This document shows, in pieces, positions 1 through 64,000 of a DNA stretch of 64,000 nt; within the stretch, counting starts at the first letter, position 1, and each line of letters opens with the position of its first letter. The stretch is taken from contig JACTVC010000049.1 in assembly GCA_018417955.1 (NCBI GenBank), positions 62,001 through 126,000 of the forward strand. Reading direction: 5' to 3'. Below the pieces are notes generated by a model. The model made no database searches. It worked only from the letters and a program-made list of their open reading frames with translations, and was not told the origin of the DNA. Origin of the DNA: Laccaria trichodermophora. Its lineage: Eukaryota > Basidiomycota > Agaricomycetes > Agaricales > Hydnangiaceae. A program made the translations under genes and the position numbers.

Positions 1-1233
1 TCGGAATCACAATGGCGTGTTTCCATGTGGTGATTGTGCCTTCTTGCATATACCCTATAGAACCTCCTTCCTATGCAACTCTTCACACACGGGGCCTAAC
101 TTCGCATCCATGCAGCTCATCTTCAGCAACGCCGACACACAGCAGCACTAACAAGTGATGAACGCTGCTACACCCACGTTCATGCTGCGCCTCGGTTGAC
201 CCAGAAACTCGCTACCCACTATCGTCATGACTCTCCGACACGCAAAACGACGACGAGAGTTTCAGACCAATCCTTTAGATATTAGTGGCACTAATACCTC
301 CTTCCAAGATGCCGTTTGCTTATGATCAGTGTTATTCCGTTTATCTTCCATCGTCCACTACGCCTCGCTAATCTCAGCGTTCTAGCTTCTAGTATCCCCC
401 TTTGCCATTTCCCGGTCTCGTCAGTCCCCTCACGACCGCCCATAGTGTCACCACTATCAACACGACCAAATGCAGGCTGTTCAGCACACCTGCACGAAAG
501 GTGGATTAGCTCCAAATGGAGCCGGTCACAACCGAAGAGGGTGAGAGAGGTATAACCGACCAGGACCATCGGTCCGCGTCGAGCTACGGAATCAGAGAGG
601 CCCGTAATCATGGACCCTGGCTAGATTTTGTTGGTCACCCTTCAGACCTTCGATCCAATCGACTAGTCATCATCATTTCCCTTATCGTACAGTGAGTGTC
701 TCGACCCTTTCAGACCCCCGCATTGAAATTTTGGACGTACCCAGGGGCGCATATGCGCATAGTGTATGTCCCCGCCCAATCCCCGCCAATCATGTCTTGC
801 TGATTTGATGTTATGCAGCCTTTCAACGAGATTAGTCCTACAATTCCCATCTTGACCTCTAGTTTGGTGGAATTGTCACTTGTCTGCCCTTCTTCCTGTT
901 TTCTCGATACCGTCATCCTCCTCCTTCGTATCCAAGTGTCGAGATACGACATTGGACCATAAAACTCTTGGCAGTGCAAACAAAGAATCCCTACGGTAGC
1001 TCTCGACTCGTCTAAACCAATAAACCCACCGCTCATCCATTTCGGTAAGTTTTGCATTGTGAGTATGTTATTCGCAAAACTCCACTAATTACTTACGCTG
1101 AAATTCAAAGATAGAAGCGGAACTTGCGCGATGAACAAATACAGAGAAATTTTGTCCTAGAGTGGCATAGGTCTACTTCTCGTCCAATAACACAGAAAAG
1201 GTGGTCCATCCATAAATCAATCTCAGAGTGTCG
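1..1233. other. no gene recognised
   Basis: I see no family motif, signal peptide or convincing exon chain on either strand. The short open frames overlap on both strands and look accidental. The right end borders the 3' end of the pepsin-like gene. Confidence 0.4.
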
Positions 1234-3026
1234 TCAATAACTTAAAGTCAAGATAATGGCAGAAACCAAAATTATCGAAACCTTCAAGCAACGTCCAAGA
1301 TCTTGGACGTTTAACCGGGAAGCGCTGCTTTTAGGGGGTGCGACGGAAGAAGTTGCAGATGGCTTGACTGTAAATTGAGACACGGAACTTGTCGTCGGTG
1401 GTGTTGTCGTCGTTGGAAATATTGATACCTGCCGGACACTCTTCGTTGCAAAACCAACACCGACGGTGAGCGCACCGGCAGCCGATACATCCGCGAAAAA
1501 TTGTCTAAACAACGCATCGTAAGGCCCAGCATAAGGTGAAAGATCACAGATTGGACATACGTATAAACATTGCGCAAAAAGGGCGCGCCAACTTTGCCAA
1601 TCGTCGTTGCCCCGCCAGTGACGGCTCCGGTGCAACTGCCGTCGACCTGCTTTACGATCGTGTCGCGTTCATTAATCGTGAAGGGTGTACCGGCGAATGT
1701 GAGGGTAATTGGGAACTTGGACGAACACGGAAGCGACCAGAGCGTGCTTGAGATCGGTTTACTTCCTGGAATACCGGCGTAGAGCTGCGTGGCGGCGGCC
1801 GACGTAATTTGAATTCCGGTGTCTGTACGTGATTATTTAACAAGGCGCCCGTTGGTTTGTATTGGACGAGAAAAAGGATGCATCACGCACGATACATATC
1901 AACACTGGCTAGCATACCGGCCATAGTTTGGCTGACCCCATTTGAAATGTAGGTGAGATTATCAAAAGGAATGGACCATGAAATAGGACTGTTTGCGGGC
2001 ACGGCCACATTGGTGAAATTCCCAGAAAATCTGGGGAACACAAGAAAAAATGGTCAATAGCTCTGGAAGAATGGTGATGGATATTTACGCTGTTTGGTCC
2101 ACTGCCCCCATTGTGAAAATACCATCGGGAACAGGATCATCTTTATGATTCAACTCAATGCCACAGACGGCATGTGTAAAATTTTGTCTAATTATCGGGC
2201 TTCAGAACTCGGGGAGTACCTCGCCATTGGAAAGTAACGCACGGCAAGAATTGGCCAAGTAGCGAGGCACTTGCGGGAGAACCACTTGGCTGCGCGAGGC
2301 CATAACCCAGAACCCCACGGGCATCGAGAGGGTACAAGTCATTACTATTTACCGCATTGCTCGTCAAAACGACTAAAATATAATTGAAAAGTGTTCGCAT
2401 GTTGAAGGCGAAAAACGTACCCGATGCATTATAGCTAAAGAACGAAGCTGAAGTCGAAGACTGAAGTGTGCATATTTCGCCTACGTAAGTTCCTTGAACC
2501 GTTCCACCTGAGATGGTCTGGACTGAAGCGGTTCCGACGCCTGCCGTGTAGCTCGATGACATTGTTGGGTTATAGCTACCTCAGAGAGGCATTAACTGGA
2601 TATGTGATTGTAAAACAGCCGTACTCACAAAGACTGGTCGGTAACGCCTGTAGGAGGAGACGCGACTGAAATGAAATTTTGAGAAAGAGAGGTGGCCATT
2701 TGAATTTGTTGAGGAGGAGTGCCTGTTTCGTAGTTTCGAATAAGAGGAAGCAAGGCATGTATCGGCAAAACTAACCCATTAAAACGGGGGTCTGTAAAGT
2801 GATCAGTAATGTAGTCAAGATACAGTGCAAGTTGATCAAAACTGACAACGTAAGCAACATCGTTCACATTCGTCAAACGTATTCCAACGGGACCGGAACC
2901 CGCTCGTCTAACAAAGCTCCATGGAATGAATGTCCCATCGATACTTTCAACCATGATATTAGCGTGCGCCAGCGTAACAAGCGCAAGAAGCCCCAGAGAC
3001 AGAACGAGATTGGACGGAAGCGCCAT
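1234..3026 (-). CDS. secreted pepsin-like (family A1) protein, probable pseudo-protease, possibly GPI-anchored
   Basis: The start is ATG at 3026 (an in-frame ATG also lies at 3038), giving a hydrophobic signal peptide of about 22 residues. Exon 1 is 3026-2629, exon 2 2575-2421 and exon 3 2372-2220. A later exon is 1822-1561 and the last starts at 1504; exon limits between 2219 and 1823 are uncertain. Pepsin-fold landmarks appear in order: GTPPQQIQ, FYNPTMSSSYTAG, GVLGYGLAQPSG, DTG at the start of the 1822 exon, FLRNVYT near 1575 and VGFA near 1410. In A1 peptidases the two DTG aspartates do the catalysis. Here the second is kept, but the first site reads ATSLS, so the first Asp is Ala. A Ser/Thr/Pro-rich stretch and a hydrophobic C-terminal tail suggest GPI anchoring. 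The family call is good; the loss of activity is inferred. Confidence 0.7.
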
Positions 3027-3675
3027 GATGGAGGTCAAGCGATATCCGAGTCGTGAAGAACATGCTTTCTATGTATACCAGCCGAAAACCGATCGTTCTA
3101 GAATCGTTCGAATTCTTCAACGAGGACTTGATCTTAGATTTATGAGGGTTCATGTGACGTTCCGCAAGGCACCTAAAACGGACATCCCCTCAAAGTTCAC
3201 GTTCAAACTTCATACAGTTACTCATGTGCCACCTACCGTAGTAAGCTTCGAGCGCTTCAAGTTGGCATCGATTGTATGACAGAAAACCCCTAATAGAGGA
3301 CATGTCACAGTATCTTTACGTGTGCCGGTCGATAAGAATCAGGTACAGCGTCTTTGGAATGTGAGGCTCAGTGTACACCTAACTTGAACTTCAGTATACT
3401 ATCAGAGTCCGTTTCGTTTTTATCCAGACTGATCGAGCATACCTCTCGAATAGTGGATGCCAGATGGTCCAAACACTTCCCAAATACGGAACAAAAAATG
3501 CCGCCAAGCCCTCCGTCCCTAAAGCACCTAAAGTTTATCGTAGCTAGCGCCTCAAGGCACCATGACTCCATGAGGCAATGAAGGCAGTGTTTCACTCATT
3601 TGAGGAACATTAAAGGTCCGGTCCGCTGCATCGAATACGTTGGACCGACTCTCCCTTCCCTCTGTAGTGATAAAC

Positions 3676-4643
3676 ATGCTGGGAGTATTCTCCACCTTAC
3701 TGCTGGCCTTCGCCCCGTCTTATGCAGCCGCAGCCATATGTTCACCGGGATTCAATTGGGTATGCGGGCACGACGGTACAATAAATATTTGACCGACTGA
3801 CTGGCAGAGTTAGACATACAATTCTCAAGGCCAGAGTCCTTGTGATATCGCTGCTTCACTTCTTGGCGTTTGCGTACCAGCTGCAGGTGGTATTTTATAA
3901 CTATCGCCGCTTATCCAGACCATAACTCCCTTGTGTCAGGTCCCCTTCCTCAACTTCCCCCAGGATATTATTATGTTGGGCCAACAGTCCAATCCCGGAA
4001 TGAATGTAGTTGCAGTACGGTGTACTTTTCGATGCTGAGCGCATGTGCTGTGTGCCAGAGCCGTGAGACCATCCCGTCCGTCTCTTATTCAGACTCTGTG
4101 AAGCGCCCTTGATTCCTCATGCTTTTCATAGATGGAAGATGTACGCAACGAACTGCAGCACCATTTACGTGCAAACCTTTCCCGATCCCCTCCCCGCCGG
4201 GGTGAGGGTGCCCAATTACGCGTACCTGGATGTTACTGTATGAAACCACCACTACGCTGACGATGGTAAAATAACCCAATCTGATAGGCGGGAAGTGGTG
4301 CTTTTGATCCGTCTTTAGCACAAGCGGCAGGTATGTTGAACTTCATTTCTAGTTTACAATGCCGCTTGAATCCCATCACTCTGCTGCAGGAGGCGCCGAA
4401 TCTGTGGCTGGACCCTCCGCAACTACAACTGGTTTAGGGGTCTCTCCGACCAATATGCAAAGTCCTAAAAAAAAGTCGAATTCTGGTGCTATAGCAGGGG
4501 GGGTGGTCGGAGGAGTTGCTCTCCTTGGAATTATGGTGATTGTGGCGGTTTGGCTCGTACTTCGCCGAAGGAATTCTCGGCGTCAATCTCGGTTCAGTTA
4601 TGCGAGCTCAGTAAAAACGGAGCCTCAAGGATACACAGGTTGA
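3676..4643 (+). CDS. single-pass membrane protein with Cys-rich ectodomain
   Basis: Model: 3676-3759, 3814-3886, 3940-4075, 4132-4237, 4288-4330, 4390-4643 (231 codons plus stop). All phases agree and introns are 50-59 nt. The order is signal peptide (MLGVFSTLLLAFAPSYAAAA), a Cys-rich ectodomain (NSQGQSPCDIAASLLGVC; ECSCSTVYFSMLSACAVCQS; WKMYATNCS), a Ser/Thr linker, a Gly-rich transmembrane helix (GAIAGGVVGGVALLGIMVIV) and a short basic tail RRRNSRRQSR. I recognise this as an Agaricomycete family with no assigned function. The gene at 9477 is a relative. The tail is shorter than in that relative; a donor at 4634 could splice to a few other residues. The intron 3 donor is GTCCGT, a weak site chosen because it restores a conserved IPW junction. 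Confidence 0.75.
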
Positions 4644-7580
4644 AATGTATGACCAACCTTTATAACTCGGATCGTTGACCTTCTCCCATAGTCCCTGATT
4701 AAACGTATTCCCGGGAAGTCCTCTATAACTTACTTTGTACAATGTAGCAGTCCTTGACTCTAGCCCTGCTGAAAACATCGTTCGCCACATGAAATGTTAG
4801 CTTATACTCTGATTGGGATTACAGGATATGGTTGTCTGACCTGCGGGACATAATCCATCGAGTTGAAGGGGGGCAATTGAAGCGCAAGGTGGTGTTGTCA
4901 GGATTAAATGACATGTATACATACCTCGGGGATGTCTTGTTGGGGGAGTGAAGGCAGATGTCAGAGTCTAAGAACGTTATTCTTTGATTGGAAAGAAACG
5001 GATTGAGAAGAAGAGGGCAGTCGCCCATCCTGCAGCTGGAAAAAACTCATGAAGTTATCAGTGCAAATATAGATCAGGCATTCAAATACAAACCCCGGCA
5101 TCCCGTCCGCCTTCAAAATTTACCTGTCAGTACCAAAATATTTCGCGTGTCGCAACGGCTATGTACGACCGGAAATACTTCAAGCGCCAATGTCGCCGCA
5201 ATGGCCCACTTATTCTGTACTGAAGACATCGCAATCTAATGAGACCGTAAAATTTGTGTGCGTCTGAAGCGACGTTTCAAGGGCTTCGGTAGCAACATAT
5301 GCCCCGCTGGATCACAGGGTGGGCTGCTGTAGATGTAAATGAGGTTTAGTCAACATTCGTTATGAAAATAAAGGACGCGAAATCGTTACCCGCAATGGAG
5401 ATGAGACGGCAATACGCACTCGACAAAATTTGGAACAGATTCTATTCTCTACTCCTGCATGTATTCTTCGCCTAGGAGCTCCAGGGCGGGGTTCATCTGG
5501 CTTGATTCGAATCAGGTCGGGAATTATGCAAGAGCAAGAGAAAGCACAAGCAGGTTTGTTCAGGCGTGGAGGAAGGATAATTGACACATATCGTCCCGCA
5601 CGCTCCTAACAAGAACAAGAATTGTGCTATTGGCAGTGGAATATGGAAGGCTAAGAGGTGGATGAGACACGACTGGCTGGTGGCACGGAAGTAGAAAATA
5701 CGCGCCTCCTCGACAACATTGTCAGGGTTCGCTTCGTTCAGCCCCTTCTTTTCTTTTGGTTTTCCAATGAACATCGAGGACCCTTCTCGTCAAAATGCGC
5801 AGCGTCCTGCTTGTGCGAAGCCTAAACGTCATTGCCTCATGAGGTGGCAGTAGGGGTACGTTGAAACCCTTGGGGGTTCCAGCGGTGAATGGTTGAACGT
5901 TGAATGTTGACGGGACATCAACGTTTCCAATTTCAACGCCTACGGACATTGTACGGTGAGTATGAAGAAAGGCAACTTGAAGGAGCCAAGGCCCAGGCGC
6001 CCAAGACGCGATCAGAACAACACGTCATTCAAGTTTTGTGCGTGACCTTTGTGTGGCTGTCGTCTCTCCAATCAACAAAGCAAAGTCACAAAGCACGACT
6101 ACGTAAGCTGGAACGCCCTCCCTTTCCAAGTCGCTGAATTGCAATGACAGCTTGACGAAGTTCGTTCTGGTCCCTCTCGCTGTAGAGTCCTTCGGAAGCA
6201 AGGTCATATTTCGTGAACAGGCATAGGCGACAGGTGGCAAATAAGTACTTATAGCTCTTACCAAGCTTACAAGTTTACTAGAGTTGGTTTACTAGTAGAG
6301 TGATCTTGTTTGCTGTAGCGCGCATCTGGCGCAAGTTCCTCTTCGCCGGTCATCCTTTCTCAATTCTCGGCAAATCTATCCTTCTTATACTACCGCGTTG
6401 GCAAGACGACGGACGCCCGGGGGCCCGCTATCTCTGGATCCCGAAATTTTTACAAGTCGCGTCAGCTGGCATCTGGTTCCAGAGTTTCCTCATTTGGCCT
6501 CGCTTCTCCGCATTCTTCTGACATCATCATTCCTTCAAGGTTTCGTCCGTATGCCACATCATCGATCATCTCTTTCAGGCTCTTTTCCATTGGTTCGTAG
6601 ACCGCTTCGGAGTTGCAGGATTACTTACTTTTTGTCTGCTTTAACGGATTACATTGCCTTGGTTTGGAGACTAAGGTCGGCCTCAAGTAAGTTTTATGTA
6701 CGTCGATTTCTACGGTTATGGAAACTTCTGATTCTGGGTTCCATTGGACCTCTCTGGGTAAACTATATAGCGGTTCAATCTAGTTCTCTCGCTCTTCTGC
6801 CTCTCCAACCTTATCGATTCTCTGTCCAATGATTTTCAGGAGACTATCGTGTCCACTGGTTACAAATTCAATATTTCCCCGCGCTCTCCATGCAAAGAGC
6901 TTCTTGCCTTCGGCTGCTCGTCTTCTACGGCTCCCTTTTTCCACGAGAAGCGGCATCTGCTTACCCACCGTAATCACTATAGCATGTAAAATGACGAGAC
7001 GAGTTGCAATTTGGTTGTGTGGTAACATTGTGAGCCTTTCTTCACGTTCGTCTTCGTACCAGCGCTTTCATACTACCCGCTTTGGTGTTACTCTAACTTC
7101 GCTTCAGGCTGCAGGCTGTTCTCACCCCCACCTTCGTTATATTCTGCACGCTTCCATTATGATGTTGCTATTTCCCCCGCACGACCGCGACTGGCTAAAT
7201 TTCCCGTTCTCGCCTCTACCAACTCCCTATCTTCTCAACTAGAAGAAGGCTGTGCTCGTGATGCTTTGGATCACCTCAAATTCATCCGTATTTCAGGTAT
7301 AAGGACCCTTTCGAAGCGACGTAAACTAGCGATTTCTCGGACTATCTGATGTCGTCTTGATTAATCAAAGCAGGGACAAGCTCGAATTGAGCTTCTTGAC
7401 GCCTTTCTCTCTGCTTGAAAATATATCCGATGAAGTCGCAGTATTTTGCGGGGATCAGGGGTGGCTTGCGCCTCGATTAATGCAAGGGGATGACGACACA
7501 ACGAACTCTGTAGCTCGTTCTTTACCCTTTGAAGTGCGTGCTAGTTCCGTAGAGTTAGAATAGTATGCTGCCTTTTTTAG
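4644..7580. other. no gene recognised
   Basis: Short open frames occur on both strands, for example minus 5949-5722 and plus 6398-6832, but none shows a domain, signal peptide or phased exon chain that I can support. Coding remnants between 6.3 and 7.3 kb are possible, but I cannot assign them. Confidence 0.35.
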
Positions 7581-8319
7581 TGGATGACTTCCCATAAAGT
7601 TTAGAAACCTAGATTAAATTTCTAAACTGACGTGCCGCCATGCCGGCTGCCAAATGGGTCGCAATCTGTCAACATTCAACTCCGCTTGTCATCGAGCACC
7701 CTCTTCTAGATGAAAATCTAGACGAGGCCTCCCCCCCCCTCTTCTAGTTCTAAATCGTTTGAATAAACCCTTCTTTCATTGTCCGACGATCAATCCCTGA
7801 ACATCGCATCCATATCAGGTAGCACATCGAGATGCACCAACTTACAGTGTAGTAGGTCTTCCATGACTATACAGTAGGTCTCTCTTGTTTTTCTTGTCTA
7901 ACGAGTTAATGGCGAATAATAACCAAGTTTTTCTCTCCGGAAATTCATTGTGAACTAGGTTTTGTATGCTTATTTGTTGCAGCACATCAACGTGACCAAG
8001 TTGACACACGCAACTCACCTTCAAACCACGCATTTGGACTGCCCAATTGCACGCAACCACATTGTCTCTGCATTCTGTGTTAGTTCTCCTAATGTGATTT
8101 TGTGCCAACTGAAACTGGAGGCGCAGTGGAAGAGGAATGAGCTCAAATGGAGAGATCCTGTACGAGATCTGCGTTCACCAAAGAAGAATTAACTGTACTC
8201 GTATAGAACTGTGCTGCTTGGTTTATGGTTTAGAAAGACGGCTGAATATATTTTCAAACCCCGCCCATCAAACATTTAGAAGATAATCTAGGTTTCTAGA
8301 CCTTATGGGAAGTCATCCA
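7581..8319. mobile_element. small non-coding DNA element with about 46-bp terminal inverted repeats
   Basis: The left end (7581, TGGATGACTTCCCATAA..) is repeated in inverted orientation at the right end, finishing at 8319. The arms match over about 46 bp with a handful of differences and include the shared block GAAACCTAGATTA. The 739 bp between the outer ends carries no recognisable transposase, so this resembles a MITE or a decayed DNA transposon. I found no clear target duplication: the flanking 8-mers do not match. The divergence between arms suggests age. Confidence 0.6.
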
Positions 8320-9476
8320 GTATTCTGACAGTCTGCCTGTTTAGTTTAGTGTTTTCCCGTCATTTTGTCAAGTCGCTCAGTTCAAGCATCTACCTTCGCC
8401 TCCGTACTATCCGTCTTCCTCTTCTTTGCGAACTGGTCGTATCAAATGTCCCTGGAGAGGCGTCGACAACGAAGCGAAAAGCTGTGCAAAGGGCCAGATG
8501 AAAGATTTCGCTCGCATACGCCAGGTAAACCGCTTCTCACGAGAGAAACGGAAGGTGGTGATCTCAATGATGTGGAAAACGACCCATTCAGTCCGTAAAG
8601 GTCATTCGATAAAAATAGATGTTGTGAAGTGAGCTAGATAAGCACTTATATCCTCAAACACTCCATACTTATCTGAGGACTTCGCAGTGAACCTACTTTC
8701 CGTCCCGGAACGGTAACACCCAGGCGGTTACCGAGATCTCACCATCGAAGGGCGGCCGATTAAACGATCGACTGAAGAAATCACTTCATGACTATAGTAG
8801 ATAGAAGTAGGTGGACAGAATGAGTGTCAAGTAAAATTCCGCCAAATAGTTTAGCTACCTTTCCCGTTAGCACAAGACATGTAGGAACTGGGAGCTGAAT
8901 GTTATTGCAGGAGAGCGTAATGAGGATTACGCACACTCGTGGGAAATTGGCTTCAAACGGCTTCTGTGGGAAAGCGAAACCAAACAAACGAGTCCAGTTT
9001 TTCGTCGAAAGACCAGGTCAGTCGCTATGCACCTATGCACTCCCACCGCTCACAGAGTCACAAGTCATAAATTTGCTTGGGAGGATGCTTGCCTAACCGA
9101 CCAATATATTCGACACAGCCTAAACCTCATCTTTCTGATGCCATCTGATGGCGTTCCGCCTTGATTCCGCGTTACGTCGTCTTCAGAGGAAAGAAGAAAA
9201 AAAATGTCAGGGCTTCAAAGAGAGGAACAGGGATCGCCCATTCACGTACGGGCCCACTGACCTCCGAATTGACTTTCAACATTGGGTGTCAGAACCACCC
9301 TTGAAGGTGACGTGCGGGCAGTGACAGATCCAGCTGATATCTCGGCGATATCCCTAGGTCAGCCCTATTCTTGATTCACGAGAACCAGGTTTATCAATTG
9401 GCTTCTATCTTGGCTTGAAACCCCCGTCACCCCCCAGCACAAGTCGCCCTCGCTACCTTACGGCAAGAAGATATCA
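8320..9476. other. no gene recognised; upstream region of the 9477 gene
   Basis: The short open frames here (8365-8598, 8899-9096) carry no recognisable motif. The last few hundred bases are probably the promoter and 5' leader of the membrane-protein gene starting at 9477. Confidence 0.35.
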
Positions 9477-11157
9477 ATGCTTTTCAGCCTCCTCTTGGTT
9501 GTTTGTGCAGGCACTTCTCCTGTTCTTGCGCTCATCGGAAGGACGCTCCAACGTCGAGGTCCCCAGACATCAGCCGTTTGCACCGTCGACTTTCTGTGGG
9601 CGGATAATTCTCAGGGGGTATCGCCGTGCTTATTGGCGGCCGTGGTTCTTGGAGCCTGCCAGGGTGGAAGTACGTCGCAGATTCTTCCTCCTTCAGAGTT
9701 TCGACTGAGCTGAAATACCAATCAGGCTGGTACATTCCTGCATTAAATTCGACGAATACGTACACCAATCCGAACTCAACGACCGCCAACGTCTGCACAT
9801 GGTGCAATTTTGCAACTTTTCGCACCCACTCACAGCTAATACCAACACCGACCCCCCTAGTTCATGGCTGGCGTACAATCTTTTGGCTGCTTGCGCGGAC
9901 TGTCAGGGTTTTATGCAAGCTGTTCCAAAGTGCGTCTGCGATAGTAGTTACTCCTCATTGAGACTCATATCGTTGATAGCGTCGCTCCATATTTCCAATC
10001 CTGCCAAAATTTTGAAACGACGACAGATAGGTAACATTTTTAGTACCCCCATTTTATCTCGTTGCTGAAGTTCTGGGATTTCAGTTACTTCCCCAGTAGT
10101 TATCCGCTTCTCGACGATACCTTCATTCCCTACTGGGCCACTACAGACCGTCAGTTTTGAACAATCACCCTCTCCGTCGTTGACTTCACAGGCATTGCAG
10201 CAACAACCTGGCCATCCCAACACTTTGACGTAACAACAGCGAAGAACATTTCGCAACAAGGTAATTCAATCAAGCTCTGAGTTTTACGAGACAAAGCCCA
10301 GATCTTATTATCTAGGACACCCTGACATAAGCAGCGCTGCTGCCTCCGCTTCGAAGAAGAAGAAAACTCCAATTGGCCTTATCGTTGGCATGATCGTTGG
10401 CGGGCTCGCCCTCGTTGCTTTGGCAGGTGGGACCACTTTCTTGATCTGTAGGCGACGGCGCACTACTCGCCCGCCATACTCACCATCCGCAACTATGGAG
10501 CATCTGACACACATTCGGTCACCATCTGATATAACCATGACCTCGATTGGCTCTCTTGGGTACGCAACCTTGGTCTCAACAGCCACCTCCCCTCAAGATC
10601 GCAGGATAATCGCCTACAGTTACGATAATAGCCCACAGTCGCCGTCGTACCTTAACTCACCAATTGCTACAGTCCCCAACACCACACTTCCCACCGCAAC
10701 ACCTTCAAACCTGGAAGGTGTCATTGACCCATTCATCAGTCCGCTTGGCCCCATGAATATCTCGCCTGGTGACAGGAAAAGTGCAACTGGGCCCACGCCA
10801 GTGAACGATGCTCCAACCACCACTCCCATCAGGATTCATAGTTGGGCAGAGCCGCGAAGATCCCGCCTCAATCCACCTCCTTACAGTCCTACGGACGACT
10901 CCCCATTCCCGTCGGCCCGAACACAACGGCGGCATACACACCAAACGGATACGTACTGGACACACACATCTGGTGCACGGGGTGGTAGCGGTCAGGCTGG
11001 CGAGAGTGGCGCATCTCCTTTTGGTGACCTCTTGGCCCCAGTCCCTGAAACTTCACCTCCAGCCCGCGAGCGGGCTGCTGGTGAGCTCAACATAGATTCC
11101 AAGCGTGAGAAGAGAAAGGGCGCCGCCAGAAGTGTGGATCCAAGAGACATTGCCTGA
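9477..11157 (+). CDS. single-pass membrane protein with Cys-rich ectodomain and long PY-motif tail
   Basis: The first exons are 9477-9669, 9726-9801 and 9861-9907, with agreeing phases. The last exon runs from about 10332 to 11157. Between them at least two short exons are likely (pieces reading FIPYWATT near 10130 and IAATTWPSQHFDV near 10195), with uncertain edges. Order: signal peptide (MLFSLLLVVCAGTSPVLA), ectodomain motifs NSQGVSPCLLAA, STTANVCTCSW and AYNLLAACADCQG, a Lys-rich stretch, a transmembrane helix (LIVGMIVGGLALVALAGG), then RRRR and a tail of about 230 residues rich in Pro, Ser and Thr. The tail holds RPPYS and NPPPYSP; PPxY motifs bind WW domains in other proteins, for example on HECT ubiquitin ligases. 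Same family as the 3676 gene; function unknown. Confidence 0.72.
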
Positions 11158-14100
11158 CCGTCTCCGGGTTTTCTTTCCGCGTCGCCTGGACACTATTATT
11201 TGACCCATACAATCAGTTGTGACCTGCTTATCGATGTACTAATAATAATAATATAGACATGTATGTAGTCCATGTATGTATGTACTCCCATTTGTTGTAT
11301 CATTAGATGATTGTGCAACCATTATCTTTCCCTGGGCCGGCCTAAAGAGCTCGGCGCGTAGCCTAGATGAATACGAGTTCACATAGTACACTATTGAATA
11401 CATATGAATAGTATCCTACAAGGGTCATAAGGCCGCGTGATGATGCCAAGGCGTGTGTTTCGTCTACGTCACTCGGGAAGCGGCGCCGGAGGGGGAAAGG
11501 GCTATGTGCGAGATACTCACCTTCAGGTTAGCGGTGTCGTGCGAGTAAATAAATCAAAGACGTTCCGCCCCTTCGGATTGGGAGTGGGTTACTACAAAAC
11601 GGCGTCAGCGATAGTTTTTTTGGCGGCACGTAGGCAGAAAAGACGGTCCCATTGCGCGAGGTTATCAAGACGGTCGTTCATCCCGAACCACGCCGAGAAT
11701 ATGACCCACAGAACGTCGATACTGCAAATTCTGCCCCAGAAATCATCTTAAGAGATGAGGCAGTACATGTTGAGTACATGGGTATGTATGCGCGAGGGTA
11801 TCGATTTCCTCCCAACATTGCAGCAACGTTCACGTAATCACTGGAATTTGGATCGCGGAAAGTGCGTCTGCGGACAAAGAATCCCTCCGACCTATGCATA
11901 TCATCAGTTTGCCCGCGTTTTCCTGTGTTTTGGGGTTCATCCAGAAGAATCTCTTGCGTTGCGGGAAGTTGGGAAGCATGACGCTGGCGTGTTGATTGAA
12001 TGGGTTAGGGAGAGATATCCTTATCATCTAAGCGCGAAGAAGACGATCAGGTGGACGCCTGCGGGGCTCTTTTTCAGCAGCTGTTGGCACGTTGCCTGTC
12101 CACCTCATTTTGACGCTCATAACAATTGTGAACGGGTCAACGTGGGCCTGTCCCCCTGAGCCCACGTGTATGAGGATTGGCCTAAGCGGAAGGACAGAGA
12201 TAAGGACAGGGGACAATGAGATGCTTGGGAACTGTGGGGAGGAAGCAAGGAGAGATGAAAGGTGCCCCAAGAGGGAGACAAAAGAGGCGCCGTCCGAGCA
12301 CTCGGGAAGGCGTATGAGGGGGTCAAGGACCCACAAAGGGAAAACCGCAATAAGATAGAGTGGCTTTTGTACAGAAGCAGAGGTCTGAAATGGGACCAAA
12401 AAAAGAAGAAATTGCAAAAGAAGGATTCTCAACTTGAAACCGTTCCGAACACCAAGAAAGAGAGATCGGCGCGGGGAGAGTGGCCGCTGTCAATAGTATA
12501 GAAGAGCTCAAGGAGGGGAAGGAGAAAGCCAACCCCTAATGTGCCGAAGTGAGAGTGGAAAAGGTTAAACGATGAACTCACCCAGCTTCCAAACAGGTAC
12601 TGTTTGAAGCTCAACCATGAGCAATCCACCAGGAGTCCCGTAAACCTGTCCGTATCGTTGTTGACTCAGTTCAACTTCAACCAAAAATAATTTATCGATC
12701 CACCATTCGCGGACGACGTTCCTAACGTAGAAGTGTGGGGGAGGGGACGAGAGCTGGAAACAGAGGAGCACATTGAGCGAGAGGCGGAGCCGTCTACATG
12801 TAAGGCGTGGGGCAATGCCTCGTACCTTCTCTCCCTCAGGCTATAGAAGACTTGGCATTCAGCGAAGGTTGCCCGACTTATGTTCCAGCGGGATAAATCA
12901 ACGAGGGGAATAGGTCGATGAGACGAAACAAACGCACCTCGAGCGTTTATAAACTTATCGGGCGCTTGAAGAGCATTCAATTAGCGGAACTGAAAAGTTC
13001 AGTCTCTAAAAATCACTGTAATGGCCACTTTCCCGTTGAGTGATCGTGTTCAACCCCAAGAGATACAAGTGAGCTTGATAGCTGGCCAAGATTTAACGCG
13101 ACTTTCGAAAGAAGTTAGACGAGACCGAGAACTTGGGCTCATTGATGAGAGGAGATGAGCGACGCGTGACTAGTGACCAGTAGTGACTGGGCGTGAGACA
13201 GTGTTTGACAACGTTGACGTCGACAAACATGGCACGCATTTCTTTCAGCCCAATTTCAGCCAAGCTTGCATTTGTTTTGCGTTGGTTTTGCGCCTCTTCT
13301 TTCTCACACATTGAAGCTTATATGAATGGTAGATTAGGGGCGTTTGCTCGCAGGTTTATATTTCCATTAGATGCAAAAATGATTTACGACGGCGATAGAT
13401 CCTAAAACTAACGTGCAGCCAACGTGCAGCGCCTCCTTGACCACAAATTTCTTGTAAAGGCGTTGCTCGACACTGTTGGAAGACCATAGATCAAGGGCCG
13501 CATGCCAGTCTACACACAGGGGATTGATATTTCTGTGAAAGTATATGCAAGCCATATGTTTTACATAGATTGAATGCTCGATTATGTACGGTTAGAACAC
13601 CGCACACAATCAAAGAGATCAGTGGACCTGGATTACGGCCCATGGAGAATCAAAAATGATCAAGTGCGAGGACCTGATCCAAGGCCTCGCAAAATAAACG
13701 TCAGGGCTCTTGAGTTTTGCCTCCGTACTCCACGATTGGCGCTAAAGTAGATTGGCCGAGGAACTCAACAAAAATTGTGATCAATTTTGAATTGAGGGTT
13801 CGCCGAAAACGCGTTACGTTTCTCCGCTGGCGATTTCACAACTCTCTTTTTGGATGTTAAGCTTAGTTACGATCTCATGTAGACCCATTGCCATCAAACT
13901 GCACGGAAACATAGGGATAGACTTTCGGAGTTGGATAGATGGTCAGCCCCCCCGTTTCCCGGAAGAAGTGCAAAAGTTCAGGTTCATCAAACTTTCCTTG
14001 AGAGGTTAGGATACACATTTGGCATCCCTACAAAATCCACCAAATTCTAGCAGTTGTAACTTGTGGCTCAAGTGTGCAGTACATGCACTGTCGGGTTAAG

Positions 14101-14536
14101 CTCACTATGCCTGAAGTTGATATTGGGAATTTTTGCCTCAAGTTTTTTATTACATACATTCAGCTCAAATGCGCAATGGAGAGTCCGCGATCCAGGCTCA
14201 GGCACCACGCGGGAATTTTCCTGTGTTCGCGCCGGGTTTATCCGCTTCTTTCGACACCTTTTCCTCAAATATCCCACACTGCTTTGCCCTTGGCGAAATT
14301 GGTTCCGCTTATGGAGGCTGAATGATGCATGATGAAATTTTGCCCACTGGCACACGAACGGCACCTGGAGGGTCGCGACATATACATAGCTGAAACTTTC
14401 TGGAGCTGTCGCCGCTCCACCCCACTCTTCTCCCACGAAAACGACCAAAGCGTTGTGCAAAGGTTGTGCACACCCATTATCATCTAGGCTTATAGCACAA
14501 GGATTGTGTAAGCATACGACGGTATTGCCTGCGACC
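11158..14536. other. intergenic; a few unassigned open frames
   Basis: 11158-11400 is AT-rich 3' flank of the preceding gene. Plus 11755-12159 (134 codons) and minus pieces between 12980 and 12565 are open but unrecognised. The minus pieces contain a Val/Leu/Glu-rich stretch (LFLVEVELSQQRYGQVYG) that may be coding, but I could not build a phased exon chain. Nothing is recognised from 13.0 to 14.5 kb. Confidence 0.3.
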
Positions 14537-15819
14537 ATGTACACTCCCACCATTCTGGCGCTTCGAGGTGAGCTAATTTATGTTGCGTCGATATCTCCAA
14601 TTTACATCCCAATACCAGCCACGAACTTCGTTCTCACCTTGATCGGTGTCCTTGCAACCTGCTTTCGGCTATGGCGCCGAAAGACCACAACTCATATTTG
14701 GTGGGATGATATATGGGCCGCGTTGACGATGATCCTTGGGATTATTTTTATGACGTCTTTTGAGCTCTTCCTTCAAAATCAAAGTAAGCATTTTGATTTC
14801 CTCATTAACTATCATACGTATTAATTCAATTTGCTCCTTCAGCGTCTCACACTCTTGCAACCAAAATAACTATTTACTACCTGTCAGGCCTTTTTTCTGG
14901 CATCAAGGACTTCCTACTGAATTGCATTCAAACAGCGTTGCCCAGTCTTATATTGCCGTGAATTCGTAAGATCTACAAGGTTGCTACTCCATTCCATGTG
15001 TTGTAACTGCATCTACCTAGGGCTGCCAGAATTTCAATTCTTTTTATCGTGATCCGCATCTCCATAGGAAGAATGCGGTATATTCTCAAATGGATCGCCG
15101 CTATTTTCGTTCTAACATGGGCTATTCTTACCGCTCAACTGCTCTGGACGTGCGAGGGGAAAAACGCGGAATGGGGCCCAGGCCATTCAATATGTGTAAT
15201 GCCCTTGAGAGTTGCGATCGTACAATTGACCAGTGAGTTTCAACATTATGGATTTAGGATGATTTGTTTTATTCTTTGACAGCCGATACGTTGAGCGACG
15301 TCATCTTAATTGTAGCGCCCCTCCGTCTTGTTTGGAATATAAAGTTATCAAGGCCGCAAAAGATCCGCATTATAACGATTTTCTCCAGCACGTTAGCTAT
15401 GACCATCGTCAGTCTCAATCATGCGTGTTGGCTGATAGTAGACGGTGGCGGATTATCTGAGGCCCTATCGGCAGTCATCCAGGTGTGTACGGGGTTGCCT
15501 CTTCGCGTCCTTTTTGCTGACCTTCAACTCGACTAAGAATTCCGTTAGTCTGATTGTTTGCAATTTCAGCGTCATAATCGCCTTCATCTTCCAAATCGCG
15601 GCGGAAGACGCAGGAAGCTCTGACCATGTAGAAGCTGGGAACCTCTCTCTCCGGTGCAGGGTGCCGAGCGGCGTGCCTTTGGGGACAGGTGTGCGTATTG
15701 AGCGGACTGAAGTGATAACTTTGGACAGCCTTGGTTCATTGCACGGGAATACAACTAAAATCTGTCAACCTTTTGACACGGATAGCAAGGGTTTTTTGAC
15801 GGAGAAGGACTGCACATGA
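14537..15819 (+). CDS. seven-helix integral membrane protein, fungal rhodopsin-like domain family
   Basis: Model: 14537-14783, 14843-14957, 15021-15232, 15283-15482, 15538-15819 (351 codons plus stop). All phases agree; introns are 59, 63, 50 and 55 nt. The exon 2 donor (14958, GTGAAT) is the least sure join. Family landmarks run in order: FRLWRRKTTTHIWWDDIWAA after helix 1, AARISILFIVIRIS, a pair of helices around WIAAIFVLTWAIL, a conserved Cys in LLWTCEGK, VAIVQLTTDTLSDVILIVAP, LRLVWNIKLS, and SVSLIVCNFSVIIAFIFQI before a soluble tail. The family is widespread in fungi as plasma-membrane proteins of mostly unknown function. I see no retinal-binding Lys. Confidence 0.75.
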
Positions 15820-16500
15820 AGGACCGCACTTCAGACATCTGAAAAAATGCTCCTCTAATTTTTGACGTGCTACTCTATGTAGAAGTGACGCTTGAACATC
15901 GTAATCACTGTCAGGGAGCTGTAGATGCGACGCTGGCACTCTCGTGTTGATATCGTGATGCTCGAAAAATAATGAGATCGGGGCCAGAAGCAGGTCCTGT
16001 AGGCATCGGGGAGCGATGTCGAAGCTGTGTTGGTTCGTGTGCCTGGAGAACTTCATATCAACTTCATATTTCGTGGTAATACGGCCACAAAAATCTTCAC
16101 CCAGTTAAATTCTCAATCATCATAGGAACTAGGGAATGGAAAACCTTTCTTAATACCTGTCTGACCCAGCGTCGATGCCATATTAACCTCTCCCCGTCAT
16201 CGGCGGAATCTGCGAAGCTTTCGAATATTACGACATATGCCAGGCTTACCAAACGGGTCCCAATTATACGGTCTGAAAATAGTGAGCCATTTTCGAATTA
16301 TATCGAGAAATAGTCTTACCCCCTATCAGGAAACAATGTTCGCATTCGCGCGCTATTTTACTAATTAGAGAATGTCAAGAAACAAGAGGTAAATGCGAGC
16401 ACCTGTACTCCGGATCACGACTTTTAGCTGGAAAAGGACGCGCTGCAGGATGACTAACGTCCGTTAACCACCAATGTTTTATGGCAAGACCACCTTGAAG
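15820..16500. other. no gene recognised
   Basis: This is intergenic sequence between the membrane-protein gene and the pseudogene to the right. No motif was seen on either strand. Confidence 0.4.
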
Positions 16501-17277
16501 AATTTCGACTCACCTCATTTTCTCCAGAACAGCCCGTCGAATTTCAACCTCCTGTTCCCAAATAACTTGCCCATGGCTTTTCAAATAATTGACGAAGTAG
16601 GGTCTATTTTCTTCTCGCAGGAGTTTGGCCACTGATGCATAATTTTTATACAGCTCTCCATTGGGTTTCAACGGATTGTTGCCACGAAAAGGGTAATATA
16701 AAAGCTCAGCAACCTCTCATGAACCCGGCCAACTGGGAATGAAAGTAACCCAACGGGGGTTCCAGGAGGACCGTGACGAGCGAGTCTATAAAGGCTGGCA
16801 GGGTAGGAAACCGTATTTTCGGAGAAAACGAGTCAAGTGCGAGTGTGCGAGTTTGGTCGTTCACGAAAAAAGATTGGGGATGGATGAAAATACGCGCCGG
16901 TTTTCCGGTTTCCAAAGAATCTTTGGATGAGTTGTTGCGCTTAAGGAGATGGAGTGTGGATAGCAGCTCCGGGGCCAAGGGTCATACATATCCCATTCGA
17001 TCCACGACCAATGCGGTATTTTATCTCTCCGATATGGGAGCTTCTTGCTGATTTTTTGCACAGCGTTTTGTACCTGTATATCTTCCACAATAAGTTGAAG
17101 TTCTCCAAGCCCTGTATGCGCAGAGTAAACGAGGGAGAGTGCATCTTCCGCCCATACCAGAGAGGTGATATCTCGAGCTGCTAAAACTTCGGCAGGCTTT
17201 AAGCGGATTCTTTGTGTATGGAGCGATTCAGTGCTGCGATTAGGCGGCAAGCGCGTTGCTGGGATGGAATCCGACAT
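16501..17277 (-). pseudogene. frameshifted copy of an unnamed basidiomycete protein family
   Basis: The minus strand starts at ATG 17277 and reads LVWAEDALSLVYSAHTGL and IVEDIQVQNAVQKI. It continues in another frame with ARIFIHPQSFFVNDQTRT and FPTLPAFIDSLVTVLLEPP, then in a third frame with YASVAKLLREENRPYFVNYL and EVEIRRAVLEKMR. I recall the same order of pieces from a family of uncharacterised Agaricomycete proteins. Two frame changes, near 16950 and near 16735, have no convincing intron to explain them, so the gene is probably broken. Alternatively one or both could be sequencing errors. Function unknown. Confidence 0.5.
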
Positions 17278-17469
17278 TATTGGCAAGGTCAGAGTGTCTA
17301 AGCAAAGAGTAAGACACGCCCATAAGAATGATGTCACATGAAACCCTGGGGACGTTACTGGGTGAATTGCGGGCTGGTTGGAGGACTTTAACATCCGTCA
17401 TTATTGGTGTACAGACTACGATGCTTTTAGTTCGTATTTAACCGCAGAGGATGAACAGGGCATTGAAAA

Positions 17470-17785
17470 CGCAGATAACCTCAAATTTGGAAAAATCGAC
17501 AAATGCCTTGCGAATGTTCAATAGTCGACGGGGACCTTCCCTTCGTACCAGATAAACAATTCAAGGCGGCAGAGACGGCGGGAAAGATGGCAGATCGTCG
17601 AATTAAAAGTTCTCGTTGTCGTCAACAGTGAACACGAGGAGAGGGCGTGTCGTATTACCATTATCGCTGTAGCCCGTACCTGTATGGGCGGACGGCCACC
17701 CTGAGCGCGACCTCGACTTTTTTGTGGCCGCTATCGAGGTGGTCTCGACCAAAGGTGTAGCGAGCTCCATGGACAAGGAGAGATC
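17470..17785 (-). pseudogene. decayed fragment related to the last exon of the coiled-coil gene at 45.4-48.7 kb
   Basis: Read on the plus strand, this stretch follows 45710-45995 block by block: a CGCAGATAA block, a GTCGACGG block, a GGCGGGAA-like block, a CGCGACCTCGACTT-like block and finally GTAGCGAGCTCCAT (17758-17771, matching 45978-45991). Numerous substitutions and indels interrupt the coding frame seen in the intact gene. The orientation is the same as in the parent gene. It is a partial, dispersed duplicate about 28 kb away. Confidence 0.6.
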
Positions 17786-19673
17786 CTTCTAAATAAGACC
17801 GTGGCGCGAAATTGGGGCTACGGGTGACTGAATGCTTCATGTAACTCCAACTTCCTGCCACGATAAGTAGGCCCTCCAAATATGAATACTTACTCACCTT
17901 CATGCGACCCCTGGAGCCGTTAGCATCCCAAGCTCCCCTTCGCCAGTGACCGTACTACGTGAAAAGAGATTACATCAGCGGCAAAGAAAATAAACAGGAG
18001 CAAAGTTTTCCTGGTCAGCAACGCCCATTGGCGATTTCTCTTTGCAACTGTGTTCAATTGGATGGCTGCAGGAGTAGAAATGTAGGCGGGTATTATGCAG
18101 GTGAGCCTTTCGTAGATTTTCTCTATAATAGAACACGTTTACCAAACCATTTCTAGTTGTCCTTTTCTCCCATATCGAATTGGCTCTTCCATTCGTTCCT
18201 CTGCTCAACTGCACTCAAATGCGCCAGCGGCTACTCTCCACCCTCTACACACTCGATCTTGTGCAATTATTGTACAATCCGACTTCACACGGCCGGGATA
18301 CGGACTTTGGGAGCGCGCTCGGACGACAAGCCGTCGACACCTTGACGTGGTAAAGGTTGGGTAAAAGCTGCAAAGATTGAAAGGGACGATATGTGGGAGG
18401 TGGTGCTTAAGCTCAAGCTTCAAGGTTCGTTTTTACTTTGTTGATTCTTCTCTTGCCACCTCACCATCGAACAGCATTGCGCATGTCAAATCTCACCCAT
18501 GGGTAGTCTCGTTATTTTACTCCGTGTCGAAATCGATCTACAGACCCTTCGCTCCATCCAACCCCCGGGGTGCCAATAGGAACTACTTGGCGTGAATCAT
18601 CGCCTGTCTCCGGCACGTACAGGACCTCCAATGCACATAAGGAGCTTGTACGCGCAGGCGGAGGCAGACATATGGTCGCGTACAGTCCCGAGCGCATTTA
18701 GGTCCAACTTGACCCCAGGTGGTTCGAGTAGGTGGAAAGCACGAGTTGGATGTTCGAAACGACCGCGACGGGGAACATGGCATTAGAATTTGCGTGAGTA
18801 ATGGTGTTTCTTTGCGTCCTTCTTTTGACGAGGCCTCTTTGTTCATCGTTACTTACTGACGAACCAAACCCGTTCAGTCCCGTCGTTCCCGTCCGCTTGG
18901 GCCGTCGTGTCATTTGACACGACGCCGATGTCCGCCATCCAACCGCCCACATCTGCACACTTCACATGACGATCCTATCGATCGACCTCGAACACAACGA
19001 GCTGTCCACCAGTCTCTGAGAGCATAACGATCCGCCCACCCACCTGAGAATGCGGTATGGTATCTCCGTATCCTTGACTTGTTAATTGACCTCGCGCATA
19101 TAAGCGTTTAGAGAAAGCTGTGTGCCGTATGGTGCCTCTGTGACCTGTGTTCCCGTGTCCCTAAGTACGGTGCCATATGTCACTGACTCATTCTTGTTCA
19201 TTGGCGCACCAGCGAACGAGAGGGTGACTTTGGGGCGATATATATGCGTCAGGTGGTACACTGCCAGAGGGGCGCATCTGCATACTTTCTTCTGTCTTTT
19301 GCCTGGGGTGAGTTCGCTAATTATTCAATCACTGTGATTCTTATGAATTCAAGGAGCCTCGTTGAAGAATTCCCAATTGCAACCAGCTGCTTTTCTGGAG
19401 ACTGGAAGGTTCTGCCTGTTCATACGGGGAAACGAGTTGGCGCTGGCCAGGTCTAGATCTACGTCAGGTTGATGAGGAGATGCACCGAACGGGCTTGTAT
19501 CGTAGATCCAAAGGAAATGCGGTTATCCCACGGATTGACATGGATGAGAGTCCGATTCCACACACGGGTGAACACGAGGGCTATGTTTCCTTTGACGTTC
19601 CGCAGCAATCCCATCTGGGAGAATCCATGTTGGGCGCTATTAACGTTTCCACCACTTGCAACATAACCACAAC
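17786..19673. other. no gene recognised; upstream region of the NLR gene
   Basis: Short open frames on both strands lack recognisable motifs. A TATA-like run (GATATATATG, about 19235) lies roughly 440 bp upstream of the NLR start, too far to be claimed as its core promoter. Confidence 0.35.
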
Positions 19674-22600
19674 ATGTCGAACCAACCACAGAACAAGAAA
19701 ACTCGTTTCCTCTCGCCTTCCGCCATTCGGAACAATTGGAAATCGTTCCGAAGTCGTTCATCGTCGTCGAATAATGCCGCCCAAATTCAAACGGGCCAGA
19801 GCGCGCATGCATCACCATCTGGTACAACTCCTCCACCCATGTCCAGGTCGCCTTCCCCCGAGGGACACCACGCCGATGTTCCATCTACCCCCAGCGTATC
19901 AGTAGCTGTCGTAGGTTCCTCTAAGCATGACCCATTGTCGTCTCCCCAAGGTATATGCCCATCTGTGATACTTGTTAGCGCTCTAACCCCCGCTTAGTCA
20001 ACGAATTCGCAAAAGACGTTTTGAGTGGGGGCTATGAAGTTGTCAAAATTCTTAAGGAGTGCTCAGGTCTCTGCCCTCCTCTGAAGACTGCTCTGAGCGG
20101 TTTCATCGAGTGTATCGAATTGTATAAGGTGTGTCCTGCGCGATGTCGACATAGGTCGTTCTGGCTTACGCTTTTGATAGAGGACTTCTGGGAACCACGA
20201 AGAGATGGAACGGATTTTTAAAATCATTTCTGATTTGGGGTCGGAGCTCGCAGTCAAGTTAGCGGAACCTAGGGACCAGAAGGCGCTTGATCGCATTCTG
20301 AAGAAGTTGTTAAAGTACGCTTCTACTCTTTCATGTCTTTTGAACTGCGAATCACCAACACAACATCCAAGATCGCTAGAAGAAGAGGACAGAAAGATCA
20401 AGGCCATGCTTGAACGAGGATTTTTGGGCAGGTTGGCTCGTAATAGTGATCATGCGGGGGAGCTCGTCTCCTCATGCAACGCAATTAAAGATGCTCTTCA
20501 TCTATTCCTTGTAAGTCAATCGTGGTCTTTGTAAATATCTTTCATTGACCACGTCCAGGTTGGTCTAACTTTATTGATAGAGAGGAACACGCGTGACATT
20601 CTGAAGGTAACATATCTTATTTATGACCAAGTTGAGATTTGAGAATATTCAATGATATTCTTGCAGAACGTAGTTTTCCAGACCCTTTCCCGCTCTCATG
20701 ATGCGGCTTTCACTGCTGCCATCAACCTTGACAATATTTCACGAGGGCCATGTACTAAGGATACTCGTGTTGATGTCATCAAGCAGATCATGGAGTGGGC
20801 AAAGGAGACTGACTCTACAAAGGCTCCATCTGTCTACTGGCTCACTGGATTGGCTGGCTTAGGAAAAACAACAATTGCCTACACTATCTGTGAGGAGCTA
20901 AAAGAAGAAGGCCTTCCCTTTGTCTCCTTCTTCTGTTCACGCCAACTTGACAGCAAGAACTCAAAGCTCCTCATCACAACAATCTGTCGTGACCTTGCTG
21001 CACTGTTTTCTTCATTTGCATCTGAGCTTTTATCTGTTCTGGAGAAAGACTCTAACATTGTGAATGCAAGGCTGCCTCTCCAGATGGAGGAACTGTTTAC
21101 AAATCCATGGAAGGCTTCTCTTTCCCACCGTCAATGCCTTCCATCGCCTGTAGTAGTAGTGGATGCTCTTGATGAAAGTGATCATGGAACTGAGTTTTTG
21201 AAGGTGCTACTTGATGCTGTGGACTCGGGTGAGCTCTCAGGGATCAAATTTCTTGTGACAAGTCGGCCAGAACCTACACTCTCTGACATTTGCAAATCAT
21301 TCTCTCCAAATGCAGTTTGTAAGCTCCATGAGATTGATGTTTCCAATGTCCAAAAAGACATTGAAAAATATTTGTTCTCTGCACTCCCAGATCTAAAGGA
21401 TGAGCCTAGTCTGGTAAAACTGGCAAGCCAGGCACAGGGATTCTTTATTTATGCTGCTACTGCTGTGAGGTTCATAGACTCTCCTAGTCAACCTTTCTCA
21501 GTCCATGAGAAGTGCAAAGAGTTACAAAATATTGTAAAATCATGGCCAGTATCAAGTAGGGGGCCTGAACAAAATGCAGTTGATGAGCTGTATCAAAAGA
21601 TCCTGGGAGCTGCTTTTTCTGATGAACGTATCTGTGATAAACGCTTGCAGATCCTCCACACAGTTCTATGTGCAGAAAGCAGGATCAGCACATCTGTTAT
21701 AGCTCATTTAATTGGTAGTGATCAGGATACAGTTGAGAAAACTATAGAATCTCTGCACGCTGTCCTGTTTGTTTCTTGTAAAGATGAATGTGTCTACTGG
21801 TACCATACTTCATTTCCCGATTTCATCTTAACTCAAGTACAAGCAAAGTTCAGCATCTCCCTGAAGCAAGGCTGTCCAAGTCAAGAGATCAATGTATTTT
21901 GTGACAAACTTGCTCATCATGCAATCCTGGCTTGTCAGTGTTTCTCAATCATGGGAGAACTGCTGCATTTCAATATGTGTAACCTCAAGTCATCATTTCA
22001 ATTTGATTCTGATGTGCCTGCACTTGATGATGAAAAGCTTGGAAATCTCCCACCTGTTCTACAATATGCGTCCCGACATTGGGCTAGACACCTCTCTCAG
22101 GCAGCACCTGCAGATGATGAAACCAATGAACTGTTGCAATTTCTGGATGACTTTATGTGCAACAAACTGCTGTTCTGGATTGAGGCTATGAATCTTATCA
22201 ATTCCAAATTTGAGTGTTCATCATTATTGAAGGATGCTGAAGAATGGTCCAAAAGAGTAAGGATATTTTTATGTATCAAGCACAATAACACTGATTCTAT
22301 CTTAGGGAATACAACCACTGGATCTTCTGGAGTACCTGTCAGATGCAGCAAGTTTTTCAGCTCATTTTGCAGGTTGTCATGCATCAAAGTCAACTCCGCA
22401 TTTATACATTTCAGCATTATCTACATGGTATCAGGAGTCACCAGTCTGGACACATTGGAAACACCGGTTTACTGCACTTCCATCAATCACACTACTTAAT
22501 GGTGCTATTACAGTCCCCTTGCTAACAATAACTACCAAAAAACACATATCATGCATAGCAGTATCTGGGAAAGGTGACCAAATTGTTTCTGGTTCTATTG

Positions 22601-24588
22601 ACCACTCTGATTGCCCAGATTTCTCATTACTGGTATGGGATACAAAGACAGGCTATTTATTAAAGAAGCTGCAGGGCCATACTGATCATGTCATGTCTGT
22701 TGCATTCTCATCTAATGGCAAGCAAATTGTTTCTTGTTCCAAAGACAAGTCGGTGAGATTGTGGGATGCAAAGACAGGCCACCAAATAATGAACTTGCAA
22801 GGTCATACCAGTGATGTCCGATCAGTTTCATTCTCACCTGATTGCTCTGAAGTGGTATCTGGTTCTAATTACTCCTTGATAAAGGTGTGGGATACAAAAA
22901 CAGGCAAACTGGTCAGAGAGTTGCAAGGTCCTGAAGATGTTGTAAGATCAGTTGTATTCTCACCTGATAGCCACAAAATTGCTTCTGGTCATGGTGATGG
23001 GTCAGTATGGGTGTGGGATGCAAAGACAGGTGACCACCTAATAAAGATGCAAGGTCACAGGGATTGGGTCTCCTCAGTTGCCTTCTCACCTGACAGCCAT
23101 AAATTTGTATCTGGTTCTTTTGACAACTTAGTACTGGTGTGGGATTCTAACACAGGTCACATTCTGAGAAAACTGCAGGGCCATTCTGATGCTGTCATCT
23201 CAGTTGCATTCTCACCTGATGGCAATCAAATTATCTCTGGTTCTGGAGACTACTCAATATGTGTATGGGATGCAAAGATAGGCCACCTGCTGAGGAAGCT
23301 GCAAGGTCATACAAATGATGTTTGGTCAGTCACATTTCTACCTGATGGCAAGAAAATTATCTCCAGTTGTATTGATGGCATAATCAATGTATGGGATGCA
23401 AAAACAGGCCAGCTGAGAGAGCAAGAAGGCCATGCCAATGTTGTCACTTCAGTTTCATTCTCACCTGATGGTCATCAAATTATATCTAGTTCTAGTGACA
23501 ACTCAATAGGGCTTTGGGATACAAAGTCAGGTAAACAGCTCAAAGAGATGCAAGGTCACACTGAGACTGTTTGCTCAGTTGCATTTTCACCTGATGGCAG
23601 CCAAATTGTTTCTGGTTCTTATGACAGCTCAATAAAGATATGGGATGTAAAGACAGGCTGCCAACTGAAAACATTGCAAGGTCACACTGGTTGGGTTCTA
23701 TCAGTTGTCTTCTCACCTGATGGCCATCAAATTGTGTCTGGTTCTCAAGATAAAGCAGTATGTCTGTGGGATATAAATACAGGTTACCAGCTCAAGAAGC
23801 TAAAAGGTCACACTGATATTGTCTGGTCAGTTGCAATTTCACCACATGGTCATTACATTGCCTCTGGTTCTTTGGACAAGTCTGTATGGGTATGGGATGT
23901 AAAGATGGGCCATCATCTGATGAAGCTGCATGGTCACACTGACAAAGTCTGCTCAGTCACATTTTCACCTGATGGCAGGCAGATTATGTCCTGTTCTACT
24001 GACCATTCAATACGATTGTGGGATATAAAGACAGGCCAGCAGCTAATGCAGCTGCACAATCTATTCCCAGTATCTGCTGCATTCTCACCTGACAGCCACC
24101 AAATTGTCTCTTCTTCAGGTAAATTAGTGAAAGTATGGGATGCAAAAACAGGTCAAATGCTGAGGGTGTTGAAAGGTCACACTCACAATGTGACTTCAGT
24201 TGCATTCTCACCTGATGGCAACCAAGCTGTCTCTGGTTCTTATGACCACTCAGTGCGGCTGTGGAATGCTAAGATAGATGATCACCAAACAAATTTGAAG
24301 GAGTACAATAATCAGATTGATTTCATTGCATCTTTGAATGATAACCAGATTTCAGTAGACAAGTTCACACATGTGAGTGCTGATTCACATGTTGATACTT
24401 CATGGATTATGGATAAAGATGGCTGGATTTTCTTTGATTCTAATGGCCTTATTTGGATCCCATCAACTATTCGCAAGGTTCTGCATCATCCACATAGCAT
24501 TCTTATCATTTCTCGACATGGCTCTGCCAAAGTCTCTTTCAAAGATAGCAAACTAGGATGCTTGTGGCATGAGTGTTATACTGCTTAG
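19674..24588 (+). CDS. NACHT-WD40 NLR-like (STAND) protein
   Basis: Model: 19674-19950, 19998-20128, 20181-20510, 20559-20606, 20667-22256, 22306-24588 (1552 codons plus stop). All phases agree; introns are 47-60 nt. Residues 1-92 are Ser/Pro-rich low complexity. Residues 93-262 are a helical N-terminal region (GLCPPLKTALSGFIECIELYK). A NACHT domain follows with Walker A GLAGLGKTT (about 323-331) and Walker B VVVVDALDESD near 430. A linker joins to 14 WD40 repeats (about 872-1459) and an unrecognised C-terminal region of about 95 residues. Such STAND proteins act as ligand-sensing switches; in fungi some control heterokaryon incompatibility (HET-E/HET-D type). The large open frames appear to stop at 22499, but the 22257-22305 intron joins the NACHT part to the propeller in phase, so the gene looks intact. 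The ligand is unknown. Confidence 0.88.
22543..24305 (+). repeat. 14 tandem WD40 repeats of about 42 codons
   Basis: The repeats share the pattern G-H-T-x-x-V-x-S-V-A-F-S-P-D-G, then I-V-S-G-S-x-D, then V-x-V-W-D-A-K-T-G. Fourteen units fit two seven-bladed propellers. Many neighbours are very close at both protein and DNA level. Units 4, 7 and 13 are the most altered: unit 4 starts Pro-Glu instead of His-Thr, and units 7 and 13 are slightly short. High similarity within such arrays is typical of fast-evolving fungal NLR receptors. Confidence 0.85.
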
Positions 24589-24880
24589 ATAATTGTAACC
24601 TGTATGTAGAAACATGGGTAATTATAAGGTTTGAGCAGCAATATATGTCTATTATTGGTAAATGAATTATCTGCTTATTTTTCAAAATACTGTAAGCAAG
24701 CTAATCACTGATTTTGTGTGTTTACACACTTTCCCCAGAAGACTATTGGCTCATGTCAGTGTCTGTCTGGAAGTATAATCAATGTTGAGACAGATGATAC
24801 AGATGAAGACAATTCACCTGTATACAATTTAATTTTTAGCAATTTTACTTATAAAAGGCAACTTCCAAAGTCTGTGATAC
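24589..24880. other. 3' flank of the NLR gene
   Basis: AT-rich sequence follows the TAG stop. No gene is seen. A short open frame at 24718-24921 has no recognisable content. Confidence 0.4.
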
Positions 24881-24885
24881 AACAA

Positions 24886-25165
24886 TATTCCTGGAAGTAC
24901 ATCAGCACTAACAGCTGCTGAAGTCTTTGGATTAATTGCACATACTCACTGGCAAGTGACACAGTATTCCTGAAAGTATTTCTGCACTACCAGCTGCTGA
25001 AATATTTGGTTTTAATATTCATTGAGTGCACATAGTCTATGGGATGCAACACAATAGTCCCAGAGGTATTTCGGCACTACCAGCTGCCGAAAACTTCAGT
25101 TTCACATGTATTAACTGCAACACAACATTCCTGAAGGTATTTTGGCACCACCAGCCATTCAGTTT
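24886..25165 (+). repeat. four degenerate tandem repeats
   Basis: The block ATTCCTGAAAGTATTT-x-GCACTACCAGCTGCTGAA recurs at about 24886, 24966, 25053 and 25127, spaced 74-87 bp, with substitutions and a shortened last unit. It is non-coding and may be the remains of an older element downstream of the NLR gene. Confidence 0.55.
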
Positions 25166-25935
25166 CAATACTTATTGAGTGCACATAGTTGTTGGCATCT
25201 GGGTTTTCATCATTCCCTCCTGGAGGCAAACTTCCTTGCAGATTTGGTTGATGTCAAGCAACATTTTCATTCAACAAAGCAAGGTTGGTTCTGTCTCCTT
25301 GCTCATCTGAGGGTTCATTATTTCTTCCAACTGCATTCTATCCAGAAGAGTCAGTGTGTCCTTCATCACTTCATCCAGCTGCATCTGATCTCAAAGTGCT
25401 GGATGATCCATTCCCTGGGATGGGTACCACAAAAAGTCTTGCATGCCCTCACTCATAAGTCAAAATGATGAACAATGAATATATAGTATTGAATTGATGA
25501 GAAATGTGTATGCTAGAACTAGATAACAAGGTAAGATATCAAGATGAGTAGTGCTTGGAAGTCCAGTCCCAAGACTGCAAAAAGACCACAACTGGACCAG
25601 ACCAAGACTGCAAAAGACTGGACCTGCAGTCTTGGTCTTTCAGATTTGAGATCACAAGACTGCAAAAAAACCGGTTTACATGGACTGTTCTTGTTGGTTA
25701 AGACCGGTCTTTTGTACCTACATAAAAACCCTTCAAAACGCACCTAAGATCATATTTTTAGGATAAAAACTGACAAAGATACATAAAAAACTGTAAAATA
25801 TTTCGTGAAAATAGCAGATGTACCTTAGTATTTTTGTATATACATCAATTCTCAACATAATTTAATGTTCTTGCACTCGTTTATAAGCTACGAAGAATGT
25901 TGATAAAATTACCGACTCACAATTGCAAAATTTAT

Positions 25936-25940
25936 GGCAT
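25936..25940. repeat. target site duplication, left copy
   Basis: GGCAT lies directly before the 5' LTR and matches 39040-39044 directly after the 3' LTR, as expected for Ty3-type integration. Confidence 0.9.
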
Positions 25941-26311
25941 TGTAACGGCGGACAGACGTCCTAGTACGATTACATGATATGGGACCATCGTTTACCTTTG
26001 TTTATCTCTTGTTGTATATAGTTGAGCTACGTTTTCTTTGAATTACTTACTTGATAACCACACTATATACGCATGTGGATTGGGTCACGGATACGTCTTA
26101 CGGCTGGGCAGCCTAATGCCTCCCCTCCGGGATACCAGAGCCCGACGTCGGGTGACAACGTCCCCTTTCCTGGGTCACTGGAAACTCCTCGCGTGAAGTC
26201 GTGCCACGCCTTCACGCCCCGTTCCCTCTCTCGCGTACCTCTCATATTCTCCGCTGCCATCAAGCGCGCGCGACAACATCGAGAAGCCACGGACGATAAC
26301 CCGGTTTCACA
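25941..26311 (+). repeat. 5' LTR, 371 bp
   Basis: It starts TG and ends CA. TATATA at 26015-26020 is a candidate TATA box for the element's own transcription. It is identical to the 3' LTR at 38669-39039. Confidence 0.92.
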
Positions 26312-26312
26312 A

Positions 26313-26330
26313 TGGTGGGGGCACCGCGGA
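26313..26330 (+). other. probable primer-binding site
   Basis: TGGTGGGGGCACC begins two bases after the LTR end. The opening TGG is what the CCA end of a tRNA would pair with. I cannot name the tRNA. Relatives of the Tf1/sushi type prime themselves from the folded RNA end instead, but I found no clear complement within the LTR. Confidence 0.6.
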
Positions 26331-26351
26331 CTTCATCAAGATGAAGTCCGC
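26326..26351. repeat. perfect 12-bp palindrome beside the primer-binding site
   Basis: GCGGACTTCATC (26326-26337), AA, then its exact reverse complement GATGAAGTCCGC (26340-26351). An outer GGCAC/GTGCC pair (26320-26324 and 26354-26358) could extend the stem past small bulges. The RNA would form a strong hairpin overlapping the primer-binding site. Confidence 0.8.
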
Positions 26352-26381
26352 AAGTGCCTAGGCGCGGAGAAACCTCAAATG

Positions 26382-26425
26382 GTAAGCCCTTCTGACAGGA
26401 TCTGTCAACTAACTATTATATCCAG
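26382..26425 (+). promoter_or_regulatory. possible intron, or splice donor for downstream ORF expression
   Basis: An ATG at 26379 is followed at once by GTAAGC, a strong donor. CTAACT and TATCCAG at 26418-26425 look like a branch site and acceptor 44 nt further on. Splicing there would lead to a stop at 26468, so it would not make Gag. The donor might instead join to an acceptor before the third ORF. This is a sequence-motif guess only. Confidence 0.3.
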
Positions 26426-26600
26426 CCTACCTACAACAACAAACACCTTAGACCCCTCGACGGACGATGAGGTCTTATCAGGAGCTACTCGGCCCTCGAT
26501 AGCGCGATCACTCGCTGCTCACGGAAGCCCTCTGCCTGAGGACCCGTTATGTTCAACTCCAACACTCATCACCCCCGTCACTGTGGAAGATGAAGAAGTC

Positions 26601-26693
26601 CATCATGAATCCTCTCGGCTCTCGATAGCTCCATCATGAATCCTCTCGGCTCTCGATAGCTCCATCATGAATCCTCTCGGCTCTCGATAGCTC
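26601..26693 (+). repeat. three exact 31-bp tandem repeats in the gag leader
   Basis: Units at 26601-26631, 26632-26662 and 26663-26693 are identical (CATCATGAATCC..GATAGCTC). Because 31 is not a multiple of three, each copy shifts the reading frame. An open frame running from 26073, including ATG 26379, stops in the second unit (TGA 26637-26639), and the gag frame opens at 26660. With a single unit the two frames would be continuous. Confidence 0.9.
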
Positions 26694-26887
26694 CATCGCC
26701 CACCACCTTCGAGGCTTCCTCGCTTAAACCTGTGTCAGCGCGAACTCTCGCTGCTCTCGAAGGCTACAAATTGACAAGGAAGCCTAAGTCTCTCCCATTC
26801 GAATTGAGTTATGCCCGCTGCCGTTGCGCGAGCCCTCTCCCTATTCGGGACCCTGATAGTGTCGGTTCCCTGACCCCCTCAGCCCTA

Positions 26888-29800
26888 ATGATGGTAACTC
26901 CAGGGCTACCTGTACCCTGTCTACGCCCGGACCATCAATCACCTCCTCATAAGCCAGGAGGCTGCCAGCGAATCGACCACTCACTCTACTCTATGAGCTT
27001 ATCGATCCCCTCCGCTGGAGAGGACCTCGCCAAAACCAAACCCCGTAACACCAACAACTCGGCTAGTCGAGACCTCGTCACCCCCTTGACCACTAGGAAG
27101 AAGGGAAAGGGCGTATCTATGACGGAGGAACCAGACGCCGATGCGATATCCCCTACGCATCGCAGTCCAATGCCCTCCTCGGGACCAGTTCTCACTGGAC
27201 CCCACACCCCGGACAACTCAACAAAAGAAGGACCCTCCGCGAACCCCGCTGCTTCATCAAGCGCGAGTCGATTACCGACGATCAACAAGTCTGCCTCTAT
27301 TCCTCCCGCTGCTCCCAAGAGCGCGATCAATACTCAGCAGAATGTCCAAAACAAAGGGATACGTAGACCTTCGAACACTGGCGCGAGTCGATCCGCTGCC
27401 TCGGTACAGGAGGGCCCCGCTCAGCACGATCCCGTCTTCGTCAAGGATCTATTGAATCTACGAGATGCCATGCAACGCTCCATCAAGGACAGCGGAGCTC
27501 AGTCCTCCACATCCAGTCAGACGGAAGAAGGGGAGACTGAGACCACGCCTACGGATCGTGGAAATGCGTCCGAGTTCAATACAGTCTTCTGGGACATCGA
27601 ACCATACAAGGACTTACCAATCTGGGTGGAACCCGTCACGCTCTCCGCTGCTCGTATGTTCGGAGCTTTCGACTCCGCCAAAGACGAGGATGTCCTTGTC
27701 CCTTTGGGGGCTATTGATGGAGTTCTGCCAGGACGAACGGGGTACGAATGTGAGCAACTGAGGTGTGCCATCGAGCTGGTATACAAAACGCCCAGAGATT
27801 GTCGATGGGACGACCTAGGGGCGGCTGTACGAAAATTCGCCGGTTACGAGATCGGTAAGAAGGATCTCGTAAGATACACGGGAACCGAAATCGTCTACGG
27901 AGTAGAACGCTCCCTGCTGCTGGAAGCTTCGCAAGTCGTAGTGACCGTGGATCAGGTACTGCAAGTCCTAGCCGACTTCTTTCATAAACGAGAACGTGAT
28001 CGATTCACACTCGACTATGGTTTTCTTTTCCTACGATTGCTCGCTTCCTACACGAGCCGGACTGAAATACTGGCCACCTATCGCGTCCTGCAACATCGGA
28101 CGACCGTAGCGGCCAAGCATCTTGCGCAAGAACTCAACGCTCTTACACGGTTATATGGATCTGAGGATCAAATGTCAGTCAGTTCTTATGAGTCTACTAG
28201 AGGGTCACTGCGATCTATTTTCGGTAATGGGTCTGCCAGGAGTAAAGTCGGACAGTTACTAGCAAGACCTGAATACTACGAAAAGTTACCAAAGGACCTG
28301 ACTGAGATTGCTGCATATCTGCGCAATCGAGCCTACAAGGACGGTCCCCTCCCCAGGGGATTTACTATACATCGCCCTCATGGATTTCAAGGACCTTCTA
28401 GGCTGGGAACTACCACTTCCGAGAACTCCTCCGTGACCCCGACTACCAGTCAAGCCGCTGCGCGTAATCCCGCTGCAACTGAAGGCCTGAATGTTCGGTT
28501 CGCTTCAGATACACCAGTCCCTGGATCCATTTCGGTTCTGTTGTCTAAAAAGCACCCGGTATCTAGATTGCCAGGCATTGGAACGATAGGGGTTTCTGCT
28601 GTAGGCACCTCATCGGTCAAGACAGGAACTTCGAATAACGGCCCCACGATGGTAGCCTCGAGTAGTAATCGTAATCCAGTTCGAGCACCTGCTGCGTTCA
28701 GTTCGCGCATACCCAGTCCTAAGTCGTGGACCAGTTATACATTTCGGTCTCGAAATACTCAGCCTGAAACTAGATTGGGTCAGCCTTCTAACGGGAATGA
28801 AGAGCCCAACCCCAGAAGTAATCCCTTGCCTAATCGACAAGATCCTCCGTCCGGAGGATCCTCTTCCTCTGGTAATAGTGGAAACGCTGGAGGGGGCGGC
28901 AACCCCAACGGACCCAGCGGACCGAATCCACCGGCTTCTTGGTATGCTCCTCCGCGAGACAACGGCGGAGGTGGAGGTAACGGAGGTGGCGGTGGAGGAG
29001 GAGGTGGAGGAGGCGGCGGAGGTGGGAACAACGGTGACCCTGGCTCGCTAGACCCCAATATTCCTCCTTGGTGGCGAATCCCCGAAGAATGGCAGCTGAA
29101 CTGCAAGCTTAATAGCGCGGTGTTGCCGGAATGGGACGGAGCAGGTGAAACTGCAATCAACTACCTGAGCCACATGGGATTCCTCGCTGCATTAGGTACC
29201 AAGATGAAGGAAGGGATCGCCCAGCTTGCTCCTTTCAAATGGACTTCCTATGCCTTAAGTTGGTGGGAGACCCTGCCGGCCCCGGACCGCGTCTACTTCT
29301 CCATCAATTGGGACAACATGATGATTGGGATCCAAGCTCAGTTCTTGGATGAAGAATGGGTGCGAGAACGAACCTTCGAGTTCGACGAAATGACCTTCAG
29401 GAATAAAGGTCATGAACAGGAAAGCCCGCTGGAATATATTCAGCGTCGCATCAGATATCACCACTTCCTACATCCCGATGAAGTTGATGGGCCCACCGCT
29501 GTCGCTCGAGTACTTCGTCGGCAACCAGTGGAGTGGTCGCATTACCTCAGTGAAACTACCTGTCCTACGATACTGTCCGTTCAATCGGTAGCTAAACGGA
29601 TGAGGAATGGTCTCGTAACCTCCTGGCAGCAGGCCGAACGCACTAAGCGGCCTGCGCCTTATTATAGGAATCGTCGTTCGCGCGAAGTACACGCAGCGGA
29701 AACGGAACCTAACAACCCAGGGATACAATTAGAGTCCTATTCAACCGACGAAGAAGGAGAATTAGAACGAGACGTCAATTTCACTTCTAACAGCAATCGT

Positions 29801-30115
29801 AGACCTCCGCCGCGTGCTGGGGGGCGTAAGCCAGCGCCCGCGAAGCAAGAATTCCCTCATGGTAAAACCGTAAATGGAGTAACTTTTGAAAGGGATGATA
29901 CTAGGGTCAGCCCTCAAGAGCCCAACGGAGACTGCTACATTTGCACGAGTCCTAAACATTTCCATCGGGATTGCCCTCACTATGGTAAATGGAACGCCCT
30001 TCGCAATGCTCACAAAATCCATGTCGTATGGGACGAGGAGGAAGAAGCAGATAGAGAGTATTTAGTTATGTTGGTTGAATCTAACACCGCTCTTTCTGCT
30101 TATGAGAGTGAATGA
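26888..30115 (+). CDS. gag: Gag polyprotein of the Ty3 element
   Basis: The first ATG in the frame is 26888; the frame itself is open from 26660, so the real start may lie upstream. About 1075 codons, two to three times the usual Ty3 Gag length. Order: Ser/Pro-rich low complexity, an unrecognised folded-looking region (about 27570-28180, FWDIEPYKDLPIWVEPVTL onwards), another disordered stretch, a Gly-rich run of about 15 Gly (28971-29031), a retrotransposon capsid-like region starting PPWWRIPEEW (29065-29610), and one CCHC zinc knuckle (C-x2-C-x4-H-x4-C, 29933-29974). The capsid packages element RNA and the knuckle binds it. The frame ends in TGA (30113-30115), with pol continuing in the same frame. 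Confidence 0.88.
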   Translation: MMVTPGLPVPCLRPDHQSPPHKPGGCQRIDHSLYSMSLSIPSAGEDLAKTKPRNTNNSASRDLVTPLTTRKKGKGVSMTEEPDADAISPTHRSPMPSSGPVLTGPHTPDNSTKEGPSANPAASSSASRLPTINKSASIPPAAPKSAINTQQNVQNKGIRRPSNTGASRSAASVQEGPAQHDPVFVKDLLNLRDAMQRSIKDSGAQSSTSSQTEEGETETTPTDRGNASEFNTVFWDIEPYKDLPIWVEPVTLSAARMFGAFDSAKDEDVLVPLGAIDGVLPGRTGYECEQLRCAIELVYKTPRDCRWDDLGAAVRKFAGYEIGKKDLVRYTGTEIVYGVERSLLLEASQVVVTVDQVLQVLADFFHKRERDRFTLDYGFLFLRLLASYTSRTEILATYRVLQHRTTVAAKHLAQELNALTRLYGSEDQMSVSSYESTRGSLRSIFGNGSARSKVGQLLARPEYYEKLPKDLTEIAAYLRNRAYKDGPLPRGFTIHRPHGFQGPSRLGTTTSENSSVTPTTSQAAARNPAATEGLNVRFASDTPVPGSISVLLSKKHPVSRLPGIGTIGVSAVGTSSVKTGTSNNGPTMVASSSNRNPVRAPAAFSSRIPSPKSWTSYTFRSRNTQPETRLGQPSNGNEEPNPRSNPLPNRQDPPSGGSSSSGNSGNAGGGGNPNGPSGPNPPASWYAPPRDNGGGGGNGGGGGGGGGGGGGGGNNGDPGSLDPNIPPWWRIPEEWQLNCKLNSAVLPEWDGAGETAINYLSHMGFLAALGTKMKEGIAQLAPFKWTSYALSWWETLPAPDRVYFSINWDNMMIGIQAQFLDEEWVRERTFEFDEMTFRNKGHEQESPLEYIQRRIRYHHFLHPDEVDGPTAVARVLRRQPVEWSHYLSETTCPTILSVQSVAKRMRNGLVTSWQQAERTKRPAPYYRNRRSREVHAAETEPNNPGIQLESYSTDEEGELERDVNFTSNSNRRPPPRAGGRKPAPAKQEFPHGKTVNGVTFERDDTRVSPQEPNGDCYICTSPKHFHRDCPHYGKWNALRNAHKIHVVWDEEEEADREYLVMLVESNTALSAYESE
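30113..30115 (+). promoter_or_regulatory. single in-frame UGA between gag and pol (candidate readthrough stop)
   Basis: Gag and pol are both in the frame of positions equal to 2 modulo 3. From 30116 to the pol ATG at 30242 there are 42 sense codons and no further stop, so only this UGA (followed by CTT) separates the two frames. Many retroelements make Gag-Pol by stop-codon suppression or frameshifting, so readthrough here is plausible. Reinitiation at ATG 30242 is the alternative. Confidence 0.65.
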
Positions 30116-30241
30116 CTTCTTAAAACTTACGCAACTGAAATCCACTCGTCGAAAGGTGGTTGTAGAAACTCTTTCGCAGCAGAAAAGCGCGTAGAATCCG
30201 CTGCAGATCTGCGCGATAAGGAAATAGAACCCGAGCAACGA

Positions 30242-33200
30242 ATGGACGCGAAACTTCATAAGGTCTACCCGGCCCATCGAAATGCGCATAAGACTAAGGG
30301 TTACAACAAAGGGAAGAACAAGGAGGAACTAAGCTCTCCACAGAAGGACGAGCGAGCGCTCGGCAAGGGAAAAAGGATTAGTCGCATCTATGAACCGGGG
30401 CGTATCTTCCCTGCAGTTAAGGGTCGTTCATTGCCCGAGGGCATGGGGTCTCTTGGAACAAGAGCGTTGCACATACCCGCAAAAGTAGGTAACCTCGAGG
30501 TGGAGTCTATCCGCGCTCGATTGGACTCAGGAGCGGACATTACACTCATCTCTGAGGAATACTGGAAATCGATGTCAGACGCTCCTCGTCTACGCGAAGG
30601 GTTGAGAATGAAACTGTATCAGCTCACGGGAGGAGCTAAAGTACTCGGATACATTAAGACTGACTTATTCGTCCTCGCACGAGATGAGTCGATCGTCAGC
30701 TTCGAGCTCGAAGCCTACGTTGTTCGAAACATGAACGTGCCTATTCTCTTGGGAGAAGATTTTCAGACTACCTACGAACTCGGGTTAACCAGGTATGCCT
30801 CCGGTCATTGCGAGGTAGCCGTCGGTCGATCAGGGCGCGTGTTACTCGCCGCCTCTACTGAAAATATCGATTTGGGATTCGAAATCAGAGCCGCACATAC
30901 CACACAGTCGTTCGTGCGAAGAAAAGCAGTTGCTCGCGCCAAACCCAAAATCAGCGCGATCAAGCTCATGGAAGTTGTGGCCTTGGACGACACCTTGATT
31001 CATCCGAATAGCGTGTGTAACGTAGCTGTGCACGCAATGTTCGACGGCCGAGAAGATTGGATCGTGGAAAAGGTCATCATTGGGACGGAAGATCAAAACG
31101 TAATGGCTGCTCCTACTACGTGGATTAGCGCCTCCTGTCCCTTTATTCCAATCGCCAACCTGAGTGCCCATCCCCGTTACGTTAGAGCAGGAGAGGTAGT
31201 GGGGTATCTGCATGACCCTGAAAATATGATAGATAAGCCTAGAGATGAGGAACATTTAAACAGAATGGCTGCTTCCGCCGAAGCGCTGCGGAAAACTATA
31301 GTAGGCACCCTCAAAGCTCAAGACTTAGCTTCAGCTGCGAATCCTATGGCCGATTCCCCTGGGCACGACGATCGTTTCGAGGAGAACGAATCATGGGGAC
31401 CAAAAACTACGGCTGTACCGGAGGACCCCGTAAGCGGAGATGTGGATCAACTGGTTAATCTAGGACCAGACATTCCAGAGGAATACCGGGAACGTTTAAC
31501 CGATGTCTTGCGCAGAAATGCTGCAGCTTTCGGCGTCAACGGGCGACTAGGGCATATGGAAGCGCAAGTACAGATCCCGCTGCTACCTAATACTCAACCG
31601 ATTTCGGAGCCAATGTATGGAGCCTCACCGGCAAAAAGGGAAGTAATCGACCAACAGATGAAAACCTGGTTCGAGGCCGAAGTTATAGAACCTTCCGTCA
31701 GCCCGTGGGGCTTCCCAGCCCTTGTGGTCTATAGGAACGGCAAGCCTCGACTCGTAATCGACTACAGGAAGTTAAATGCGAAGACCATTCCGGATGAATT
31801 CCCCATTCCTCGACAGTCCGAAATTATCCAGGCGTTATCAGGATCCCAAGTGTTATCATCATTCGACGCATTAGCAGGATTTACTCAACTCGAAATGGCC
31901 GACGAGGCCAAGGAGAAAACTGCCTTCCGATGCCACCTGGGTCTGTGGCAATTTAAAAGAATGCCATTCGGGCTCAGGAACGGGCCATCTATTTTCCAGA
32001 GAGTGATGCAAGGGATACTAGCCCCGTTTCTTTGGCTATTTGCCCTAGTTTACATCGACGATATCGTTGTGTATTCCAAGAATTGGACGGAGCATCTCGA
32101 GCATTTGGACCGAGTTCTAGGAGCCATCGCCGCTGCTGGGATAACTCTATCCCCAGCCAAGTGCTACGTCGGCTATTCATCTATACTACTGCTAGGACAA
32201 AAGGTATCAAGACTGGGCCTCTCCACTCACAAGGAAAAAGTTCAAGCCATCATGGATCTTGCGCGGCCTACCTCCGTCGGCGACCTGCAGAAATTCTTGG
32301 GAATGGTCGTTTATTTTTCCTCGTACATACCCTTCTATTCCATGATCGCTGCGCCCCTGTTTGATCTTCTGAAGAAGGGTGCCAAATGGCAGTGGCGCGC
32401 GGAACAGGAAGTGGCTTATAACCAAGCCAAGGACGCACTTGCTAATGCCCCCGTGTTAGGACACCCTATCACAGGACAAGCCTATAGACTGTATACCGAC
32501 GCGTCGGACATCGCGCTGGGTGCCAGTTTACAACAAGTACAGATGATTCAAGTCAAGGACCTTAAAGGCACCCCTTGCTATGCGAGGCTGGAAACCGCGT
32601 GGAACGCCAATAAAGACGTACCTAATCTCGTCGCTAAGCTTCAGGACCAGCATGAAGTCGAGCAACGGGATGAGTGGGGGGCGACTTTGGACGAGACAGT
32701 CATTCATGTCGAGCGCGTAATTGCTTATTGGAGTAGGACTTTCAAATCGGCCGAACGGAACTACAGTGCTACCGAAAGGGAAGCTCTAGCAGCAAAGGAA
32801 GCGCTAGTTAAGTTCCAACCATTCATTGAAGGAGAAAGCATCACGTTGATTACGGACCACGCTGCCCTAGTGTGGGCGCGGGTCTACGAAAATGCCAACA
32901 GGCGACTAGCGGCCTGGGGGGCGGTATTTGCTGCATACCCTGGCCTCAAAATCGTCCATAGAGCTGGCAGGATTCACTCCAATGTTGATCCTTTATCACG
33001 TCTTATTCGGATTCCCCCGCACGACTCTCCGCTGAACGACGATAACGTCCCTATCGAACAAGACGACTTGAAACGTGGGATAGCTCAGAAAGTGGAAGAC
33101 AGGATTTTCAGAGCAGCTGCGCCTAGAGCGGCCTTTTGCGTCATGTGGTGGGAAGACATTGTGGACAAAATGGCAGCCTCGGTACGAACTAGGCGCCAAC

Positions 33201-34942
33201 TCGCGGCTGATAAAAAGCGCGAACTCCCAGAAGTCGTCAAAGACTTCGTCAGCGTGGAAGCTCCGAATGACACAGAATCTTTGCCTGACTCAGACGAACA
33301 AGGAGACATTATGCCATTCACTAAGGCTGACCCCTGGACATACCCCGTAGGGGTTAAACCCTCTGCTTCTCCCCCTGAAGAAGAATGGACCAGCCGTTCT
33401 CAATTACTGATATCCGTAGACCCGAACATCTGTAAGGAATTCGCCGAAGGCTACGAAATAGATAGTTTCTTCGCACCTCGATACCTGAAGGTGCAACCGA
33501 ACGAGAAAACTATTATCTCAGCCAGCCACTTCCAGAAAGGACAGGACGGTTTACTATACTTCATAGACGCGGGTTGGAAGACCCGATTATGCGTCCCTAA
33601 ATCCAAGATCAATTACATACTGTGGTGGATCCATGAATCACCCTACGAAAGTGCTCACGCTGGACCTCGCCACTTTATAGCGCGATTGCAAGAGCTTTTC
33701 TATTGGCCCTCTATGAATAAGGACGCGGAAGCATTTGCGACTACTTGCGATGTCTGTCAAAAGATCAAGGTAGATCACCGAGCCAAAATGGGCGCGTTAA
33801 GACCCGCGCACATACCGTCCAGGCCTTTTTCAACAGTCTCTATGGACATGATAACAGGCTTACCCGCGTCAGGAGAACAGGGCTTTAACGCTATACTCGT
33901 TATAGTGGATAAACTCACCAAATTCGCCATCATTATACCCACTCATACTACGTTAACTCAAGAAGGATTCGCTAAGCTATTCGTGGAAAGGGTAGTTAAT
34001 GTCTATGGGTTGCCCGAAGTCATAATTTCGGACCGAGACCAAAGATGGGCCACCATATTCTGGAAATCAGTAGTGGCTAACTACGGTAGCGTCATGGCCT
34101 TGTCATCGGCTCATCACCCGCAAACTGACGGACAAACTGAAATACTCAATGCTACAATCGAACAAATGCTGCGCGCTTACGTATCTTCGGACAAGGAGAG
34201 CTGGTCGAACTGGCTAAGCGTACTAGCTCACTCCTATAATAGCAGCGTGCATTCTTCCACCAGATATACTCCAAACTTCTTATTGATGGGATATAACCCT
34301 AGAATCTCCACCGGAGTCATCACGCCCGAGATTGATCCTTCTCGACGACCCTTCTTGCCCAGTCAATCCGCTGAAGACTTCGTCGAAATGCTAGAAATGC
34401 ATAGGAACTATGCTAAAGATGCTATAGCCCTGGCGCAAGACCGGCAAGCCAAAGCGCATGACAAGAAGCGCAGGCCTATGCAAACTCTGAAAATAGGCGA
34501 CTACGCCTTGGTCAATCCTCATTCCTTAGAACTAGTCGACGTAGAAGGAACAGGCAAGAAGCTGGTGCAATGGATGATAGGTCCCTTTGAAGTCATTGAG
34601 GAGATCAATCCTCAAGTGTACCGTCTAAGACTACCCGACACGTACTCGATGCATCCAGTATTCAACTTAGATCACCTCAAAAAATATAACCTCTCGCCGG
34701 AAGAGTTTGGGGAACGGACCGAATTACCTTCGACTCGAGATCTGAAAGCTTCTGAAGAATACGAAGTTGAAGCCATCCTAGGACATCGGTTAGTCGGCAA
34801 AAAGAAGGCCAACCGAAGAATGTATTTAATTAGATGGAAAGGTTATGGGCCTGCGGACGATTCCTGGATCTCGGAATACGACCTCAGGAATTCGCCTCAA
34901 CTTAAGCGAGAATACCTTGAGTCTAAAGGTCTAGCCATCTAA
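30242..34942 (+). CDS. pol: Pol polyprotein: protease, RT, RNase H, integrase, chromodomain
   Basis: 1566 codons from ATG 30242, or a UGA-readthrough fusion with Gag. Aspartic protease: LDSGADITLIS at 30521. Reverse transcriptase: WGFPALVV, LVIDYRKLN, FDALAGF and the catalytic YIDD at 32051-32062. RNase H: YTDASDIALGAS, then ERNYSATEREALA and ITDHAALVW. Integrase: an HHCC zinc region with CDVCQKIK, then a DDE core (MDMITGLP, ISDRDQRW, TDGQTE). At the C-terminus, 34750-34940, is a chromodomain (YEVEAILGHR, MYLIRWKGYGPADDSWI), which in chromoviruses steers integration to marked chromatin. No stop or frameshift is seen, so the proteins look functional. Confidence 0.93.
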   Translation: MDAKLHKVYPAHRNAHKTKGYNKGKNKEELSSPQKDERALGKGKRISRIYEPGRIFPAVKGRSLPEGMGSLGTRALHIPAKVGNLEVESIRARLDSGADITLISEEYWKSMSDAPRLREGLRMKLYQLTGGAKVLGYIKTDLFVLARDESIVSFELEAYVVRNMNVPILLGEDFQTTYELGLTRYASGHCEVAVGRSGRVLLAASTENIDLGFEIRAAHTTQSFVRRKAVARAKPKISAIKLMEVVALDDTLIHPNSVCNVAVHAMFDGREDWIVEKVIIGTEDQNVMAAPTTWISASCPFIPIANLSAHPRYVRAGEVVGYLHDPENMIDKPRDEEHLNRMAASAEALRKTIVGTLKAQDLASAANPMADSPGHDDRFEENESWGPKTTAVPEDPVSGDVDQLVNLGPDIPEEYRERLTDVLRRNAAAFGVNGRLGHMEAQVQIPLLPNTQPISEPMYGASPAKREVIDQQMKTWFEAEVIEPSVSPWGFPALVVYRNGKPRLVIDYRKLNAKTIPDEFPIPRQSEIIQALSGSQVLSSFDALAGFTQLEMADEAKEKTAFRCHLGLWQFKRMPFGLRNGPSIFQRVMQGILAPFLWLFALVYIDDIVVYSKNWTEHLEHLDRVLGAIAAAGITLSPAKCYVGYSSILLLGQKVSRLGLSTHKEKVQAIMDLARPTSVGDLQKFLGMVVYFSSYIPFYSMIAAPLFDLLKKGAKWQWRAEQEVAYNQAKDALANAPVLGHPITGQAYRLYTDASDIALGASLQQVQMIQVKDLKGTPCYARLETAWNANKDVPNLVAKLQDQHEVEQRDEWGATLDETVIHVERVIAYWSRTFKSAERNYSATEREALAAKEALVKFQPFIEGESITLITDHAALVWARVYENANRRLAAWGAVFAAYPGLKIVHRAGRIHSNVDPLSRLIRIPPHDSPLNDDNVPIEQDDLKRGIAQKVEDRIFRAAAPRAAFCVMWWEDIVDKMAASVRTRRQLAADKKRELPEVVKDFVSVEAPNDTESLPDSDEQGDIMPFTKADPWTYPVGVKPSASPPEEEWTSRSQLLISVDPNICKEFAEGYEIDSFFAPRYLKVQPNEKTIISASHFQKGQDGLLYFIDAGWKTRLCVPKSKINYILWWIHESPYESAHAGPRHFIARLQELFYWPSMNKDAEAFATTCDVCQKIKVDHRAKMGALRPAHIPSRPFSTVSMDMITGLPASGEQGFNAILVIVDKLTKFAIIIPTHTTLTQEGFAKLFVERVVNVYGLPEVIISDRDQRWATIFWKSVVANYGSVMALSSAHHPQTDGQTEILNATIEQMLRAYVSSDKESWSNWLSVLAHSYNSSVHSSTRYTPNFLLMGYNPRISTGVITPEIDPSRRPFLPSQSAEDFVEMLEMHRNYAKDAIALAQDRQAKAHDKKRRPMQTLKIGDYALVNPHSLELVDVEGTGKKLVQWMIGPFEVIEEINPQVYRLRLPDTYSMHPVFNLDHLKKYNLSPEEFGERTELPSTRDLKASEEYEVEAILGHRLVGKKKANRRMYLIRWKGYGPADDSWISEYDLRNSPQLKREYLESKGLAI

Positions 34943-35162
34943 TCAAGCCCCTAACCGCTCCAGGCGCTCCTTCCTAAACCATAACCATAACTCTACGTCT
35001 ATTAGGTAATACTACTGTACAGCCGAATTGAGACTCCGAAGGTCCCTTTCTAAAACAAACCTTGAACTCGCCTGGTCAACAACCATCAATACCCCTTCCA
35101 GCTTGCCTGCCTCGAGCGTCCCGCCGCTGTAAAGCGCGAACGCGAAGGGCGCAGTACGAAGG
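34943..35162 (+). other. spacer between pol and the third ORF
   Basis: About 220 bases with no open frame. CTAACC at about 34951 and CTAAACC at about 34973 are possible branch-site-like motifs, and several AG dinucleotides precede 35163. This leaves room for a splice acceptor, which I cannot pin down. Confidence 0.3.
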
Positions 35163-38100
35163 ATGTCAGGTCGACCTCAACACATTCCTGGACCTGGAAA
35201 CAATGACACGAGGCGCTTCATTCCCAGCCGGATACCCAGTTTCGCGGACTATGACCGAATTCCTTTACTGCCAGCTCCGCCTTCCTACCCCCTGCCCGTC
35301 GCCATTCGTCGCAGATTGGTACGAATGGGAGAAAGGTTGTGGGAAATCATCTCCCCGAATTCATATCGTCATGCTTACTGTCCGGGCTCGAGACCTGACA
35401 ACCTGAATCAGTATATCAACTCTTTTGAAGAACAGAACCGTTGTTACGATGGACACATAGGACCATTTGACCCTACAAAGAACGCCCAGCTCTGCCTTCC
35501 TGGAAAGGAATGGAGAGCCCTAATCATAACGCCCGCTGCGGGAGATCCGCGCGATAGTCCTGAATTTGAATCGGTTAATAACTGCTGGAGGAGCGATGGA
35601 ACTCCCGCTATAGACACTGGAAGATTACAAGACGACTACATCGACAAATTAATAAAAATCAATCAAGAGACGGACCGACGAATTGAAACCTTACACCAAG
35701 CGTACCTGGACCTTTACTTCTTCGACAACGAGCAGAGGGAGCTGTGGAGTGTCAGCGTTCGTCCTTCCTACCCCACTTCTGAACAAATCGCCTCTCTCCG
35801 ACAACTCAGACGATTCGCAGCTGCCGTTGACCGCGTCACGGAAATACAGCGCGGCATAAAGGACAAGCGTGCATTCATTGACTATGTGGCGCGTTTGCCT
35901 GGTTCTCGTTTCTGGATGCCGGATTCGGAAGCCGAGGTAGATTTCGCCGATGATCGCTACATAGGGGTCTGGTTAAATGGAATGGAAGAACGTACGGCCC
36001 GCTGGTACTTGAAAGAAGGAATTCCTTGTTTCATAGCCAGAGAAATCCCACCCACTGAGCGCGTGCAACTCGCTGCTCGGGAAGCTATGATCGACTTTGC
36101 CGCCGGAACCAACTCTTCACCGATTCATTGGAATGTGAACGAGTACGACGTTAGAGCCATTTCCCGAGGGGACTTGACTATAACGGATCCGTTGAGATCT
36201 TTCGATCCTGGTTGGATTTGGCCAGTCCCTCCTAGCAAACCTGACTCCAAAAACCGTAAAAAGGCAAAGGATCAGGAGACCGGCAATTATAGCCCTCCTC
36301 CGCCGGTGACGGTTATCGTGGACAGAGACAGAGTCCCATGGATCAAACCCCCGCCTGTTCAAAGAGCTGAACCTTCGCGTGCCGGCGCTCCACCGACGGA
36401 GAAGAAGAAATGGAGGAAATTCGTGGAGCAACATCAGCCAGAAGGAACGTTCAGGGAGGGTGGAGCTAAGACAAACCCTGACCATCGAACGCATAGTCGT
36501 TACGATCGAGAGAGACGTTGGCATATTTTCTTCCTGCACGCTTCCAAGCCACCTCCTGGTTGTGTCTCGAACGTGAGCGTATACGGCCAACCGTGCCCTC
36601 CAGGAATCTATCGTGATTTGGGTAAAGTTCGCCTTCGACAGCCTTCGTGGATCTACAACAGTCTGGACCCTCAACCTGGCGACGCAGGAAGGGAAGCCCC
36701 AACCCCTAAACCTGAAGATCTGCCCTACCTGCGAGATCCCCCTCGTCCTCCTTCTGATCACGATAGCGATAGCGACGACGGCCATTACCCGGACCTTGAC
36801 TTCCTAGTTCAGTCAGTGAGGACCGATGAGAATACTGGGAGCGCGACCGTTACCCTCGCAGCCCCTGGCATGAATTCCTTACCCGCAGCCATAGGCGCGA
36901 CGGAATCCCCAGTATCCCAGGCCACAGAGCCTAACCCAGCACCAACTACTTCCTCTGCCGCCTGTACGGAGAAAAGGAAATCAGATGAGGAAATGTCACT
37001 AGGAGATGAGGATTCAGCAGGAGAACCAATGGGCCCGCAGATTCCCCTCAATTTCATGGTCGAAGACTCGATTGACGTAAGGATGGATACGGTCCCGGAC
37101 GACCCCCTGGAATTCGCGTCTTCTTACTTAACGCTCTACGGATTGCCGCTTACGCTGGATTTCGTGTCCATTCAGATGTTAATTATGGATATAGGAACTA
37201 GACTCCAAGTACCAATACGACGAATCTTCAGGACGACAGTCGGTCAGCACCAGAGCTTCTGGCTCGAAGCAGGGACGGTTAACCAGGCGAGACAGCTGAG
37301 GAGTTACATGCACCACCGTCAAGAGAATGGAATCGAGTTGCTGGCCACCTTCACTAACTACGAGAACTACCTTAGAGCTCTAAGGCAGTCGACTCACACC
37401 TGGCCTAGTTCCTCTGCCCTCTATCCAATCCCTAGTGTCGACCCTCAGCCCTCTCAGCCACCCCCTGCTAGCTCAACAGGTGCTCCCTCGGCAGCAGCTG
37501 GTTCTTCTCCTCGCAGGACAACAAGCCGGGATCGACCAACTCGTCGATATCAGCGTAGTCCTAGGGTGTCAGATCGCTATAACCATGCCAAGCGCTCGCG
37601 TTCTAGGTCTCGCTACCGTTCACCAGAGCGACCTGCATACTCTCGACGGCGTTATCAGCGTTCTCCTTCTCCCCGACCCAGGAATCGAGCTCACTACCGA
37701 CGCTCCGCATCCCCGAGAAGATATCGCCATCTCTCGCGGTCGCCATCCCCTAAGTTGAGTCCGCCGTTGATGGAGAGCTCTTCCCTCGTTCACGCCCAAC
37801 CGCCGATTATCCAAGGTGTCTCCGGGCATGCACTCCTCCCTAGCGCTATCGCGCAAATCCCGCCGCCTTCGAGCGCGCTTCCTGTAGTCCCTAATGCCCC
37901 AGCTGCTCTCAACCTGTCCCCTAACGCCCCGCTGCCTTTTGGCGCGAACGTTGCCTTCATGTGGTCGCCCTCGGGAAATACCTTTAGTCCAGTCTTGTTG
38001 CAGGGGAACACCGCTGTCATACCTTATCCCTTGCCTCCGTCAGGACCTACCCCGAGTGCTCTGTTACCCTGGCCAGTAGCGGCAGCGCTGCCATCCATGA

Positions 38101-38336
38101 CTGGGAACTCAGCAGCTCGCCTTGACACTGACAGGCCCTTAGCGCTACGCATCTCCAACGCGATAATTCCTTCCCCTAACTCCCCTCCTCCTGAGAACGT
38201 CCGACCTACCTTGATGTCCCGCATGACGGACGATCTGGCCTCCAGATTGCGCGACCCAGAGGGGTCTACCTCGCTCTCTGCTCGGCTATCGGACCCTCAC
38301 TATCCCCTAGCTGCTAGGCTAGGAGGGGATGATTGA
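35163..38336 (+). CDS. extra ORF of the Ty3 element with RS-rich region; function unknown
   Basis: 1057 codons in a different frame from pol. Residues 1-340 look folded and contain GVWLNGMEERTARWYLKEGI (about 35967), a motif I associate only with uncharacterised basidiomycete proteins. An acidic/Pro-rich middle follows. About 37060-37395 (LEFASSYLTLYGLPLTLDF onwards) has alternating hydrophobic strands reminiscent of an RNA-recognition fold. 37500-37760 is rich in Arg-Ser and Ser-Pro (RSRSRYRSPERPAYSRRRY), like the RS domains of splicing factors. The tail is Pro/Ala-rich. No transmembrane helix or signal peptide is seen, so it is not an envelope protein. An RNA-binding or nuclear role is inferred. 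The frame is intact over 3.2 kb in a recent element, which argues that it is used. Confidence 0.75.
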   Translation: MSGRPQHIPGPGNNDTRRFIPSRIPSFADYDRIPLLPAPPSYPLPVAIRRRLVRMGERLWEIISPNSYRHAYCPGSRPDNLNQYINSFEEQNRCYDGHIGPFDPTKNAQLCLPGKEWRALIITPAAGDPRDSPEFESVNNCWRSDGTPAIDTGRLQDDYIDKLIKINQETDRRIETLHQAYLDLYFFDNEQRELWSVSVRPSYPTSEQIASLRQLRRFAAAVDRVTEIQRGIKDKRAFIDYVARLPGSRFWMPDSEAEVDFADDRYIGVWLNGMEERTARWYLKEGIPCFIAREIPPTERVQLAAREAMIDFAAGTNSSPIHWNVNEYDVRAISRGDLTITDPLRSFDPGWIWPVPPSKPDSKNRKKAKDQETGNYSPPPPVTVIVDRDRVPWIKPPPVQRAEPSRAGAPPTEKKKWRKFVEQHQPEGTFREGGAKTNPDHRTHSRYDRERRWHIFFLHASKPPPGCVSNVSVYGQPCPPGIYRDLGKVRLRQPSWIYNSLDPQPGDAGREAPTPKPEDLPYLRDPPRPPSDHDSDSDDGHYPDLDFLVQSVRTDENTGSATVTLAAPGMNSLPAAIGATESPVSQATEPNPAPTTSSAACTEKRKSDEEMSLGDEDSAGEPMGPQIPLNFMVEDSIDVRMDTVPDDPLEFASSYLTLYGLPLTLDFVSIQMLIMDIGTRLQVPIRRIFRTTVGQHQSFWLEAGTVNQARQLRSYMHHRQENGIELLATFTNYENYLRALRQSTHTWPSSSALYPIPSVDPQPSQPPPASSTGAPSAAAGSSPRRTTSRDRPTRRYQRSPRVSDRYNHAKRSRSRSRYRSPERPAYSRRRYQRSPSPRPRNRAHYRRSASPRRYRHLSRSPSPKLSPPLMESSSLVHAQPPIIQGVSGHALLPSAIAQIPPPSSALPVVPNAPAALNLSPNAPLPFGANVAFMWSPSGNTFSPVLLQGNTAVIPYPLPPSGPTPSALLPWPVAAALPSMTGNSAARLDTDRPLALRISNAIIPSPNSPPPENVRPTLMSRMTDDLASRLRDPEGSTSLSARLSDPHYPLAARLGGDD

Positions 38337-38624
38337 ATGGAGGTAGATTCCCCTGCAGCCATGAATCCTAGGGAGTTCGAGGAAGCGCACTTAGCGGCGA
38401 TCAACAACATGATGGCCTCAGCAGGACCCTTGGTGTTGGATCCGGTACAGTATGATTACCCGGGCACCAATGCTTCGCACAGCGACTTGGAAGACGGTGA
38501 AATGGAAGATCAAATGGCGGATTTAGGGTGGAAAAGGACTAAACGAGGCAAACGTGCTGGCCGACGGATTCAAAACATTCGGAAGCGAGATGAAAATCGT
38601 AGGCGCAGACAAGATCGACGTTAA
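38337..38624 (+). CDS. small acidic-basic ORF abutting the third ORF
   Basis: 95 codons. The ATG (38337-38339) follows directly on the TGA (38334-38336) of the preceding ORF, in the same frame. It could be made by stop-codon readthrough as a C-terminal extension, or by reinitiation. The N-terminal half is acidic (DLEDGEMEDQMADLGW); the end is strongly basic (KRTKRGKRAGRR, RKRDENRRRRQDRR), resembling a nuclear localisation or RNA-binding tail. No family recognised. Confidence 0.6.
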   Translation: MEVDSPAAMNPREFEEAHLAAINNMMASAGPLVLDPVQYDYPGTNASHSDLEDGEMEDQMADLGWKRTKRGKRAGRRIQNIRKRDENRRRRQDRR

Positions 38625-38658
38625 TCAGCTCAAGGATTGAAGGATGCTCCAATCTCAT

Positions 38659-38665
38659 GGGGGGG
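38659..38665 (+). other. polypurine tract
   Basis: GGGGGGG followed by CTT lies just before the 3' LTR (38669). It is the usual site of plus-strand priming in LTR retrotransposons. Confidence 0.65.
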
Positions 38666-38668
38666 CTT

Positions 38669-39039
38669 TGTAACGGCGGACAGACGTCCTAGTACGATTA
38701 CATGATATGGGACCATCGTTTACCTTTGTTTATCTCTTGTTGTATATAGTTGAGCTACGTTTTCTTTGAATTACTTACTTGATAACCACACTATATACGC
38801 ATGTGGATTGGGTCACGGATACGTCTTACGGCTGGGCAGCCTAATGCCTCCCCTCCGGGATACCAGAGCCCGACGTCGGGTGACAACGTCCCCTTTCCTG
38901 GGTCACTGGAAACTCCTCGCGTGAAGTCGTGCCACGCCTTCACGCCCCGTTCCCTCTCTCGCGTACCTCTCATATTCTCCGCTGCCATCAAGCGCGCGCG
39001 ACAACATCGAGAAGCCACGGACGATAACCCGGTTTCACA
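38669..39039 (+). repeat. 3' LTR, 371 bp
   Basis: Identical to the 5' LTR as read. It is followed by the right copy of the GGCAT duplication (39040-39044). Confidence 0.92.
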
Positions 39040-39261
39040 GGCATATTTAGCTGAAAAACCGGTCTTGAACTGGTTGTAACCAGTTTGGACCAAGACCAGT
39101 CCAAAGACCGAAAAAGACTGCAGTCTTGGTCTTTTCCGGTCCTGGTCCGGTCTTTTGAGGTTTTAGGAATTGTGTGGACCGGTCTAGGTCTCGGTCTTTT
39201 CGTTTTGGGTCAAAAAACCGGACTGGACTGGACTTTCAAGCACTAAAGATGAGGGCCTAGA

Positions 39262-39484
39262 TAAATAGATGGGGATCATACCTGGTTGAGGAGTGAGATG
39301 TCAAGATGAGAGCCTAGTGGAAAGGGGAATCTTGTTCTCACTCCTCAACTGTGGGGGGTATATCTAAAAATATATTGAGGCCTGGTGGCACACATCCAGG
39401 CATGGATCACGTGAGTTACAGGAGAGAGCAGCGGCTCTGAATTGTGTGTCAGCGGCTTAGCCTTGGACGGTTTTCATTGGACTT
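39262..39484 (-). repeat. older, diverged copy of the Ngaro A repeat
   Basis: On the plus strand it follows the A repeat (39652-40019) in order: ACCTGGTTGAGGAGTGAG, GAGAGCCTA, TCTCACTCCTCAACTG, GGCATGGATCA, GAGCAGCGGCTCTGA, GTCAGCGG and CATTGGACTTGA. It carries many substitutions and gaps, whereas A1 and A2 are identical to each other. It abuts B2 directly, so the young element sits in an older relative. Confidence 0.65.
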
Positions 39485-39605
39485 GACCAATGACGCTTAA
39501 GCTTGATGGCGTTACAGAGGCGACGTGGGACATGAGATAGCCAAAAAATCAGAAATCGGGTGCCGCGGGCAGCCGATTCCGACACATTTCCACTCGAGGT
39601 ATGGC
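39485..39605 (-). repeat. B2 split repeat
   Basis: 121 bp, identical to 40018-40138. It contains GATGGCGTTACAGAGGCGAC and the end GAGGTATGGC. It forms the 3' end of the element. Confidence 0.88.
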
Positions 39606-39651
39606 GAGGTATGTAATGTACATGTAAATATATAGGAAGAGGGTGGGTGGG

Positions 39652-40019
39652 TGACGAAAAATGAGAGAAAAGCTCAACTATGAGGATAGAGTGAGCTATT
39701 GTAACAACAACCCTAGAGAAGAAAAGAAATTCGCACCTAGCTGAGGGAGTGAGGTGTTGAAACGAGAGCCCTACAGAAAGGGGGGTTTCATCTCACTCCT
39801 CAGCTGGTAGTGCGAATCTAAAATAAGATAAGATCCAAGCGTGGATCATGAAGCGTGTATCCAAGCGTGGATGTCGAAGCACATATCCAAGCGTGGATAT
39901 TCAATGAGCAGCGGCTCTGAGTTACGCGTCAGCGGACACGGAGAGTTTGAAGTTGTGCGCGTGTAACTCAAGCTTTGGCCAGCTTTCATTGGACTTGAGT
40001 AAACAACGTTTAAACTCGA
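39652..40019 (-). repeat. A2 split repeat
   Basis: 368 bp, identical to 44785-45152. It contains three spaced copies of CCAAGCGTGGAT and an inverted pair (GAGGGAGTGAGGTG / CATCTCACTCCTC). It overlaps B1 by the shared GA at 40018-40019. Confidence 0.88.
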
Positions 40020-40138
40020 CCAATGACGCTTAAGCTTGATGGCGTTACAGAGGCGACGTGGGACATGAGATAGCCAAAAAATCAGAAATCGGGTGCCGCG
40101 GGCAGCCGATTCCGACACATTTCCACTCGAGGTATGGC
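40018..40138 (-). repeat. B1 split repeat
   Basis: 121 bp, identical to B2. It lies directly against A2, as expected for the B1-A2 junction of split-repeat elements. Confidence 0.88.
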
Positions 40139-40423
40139 TATAGTCCTATATTGAAGAAATAAAAAATAAAGTGATGAGTTCACATAGTGAAGGATGTGAG
40201 GAGCGGGGGGAAAGGTCTCGGTACATGCAGGATAAAAATTCAAAAAATTACAACTTGTCCGATAATAAAGTGGTTGATGTCCATAGTAGTCGAGATGGCG
40301 TAAGGCCATACGTGTTGGGGTTGATAAGAGTCCATGGGTGAGAAGAGTCTGTTGGTAAAGTAGATAAGAAAAGTCTATTGAGAAAAAGAAAAGGAAAAAA
40401 GGTCGTTTCTCCAAAGCGTGGAG

Positions 40424-41539
40424 TTAGTTCTCCAAAGCGTGGAGAAAGGTGGTTTGGGATCGCTTAGTTTGTCCGAAAAGGAGTGCTTGAATGAGCACGG
40501 GGTTTTTTCGAACGTAGATTTTGAAGGCGTCTGATGCCCATCTGCCAATAGCTTGAATTATTGAGGGTGGTACACCATTCTCGGCTAGGGAGGTGGCTCC
40601 TCCAGCACGGAGTGATTGGCTGGCAGTGTCGGAATTGAAGAATCGACGCAATCGTCGTATGAAAAAGGAGCGGGTAGGTACCGTGCCTTTGCTGGTGAGC
40701 CATAACAGTGAGCTAAATGGGAATTTAGCATCACGGGCTTGTAGATACTTCAAAAATTGTTTGTGAGGGTCAAACTTGTGTGGGTTTTTGCGTATGATGA
40801 TCGTATTTCCTTTGAAAAACCTGTCGGCCTTATGTCCAGGCAGGAAGAACTTGTAGGAAACGTCGTCAGATTGCACCGAGCTGCGCTTTGTGACCTTTCT
40901 CGGATCTCGGAGTTCTGGGTCGTCAGGGTAAGTCATTTCACCTAGTCGGAGTAGTGCAAAGAAACCCGTCAATAGCTGAGCAAGGAAGAGCGTGTCGTCA
41001 TAATCAGTGGAGGAGGAGAGCGCATCGACGACGGTTTCGAGGTCTCCTATGGTGAGAGCACGTTTGCGCGAGGTGGGGACGGCTCGCATTCTTTTGCAGC
41101 CCTGCAATGTACGATGTACCAGAGCAGAGTTGCGAGAGGACCGAATATTCGGGAAGTAGGGTTCCAATTGATGGCATATGCCTGATAGGTACATTCCCAC
41201 CGAATCGGGTTTGATGTGGTGGCACATGTAGACGGTGAATAAGCTTAAGGTATCAGGGGTTGGGTCTAGTGGGTAGTCGTGCATTTTCACGAAGTTTAAG
41301 TAGGAATTGAGTGCTGATCCGTAATTTTTCCAGGTTGAATTGTCCACTGCTTGTCTGAGGGCAATAGCACGCTCATGGACGAGGCGCTCCCGCGTCCAGA
41401 CTTCCCTGAGGGGTTGTCTGGACTTGACATTTGACAAGATCATTTTTGCGCAGCCCCCAGCGTCAATTGAATATGGTAAGTCCAGGCACATGTTGTCGTG
41501 CAAGGTCGAAATTGCTCCGCAATATCGCATCGGCAACAT
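40424..41539 (-). CDS. tyrosine recombinase of the Ngaro-like element
   Basis: 371 codons from ATG 41539; the first codons overlap the end of RT/RNase H, and internal ATGs are also possible. It joins the circular DNA copy to the target. Landmarks: core-binding part (YGSALNSYLNFVKMH), first catalytic Arg in FFALLRLGEMT, a Lys in a FFLPGHKADRFFKG hairpin, the box II region SQSLRAGGATSLAENGVPPS with the second Arg, then QAIGRWASDAFKIYVRKNP, where Tyr in KIY is the nucleophile. The His common two residues before the Leu-Arg of box II is replaced, which I recall as usual in basidiomycete relatives. No stop or frameshift. Confidence 0.85.
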   Translation of the reverse strand: MLPMRYCGAISTLHDNMCLDLPYSIDAGGCAKMILSNVKSRQPLREVWTRERLVHERAIALRQAVDNSTWKNYGSALNSYLNFVKMHDYPLDPTPDTLSLFTVYMCHHIKPDSVGMYLSGICHQLEPYFPNIRSSRNSALVHRTLQGCKRMRAVPTSRKRALTIGDLETVVDALSSSTDYDDTLFLAQLLTGFFALLRLGEMTYPDDPELRDPRKVTKRSSVQSDDVSYKFFLPGHKADRFFKGNTIIIRKNPHKFDPHKQFLKYLQARDAKFPFSSLLWLTSKGTVPTRSFFIRRLRRFFNSDTASQSLRAGGATSLAENGVPPSIIQAIGRWASDAFKIYVRKNPVLIQALLFGQTKRSQTTFLHALEN

Positions 41540-43673
41540 AGTTAAGTTCTCCTGTGATATGGAGCACGCGTAGGTGGAGGCTACCCTTTATGAGGGTGTC
41601 GGCGGCACTGATGAGGATGCTGTTATATCGCGGAAGGCATCGCAAAGTATTGAAGATGGCCACTGTATTATCATTATCAGTGTAAATCAATATGCGCGAC
41701 GATTTTGTAGGGTGTTGTGAGTCATCGATGTAGTGGAGTGCAGACAGGACACACAACGCCTCGAAGTAAAAAATTTGTTCCTTGTTTAATCCATCAGGTA
41801 CAGGTGAGTAGAAGCCGACACATTTGTCAGGCCACCAAAACCCCATACCCTCAAGACAGGCATCACAGTATATCGTGAAATCGGCAGATGAGGCATCCCA
41901 TCATAAATGTTGGATGAGGCGAATCCCTGAATCTTTTTCAAGGTGTCCAACTGCCCAGGACAAGTCGGCGCGAACAGCGTTATTAATTCTGACACATCTG
42001 TTTGGGGCATTTTTGCCACTTATCTTTGCATAGAAGTTGTTGAGAGCAGGTCGGAGGAGAGGGAAGACGTTGAAGCTCCAGTTCATCCAACCAGCTAAGC
42101 GTTGCCATTCCTTTAGTGAAAATCTTCGACGGTTGGTAATGAAATCGGTTATGGCAGCGATTAAGTCTTGCAATGAATCCGGGGGCATGGACATGGTCAG
42201 CTCATTAGCATCGACTTCTATTCCAATGATGGTGAGGACTGAGCCATAGACTTGTTTCTTCTCCTTGTGTGGCAAGTTAATCTCATCCCAGAGTTGTAGG
42301 ATCTTGACTTGATTCGTGGGCATGAACTTTCGATAAGGTTCATACCAAGTCACATTGTCTGTATGCTCGGGACTGAACGAGTCGTCTGAGTATGTTCCCA
42401 GTAACTCCACATTGCGCTTTTTCTTCGCAATCCACGAGACGAGGGACATAAAAGCAATCCAGTTACAACCTGAACCGCGTCCGCCGAAGGCACAATTCCT
42501 GTCAATATGTAAGGAGCCATCAATCCGATTTGCTTGCTTTATTTGCCAATAAGGGTGTACTGGTAGTAGCCAATAAGCTTCGGCGACGTCAGACTTGAAG
42601 AGGGTTCGAGGTGAGTCAGGACTTCGACGATGCATTGATAGGAGAAACTCCCCGAGATGGCGCAGGTTATCTAGTGGGTACCCGACAATGTCATCACAGG
42701 GTATCATACTGTTCAAAGAGCAATTCCCTGCACTTTGGTGAGTAACCATTCACAAATCTGTTGAATGAGGTTTGGGAATGGCAAATACTGGCATGCAATA
42801 CATCCCTGGTAAAAGTTTTTCTCCAAATGCTTCAGAGAAACGCCCCTTGAATATTTCGTGATCACGTTGGTCACGTAAAAATTGGGCTTCCTTGGGATCA
42901 TCCATTTGAGGGTAGGAAAGGTCGAGCGTGTCTGGATATTCTCCAATGTGGGTATCGGCCCATGGCCAGAAACCCTCACGGAGACCACGGCACACTGACT
43001 CTACGAATGGTTGGTTTGGGTGCGATTCCAGGAGAAGTTGAAAGCGGTCGACATAGATGGGGGTAACGATGTCGAAAAGGTTTGGGTTTTCTGTAATTGT
43101 CTTCATAGTGACAGGGTTAGCCAGTTCTGAGCTTGGAATGGTTGGCAGGGGTTTTGCTGTTTCAGACCAATCAGCGGACGATTTGGAGAAATAGTCATAA
43201 CCCTCCCAGATATTATGACGAAGGTACTTAGGTTGAAGGTCTAGAGCTAGATCCTTCTTTACAATCGCCAGACTTTTCGCCGTGACCTGTGCGTTTGCAT
43301 TTTCTGCAGGCATGCTTGAATCGACAGTCTTCGGCTGAGTTCTTGCACCTGTTGATTGAATTATAATGGTGGCATAGTTCGGCTTTTGAGATCGTTCTGC
43401 CTGTGAGTCGCTTAGACGTGAGCCGAGAATGGTCTGACTCAATCCCGTCTGGCATGACGATGGCTGAATAGAATCTGGAAAAACGGTGGGTGTCTGTAAG
43501 TAAAGCATTCTGGCCTCCCCCGACTTCGTTCCTGATGGCAGTATCATACAGGATGATTTTTCGGTGGGAGGATGCGACTCTGGCTGAGAAATGGCCCTCA
43601 ATGTATTCCCCATACTCCCGGAGTTCTCGCTCTCGATGAGGGAAAGCGAATTTAATCGCTTTGATGGTCGCAT
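41463..43673 (-). pseudogene. reverse transcriptase / RNase H of the Ngaro-like element, with two in-frame TGA codons
   Basis: One continuous frame from ATG 43673 to 41463, broken only by TGA at 42752-42750 and at 41903-41901. N-terminal: YLRHNIWEGYDYF, CRGLREGFWPWADTHIGEYP, LLPGMYCMPVFAIPKPHSTDL. After the first TGA: MVTHQSAGNCSLNSMIP, GYPLDNLRHL, KSDVAEAYWLLPVHP, and the catalytic YSDDSF (canonical YxDD). After the second TGA: TIYCDACLEGMGFW, then RNase H ILIYTDNDNTVAIFNTL and HITGELNYVADAI. The first TGA sits where relatives have Arg (CGA), consistent with one CpG transition. Its N-terminus overlaps gag by about 446 nt in the +1 frame, so normal expression would need frameshifting or internal initiation. 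The copy may be dead, or may rely on UGA readthrough. Confidence 0.8.
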
Positions 43674-44745
43674 TCCAGGCGCTCATCCACTCGCCGCTCG
43701 TTTGGACTTTCTTTGAAGGTTCTGATCGGCCAAGGGAGATTTCAGTAGATCCCACGCGTCCAGTGTTCTCCTTAGGAGCGGATATATGGTGCAATGATGA
43801 GAGCACTGCATCGAGGTTGACAGCTTGTCCTCGGACAATGTTGTCCCATTCTGAGCTTGGGAATCCGAGAGGCGCTGTTCTGGAGTTTTGAATCCACTGC
43901 TTAACGGTTTTGAAGTCTCGAGCGAACAAGGAGAGTATTCTGCGTGATTCTTCACATTCCTTGTTTCCGGTGCGTCTCTCTTCTTCTTCTCGAGAGAACC
44001 AGGGCATTTGAGATTCGAAAACTCTACGTTTTTTATTGGATTGCGCTCCTTCAACGTCAGAGTCATTGGCATCGTCATTGGTGTCGATGAAGTCTCCAGA
44101 AAGGGGTCTCTTAGACTTTCTGGATTCCCCGCTGATATGAGATATGAGTTCGTCGATCTCGGCGTCGCGTTGATGGTCTCTAACGTGTGCGGCTCGAGTG
44201 TTTGGTCCTTCAGGGAGCTGGAGTCCTCGTTGGACTTGTTCTCCTCGCCTAATCGCTGAAGCAGCGAGAGCCTCGATTTCGTTGAGGGTACGTGAGTAGG
44301 ACTCAAGTGCTGCATCCTTAGTTTTCTCTGGTTTAGAGGTGTTCGAGTCCAGGACTGCGATAATCTTTGATAAGGCTTTGAGTTTTGTGATTTCTTTCCT
44401 TCGAAAGTCTTCGACAACATCATCCATGAGGTTGATGCTTTCCTGTTCGAAGGATGTGTTTCCACCTTGTACATCCCCTGCATTCGAGTCGTTGCGTTCT
44501 TGACTCTGTAGCTGCTGTTCATTCGGGTTTGTCCCCATGACGATATCGTCTGATTGCTCATCTGGAGTCTCTTGAGTAAGGTCGGGATTCCCTGGTTCGG
44601 GTAAGGATTGTTCGCCTCCAGATTGCCCTCCATTCGATCCAATAGTGCCGGAGGACCCGTGTCTTCCTCCATCCGCTCCAGGAGCGATGGAGGGCTCATG
44701 TCCAGGTTCTGCAGATGCGAAGTAGATGGCATGATCCTCACTCAT
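43228..44745 (-). CDS. gag: Gag-like protein of the Ngaro-like element
   Basis: 505 codons from ATG 44745. It is low in complexity and acidic at the N-terminus (Gly, Glu, Gln, Asn-rich), with a helical stretch (VVEDFRRKEITKLKALSKII), then a region with Trp-rich conserved blocks (MPWFSREEEER, GEWMSAWNATIKAIKFAFPH). At the C-terminus is a Cys/His cluster (CHHYNSINRCKNSAEDCRFK, then CRKCKRTGHGEKSGDC) fitting zinc-binding RNA-recognition motifs of DIRS-type Gag. The open frame 43683-44741 is a shadow. Intact as read. Confidence 0.72.
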   Translation of the reverse strand: MSEDHAIYFASAEPGHEPSIAPGADGGRHGSSGTIGSNGGQSGGEQSLPEPGNPDLTQETPDEQSDDIVMGTNPNEQQLQSQERNDSNAGDVQGGNTSFEQESINLMDDVVEDFRRKEITKLKALSKIIAVLDSNTSKPEKTKDAALESYSRTLNEIEALAASAIRRGEQVQRGLQLPEGPNTRAAHVRDHQRDAEIDELISHISGESRKSKRPLSGDFIDTNDDANDSDVEGAQSNKKRRVFESQMPWFSREEEERRTGNKECEESRRILSLFARDFKTVKQWIQNSRTAPLGFPSSEWDNIVRGQAVNLDAVLSSLHHISAPKENTGRVGSTEISLGRSEPSKKVQTSGEWMSAWNATIKAIKFAFPHRERELREYGEYIEGHFSARVASSHRKIILYDTAIRNEVGGGQNALLTDTHRFSRFYSAIVMPDGIESDHSRLTSKRLTGRTISKAELCHHYNSINRCKNSAEDCRFKHACRKCKRTGHGEKSGDCKEGSSSRPST

Positions 44746-44784
44746 AGGAGTTAGATTGAGGTACGATGATACGCAGTATTATAT

Positions 44785-45152
44785 TGACGAAAAATGAGAG
44801 AAAAGCTCAACTATGAGGATAGAGTGAGCTATTGTAACAACAACCCTAGAGAAGAAAAGAAATTCGCACCTAGCTGAGGGAGTGAGGTGTTGAAACGAGA
44901 GCCCTACAGAAAGGGGGGTTTCATCTCACTCCTCAGCTGGTAGTGCGAATCTAAAATAAGATAAGATCCAAGCGTGGATCATGAAGCGTGTATCCAAGCG
45001 TGGATGTCGAAGCACATATCCAAGCGTGGATATTCAATGAGCAGCGGCTCTGAGTTACGCGTCAGCGGACACGGAGAGTTTGAAGTTGTGCGCGTGTAAC
45101 TCAAGCTTTGGCCAGCTTTCATTGGACTTGAGTAAACAACGTTTAAACTCGA
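44785..45152 (-). repeat. A1 split repeat (5' end of element)
   Basis: 368 bp, identical to A2. The element's outer end is ..TTTAAACTCGA at 45152. The right flank then begins GTAAACTCCC, which continues the older A-like relic seen on the left side. Confidence 0.88.
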
Positions 45153-45399
45153 GTAAACTCCCTGTTGAAACTCGTGTCTCAAGTGTTTGCTCATGTTTCC
45201 AAAAATGTCGTGTGAGTGCGAAAACAGCTGTAAGTAAATATATACAACATTGCAGCCCACATATATGAATACAAATCTAAGCAAGAAACAAAGCGGACAA
45301 ACGACGAGCGAAAAACGAGAGTAAAAAAAGCAAGACTACAACAACCGTACAGATAAGCGTCAACCCCCACTGCGAAGACCCTAAATAAAATATCACAAA

Positions 45400-48300
45400 T
45401 CACGTCCGATCCCACTCCTCCAACCCAGCCCGAACCCCACTCAACGCAATCCCAGCCTCGCCCAACATACCCTGCACACCATCCAGCTCCCTATCCATCC
45501 TTTCCCCACCCTCCCCGCTTCCGTGCTCCCTCTCTCCACTTAACTCCATATCTTGTCCCCTCTCCCCGCTCTCCTCTTGCCTACTTGCGACCTTTTGACA
45601 TCGCGAAGTAGTTCGTGGCAGTGAAGGCGGTAAAGGGACCCCAGACGAAAAAGGTGGTAATGCAGTCGCAGACGACGGAGTTGGGGGCATAGGAAACGCA
45701 GATAAGCTCAAATTAGGAAAAGCCGACGACGAGTGTCCAGTAGTCGACGGAGAGTCCCCTCCTTCCCTTCGCATCAGATAACCAATTGGAGGCGACAGAG
45801 GCGGCGGGAACGACGGGGGATCGTCGAATTCATAGTTCGCGTTGTCGGTAACACGGGGAGAGTGCGAGCGCAAATAGTTGTCACCATTATCATCACTGTA
45901 TCCCGCGACACGGGGAGATCGCGAGTGCGACCTCGACCTCGGTAAAGCTGCTATCGCGCTGGTCGGGATCAAAGGCGTAGCGAGCTCCATTGACACCTCG
46001 CCTTCGTCTGGTTCTAGTAGGTGGTGGTGGTTCAACGGTGAAGGATTCTGGTGGTCGCGTTGAGGAAGCGGTGAAGATGTCTACGCGCAAAAAATTAACG
46101 GAGTAAGGGGGAATGAAGGATGGGCTCACCCGAGATGGTGGTCGGAGCGATCTTTCTGAATGTGTAGCAGGGAACGCCACTTCTGAGAGTTGTCTTCTTA
46201 ACGCACATATCTCATCCAACAGCTCGTTTTCGCGAGCTCTGGTTCTGGCGATCTCGGCACGCAGCCTTTCCTCCGATTGTCTTAGCCTACGAATTCAAAA
46301 AAATGAGCATTTAGATCGTTGAGGACTAAAGACAGCATACCTCGAGCACTCTTCCTCAAGAGCTGCTAATCGATTGATTGTATGTGTAGTAGACCCTTTC
46401 TAAAGAACAAAAAGAATGAGGAAGATACTCAAACGGATAAAGTATGTGTATCGTGTACCCGTTCTTCCTCTGATTTGACCACTAAGCGAAGCGTTGCCCC
46501 TGATCTTCGTGATTTACAGCGGTTCGATCAAAGTCTGGTGTCATTTCAAGGATGGGGGAGAACGTACCGTGTACATTCTTCTTCAAGCGCCGCTATCCTA
46601 TGAGAAGGGTCGATTGAAGGTCCTGCTTCCTCTCTCTGAAAAGAAATGGAATGAGAAAGACATTGTCACGATTGAAGAGAAGAACCTACGTCGACAGGCT
46701 CCTTCTTAAAGTAATAAAAGATCAGAAGAAGGCTCAACGGTTCAGAGAATCACGTACCCGTTCGGTCGGAGGCTCCACAGACTCTTTCTAAAGAGAGGAG
46801 AATGAGTAAAAGGCCCAAATCGAAAATCAGGGAACGACGGAGAAAGAAAGAATCTGGGACACGCAAAGAACCGCAAGTGTAGCCACCATCATACATCGGC
46901 TCATGTATCCCACACAGACCCCACGTCGCATAGGACCCAGCCACCTCAATCCACGTAAACGACTCATCACCCCACACACATTTTCCAACACCCATCCATC
47001 ACACTGTAAACTACTCACCTCCTCTTCCTCCCCCTCCCCTTGCTCTTCCTCCTCCTCCTCCTCCTCCTCCACCACCACCACCTCCTTCCCCTCCCTCTTC
47101 CTCTTCTCACCCTCAACAACCCTCCACAACTCATCCCTCTCCCTCCTAAACACCTCCACCGTCTTTCCAAGCAACGTGATCTGTCGGTCGAGGCCTTCCG
47201 TTATTAGCGCAAGGTGCGTTTTATTCCCCTGATGGTGGCTGAGGGATTGAGTTTCCGTCAGGTGTTGATTGTTGTTGGAGGGAGCGCGTTCGTCAGCCGT
47301 CGTCGGATGTTGGTTGTCAATGGCTTCGTGATCAGTTGACGTAGGTCGTGGGTTGCTGAGAGCTTTGACTACCGTTGAGATAGTCGTTATCTCGTCAGGT
47401 AAAGTCGTGTCGGCAGGCGGCCGCAGGCGACTCGTCCCCTCGCCAGTCTGAGGACGAATCGCTATGTCGCCAGGTGAGGTGGGGCGAATCGTTAGTTGTC
47501 CTGGTGAAGTGGGGCGGATCGTGACATCCCCAGGCACCGTGGTGCGAATCGGAATCTCCCCACGTGAAACTGGACGTCCCTCGGTCGCCACGAGTGACTG
47601 CTTCGCCTGAGACGATGGGAAGCAGGGCGGGGGCGATGCGGATGAACGAGCTTCGTTGAGCTAGTCAGAATCATCGATCAGCAAGTTACTTAGGAAGACA
47701 GAAGGATGTCGTTAGAGGACAGTTGAGAGAACAGGTAGGAAAAAAGAACCATCACCACATGACAAGAAAGACATTGAAAAGGAAGACGCACAACTGGAAA
47801 GAAAGAAAGACCGTATTCCTTGACTCACCCTTTTGAATAAATCCCTAATTTCAACCTCCAATTCCCTATTCCTGGTTGCTGTCAATTCCAGCATTTGAAT
47901 GGCTTCATCGTCAGTCATCTCAAGTGGGGCTTGAGACTGTGACTTTATACCCTCTCCCCCTCGTAACTTCATACCAACTCCATCCCTTAAACACACCTCC
48001 AACTCAGCCTCCCTCCGACACAACTTCGCCTCCAAAGCACACATACGCGCCTCGCACATCTCACGTGTCCTTTCATGCGCCTTGCGTTCCGCATCGCGTT
48101 TGTGTCGGAGGGACTGAATGATTTGGGATGCATAGTTTAAAAGTTCTGCTTCTTCTTCGTTTGTGTTGTTAGGACGGAGCGGATGGAGAGGAACCGAAAA
48201 ATCTGAAGGGAGGGGAAGGTGAGGGGGGGAGAACGGCAGATAGAAAGGACGAGCCTACCGACCGGCAAGACTTGATAATTGCATGCGGCTATGCGGCCAC

Positions 48301-48737
48301 GTACTATAATCATTCGAAACTTGCACTAAAACCATATCATCATCATAAAAATAGAACACTTGAGGAGCACAAATTCAAAAGCGCACCTTTTTCAACCAAC
48401 TTCATAACAGCATCCCTCATATCATCCCTCTCAACCTCCACACTCCTAACCACACCGACATACCTCTTCAACGCCTCCTCGGCCTTCTTCTTCCCTTTTA
48501 CAACGGCGCTCATCTCTTGTGCGTGCGTAGCCTGTAAAGCGTCGAGCGTGTCGAGGGTTGAGAGGAGGCGCGTGTGGATGTGTGTTGTTCGTAAGGTGTA
48601 TGCTTGGATCCGGGATTCTAGCGAGGCGATCTGTTGAAGATGTTACGGTGAGAGAAGGGTGGAATTGAAGGACAAAATCTGACCTTTTCGTCTTTCTGTG
48701 CTAGTTTTTGGGATAGAGACATCCCGGATGGACCCAT
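45400..48737 (-). CDS. large coiled-coil protein, 11 exons, unknown function
   Basis: Model on the minus strand: 48737-48684, 48630-48387, 48202-47829, 47660-47019, 46787-46758, 46704-46690, 46635-46568, 46504-46459, 46399-46341, 46286-46130, 46080-45400; 789 codons plus stop. Every join keeps phase with GT..AG. Exons 1-3 are coiled coil (LAQKDEK, IASLESRIQAYTLR, EVERDDMRDAVMKLV, ALEAKLCRREAELEVCL). Exon 4 has four 10-residue repeats (GDVTIRPTSP type), another helix (RRERDELWRVVEGEKRKRE) and a Glu run. Exons 5-9 are tiny. Exon 10 is coiled coil (RLRQSEERLRAEIARTRAR). Exon 11 is disordered, rich in Ser, Pro and Arg. A scaffold or cytoskeletal role is a guess. The 231-nt intron 4 could hide another exon. 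A decayed copy of exon 11 lies at 17.5 kb. Confidence 0.68.
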
Positions 48738-48789
48738 TACATTCGTTATAGCTGCAAGGAAAGCATTCGAGTTGTCAGAAAACCAACTT

Positions 48790-48960
48790 TCAAGTCGAAC
48801 CTGGGTTAGGGTTACTGAAATCTTATCTTATCTTATCGTCAACCGAGAAAGCGACTAAACTCTTCGCTCCTACAACCTCACGATGCGGATTGTCGAAGAG
48901 GCGAATAAAGCTGAGAGCATTGTTGGCCAACCAGAGCTTGTAAGTGCCATGTCAGTCTCG
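48790..48960 (+). pseudogene. truncated duplicate of the promoter and first exon of the 49388 gene
   Basis: It parallels 49290-49470: CAAGTCGAACCTGGGTTAGG, GTTAC, CTTATCTTATCTTATC, CTACAACCTCA, then ATGCGGATTGTCG at 48883 and a donor GTAAGTGCC. No downstream exons follow, so the copy is cut off. It sits only about 50-150 bp upstream of the divergent coiled-coil gene (start 48737) and may serve as its promoter. Confidence 0.65.
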
Positions 48961-49302
48961 CCACTTTTGATTTGATCATGAAATGAGAAATTAGTTGGAA
49001 ATTAGACAAAAAACAAGCGACCAACTCTAATTTAACCTTAGATGATTCTTAGCGCAAGCGAGCCAGTACGTACATCAGTGCTTTCGTGCTTTACTTTTTC
49101 TATTTTGGAAAGCAGTCAAACTGCGGAAAAGCTATAAATTCAAGAAGCCACACTCAGTTGGGGGTTGGTTGGGGCTCCGATAATGACGATCAGCAATTAT
49201 CCATGCTGTCGATCCGGTGTGGTAGTGAATATTTTCTATTGGTGAGCGCGATTGCCTTAACAGCAAAAAAATACCAGCCAGACTTGTCACTTCAAGTCGA
49301 AC

Positions 49303-49345
49303 CTGGGTTAGGGTTACTCTACTAGGAGTCTTATCTTATCTTATC
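49303..49345 (+). promoter_or_regulatory. candidate promoter elements: TTAGGGTT box and triple GATA motif
   Basis: CTGGGTTAGGGTTAC (49303-49317) resembles a telobox, and CTTATCTTATCTTATC (49330-49345) is three GATA-factor core sites in tandem (GATAAG on the other strand). Both recur at 48801-48815 and 48822-48837. They lie 43-85 bp before ATG 49388. GATA factors regulate nitrogen, iron and light responses in fungi. Binding here is inferred. Confidence 0.4.
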
Positions 49346-49387
49346 ATCATCTTTGCTCCCACCAGCACTGCGACCTACAACCTCAGC

Positions 49388-50933
49388 ATGCGGATTGTCG
49401 GAGAGGCGCATAAAGCTGAAAACACGGTTGGCCAAGCTTCATTGGGTAGCCGTGGAGTAACTGAGCAAGTAAGTGTTATAACATACGTCAATCCCGCCAC
49501 TTCTAACCTGAAACCAATAATGAGACGCAATGCGAACACCGTAGCAGTGCGCATTTTTCGTCATAGTACATGTCGTCCACTTCACATAATACGCGCAGTA
49601 TACTATCGTTTATATACCGAACAAGGCCCACTCGAATCAAGCAAGCCAATCTTCTCCAATGATTCCTTCATCAGCCGTATCTCGTCTAGATCAGTACGAC
49701 CCCCTCATACAGCCGCCTCACTGAAGCGGTGCGTCTGCAAGATTGAAGAAGTGGAACTTGGTCCGGAAAAGAGCACTTTGTATCTGTCACTGTCTGAAAC
49801 AGACCCTCCGGATGATTCTGCTCGTCTTGCGCTCCGTGGGAACTCTGCTGGGCCAGGATCATCTGAGGTCGATCCCGTAGTTTTCGTTATTGATAAGGAC
49901 GCCGCTGAGAAGCGCCCGAAGCCTGCGAATAAGGCGGGCTCAGTTGAACTGCCCATATGGAAGGTTGAACAAAAATATGGTGCGCGTTCCGCTTTTATTC
50001 TCCAAAATCTTCAATATTCACTCCCACCAGTTTATTACCGACTTTACGACGACGACAGCGAAGCCATTTCAAAAACCTCATTTGACGCGGACGACTCTTC
50101 CTTGGGTCGCATCGACACATTTTTCGTTCCACCACCGCACACAATCGCTTCCTTGAAAAATTGTCTCGTTCATGTAGAAGGGGTCTCGAGCCATAATGTT
50201 CAATTGCTTGAAAACGAGGATGGAGAAGTTGCCTTGAACGATGACGATCCCATCGCCCTTCTCACTGACAACTATCTGGGCTCAAAAAAGGGTCAGCCGA
50301 TAGTGTTCACGTATGCACGTCAGAACGCTTCTGCTGAAACGACGGTACCTGAGGAGAGTGTTACCTCCTTTTCTCGAGTCTTTACCCCGCCAAAGTCTCC
50401 AATTCACGGCCCCGAAATCGTGAGCCTTTCACCCTTCATCTCTGCCACATACTCACTTACCCTTGTTCCAGATAGTAGCAATCCACTCAGTCTTCTTCCC
50501 AAACCACTACCTCAGCCTCGACGCAACAGGCGTTACCCAATACACGGATTTCGGCGGAGGCGAAATCAAAACCCCCACGTCCATCTCCGCCCACCAAACC
50601 TTCTTCCTCCAACAAAACGACGCTGACGGGACCGTATGCTTCAAATCCACCGCCTTCAACGACGTCTATATTCGTATGGACGGTGGTAACGTCCCACGGG
50701 ATACCGCCCTTCCAGCAGGCGGGGGTTTTGTTAATGGACAATATACAGCGAACCTCTGGGAAAAGTTCTACATCCGTAAGAAAGAGAAAGATAATGGAAA
50801 GAATACGGTGGTGGGCATTGAATCCGCTGCGTTTCCGGGGAGATATTTGAGGTTGGACGCACATGACGGAGTCGTTAATGTGCAGGGTGTTTTTGAGAGC
50901 TTGGAAGAATTCGAGATTTTAATCGTTGGGTAG
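49388..50933 (+). CDS. protein with two copies of an unnamed basidiomycete domain and a trefoil-like C-terminus
   Basis: Model: 49388-50419 and 50472-50933, with a 52-nt intron (GTGAGC..CAG) in phase 0. 497 codons plus stop. The first exon has two versions of one domain: VYYRLYTEQG.. PPHTAASLKRC and VYYRLYDDDS.. SLGRIDTFFVPPPHTIASLK. I know this pattern from uncharacterised Agaricomycete proteins. The second exon (IVAIHSVFFPNHYLSLDA, AFNDVYIRMDGG, AFPGRYLRLDAHDG, EEFEILIVG) has repeated Phe-Tyr-Leu strands like a beta-trefoil of the lectin/fascin kind. The N-terminal 60 codons are uncertain: a donor-like GTAAGT at about 49469 suggests an intron there. Function unknown; carbohydrate binding is only a possibility. 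Confidence 0.6.
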
Positions 50934-51125
50934 ATAAAATTTGTACCCCAACATGTTCTACAATTTTGTTGCTACACATTCCAGCTGTGCTTCAAGATGG
51001 TGCTCTCACCCAAAAAAATATCGCAAGTGAGTCTTGACACTCCTAAGATAGATAATTTACGAGTATACTACTATTATGCATTTTTTCATCAATCCTGTCA
51101 TCGGCGACACTCCGTTTATAACGGT

Positions 51126-52679
51126 TCAGGCCTCACTTTTCCATATTCGGGCCCAGCGCCACTTTTTAGCGGGTTTTGGCTCCGTTGTAGCCACTTGAGA
51201 ATTGAGATGAAGTTCAGTTATACCATCCGCCCAGATGATGTGCGCCCTGCTCCCATAGGCTCTAATGTCGAGCAGCACCCTACTTGTCAGCATGGAGTGG
51301 AGACATCGTTCCACGCTTTGAGGGGCCTGTAAGTATTTTGCTCGAAGCACCCGAAAGATGATACATACGACCAAAGTATATCCAAGTAGATATGCTGCAA
51401 AGAATTAGTGGTCATGCTTGAGATTGAGGTTAAACGACCTACCGGAAGGGAGATACTCACAATGACGTTGATGGTTGATAAAGCTGTAAACGAACGATAA
51501 GAAAGAGTAGAGACGTATAGCATTATCTTACCGAAGAGATAAATATAAATAAGGACGCCTGGGATACCGGTCAATAAAAAGATGAGAATGTATTTGTTTG
51601 ACTTACCGTCGCGGTATACAATAGTATGCAGCGCTGTATCGCCTGCTAGTCGATCTAAAATCTGGTTAGTGGGCACAGAAGCTATAAATAAAATGTAGAT
51701 GTACACGCAGAGATACCAGGGATGACCATCATTACCAAGATCACTGCAAACAAACCGAATTAATCGACAGTCACCAGCTCTCGTGATCTTTGTAGAGACT
51801 TACCTGCTTCGTATAGCATCAGAAGCACCCAGTTCAAATATACCACCCTACTTGCGCTTGTGATGAAGCAACCTTGAAACGTGGGATACGGTCTATCGAC
51901 AACTAGAAATCTCGGAATCAGAATATGAACAACAGCATGCACCAGCAGTTCAGTCTCTCACATTTTAGGCTGCCTAAAAAGAAACCGGAGACCACGAAAT
52001 TCGAACTAACCGCAAGGAAGAAGAGTACTGATAAAGCGACGCCCACGCGACTGCTGCGCTCCCATACCGCCCAGACGCGTAAGGTGAGCACGACTAGATC
52101 AAGAGATTGTTAGGTTGGAATTAAGGCAACGAATTGGAGCCACGTACGCTCTGATAACGATATGCCAGCGATCATCAGTACTGAAAAGAAAATATGAGAA
52201 GAAATAGGGAACCAAGATCGAAAGAGACCCGCACATCCTCGAGCCTTCTCGACCATCTTGCATTGTCCAGGGTCAATCGATGTTGATAGCTGATCTGGGT
52301 GTATTGGCTGGGTATCACATCGTTGTCGCACTAGAAAGCAAAATGTACTCACTCAAAAGGCAAAGCGCCACCGCGTCGACGAAGGGCAGATATCGCTGAG
52401 CGAAATATAGCACCTTCATAAAGGTCAACTTTGACGACCAGACGAACTCCACCTCCATCGCCAGGATTAAGAGATAGTCGTACAAGAACATCGTAGCTCC
52501 CACGACTGTGGTGCAAAATGCCTCAAATTTAGCACCTGTCTTCTAACCCGGACCCCGTGGTGACCCACCATCGAAATACTAGAGCCAATGTCAGCGTGGG
52601 CGAATTCATTGAGCTTGTTTGAATCACGTACCGTAATAAATCTCATAGATTTGACATAGTTCGCGAGCTGGTCGCTCAT
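51126..52679 (-). CDS. DUF6533-type multi-pass membrane protein
   Basis: Phased exons on the minus strand: 52679-52632, 52578-52548, 52505-52353, 52330-52229, 52180-52148, 52093-52011. Further exons down to 51126 are clear by content, but their edges are less sure. Landmarks: GATMFLYDYLLILAMEVEFVW, LYFAQRYLPFVDAV (the hallmark N-terminal part of the family), PGQCKMVEKARGCAG, LVLTLRVWAVWERS, YPTFQGCFITSASRVVYLNW, HTIVYRDG, and a last exon with CLHSMLTSRVLLDIR and a soluble tail. About seven transmembrane helices are expected. The family is abundant in Agaricomycetes and has no known function. No disruption was seen in the exons I could phase. Confidence 0.7.
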
Positions 52680-55600
52680 TGTAATGGCAGCCCGTTGGAA
52701 AAAGGAAGGTGGGAGAAAAACGTATCCGTTGAATCAATTTTGAGAGCGGTGAGATAAAGGGGGAGAGATCGGTGTTCGTTGTGTAAATGGGGATGCGACC
52801 GTTCACCTGGTGTCACTTCTCAGTTTCCACGGAACCATTACGGAGAAACCACAACATGTTCGTATGGTATCTGGACTTTCCCCCGCATGATTTGCATAGA
52901 TCAGCAATCACAATCATTCCTGCTGAATATGTTGATCGAACATTTCACTTACATTCCTCTCTCGTGGAGCCCTGCCACAATAATTTGGCAGATAAATTTC
53001 GTGGCGCCTCGCCGAGGTTTTTCCATATGGCCTCTCCCAGGAACATTTCATGCTTCGGAACTAGCATGGTTGATGCAAGGTTGATGTCAATATTTTTCAG
53101 GGGGTTAACAACGGAGCCTCACCACTGTCAATGTTGAAGGCAATACCGTCAGAATACATGCCAAGCTTCGATAAACCTCCTCCATTTGATGGTTCGAGAG
53201 TGGAATTCTTTCCGTCCAAAATCCGTCCGCGAACCGGAGGATTTGTACTTCAGAACCATCTGACAATTTCTCATTTTAATAAGAATACATTAACGTTGTT
53301 TGCGGAGTAACCAACGAAACATATTCACCGACGACGTCATGGGAATACGCCTGGGCCAGGTTGGCTGGAAGAATCGGTTATTTAGTATAACCGGGCCTCT
53401 AGCTGGACGAAAATCAACGAACGATGATCGTGGGAGTGACCTACAGGCGACGGGGAAACGAGAACATTATTCGAAACGAAAAGGAGAGCGAGTGAGATAC
53501 GTTCAGCGAGGAGAATCGTTCAATGACCGGCCGACTTGCCCCGCTAACAGATTGACCGGTTAACTTCACAGCAAAAGAGTTGTGTACGCCAGATATGCGG
53601 GCCAATACCCAATACTCCAAGGACAAGGTTGAGATTAAAGGACGTGTGTGTGTTGGTGATGATAAGGACAAAAACGTGAACAAGGGTGACTGGAGGGACA
53701 ACAAAGGTTAGTTCAACCTGAGGCCTGACCGCCCACCCAGTTCTTGATAAGTAGAAAAGCAGAAAAGAGAACTCAACGGCGAAGTGTCCTATGATGGCAA
53801 CTAAGCACCTCCGTAGAAAATGTGACTACGATAGTCAACCCCTAGACAAATGATCCAAAACCTTGGGATGCGCTAGACTACGACCAATCCATTCCTAAAG
53901 GAAGGGAGGCCATGGAACGCCGAAGGGTGCCTGCCTTGAATTGAGTAATGTACCGGTCATTTAAATGAGTGTTTAGGTCGATGATACGAGGATGATCCGA
54001 TGCCAGAGTGACTGCCGATTGGGCCTATTTTGAAGGCGTTGCAGCTCTCATTGCTGTGAAATCAACCGGCCTGTCGAGGGAAAGTTTGGTCTGAATGGGT
54101 GCAGGCTTTATGCCTCCCTTTGATTAGAGTGGTGATAGAGTAAAGTTACGAGTTGTAGAGTGCACCAAAGTCTAAAATTGGCAATTTCAATTTTCATGTT
54201 GATTTCCTCAGCGCTTGCACGTGACGTCATTGATTTTGAGTGCGGCATGCCTTCTCTGTCATCACACCAATATCACAAAAAACAAACCACCTCTTACCTT
54301 CGCCATCGGCGGTAAACATCTCGTGAAATTGACGGGGCATTTCCCGATGCGAACCCCTTTGTATGGGGAGGAACGGGCGCATAGGGAGCTGACGAGGTGG
54401 GTTGAAGGGAGGCGTTGAAGAGGGAGGACGGGCATTTGTCGGAGGATGGAGAGGAAAGGTCTTCCCCGGTCCGGCGGAGGGAGCATGTCGACCTTTTTTT
54501 TCAAGCGGAGGACGTACCTTCACACAGTCGGAGTGAGCAAGATGGTCCTTCACGCAGGTCAGAGAAAATAGCTCCACCTCAATATATTCTCCCTGACGGA
54601 AAGAGTAGGCCATGGAGAGACGTCATGAACGACAGAAAACAGTCGCTCCCCCAAATTGACAGCTGTCGGCCCTTCCCAGTTGACAACAGACGCTGTTCAT
54701 TCAAATCGACAGTGCACAGAGTTTCCATACTCGAAAGTGAAACCTTTCCCCCCTATCCAAACCATTTACTAAACCCCTCTAAGAAGCAGAACCTGACTGA
54801 GGGACGTTTTCAAACAGACGTCTGCCATCATACATCCCATCCGCCCTTCGGATATGGGACCGGCAATCGAAGTTCTCATTCTCAACTTTTCAGGCGTGGA
54901 GTGGAAGGAATTGAAGTCTGATTTGGGGAGGGTGGTTTATGCTGCTTTGCTCTCGTCAGGTCTCAAGAGGTCGGATTCTGTGTGAGAAACGCCCAGTCAT
55001 TGAAGGAGGACAGGCCATGTCGTATGTCTTTCGGCCTTCGTACCTTTCATTGGCTGATATGGGTAGCTCGGAATCAGCACAGGACCCGAAGTCGATGAGC
55101 TTTGTCGTTTATTCGCTGAGAAGACATCGGATGATTGTTATGGTGCCCATACCGGGGCTCTGGTGCGCGTTTTGGGTCTTCTTTTCTAATGAAGGCTTAA
55201 TTGTGGTTGTAGGTCTCGTTCCTTTCTCAACTGTGGCCCCTTTCTGACCAGCATCATTTTTGTAGAATACCACCACACCCTTGCATATCAATTCACTTTT
55301 GACTGGGTTCCTTACAGCGCTTTGGCACCCTATACGACCTCGTCATGCCTTTTACTTGCAGCATTGCATCCAACTCTTGCATCAACAAAACCGTCAAAGC
55401 GGCTCTTGGCGTACGCGTCTGCCCCGCCTTCCTCCTTGTTATTCACCACTACCTCAAGAGACCACCGCCGACTCTATTCTACGTTCACACAAACCCCAGT
55501 TTCTTTTGATAGCGTATGATGCTGGAACGGGGGAACCACCGCCACCAACTATGGCGATTAATCGCTTGTTCTTGAGGAGCGCGGCGACGGGCGAAGGGAG

Positions 55601-56000
55601 GAGGAGATCAGGTATTCGAGTGAGCCCTCCGTCGCTGCTGCTGCGGATAAGGTGTTTGGGGGGAGAGGATGGGAGAAGGGTATCAAGTAAGATGGGGAAT
55701 CCGCGGGTTGTGCTTGAGTTTCAGAATTCGCGAAGCCAGCCCATTACGGATTTGAGGTTCTCGAAGGGTGGGCGTTGGCCGGCTTTTATTCCAAGGGACA
55801 GGCATCTTATCACGATGTGAATAGGACAGTGCATGCCTTTCCTGTGAACCCGTATGGTTGCTAGGTGGATCTAACATTGGAAGCCTGAGGGAGGGCGTGA
55901 AATGTACTCGCTGGAGCAACTGTAAGTCTTTCTTTCTCCTCATGGGAAAAAGATTGGTTGAGAACAGTTCGTTCCTTCTAGATACCAGTCAAGACGGAAG
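52680..56000. other. long stretch without a recognised gene
   Basis: Open frames at 54415-54921 and 55281-55820 (plus) and several on the minus strand lack recognisable motifs, and their composition gives no clear coding signal by eye. A CRE-like TGACGTCA occurs near 54222. I would not call a gene here without transcripts. Confidence 0.35.
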
Positions 56001-56322
56001 TGACCCCCTTAGTCCGTCCGTTTGGTGTCAAGTTCCAAGTATCACCTTCGTCAGTTTTGTAGCAGCAAGGAAAGGCGGAAGCATTGCTGGTCAAATATAA
56101 TCAGGACGTCGACGCTATCAACCTGTCAACGTTATGGACGACCTTCTAATACGAACGAGGGGCGACCTTGTTCCGCTCCGTTGCTGAGTTCTGTATAAGG
56201 TAAAAATGCCTGAAACATACGGGCGCTCTCTCTCTCTCCACAAAACCAACTGAACTCGAGTGGGTGCTCCCTCAGTGTATCATCTGCCGACCTCAATCAA
56301 CTCGAAAGTTTACAGCACCACA

Positions 56323-56678
56323 ATGAAATTATTCTCTTCAGTGGCTGTCAGCATGTTTTTTACAATCGGCCTCATCCAGATGGCGTTGGGGTTGGAATGC
56401 AGCACCGGCTGCGCAGCTTGCTGGCTAGATAACAACAGCGAGGGTGCCGACACCACGTTTCTATGCTCTGGAAATAACGGGGTTCATTGTGGCGATGCAT
56501 GTCCGACCGGCTACAATGGCATTCACTGCGCCAATTTTGAACGTTGCCAGTGAGCAGAAAAGGTTACCCAGAAGATGAATAGCACCTCACTCGAATTACA
56601 AATAGGTGTTATTCGACTCAAGATAATTGTGGTGACTTTGGCCCGTGTCAGTGCCAAGGGGGTACAGGGAATACCTGA
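56323..56678 (+). CDS. small secreted Cys-rich protein, copy 1
   Basis: Model: 56323-56549 and 56606-56678; 99 codons plus stop, with a 56-nt intron. Signal peptide MKLFSSVAVSMFFTIGLIQM then ALG; mature part CSTGCAACW, FLCSGNNGVHCGDACPTGY, NGIHCANFERCQC, CGDFGPCQC. With about 14 Cys in under 80 mature residues, it would be disulfide-rich and extracellular. It ends early (GGTGNT then TGA) compared with copy 2, which runs about 20 residues further. It may be an effector-like or defence-like secreted protein, but no family was recognised. The promoter has a CT-repeat and a TATAAGG box about 120-130 bp upstream. Confidence 0.72.
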
Positions 56679-57374
56679 GGTAGGGGAGTCGGGCCTCAAA
56701 AATAAGCAGACGTATTTGGATGTGTACCTGTTAGTCTTCACTGCCAAATAAACACAAATCGGATTTGTCAATCTGACGACGATCTCAATTGAAAACTCTC
56801 GGGCAAACGATGAGGCCTGAGGCACTGGATTCTCTTAGCCTCCCCCATCTCGGAGGACGAGAGTTGCGAGCACCATGGTCAGGGTTCCGGCGACTGTGGG
56901 ACCCGTGATACTCGGCGTCGGCTTAATGAGCGTGCAAGCCATACGTCCATCGACTCGAATTCTTAGCGTCACGCTCAACGGAATCTCGGTCTTTTGGGAA
57001 TGGTCATCGCCCAAGCGGTAAGTTATGTCAAATTCACAACGAAATGTCGTTCAATGCCTGGTACGCCGTCCTTGGAATATACATTGAAGCTGGCATTGAT
57101 GCTCTTCAAGGTCTTTTTCGTTACTCGTATGGTGAACGTTGCCAGCCAGGCTTTGATCTTGTTCACGACGCGTTAGTATTTAAGGGAATGTGGGAGTATT
57201 TAGTGGTTCGCTCTGGAAACCTGACGCTCTTTGATGTCGCTTCCAAGTACGTCTGTCATTTCCTTCAACAAGTCCAATCTCACATCGCTTCTTCACGTTC
57301 AAGCAGTGATTCGAGGGTGCGGAATGCACTCGCCGTAGCTACCGTCTTTCTTCCTCCGATTGTCAAAAAGATAG
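56679..57374 (+). other. spacer between duplicate copies, with an unassigned open frame at 57044-57382
   Basis: 57044-57382 is open for 112 codons (MSFNAWYAVLGIYIEAGIDA..). A preceding frame at 56874-57020 starts MVRVPATVGPVILGVGLMSV and ends at a GTAAGT-like donor. They could be exons of one small membrane protein, but the join is not convincing. Confidence 0.25.
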
Positions 57375-57666
57375 GCCTTTAATCCGCCCGTGTGGTGTTA
57401 GTTTCAGCAGGTATCACCTTCGTCAGTGGAAAAGGCGGAAGCATTGGTGGTTCGAAGGATGTTATTTTCGCAATCAGCCTTGACTTATCAATGATAAGGA
57501 CGACCTTATGATATTAACGGGGGGCCATGCTCCGCTGAATTTTATAAGGCCAAAACCCCTGTAACATTCAAGCTCTCTCTCTCCACAAGGCCAGCTGAAC
57601 TCGAGTGAGTGCTCCCTGTAGAATCATCGGCTGAACTAAATCATCTTGAAGGTTTACAGCACGACA

Positions 57667-58075
57667 ATGAAATTATCCAATTCAGTGGCTGTCAGCTTGT
57701 TTTTTTACGAACGGCGTCATTCGGATGGCGGCGGGGTTGAAATGCGACACCAGCTGCGCAGCTTGCTGGTTAGATAACAACAGCGAGGGTGGCGACACCA
57801 AATTTCTATGCTCTGGACATAACGGGGTTCATTGCGGCGATGCATGTCCGACCAGCTACAATGGCATACACTGCGCCAAAACCGAACGTTGCGTGTGAGC
57901 GGAAAATGTTGCCTAAAAGACTAATAACAATCTCACCTTGTTTCTCCAAAATAGTTGTGACTTGACTCAAACTAGGTACGATTACTTTGGCCCGTGCCAG
58001 TGTGGTTGGATTCAGTATGGCACCAACATATATTGCAATCAGCTTGATGGAAATGGAGGATGTTCGAAGGGGTAA
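57667..58075 (+). pseudogene. small secreted Cys-rich protein, copy 2, with +1 frameshift in the signal peptide
   Basis: The exon layout matches copy 1 (57667-57894 and 57955-58075, 60-nt intron). In the signal peptide the T run at 57700-57706 has seven T where copy 1 has six, putting the rest out of frame. The mature part is otherwise open and keeps all Cys positions, with a longer end (CQCGWIQYGTNIYCNQL, then GGCSKG). Either a recent homopolymer mutation or a sequencing error. Confidence 0.65.
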
Positions 58076-58197
58076 AGTCCGAAGACCTCCCGAGTCCTGA
58101 ACCCCGGGCCCCGTATACCCCGTACATACCTCTTCGCTTCTAGTACTATGCAAATGAATTAATTCCTCGCACCCTGTGACCTGTGGTTGAGGTGAAT

Positions 58198-58209
58198 TTT
58201 TTTTTTTTA
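58198..58209 (+). repeat. T homopolymer
   Basis: A run of about eleven T within a non-coding stretch; of interest only as a likely error-prone site. Confidence 0.5.
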
Positions 58210-58740
58210 TAGGAGGTAAGTACGAGTAATTCAGATGACAATGCCGATAACGGGGTGACGAAGGAACGTCCTGTGTAAAACGTTCACGAAGACTAGAATT
58301 CACGGCGGAGAAGAGTTGAGCTTGACGACTCGGAAATGAAAGAAAACGCTTTGCAACCATGAAATCTACACGGCCCGTGCAGAATTCAGAACGGCAGTAA
58401 CTTGCTAGAAGAGAAAAGAAGAACTACCAGAACCGACCTCCCGTCGAGAAAATTTTAAAATGAAAAATCTTTCGTTGCTACGTTGGTTGGGGTTGGGTGA
58501 CCGTTCGCCGCGGAACCCTTTGGCGCGCATATAGAACGGCAGCGACTTCTCTTCCCCACTCAGGCGTTGATCCAACGAGTCGTGTTACGTTACACGATGT
58601 TCCAAGCGATGTTCGGACAACTACATTTTTTCAGCAACAAGGCAAAAAAAAAAAGAGAGATAACGGTACTCTCCAGCCCGCTGCCCGAACCCTCATGTAT
58701 AATCATCTATGTATCACCACTGCTCCAATCACCCACCGAA

Positions 58741-58751
58741 CCCATATAAAA
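58741..58751 (+). promoter_or_regulatory. TATA-like box upstream of msrA
   Basis: CATATAAAAG lies about 210 bp before the msrA ATG. A CRE-like GTGACGTCAC palindrome lies at about 58817-58826, about 130 bp before the ATG. Confidence 0.4.
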
Positions 58752-58953
58752 GAAAAGACTTGGCATCTATTTTCATACATCAAGGCTATGCATCCGTTCG
58801 ATTGGCTTCCACTTCGTGACGTCACCCGTCCGAGTCGCTTCTTATCTCATCACGTGTCTAACGATTTTTAATCCGCTTTTAAACAAGCAGCGAACGATGG
58901 GCTGTTGATGGCATAATTGCGCCATAATCCTCCTTGCTCATCGGCCTACTTGA

Positions 58954-59742
58954 ATGCTCGGAAGGATCAAGTCTATCTTGTCTTCATCTCGCCCTGTCGA
59001 CCCAGCTACGTTCCAAGCCTCAATGTCGTCTCGTACGTCGTCCCGTGCCTCTTACGTGTCTATCGGTAGTGATGACGAGAACGCCGTAGCTTCTGTCCAG
59101 CCTGAAATCGCTACGTTCGCTGCGGGGTGTTTCTGGGGCGTCGAACATATCTTCTTGAAGCACTTTCCGCCGTCGCAGAATAAGGGGATATTGAGGACTG
59201 CGGTGGGGTATACGGGTGGGAATCCCCTTGTTACGAACCCGAGTTATAAGCTTGTGTGTGGGGGCGCGACGGACCATGCAGAGGCGGTGAAGGTCGAGTT
59301 TGACCCGTCGATCGTGAGCTATGGCGATCTTGTTGGTACGTGCTTTTCATTCCCTTTTCTTTTCTCGTTCGATGGTGCTGAATGGGTGAATAGAGTTCTT
59401 TTACCGGAGTCACGACCCAACAACGGTAAACCGCCAGGGAGGCGACAGCGGTAGTCGTAAGTTCCCGCTTTCCTCACTCACTCGTTCATTCAGTGATTCA
59501 CTCATCCGATCCGTGACACAGAATACCGCTCAGCGATCTTCACACACTCCCCTGAACAAGCTACCACCGCCCAACGCGTAACGGAAGAAATTCAGGCAAA
59601 GTACTTCACGCCCAAGGGGAAGAAGATCGTCACGGAGATCATCCCAGCCGGCACGTGGTGGGACGCCGAGGATTATCATCAGCTGTACTTGTTCAAGAAC
59701 CCGAATGGGTATCAGTGCCCGTCGCATAAGTTGCATTGGTAG
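58954..59742 (+). CDS. msrA: peptide methionine sulfoxide reductase A
   Basis: Model: 58954-59335, 59394-59456, 59522-59742; 221 codons plus stop, introns of 58 and 65 nt, all phases agreeing. The enzyme reduces methionine-S-sulfoxide in proteins back to methionine. Evidence: catalytic GCFWG (Cys is the nucleophile) near residue 60, RTAVGYTGG, the small middle exon encoding [20 protein letters not shown], then [25 protein letters not shown] and a C-terminal [10 protein letters not shown] holding the resolving Cys. An N-terminal extension of about 50 Ser/Arg-rich residues could be a mitochondrial presequence, or a start at Met24 could be used. The 58954 frame read without splicing stops at 59454, so the intron joins are needed. 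Confidence 0.93.
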
Positions 59743-60038
59743 ACGCTGGATCGACAAACGGATGGACGGAAAGTTAGATTTTGCGTGGGAGGGGTCTTTT
59801 TTGTTGTTTTGGGTGGGTCATCTTCTGCGTGTACCGTGTATGTACATTGTATCTATTAGCTTTTGGTGCAAACGCGTTGTATATCGTTGAAAGTGAGCGT
59901 ATGTGCTATTTTTGGGCATGTCCTGCCGCATATATTCACCCTCATCTACGCTTGGACAAGGTCTGTCGCTGGGGCGTTCAGCACTAAATGAGATACCCGA
60001 TCTTTACAAAGTCGGACTCTCCCTTTCGTCCATATACA

Positions 60039-60109
60039 TCCTGTTAACGCATCGGTTGGCACACGTCGACGTGAGAGTGACGTGACTGGGTTCGAGGCCC
60101 AGAGCAGGT
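60039..60109 (+). pseudogene. degenerate tRNA-like sequence related to tRNA-Asp
   Basis: It aligns with the tRNA-Asp 150 bp downstream across TGTTA, ATCGGTT, ACAC and the T-arm CTGGGTTCGA, with a perfect B-box. The acceptor ends pair at six of seven positions (one T-T mismatch), but the anticodon arm does not form a normal seven-base loop. Probably a tRNA pseudogene. Confidence 0.5.
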
Positions 60110-60187
60110 ATATGTTGAAGATGATAGCTTGTTCAATGTTCTGACTCCTAAATAGTATGTGTATCATTTCTTCCGCCGACAAACAAC

Positions 60188-60273
60188 TCTCTGTTAGTGT
60201 ATCGGTTAGTACACGCGCCTGTCACAAAAAAGTTTCACCGCGCGAAAGCTGGGTTCGACTCCCAGACAGAGAG
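60188..60273 (+). tRNA. tRNA-Asp(GTC) with a 14-nt intron
   Basis: Acceptor TCTCTGT/ACAGAGA, D-arm with TAGTGTATCGGTTAGT, anticodon stem CGCGC/GCGCG, loop with GTC followed by a short intron after position 37, and T-arm CTGGG-TTCGACT-CCCAG. A TTTTTT Pol III terminator follows at about 60295. Confidence 0.88.
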
Positions 60274-60918
60274 ATAAGATGGGCTGTCTGAGTAGTTTTT
60301 TATACCGATTTTCTTGGGCGGAAAAACAACTGCGTAGCAGGAAATATGCACAAGGAGTGGTTATAATTGTATCAGTGTCTAGGCATGCGCATCCATTCGG
60401 CAAGTTCAATTTTCAAAATAGTACGATACGATACTGACGCCCAACGGTTTGAGTAGTACGGGTCTCGTTGTACTCATCAAGGTTCCGCCCAGACGTCCTT
60501 TTCTGGATTTCTTGGGCACACTACGCGTAGTACTACGTATTTTTTACACGACCTTCATCATACCACGTCCATCGCGTTGCAAATTTTGCGTCAACCAAAA
60601 ATTCAGCTGGCAATAACTCCCAAGGTGGAATGAGGAGAAGGTACAATCGCCCGCCAGACCTCGTCATCTTCATATGCGTTTCCTGGGAATTCTGCCCACA
60701 AGTTCGTGCCAGAGTCACTTAGAAAGTAACAGAAAGTGAAGTTTGACAAATTATCGGCAAAGGAGTCGCGATCTTTACAGGTGGAATGGTTGAGTTTGTG
60801 GTAAATATCCAAGTCACGGCGCGTGCTTACTGTATGCTGAAGGAGGCAAAAAGGATCCAATTGTCGGATTGGTTTTAATCATATGTTTCACAAAGTCAAC
60901 TGCTTCCTGATGCGATGG

Positions 60919-61541
60919 TCAGACTAAGGCGAAGAGAAAATACAGATCATCACTCGCCTTATAACTTCGGGGACGATTCATAAGTGCGACCGACTTAAAT
61001 GTCTTTCCGTTTTCATGATATAACTTGCTCCACGTCAACTGACTCCCCTCCACTTTCGCGACTGTCAAATTGACATAGCCGTGAACGAATTCCTGATTCG
61101 CTCTCTTGACGTTTATGCGCCCTTCAAAAACTCCCACCTCATCCACTCCGAACTGACTCATCGTGAGGGTCCAATCCTGCGGAGGAATGTCGGCCCAAAC
61201 CCAGTCGCCACGCCTGTTCTTCGTTGAACACCGTAAAATGGTGTTTCCGGGTGTCGGATCGAGCATGTAATTGCCTAAAAGCTTGACAGCTTCGGAGGTA
61301 GCATCCTATCATTTATGTAAGCGAGTTGGGTCGGTAAAAAGAAAGTTTGAATCACCTTGTATGTCGTGGGGCAAGTGGTCACAACATAGTGATCTTGACC
61401 ATCTTTGTAGGCTTGAGGCAGAACGAATTTGATGGACGTTGGGATTGAATGGGAAACCGATGGGATGATCGCAGGTTCATTGGCAGTCTGGACTGGATCA
61501 CCTGTGTTTGCCGCTCTATTATTTGAGTGAGAGGATGGCAT
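60919..61541 (-). CDS. uncharacterised basidiomycete protein
   Basis: Model on the minus strand: 61541-61356 and 61305-60919, 190 codons plus stop; intron 50 nt, phase 0. Contains FVLPQAYKDGQDHYVVTTCP, NRRGDWVWADIPPQDWTLTM, QFGVDEVGVFEGRINVKR and SYKASDDLYFLFALV. I have seen this arrangement only in unnamed Agaricomycete proteins. Caution: without splicing, the first exon stays open to 61275 (FLPTQLAYINDRMLPPKL), which also looks like family sequence. The alternative is a gene with a frameshift near 61290 rather than an intron. Downstream minus sequence to about 60600 may hold further exons. No function can be given. Confidence 0.5.
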
Positions 61542-61666
61542 GGTATGTCGGTAATGTCAGAGACAGTTGCAAGATTCAAGTTGGGATGGTGGGAAGAGAT
61601 GATCGTTGACATCAGGTACCAGCCTGAGCGCTCGGCCCGGCGCCCGCCCATTGAACCCACAAGCGT

Positions 61667-62319
61667 CTGGTAAAAAGGTAATAAAAAGCAAATTATTATG
61701 TTAAATAGTCAATTCCACATTAGTGTCAAAAATGTTCAAATAAAAAAGATTCATTCTTATTTCAACTTTGCAGCCACAAAAAAGTGATATCATGTATGTA
61801 AAATATTTATTGGTGGTTTGTTAGTGCAGGAATGACTGAGAAACAAAAGAAATTTTTGCCAGGAAAGGAAGATACAGAAAGACCCTGTTTTCTCTTGGCA
61901 ACAATGATGAGGCAACTATTTAATGTCATTGAAAGATCTTTCTGGCCTGAGGGAACAGGAACAAAGAATTAAAATTATCTCTCAGGGTTCCTTTGTTTAA
62001 GAGGGGTAAATTTAATTTCCTTTATTGCTTTTTACAGTGCCAAGAAAGACCTTTCAATGACATTAAATAGTTGCCTCATCATTGTTGCCAAGGGAAAACA
62101 GGGTCTTTCTTTATCTTCCTTTCCTGGTAAAAAATTATTTTGTTTCTCAGTCATTCCTGCACTAACAAACCACCAATAAATATTTTACATACATGATATC
62201 ACTTTTTTGTGGCTGCAAAGTTGAAATAGCAATGAATCTTTTTTATCTGAACATTTTTGACACTAATTTGTAATTGACTATTTAACATAATTATTTGCTT
62301 TTTATTACCTTTTTACCAG
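61667..62319. mobile_element. 653-bp foldback element with long terminal inverted repeats
   Basis: The left end CTGGTAAAAAGGTAATAAAA at 61667 is the reverse complement of the right end finishing at 62319. The two arms continue as near-perfect inverted copies for about 280 bp each, around a centre of about 90 bp. The arms differ by only a few substitutions and small indels. No coding sequence. Target duplication unclear (a shared GCG flank only). Confidence 0.8.
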
Positions 62320-62456
62320 GCGACAAACGCCGTTTGCCCCTTGTGACCACAAGCCGAATGTGAGAATGTCGATCAACGAAATGTGTACCACGGTATACGG
62401 AGAAGTTCGTGGCCTCATAGGCACCAATGTTCTATTGTTGAGCTAAACGTTTACGG

Positions 62457-62537
62457 TCCTTCTTAGCTCAGTTGGTAGAGCGCGTCACTAGTATTGATCA
62501 AATGACGAGGTCAGTCGTTCAAGTCGGCTAGAAGGAA
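62457..62537 (+). tRNA. tRNA-Thr(AGT) with an 8-nt intron
   Basis: Acceptor TCCTTCT/AGAAGGA, D-arm TAGCTCAGTTGGTAGAGC (A-box), anticodon stem CGTCA/TGACG, loop CTAGTA with anticodon AGT followed by intron TTGATCAA and a final A, and T-arm AGTCG-TTCAAGT-CGGCT with one G-T pair. A TTTTT terminator lies at 62556-62560. Confidence 0.85.
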
Positions 62538-62981
62538 TGCGCACTGGCATGTTCCTTTTTCTCTCGGGTCAATGAAAGCCTCTGCAAAGACACTCTTGAC
62601 AAAGAATGATGTAGCAAAAATGATCCACGTTACGTGGATCTGATTCATTATCGAGGGAAGGAGTTCCTCCGGAACCCGCGTTTACGACGAACCGTACATC
62701 AGATCAGAGTTGACCGACAGTAAATTTCAGACTTTTCAAAAGCCTTTCAATCGATCGTCCTGAACGACACATCTAGGTTCAAAGGGGCGACCAATAAGAT
62801 TCGAGCTTCACAGGCTTTCCTCCTTCAGGTGTCAGTATGTTTATGGTCGTTGATATCGCGCAAGTTCATCGCAACATCTGGGAGAGAATGAGGAAACAAA
62901 CAATAAGAGATAAACGAATGTAAAGCGCTCACCTACTATACTTTGGCTTAAGGATACTTATAGGTATTACTAGAAATTCAG

Positions 62982-63509
62982 ATGTCGTATTGCAGAAACA
63001 AATCCGAGGTTGAGCGTCGAGAGTGGTCCACAACAGCAGATTCCTTTATAAGTGCTCTAGAGTGGCGCCTGTACGCTGGGAAGCACCACACGCCGTTCCA
63101 CCACCTGAGTGTAAGTATTGCTCACAAATTGTATTTCAATCCGTCAATCCACCCTCAAGAGTGGGTTTTCAGCATTATGCTTGAAAGCGTGCTCGCCAGT
63201 GGAAGGCTGGCGTTCAGCATCTCCGAGGGAAGTGAGTGATCGACAATTCATAAGCCAACCCTTTCCTCCTTCGCACCTCTGATCTGATGGCTAGAATTGA
63301 GGCGGTTCGCGATGTTTCTCCCCGTAGCCGACATTCATCCTCATGTTCGTTTCGTGCGTAACGGTAAACCACGAATCCGTAAGCTCAGTGTGGTTAAGAA
63401 AGTTAGCCTCCGTCGAACAGGCTTTGGAGTGAGTGCCACCGTGTGGTTCGCGTTAAGCATAAACAAATCGCGTTCAAGGTCCCAACTTTACGGTAGAACT
63501 CGGAAATAG
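62982..63509 (+). other. unassigned open frames
   Basis: 62982-63239 (85 codons, MSYCRNKSEVERREWSTTAD..) and 63297-63509 (70 codons) lie in the same direction, separated by 57 bases. They could be exons of one gene, but I recognise no motif and cannot fix a splice join. Confidence 0.25.
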
Positions 63510-64000
63510 CCCCTTTCCAAGCGGGTAAGGATCTTAACATATCCTTCTGGTACCTTTTTTCCACTCGACGCAGTCAACCACAGTATTATACTTTGCATTC
63601 GTACAATACCTGAATTCCGAAAGGGATAATAATCCTCTTGTAAAAAGGATTATCCTGGATTATTTTCGCATCAAGTCAGACCAGCCTTGTCAATGCCAAT
63701 AGGCGTCAACACGATTAGGATAGTAAGTATGTGGGGAAAGGGACGCACATACCGATCCGTGTCATCCGCTGGAAACGTCGAAATCCCGCTGAACACTTCT
63801 CTCGACATTGACACGCACCGCTAACGGCGCGGGAGGGGCGGTCTTCTACGTCAAGAAACAAAAAATTGGTATGGTTAGGGAAAGGAGAGTCATTACGCTC
63901 ACGGAGAGACGACCAAAGGCGGAGGTGGATCTAGAGGTGGAATTGCTAGACCATTTTGCTTCTTCATTGTGCGCTTGTGATTGAGCCGATGATAGGCGCG
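63510..64000. other. no gene recognised
   Basis: AT-rich s then GC-richer sequence to the window edge with no recognisable coding motif. A gene on either strand could begin outside the window. Confidence 0.35.

What the first reader, a model, noticed from the sequence alone, without database searches (positions are those of the whole stretch)
35163..38336. A chromovirus carrying a 1057-codon third ORF with an RS-rich domain
Ty3/gypsy elements normally end with pol. Here an intact 3.2-kb ORF follows pol. It has a folded N-terminal part, a possible RNA-recognition fold and an Arg-Ser region like those of splicing factors (37500-37760), and no envelope features. Its survival in an element with identical LTRs argues for selection. 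A retroelement-encoded SR-like protein could control splicing or nuclear export of the element's own RNA.
Basis: partly seen in the sequence, partly recalled or inferred. Interest (0 to 1): 0.85.

Follow-up and report, generated by a model that had tools for sequence, protein, structure and literature searches.

The report
Retrotransposon third gene, repeated RNA helix
A mushroom jumping gene carries a third gene, likely for an RNA-binding protein, and its own sequence is dotted with some twenty copies of the same small kinked hairpin, which suggests that the element steers the fate of its own RNA much as some retroviruses do.

Summary
Confirmed, with corrections. An LTR chromovirus (25941-39039; LTRs identical, 371 bp; GGCAT target duplication) carries an ORF after pol. 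The 1057-codon frame is truncated: an in-frame TGA (38334-38336) cuts off a conserved basic tail continuing to 38621. The family is old: 30 of 31 host-genome matches starting at residue 1 lie just behind pol; pol and ORF3 distances agree (Mantel r 0.84, 14 lineages); between-lineage dN/dS is 0.10-0.17; relatives occur in other Agaricales and in two further element lineages here. AlphaFold/Foldseek support an RRM (651-748); there are an RS region, a basic tail and a confident N-terminal module with no fold match found. New: the element's sense strand holds 22 copies of one helix with a one-base bulge (dinucleotide shuffles: 0.18), closed by a loop at either end (two circular permutations). Its sixth pair is Watson-Crick in 77/92 and 46/50 distinct sequences, all four types; copies in gag and ORF3 exceed synonymous-codon shuffles. 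Best reading: ORF3 is a Rev/CERV-like regulator of the element's own RNA, the helices its likely target (shown: family, selection, helix array; predicted: RRM; inferred: binding, export). Main rival: Gag-bound packaging signals. Against: two sister lineages lack the helix where read.

The parts
25936..25940 (.). Target site duplication GGCAT (left copy; right copy 39040-39044)
25941..26311 (+). 5' LTR, 371 bp, identical to 3' LTR
38669..39039 (+). 3' LTR, 371 bp
26313..26325 (+). PBS-like TGGTGGGGGCACC, identical in the 7 other leaders read (L033-L037, L042, L043)
26328..26349 (+). Stem GGACTTCAT-CAAG-ATGAAGTCC, kept with small changes in the other leaders read
26382..26425 (+). Candidate spliceosomal intron in the leader (GTAAGC ... 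CTAAC ... CAG); recognisable in 7 of 8 leaders read, deleted in L037
26993..30115 (+). gag (likely ATG at 26993; CCHC knuckle by eye), ends at a stop that splits the gag-pol frame in this copy
30242..34942 (+). pol: RT, RNase H, integrase, chromodomain
35013..35022 (+). Block TACTGTACAG between pol and ORF3 (RTACAG in 19 of 22 aligned copies); candidate 3' splice site of an ORF3 mRNA
35163..38336 (+). ORF3 as found (1057 codons, ends at an in-frame TGA 38334-38336)
38337..38624 (+). Continuation of the ORF3 frame in relatives: conserved tail with Arg/Lys-rich end; cut off in this copy
35163..36797 (+). ORF3 N-terminal module, residues 1-545: AF2 mean pLDDT 79, pTM 0.62, no fold match found
37098..37406 (+). 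RRM-like domain, about residues 646-748
37503..37772 (+). RS-rich region, residues 781-870
26252..26268 (+). Bulged helix, form AB (in 5' LTR; sixth pair not Watson-Crick)
26502..26518 (+). Bulged helix, form BA (leader)
26738..26754 (+). Bulged helix, form BA (leader)
26816..26830 (+). Bulged helix, form AB (leader; sixth pair not Watson-Crick)
27247..27265 (+). Bulged helix, form AB (gag)
27307..27325 (+). Bulged helix, form AB (gag)
27381..27399 (+). Bulged helix, form BA (gag)
28460..28476 (+). Bulged helix, form BA (gag)
29680..29697 (+). Bulged helix, form BA (gag)
30175..30215 (+). Three overlapping bulged helices (AB 30175, BA 30187, AB 30199) at the gag-pol junction; sixth pair Watson-Crick only in the third
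30835..30852 (+). Bulged helix, form BA (pol)
32860..32880 (+). Bulged helix, form AB (pol)
33202..33221 (+). Bulged helix, form AB (pol)
35122..35138 (+). Bulged helix, form AB, just before the ORF3 start; loops TTCG, GTAA, GTGA and others among copies
35534..35553 (+). Bulged helix, form AB (ORF3 residues 124-130; conserved at four-fold sites)
36059..36076 (+). Bulged helix, form BA (ORF3 residues 299-305)
36884..36899 (+). Bulged helix, form AB (ORF3 residues 574-579)
37861..37877 (+). Bulged helix, form AB (ORF3 residue 900; sixth pair not Watson-Crick in this copy)
37930..37946 (+). Bulged helix, form AB (ORF3 residues 923-928, PLPFGA)
38980..38996 (+). Bulged helix, form AB (in 3' LTR; sixth pair not Watson-Crick)

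Best explanation
ORF3 is an element-encoded accessory RNA-binding protein of an Agaricales chromovirus clade. Together with an array of like bulged RNA helices spread over the element's own transcript, it controls that transcript after transcription: most likely by coating the unspliced genomic RNA in the nucleus and taking it past splicing or retention to the cytoplasm, as Rev does in lentiviruses and CERV in the nematode element Cer1. Shown: the gene family, its place behind pol, purifying selection, co-inheritance with pol, and the helix-forming sequence array. Predicted: the RRM fold; an intron in the leader and a splice acceptor before ORF3, so that ORF3 could come from a spliced mRNA. 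Inferred: that the helices form in RNA, that ORF3 (RRM and/or basic tail) binds them, and that export is the outcome.
For: ORF3: between-lineage dN/dS 0.10-0.17; strongest constraint in residues 1-545 and the RRM (pooled pN/pS 0.12-0.14; tail 0.19, RS 0.32, linkers 0.39-0.48); 30 of 31 residue-1 match rows behind pol; pol/ORF3 Mantel r 0.84, 0 of 5000 permutations. RRM by AF2/Foldseek, found by profile in eight homologues beyond the closest group and in lineage C. RS region and basic tail. Helices: 14 AB + 8 BA on the element's sense strand; dinucleotide shuffles mean 0.09 + 0.09; 0 on the + strand of the other 50.9 kb. ORF3 of 14 lineages: 43 AB vs 0.72 and 13 BA vs 0.47 in synonymous shuffles; window gag 5 vs 0.12, ORF3 5 vs 0.06 (0 of 500 shuffles reach either), pol 3 vs 0.18 (2 of 500 reach it). 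Sixth pair Watson-Crick in 77/92 AB (permutation mean 29.5, max 49) and 46/50 BA (18.2, 30), all four types. Other bulge designs are rarer. The loop sits at either end of the same helix, so the helix rather than the loop is conserved, the kind of target known for Arg-rich motifs (recalled). Leader intron signals in 7 of 8 leaders. CERV precedent, passages read.
Against: No binding, probing or export data. Lineage B keeps ORF3 but no RRM is detected in its 12 sequences examined (P0014-P0023, L030, L031), and none of its three 5-kb stretches has a sense-strand AB or BA helix. Lineage C has the RRM but no helix in the 4.6 kb read (L040, L041, L044). So the helix is not tied to the RRM across lineages; ORF3 could use different targets or do something else. 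RS content is modest in the window protein. The acceptor-like RTACAG is missing in 3 of 22 aligned copies (L015, L016, L020). The helix design with the bulge on the other strand is also fairly common in the 12 other loci (AB 15, BA 13): 11 of the 13 BA lie at the site at residue 124, which fits both designs, but 14 of the 15 AB lie in pol or the gap and are unexplained. Genome-wide, loose patterns exceed the reversed control only 1.6- to 2-fold (551 vs 267; 913 vs 559); only the strict 6-pair AB form stands out (247 vs 11).
Confidence: 0.45

Rival explanations
1. The helices are dispersed packaging signals read by Gag (or its CCHC knuckle) during particle assembly; ORF3 acts elsewhere.
For: Copies lie in both LTRs, leader, gag, pol and ORF3, as in dispersed packaging-signal models for phage MS2, picornaviruses and HBV (seen only as titles and abstract starts in the listing). 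The sister lineages that keep ORF3 lack the helix where read.
Against: No Gag-RNA data. The HBV case in that listing has its motif in the loop, whereas here the loop varies and can sit at either end of the helix.
Confidence: 0.27
2. ORF3 is an RNA-binding protein that modifies splicing or counters host silencing rather than exporting the genome.
For: RRM plus RS region resembles splicing regulators; the 50 Foldseek rows listed include RBM39, TIA-1, U2AF65 and Tra2-beta. ORF3 diverges much faster than the C-terminal 425 residues of pol (mean distance 43% vs 12% over 14 lineages), as antagonists often do.
Against: Between-lineage dN/dS stays at 0.10-0.17 and pooled regional pN/pS at most 0.48 (highest single pair and region 0.72). 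The RRM is internal and not detected in lineage B. No silencing-related domain was found by Pfam.
Confidence: 0.18
3. ORF3 is a structural or envelope-like virion protein.
For: It lies where env lies in retroviruses; the N-terminal module is confidently predicted with no match found.
Against: No transmembrane stretch or hydrophobic N-terminus; RRM, RS and basic tail point to RNA and nucleus.
Confidence: 0.06
4. The helix is a DNA-level motif (protein-binding or recombination site) and ORF3 is unrelated to it.
For: The two half sites are GC-rich and carry CpG; some half sites occur alone (35 CGCNGC and 39 GCGCG on the sense strand).
Against: Oriented: 22 sense vs 3 antisense in the element. The sixth pair covaries among sites, and a one-base bulge at one place is the most frequent design.
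Confidence: 0.04

Closest known systems
CERV of Cer1 (Ty3/gypsy-type element of C. elegans), PMC10309623 (abstract and passages seen)
   Same: ORF between pol and 3' LTR without envelope resemblance; made from a spliced mRNA (only candidate splice sites here); nuclear protein required for export of genomic RNA; no homology outside its group.
   Different: CERV has no recognised RNA-binding motif, shares N-terminal exons with gag and is 517 aa; no dispersed helix array is mentioned in the passages seen. ORF3 has an RRM, RS region and basic tail. No sequence comparison with CERV was run.
Lentiviral Rev and its response element (recalled; one background passage)
   Same: Arg-rich segment and structured RNA sites with a bulge in the unspliced RNA; several copies of the protein on one RNA.
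   Different: Rev is small and binds one complex RNA structure; here about 21 separate short helices lie along 13 kb.
Cellular SR proteins (RRM + RS domain; recalled)
   Same: RRM-like fold followed by an RS-rich stretch.
   Different: RRM is internal after a 545-residue module without a fold match; RS content is moderate; a further conserved proline-rich part and basic tail follow; encoded by a retroelement.
Fungal chromoviruses (Laccy1, Laccy2, MarY1 and others), PMC2864245 (section 5 and passages read)
   Same: Gag-pol with chromodomain; elements up to more than 13 kb; a figure legend lists an 'add. [quoted passage not shown]
   Different: The text read gives no sequence, domain or RNA feature for the additional ORF, and the figure is not held, so which element bears it could not be seen. 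Membership of the window element in one of these clades was not tested.
Dispersed RNA packaging signals (MS2, picornaviruses, HBV), PMC6281560 and others (listing with abstract starts only)
   Same: Many copies of one short hairpin motif along a genomic RNA.
   Different: Described for viruses with other proteins; here the motif is a bulged helix in two circular permutations in an LTR retrotransposon.

Membership tests
Chromovirus (chromodomain Ty3/gypsy LTR retrotransposon) | RT, RNase H, integrase, chromodomain in pol, in that order | tested here: met
   Pfam RVT_1 2.2e-26, RT_RNaseH_2 9e-25, Integrase_H2C2 1.2e-13, Chromo 7.6e-11; integrase core rve 0.0041, below its cut-off
Chromovirus (chromodomain Ty3/gypsy LTR retrotransposon) | LTRs and target site duplication | tested here: met
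   371-bp identical LTRs, GGCAT on both sides
SR protein | At least one RRM | tested here: met
   By predicted fold only: AF2 about 651-748, Foldseek RRM hits E 4.8e-4 to 8.1e-4; Pfam finds none
SR protein | RRM at the N-terminus followed by an RS domain of 50 or more residues, over 40% RS/SR (definition recalled) | tested here: not met
   RRM starts at about residue 646; 14 RS/SR dipeptides in residues 781-870
Rev/CERV-like exporter of retroelement RNA | Encoded between pol and 3' LTR, not envelope-like | tested here: met
Rev/CERV-like exporter of retroelement RNA | Made from a spliced mRNA | tested here: inconclusive
   Leader intron signals in 7 of 8 leaders; RTACAG before ORF3 in 19 of 22 aligned copies; no transcript data
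Rev/CERV-like exporter of retroelement RNA | Binds structured sites in the element's own RNA | tested here: inconclusive
   Candidate sites exist; binding not testable here
Rev/CERV-like exporter of retroelement RNA | Required for genomic RNA export | not testable with these tools
   needs experiment
Envelope protein | Signal peptide and transmembrane anchor | tested here: not met
   Kyte-Doolittle maxima 1.07-1.48 over 19 residues, N-terminus not hydrophobic, five copies

The most novel reading that the evidence does not exclude
A retrotransposon has evolved its own RNA-handling system in trans and cis: a third gene with an N-terminal module of unmatched fold, RRM, RS region and Arg-rich tail, and a matching code of about 21 copies of one bulged helix per genome, written in two circular permutations through LTR, leader, gag, pol and ORF3 in different reading frames and held there against synonymous drift. 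The protein coats the RNA at these sites to export, protect or package it.
Probability: 0.35. Interest if true: 0.92.

Novelty: new variant of a known kind. Interest (0 to 1): 0.82.

Why it matters
How LTR retrotransposons get unspliced genomes out of the nucleus is, to my knowledge, worked out in few cases such as Cer1 and lentiviruses. Here gene and candidate RNA target can be tested together, in many natural variants (14 lineages compared in one genome). The circularly permuted bulged helix is an unusually clean natural experiment on what an RNA-binding protein reads, and could become a tag/binder pair. It also gives domains and a likely origin to Agaricales 'hypothetical' or 'uncharacterized' proteins (Laccaria, Hypsizygus, Favolaschia, Gymnopilus, Crepidotus, Mycena) that are homologues of a transposon gene.

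Tried and rejected
Recent host-gene capture: rejected as far as searched. 30 of 31 residue-1 match rows sit behind pol; the exception (C23:2271428) has no pol match in the 5.9 kb read upstream, with a pol match about 10 kb upstream. Of lineage B 3 of 10 places, of lineage C 2 of 7 places were checked for pol; all 5 have it. The searches score limited candidates (43 of 175; 46 of 88), so a distant host gene is not excluded.

Neutral passenger: rejected. The youngest pairs with countable changes (dS 0.007-0.041, 7 rows) give 0.30-1.23; 5 pairs have dS 0; 228 of 276 pairs have saturated dS and were not used. In pol the two youngest pairs give 1.23 and 0.25.

Intron loss by reverse transcription of spliced RNA in L037: my note called it clean; comparison with its sister L042 shows the deletion ends 13 nt beyond the acceptor, so it proves nothing. 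L038 was aimed wrongly, held no leader and was dropped. Helix tied to the RRM: not upheld in lineage C. With a narrower pattern the window pol had no helix; with the 4-10 nt pattern it has 3. The motif was found by looking at one site (before ORF3) and then generalised, so shuffle counts are post hoc; the general sixth-pair test and the bulge-variant table were made afterwards. Distinct sequences at homologous sites are related by descent, which the permutation does not correct; within the window element alone 16 of 21 sites (LTR counted once) have a Watson-Crick sixth pair.

Nothing on this protein family or the helix was found by ten searches, in a library without most subscription papers; one 2010 figure legend names an additional ORF of unknown function. 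Papers: passages of PMC3248453, PMC3411680 and PMC10309623; section 5 and passages of PMC2864245; all others as listings only.

Full report
OBSERVATION. The frame 35163-38336 is real. It lies in an LTR element 25941-39039 with 371-bp LTRs that are identical and flanked by GGCAT. Pol carries RT, RNase H, integrase and a chromodomain. ORF3 starts 220 nt after the pol stop. The frame is truncated in this copy: TGA at 38334-38336, after which the same frame runs to 38621 and encodes a basic tail found in other copies and database homologues. A second stop separates gag and pol, which by length form one frame of 2,735-2,970 codons in 10 of 34 pol match rows in the genome. The copy is thus young but not coding-intact.

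FAMILY. The host genome (59.0 Mb, unnamed) is close to Laccaria: four L. bicolor predicted proteins are 86-95% identical to ORF3 copies here. It gave 55 ORF3 match rows. Of 31 rows that start at residue 1, 30 have pol within 1 kb upstream on the same strand; in the 22 copies aligned the gap is 164-220 nt. Two more lineages exist. B: pol 61-71% identical, ORF3 of 983-987 aa, about 28-33% identity, 10 places; the three checked (C23, C1, C19) are behind pol, one of them broken. C: ORF3 about 30%, 7 places; the two checked (C1:2926086, C16:513537) are behind pol (64-70% over 167-194 residues), about 1 kb downstream in L040. Database searches gave 35 proteins, named ones from Laccaria bicolor, Hypsizygus marmoreus, Favolaschia claudopus, Gymnopilus dilepis, Crepidotus variabilis and Mycena vitilis; Favolaschia and Hypsizygus were looked up as Agaricales, the order of the others is recalled. 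Their genomic context could not be seen.

SELECTION. NG86 dN/dS between lineages with dS 0.2-2 is 0.10-0.17. By region, pooled over four pairs, pN/pS is 0.12 (residues 1-360), 0.14 (361-545), 0.14 (RRM), 0.19 (tail), 0.27 (proline-rich part), 0.32 (RS), 0.36 (986-1057), 0.39-0.48 (linkers). The C-terminal 425 residues of pol have 0.02-0.06 in six between-lineage pairs. Distances of pol and ORF3 agree (Mantel r 0.89 for 22 copies, 0.84 for 14 lineages, no permutation of 2000 or 5000 as high) and the trees share their main groups. ORF3 was therefore inherited with pol.

PROTEIN. Full-length AF2 was confident only for about residues 651-748, an RRM-like fold; Foldseek's 4 hits at E<=0.001 are RBM39 (two entries), IMP3 and TIAR. 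A profile of this domain, run over 38 family sequences, finds it in eight homologues beyond the closest group (P0024, P0025, P0026, P0029, P0031, P0032, P0033, P0035) at E 4e-10 to 3e-3 (P0012 only at 0.36), and an extended profile finds it in lineage C (3e-35) but in none of the 12 lineage B sequences. RS-rich stretches occur in the window group and in P0031, P0034 and P0035 (up to 24 RS/SR in 60 residues). Residues 1-545 with 36 sequences fold with mean pLDDT 79; no match was found. There is no transmembrane segment.

THE HELIX ARRAY (new). A conserved block lies just before the ORF3 start: CGC-N-GC-X, a loop, X'-GC-GCG. Its loop is TTCG in many copies and GTAA or GTGA (GNRA type) in the window's group. 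The same motif recurs through the element. In form AB (CGCNGC, 4-10 nt, GCGCG) there are 14 places and in form BA (GCGCG, 4-10 nt, CGCNGC) 8 on the sense strand; 500 dinucleotide shuffles give means of 0.09 and 0.09, maxima 2 and 3. The antisense strand of the element has 1 and 2; the other 50.9 kb of the window has 0 and 0 on + and 1 and 0 on -. In ORF3 of 14 lineages AB occurs 43 times against 0.72 in 300 synonymous-codon shuffles (maximum 4) and BA 13 against 0.47 (maximum 4). In the window element gag has 5 (shuffle mean 0.12, 0 of 500 reach it), ORF3 5 (0.06, 0 of 500), pol 3 (0.18, 2 of 500). The motif is read in different frames (PAA.GA, PLPFGA), so the protein does not explain it.

AB and BA are the same double helix closed at opposite ends: in AB the loop joins the X-X' end, in BA the CGC-GCG end. 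The X-X' pair was not part of this search pattern. It is Watson-Crick in 77 of 92 distinct AB sequences (permutation mean 29.5, maximum 49 of 5000) and in 46 of 50 BA (18.2, 30), with all four pair types; in the window element alone in 16 of 21 sites (LTR once). Other designs (no bulge, two-base bulge, moved bulge, bulge on the other strand, 1x1 internal loop) occur 0-2 times per form in the element against 13 and 8 (LTR once), and 1-16 times in 12 other lineages' loci (108 kb) against 88 and 28. The two largest exceptions are the moved bulge (AB 16; it contains CGCCGC, which fits both patterns) and the other-strand bulge (AB 15, BA 13; 11 of these BA lie at the residue-124 site, which fits both; 14 of the AB lie in pol or the gap and are unexplained). 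The bulged base is T 79, C 20, A 19, G 1. Genome-wide the strict form CGCNGCT-N4-6-AGCGCG occurs 247 times against 11 for the reversed control; looser forms are less distinct: 551 vs 267, BA 913 vs 559.

EXPRESSION SIGNALS. After an invariant PBS-like stretch and a conserved stem, the leader holds a short intron-like segment (window 26382-26425: GTAAGC, CTAAC, CAG). Its signals are recognisable in 7 of 8 leaders, one with a GC donor, and deleted in one. Between pol and ORF3, RTACAG is present in 19 of 22 aligned copies (TACTRTACAG in 15), not in L015/L016/L020. Both fit, but do not prove, a spliced ORF3 mRNA.

MECHANISM. The parts fit a protein that binds the element's own RNA at many like sites. 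CERV of Cer1 shows that a gene in this place can be the exporter of genomic RNA (PMC10309623, passages). An Arg-rich tail and a bulged helix are a known kind of pair in lentiviruses (recalled). Against this stand lineage C, which has the RRM but no such helix in the 4.6 kb read, and lineage B, which has neither in what was read. Either the tail rather than the RRM reads the helix, or each lineage has its own target (L031 has three copies of another short motif that can form a hairpin before ORF3), or Gag reads it. I put 0.45 on the ORF3 model and 0.27 on Gag packaging signals.

NOVELTY. An additional ORF in some fungal element is noted in a 2010 figure legend, without further data in the text read; ten literature searches gave no description of this protein family or of the helix array. 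I rate it a new variant of a known kind (accessory post-transcriptional regulator of a retroelement), with a cis-element array for which I found no precedent in LTR retrotransposons.

Noticed in passing
39481-45000: Next to the element lie direct repeats (39652-39867 = 44785-45000; 39481-39605 ~ 40014-40138), a 371-aa minus-strand ORF (40424-41539) that by eye resembles a tyrosine recombinase, and ORFs (41463-41846, 41901-42749) that by eye resemble RNase H and RT: a DIRS/Ngaro-like arrangement. Pfam gave no hit at E<=0.01.
   Followed up: partly
L031:207-320; L030:160-225: Lineage B elements carry 2-3 copies of another short motif before ORF3 (CGCGCGG...CTGCGTTGAA, with small changes) that can also form a small hairpin: perhaps a lineage-specific counterpart of the bulged helix.
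   Followed up: partly
G000:C3:865113-865780: Five BA helices within 700 bases, some exactly 57 bases apart, perhaps in a leader made of tandem repeats.
   Followed up: no
26328-26349: Just behind the PBS-like stretch a stem GGACTTCAT-CAAG-ATGAAGTCC is kept, with a mismatch or wobble in some, in the 8 leaders read; possible priming or dimerisation structure.
   Followed up: partly
   Followed up: no
G000:C4:184300-186300 (L039): A degenerate, more distant ORF3 copy (profile E 1.4e-18) with one AB helix in sense orientation, part of a cluster of motif hits on the same strand.
   Followed up: partly
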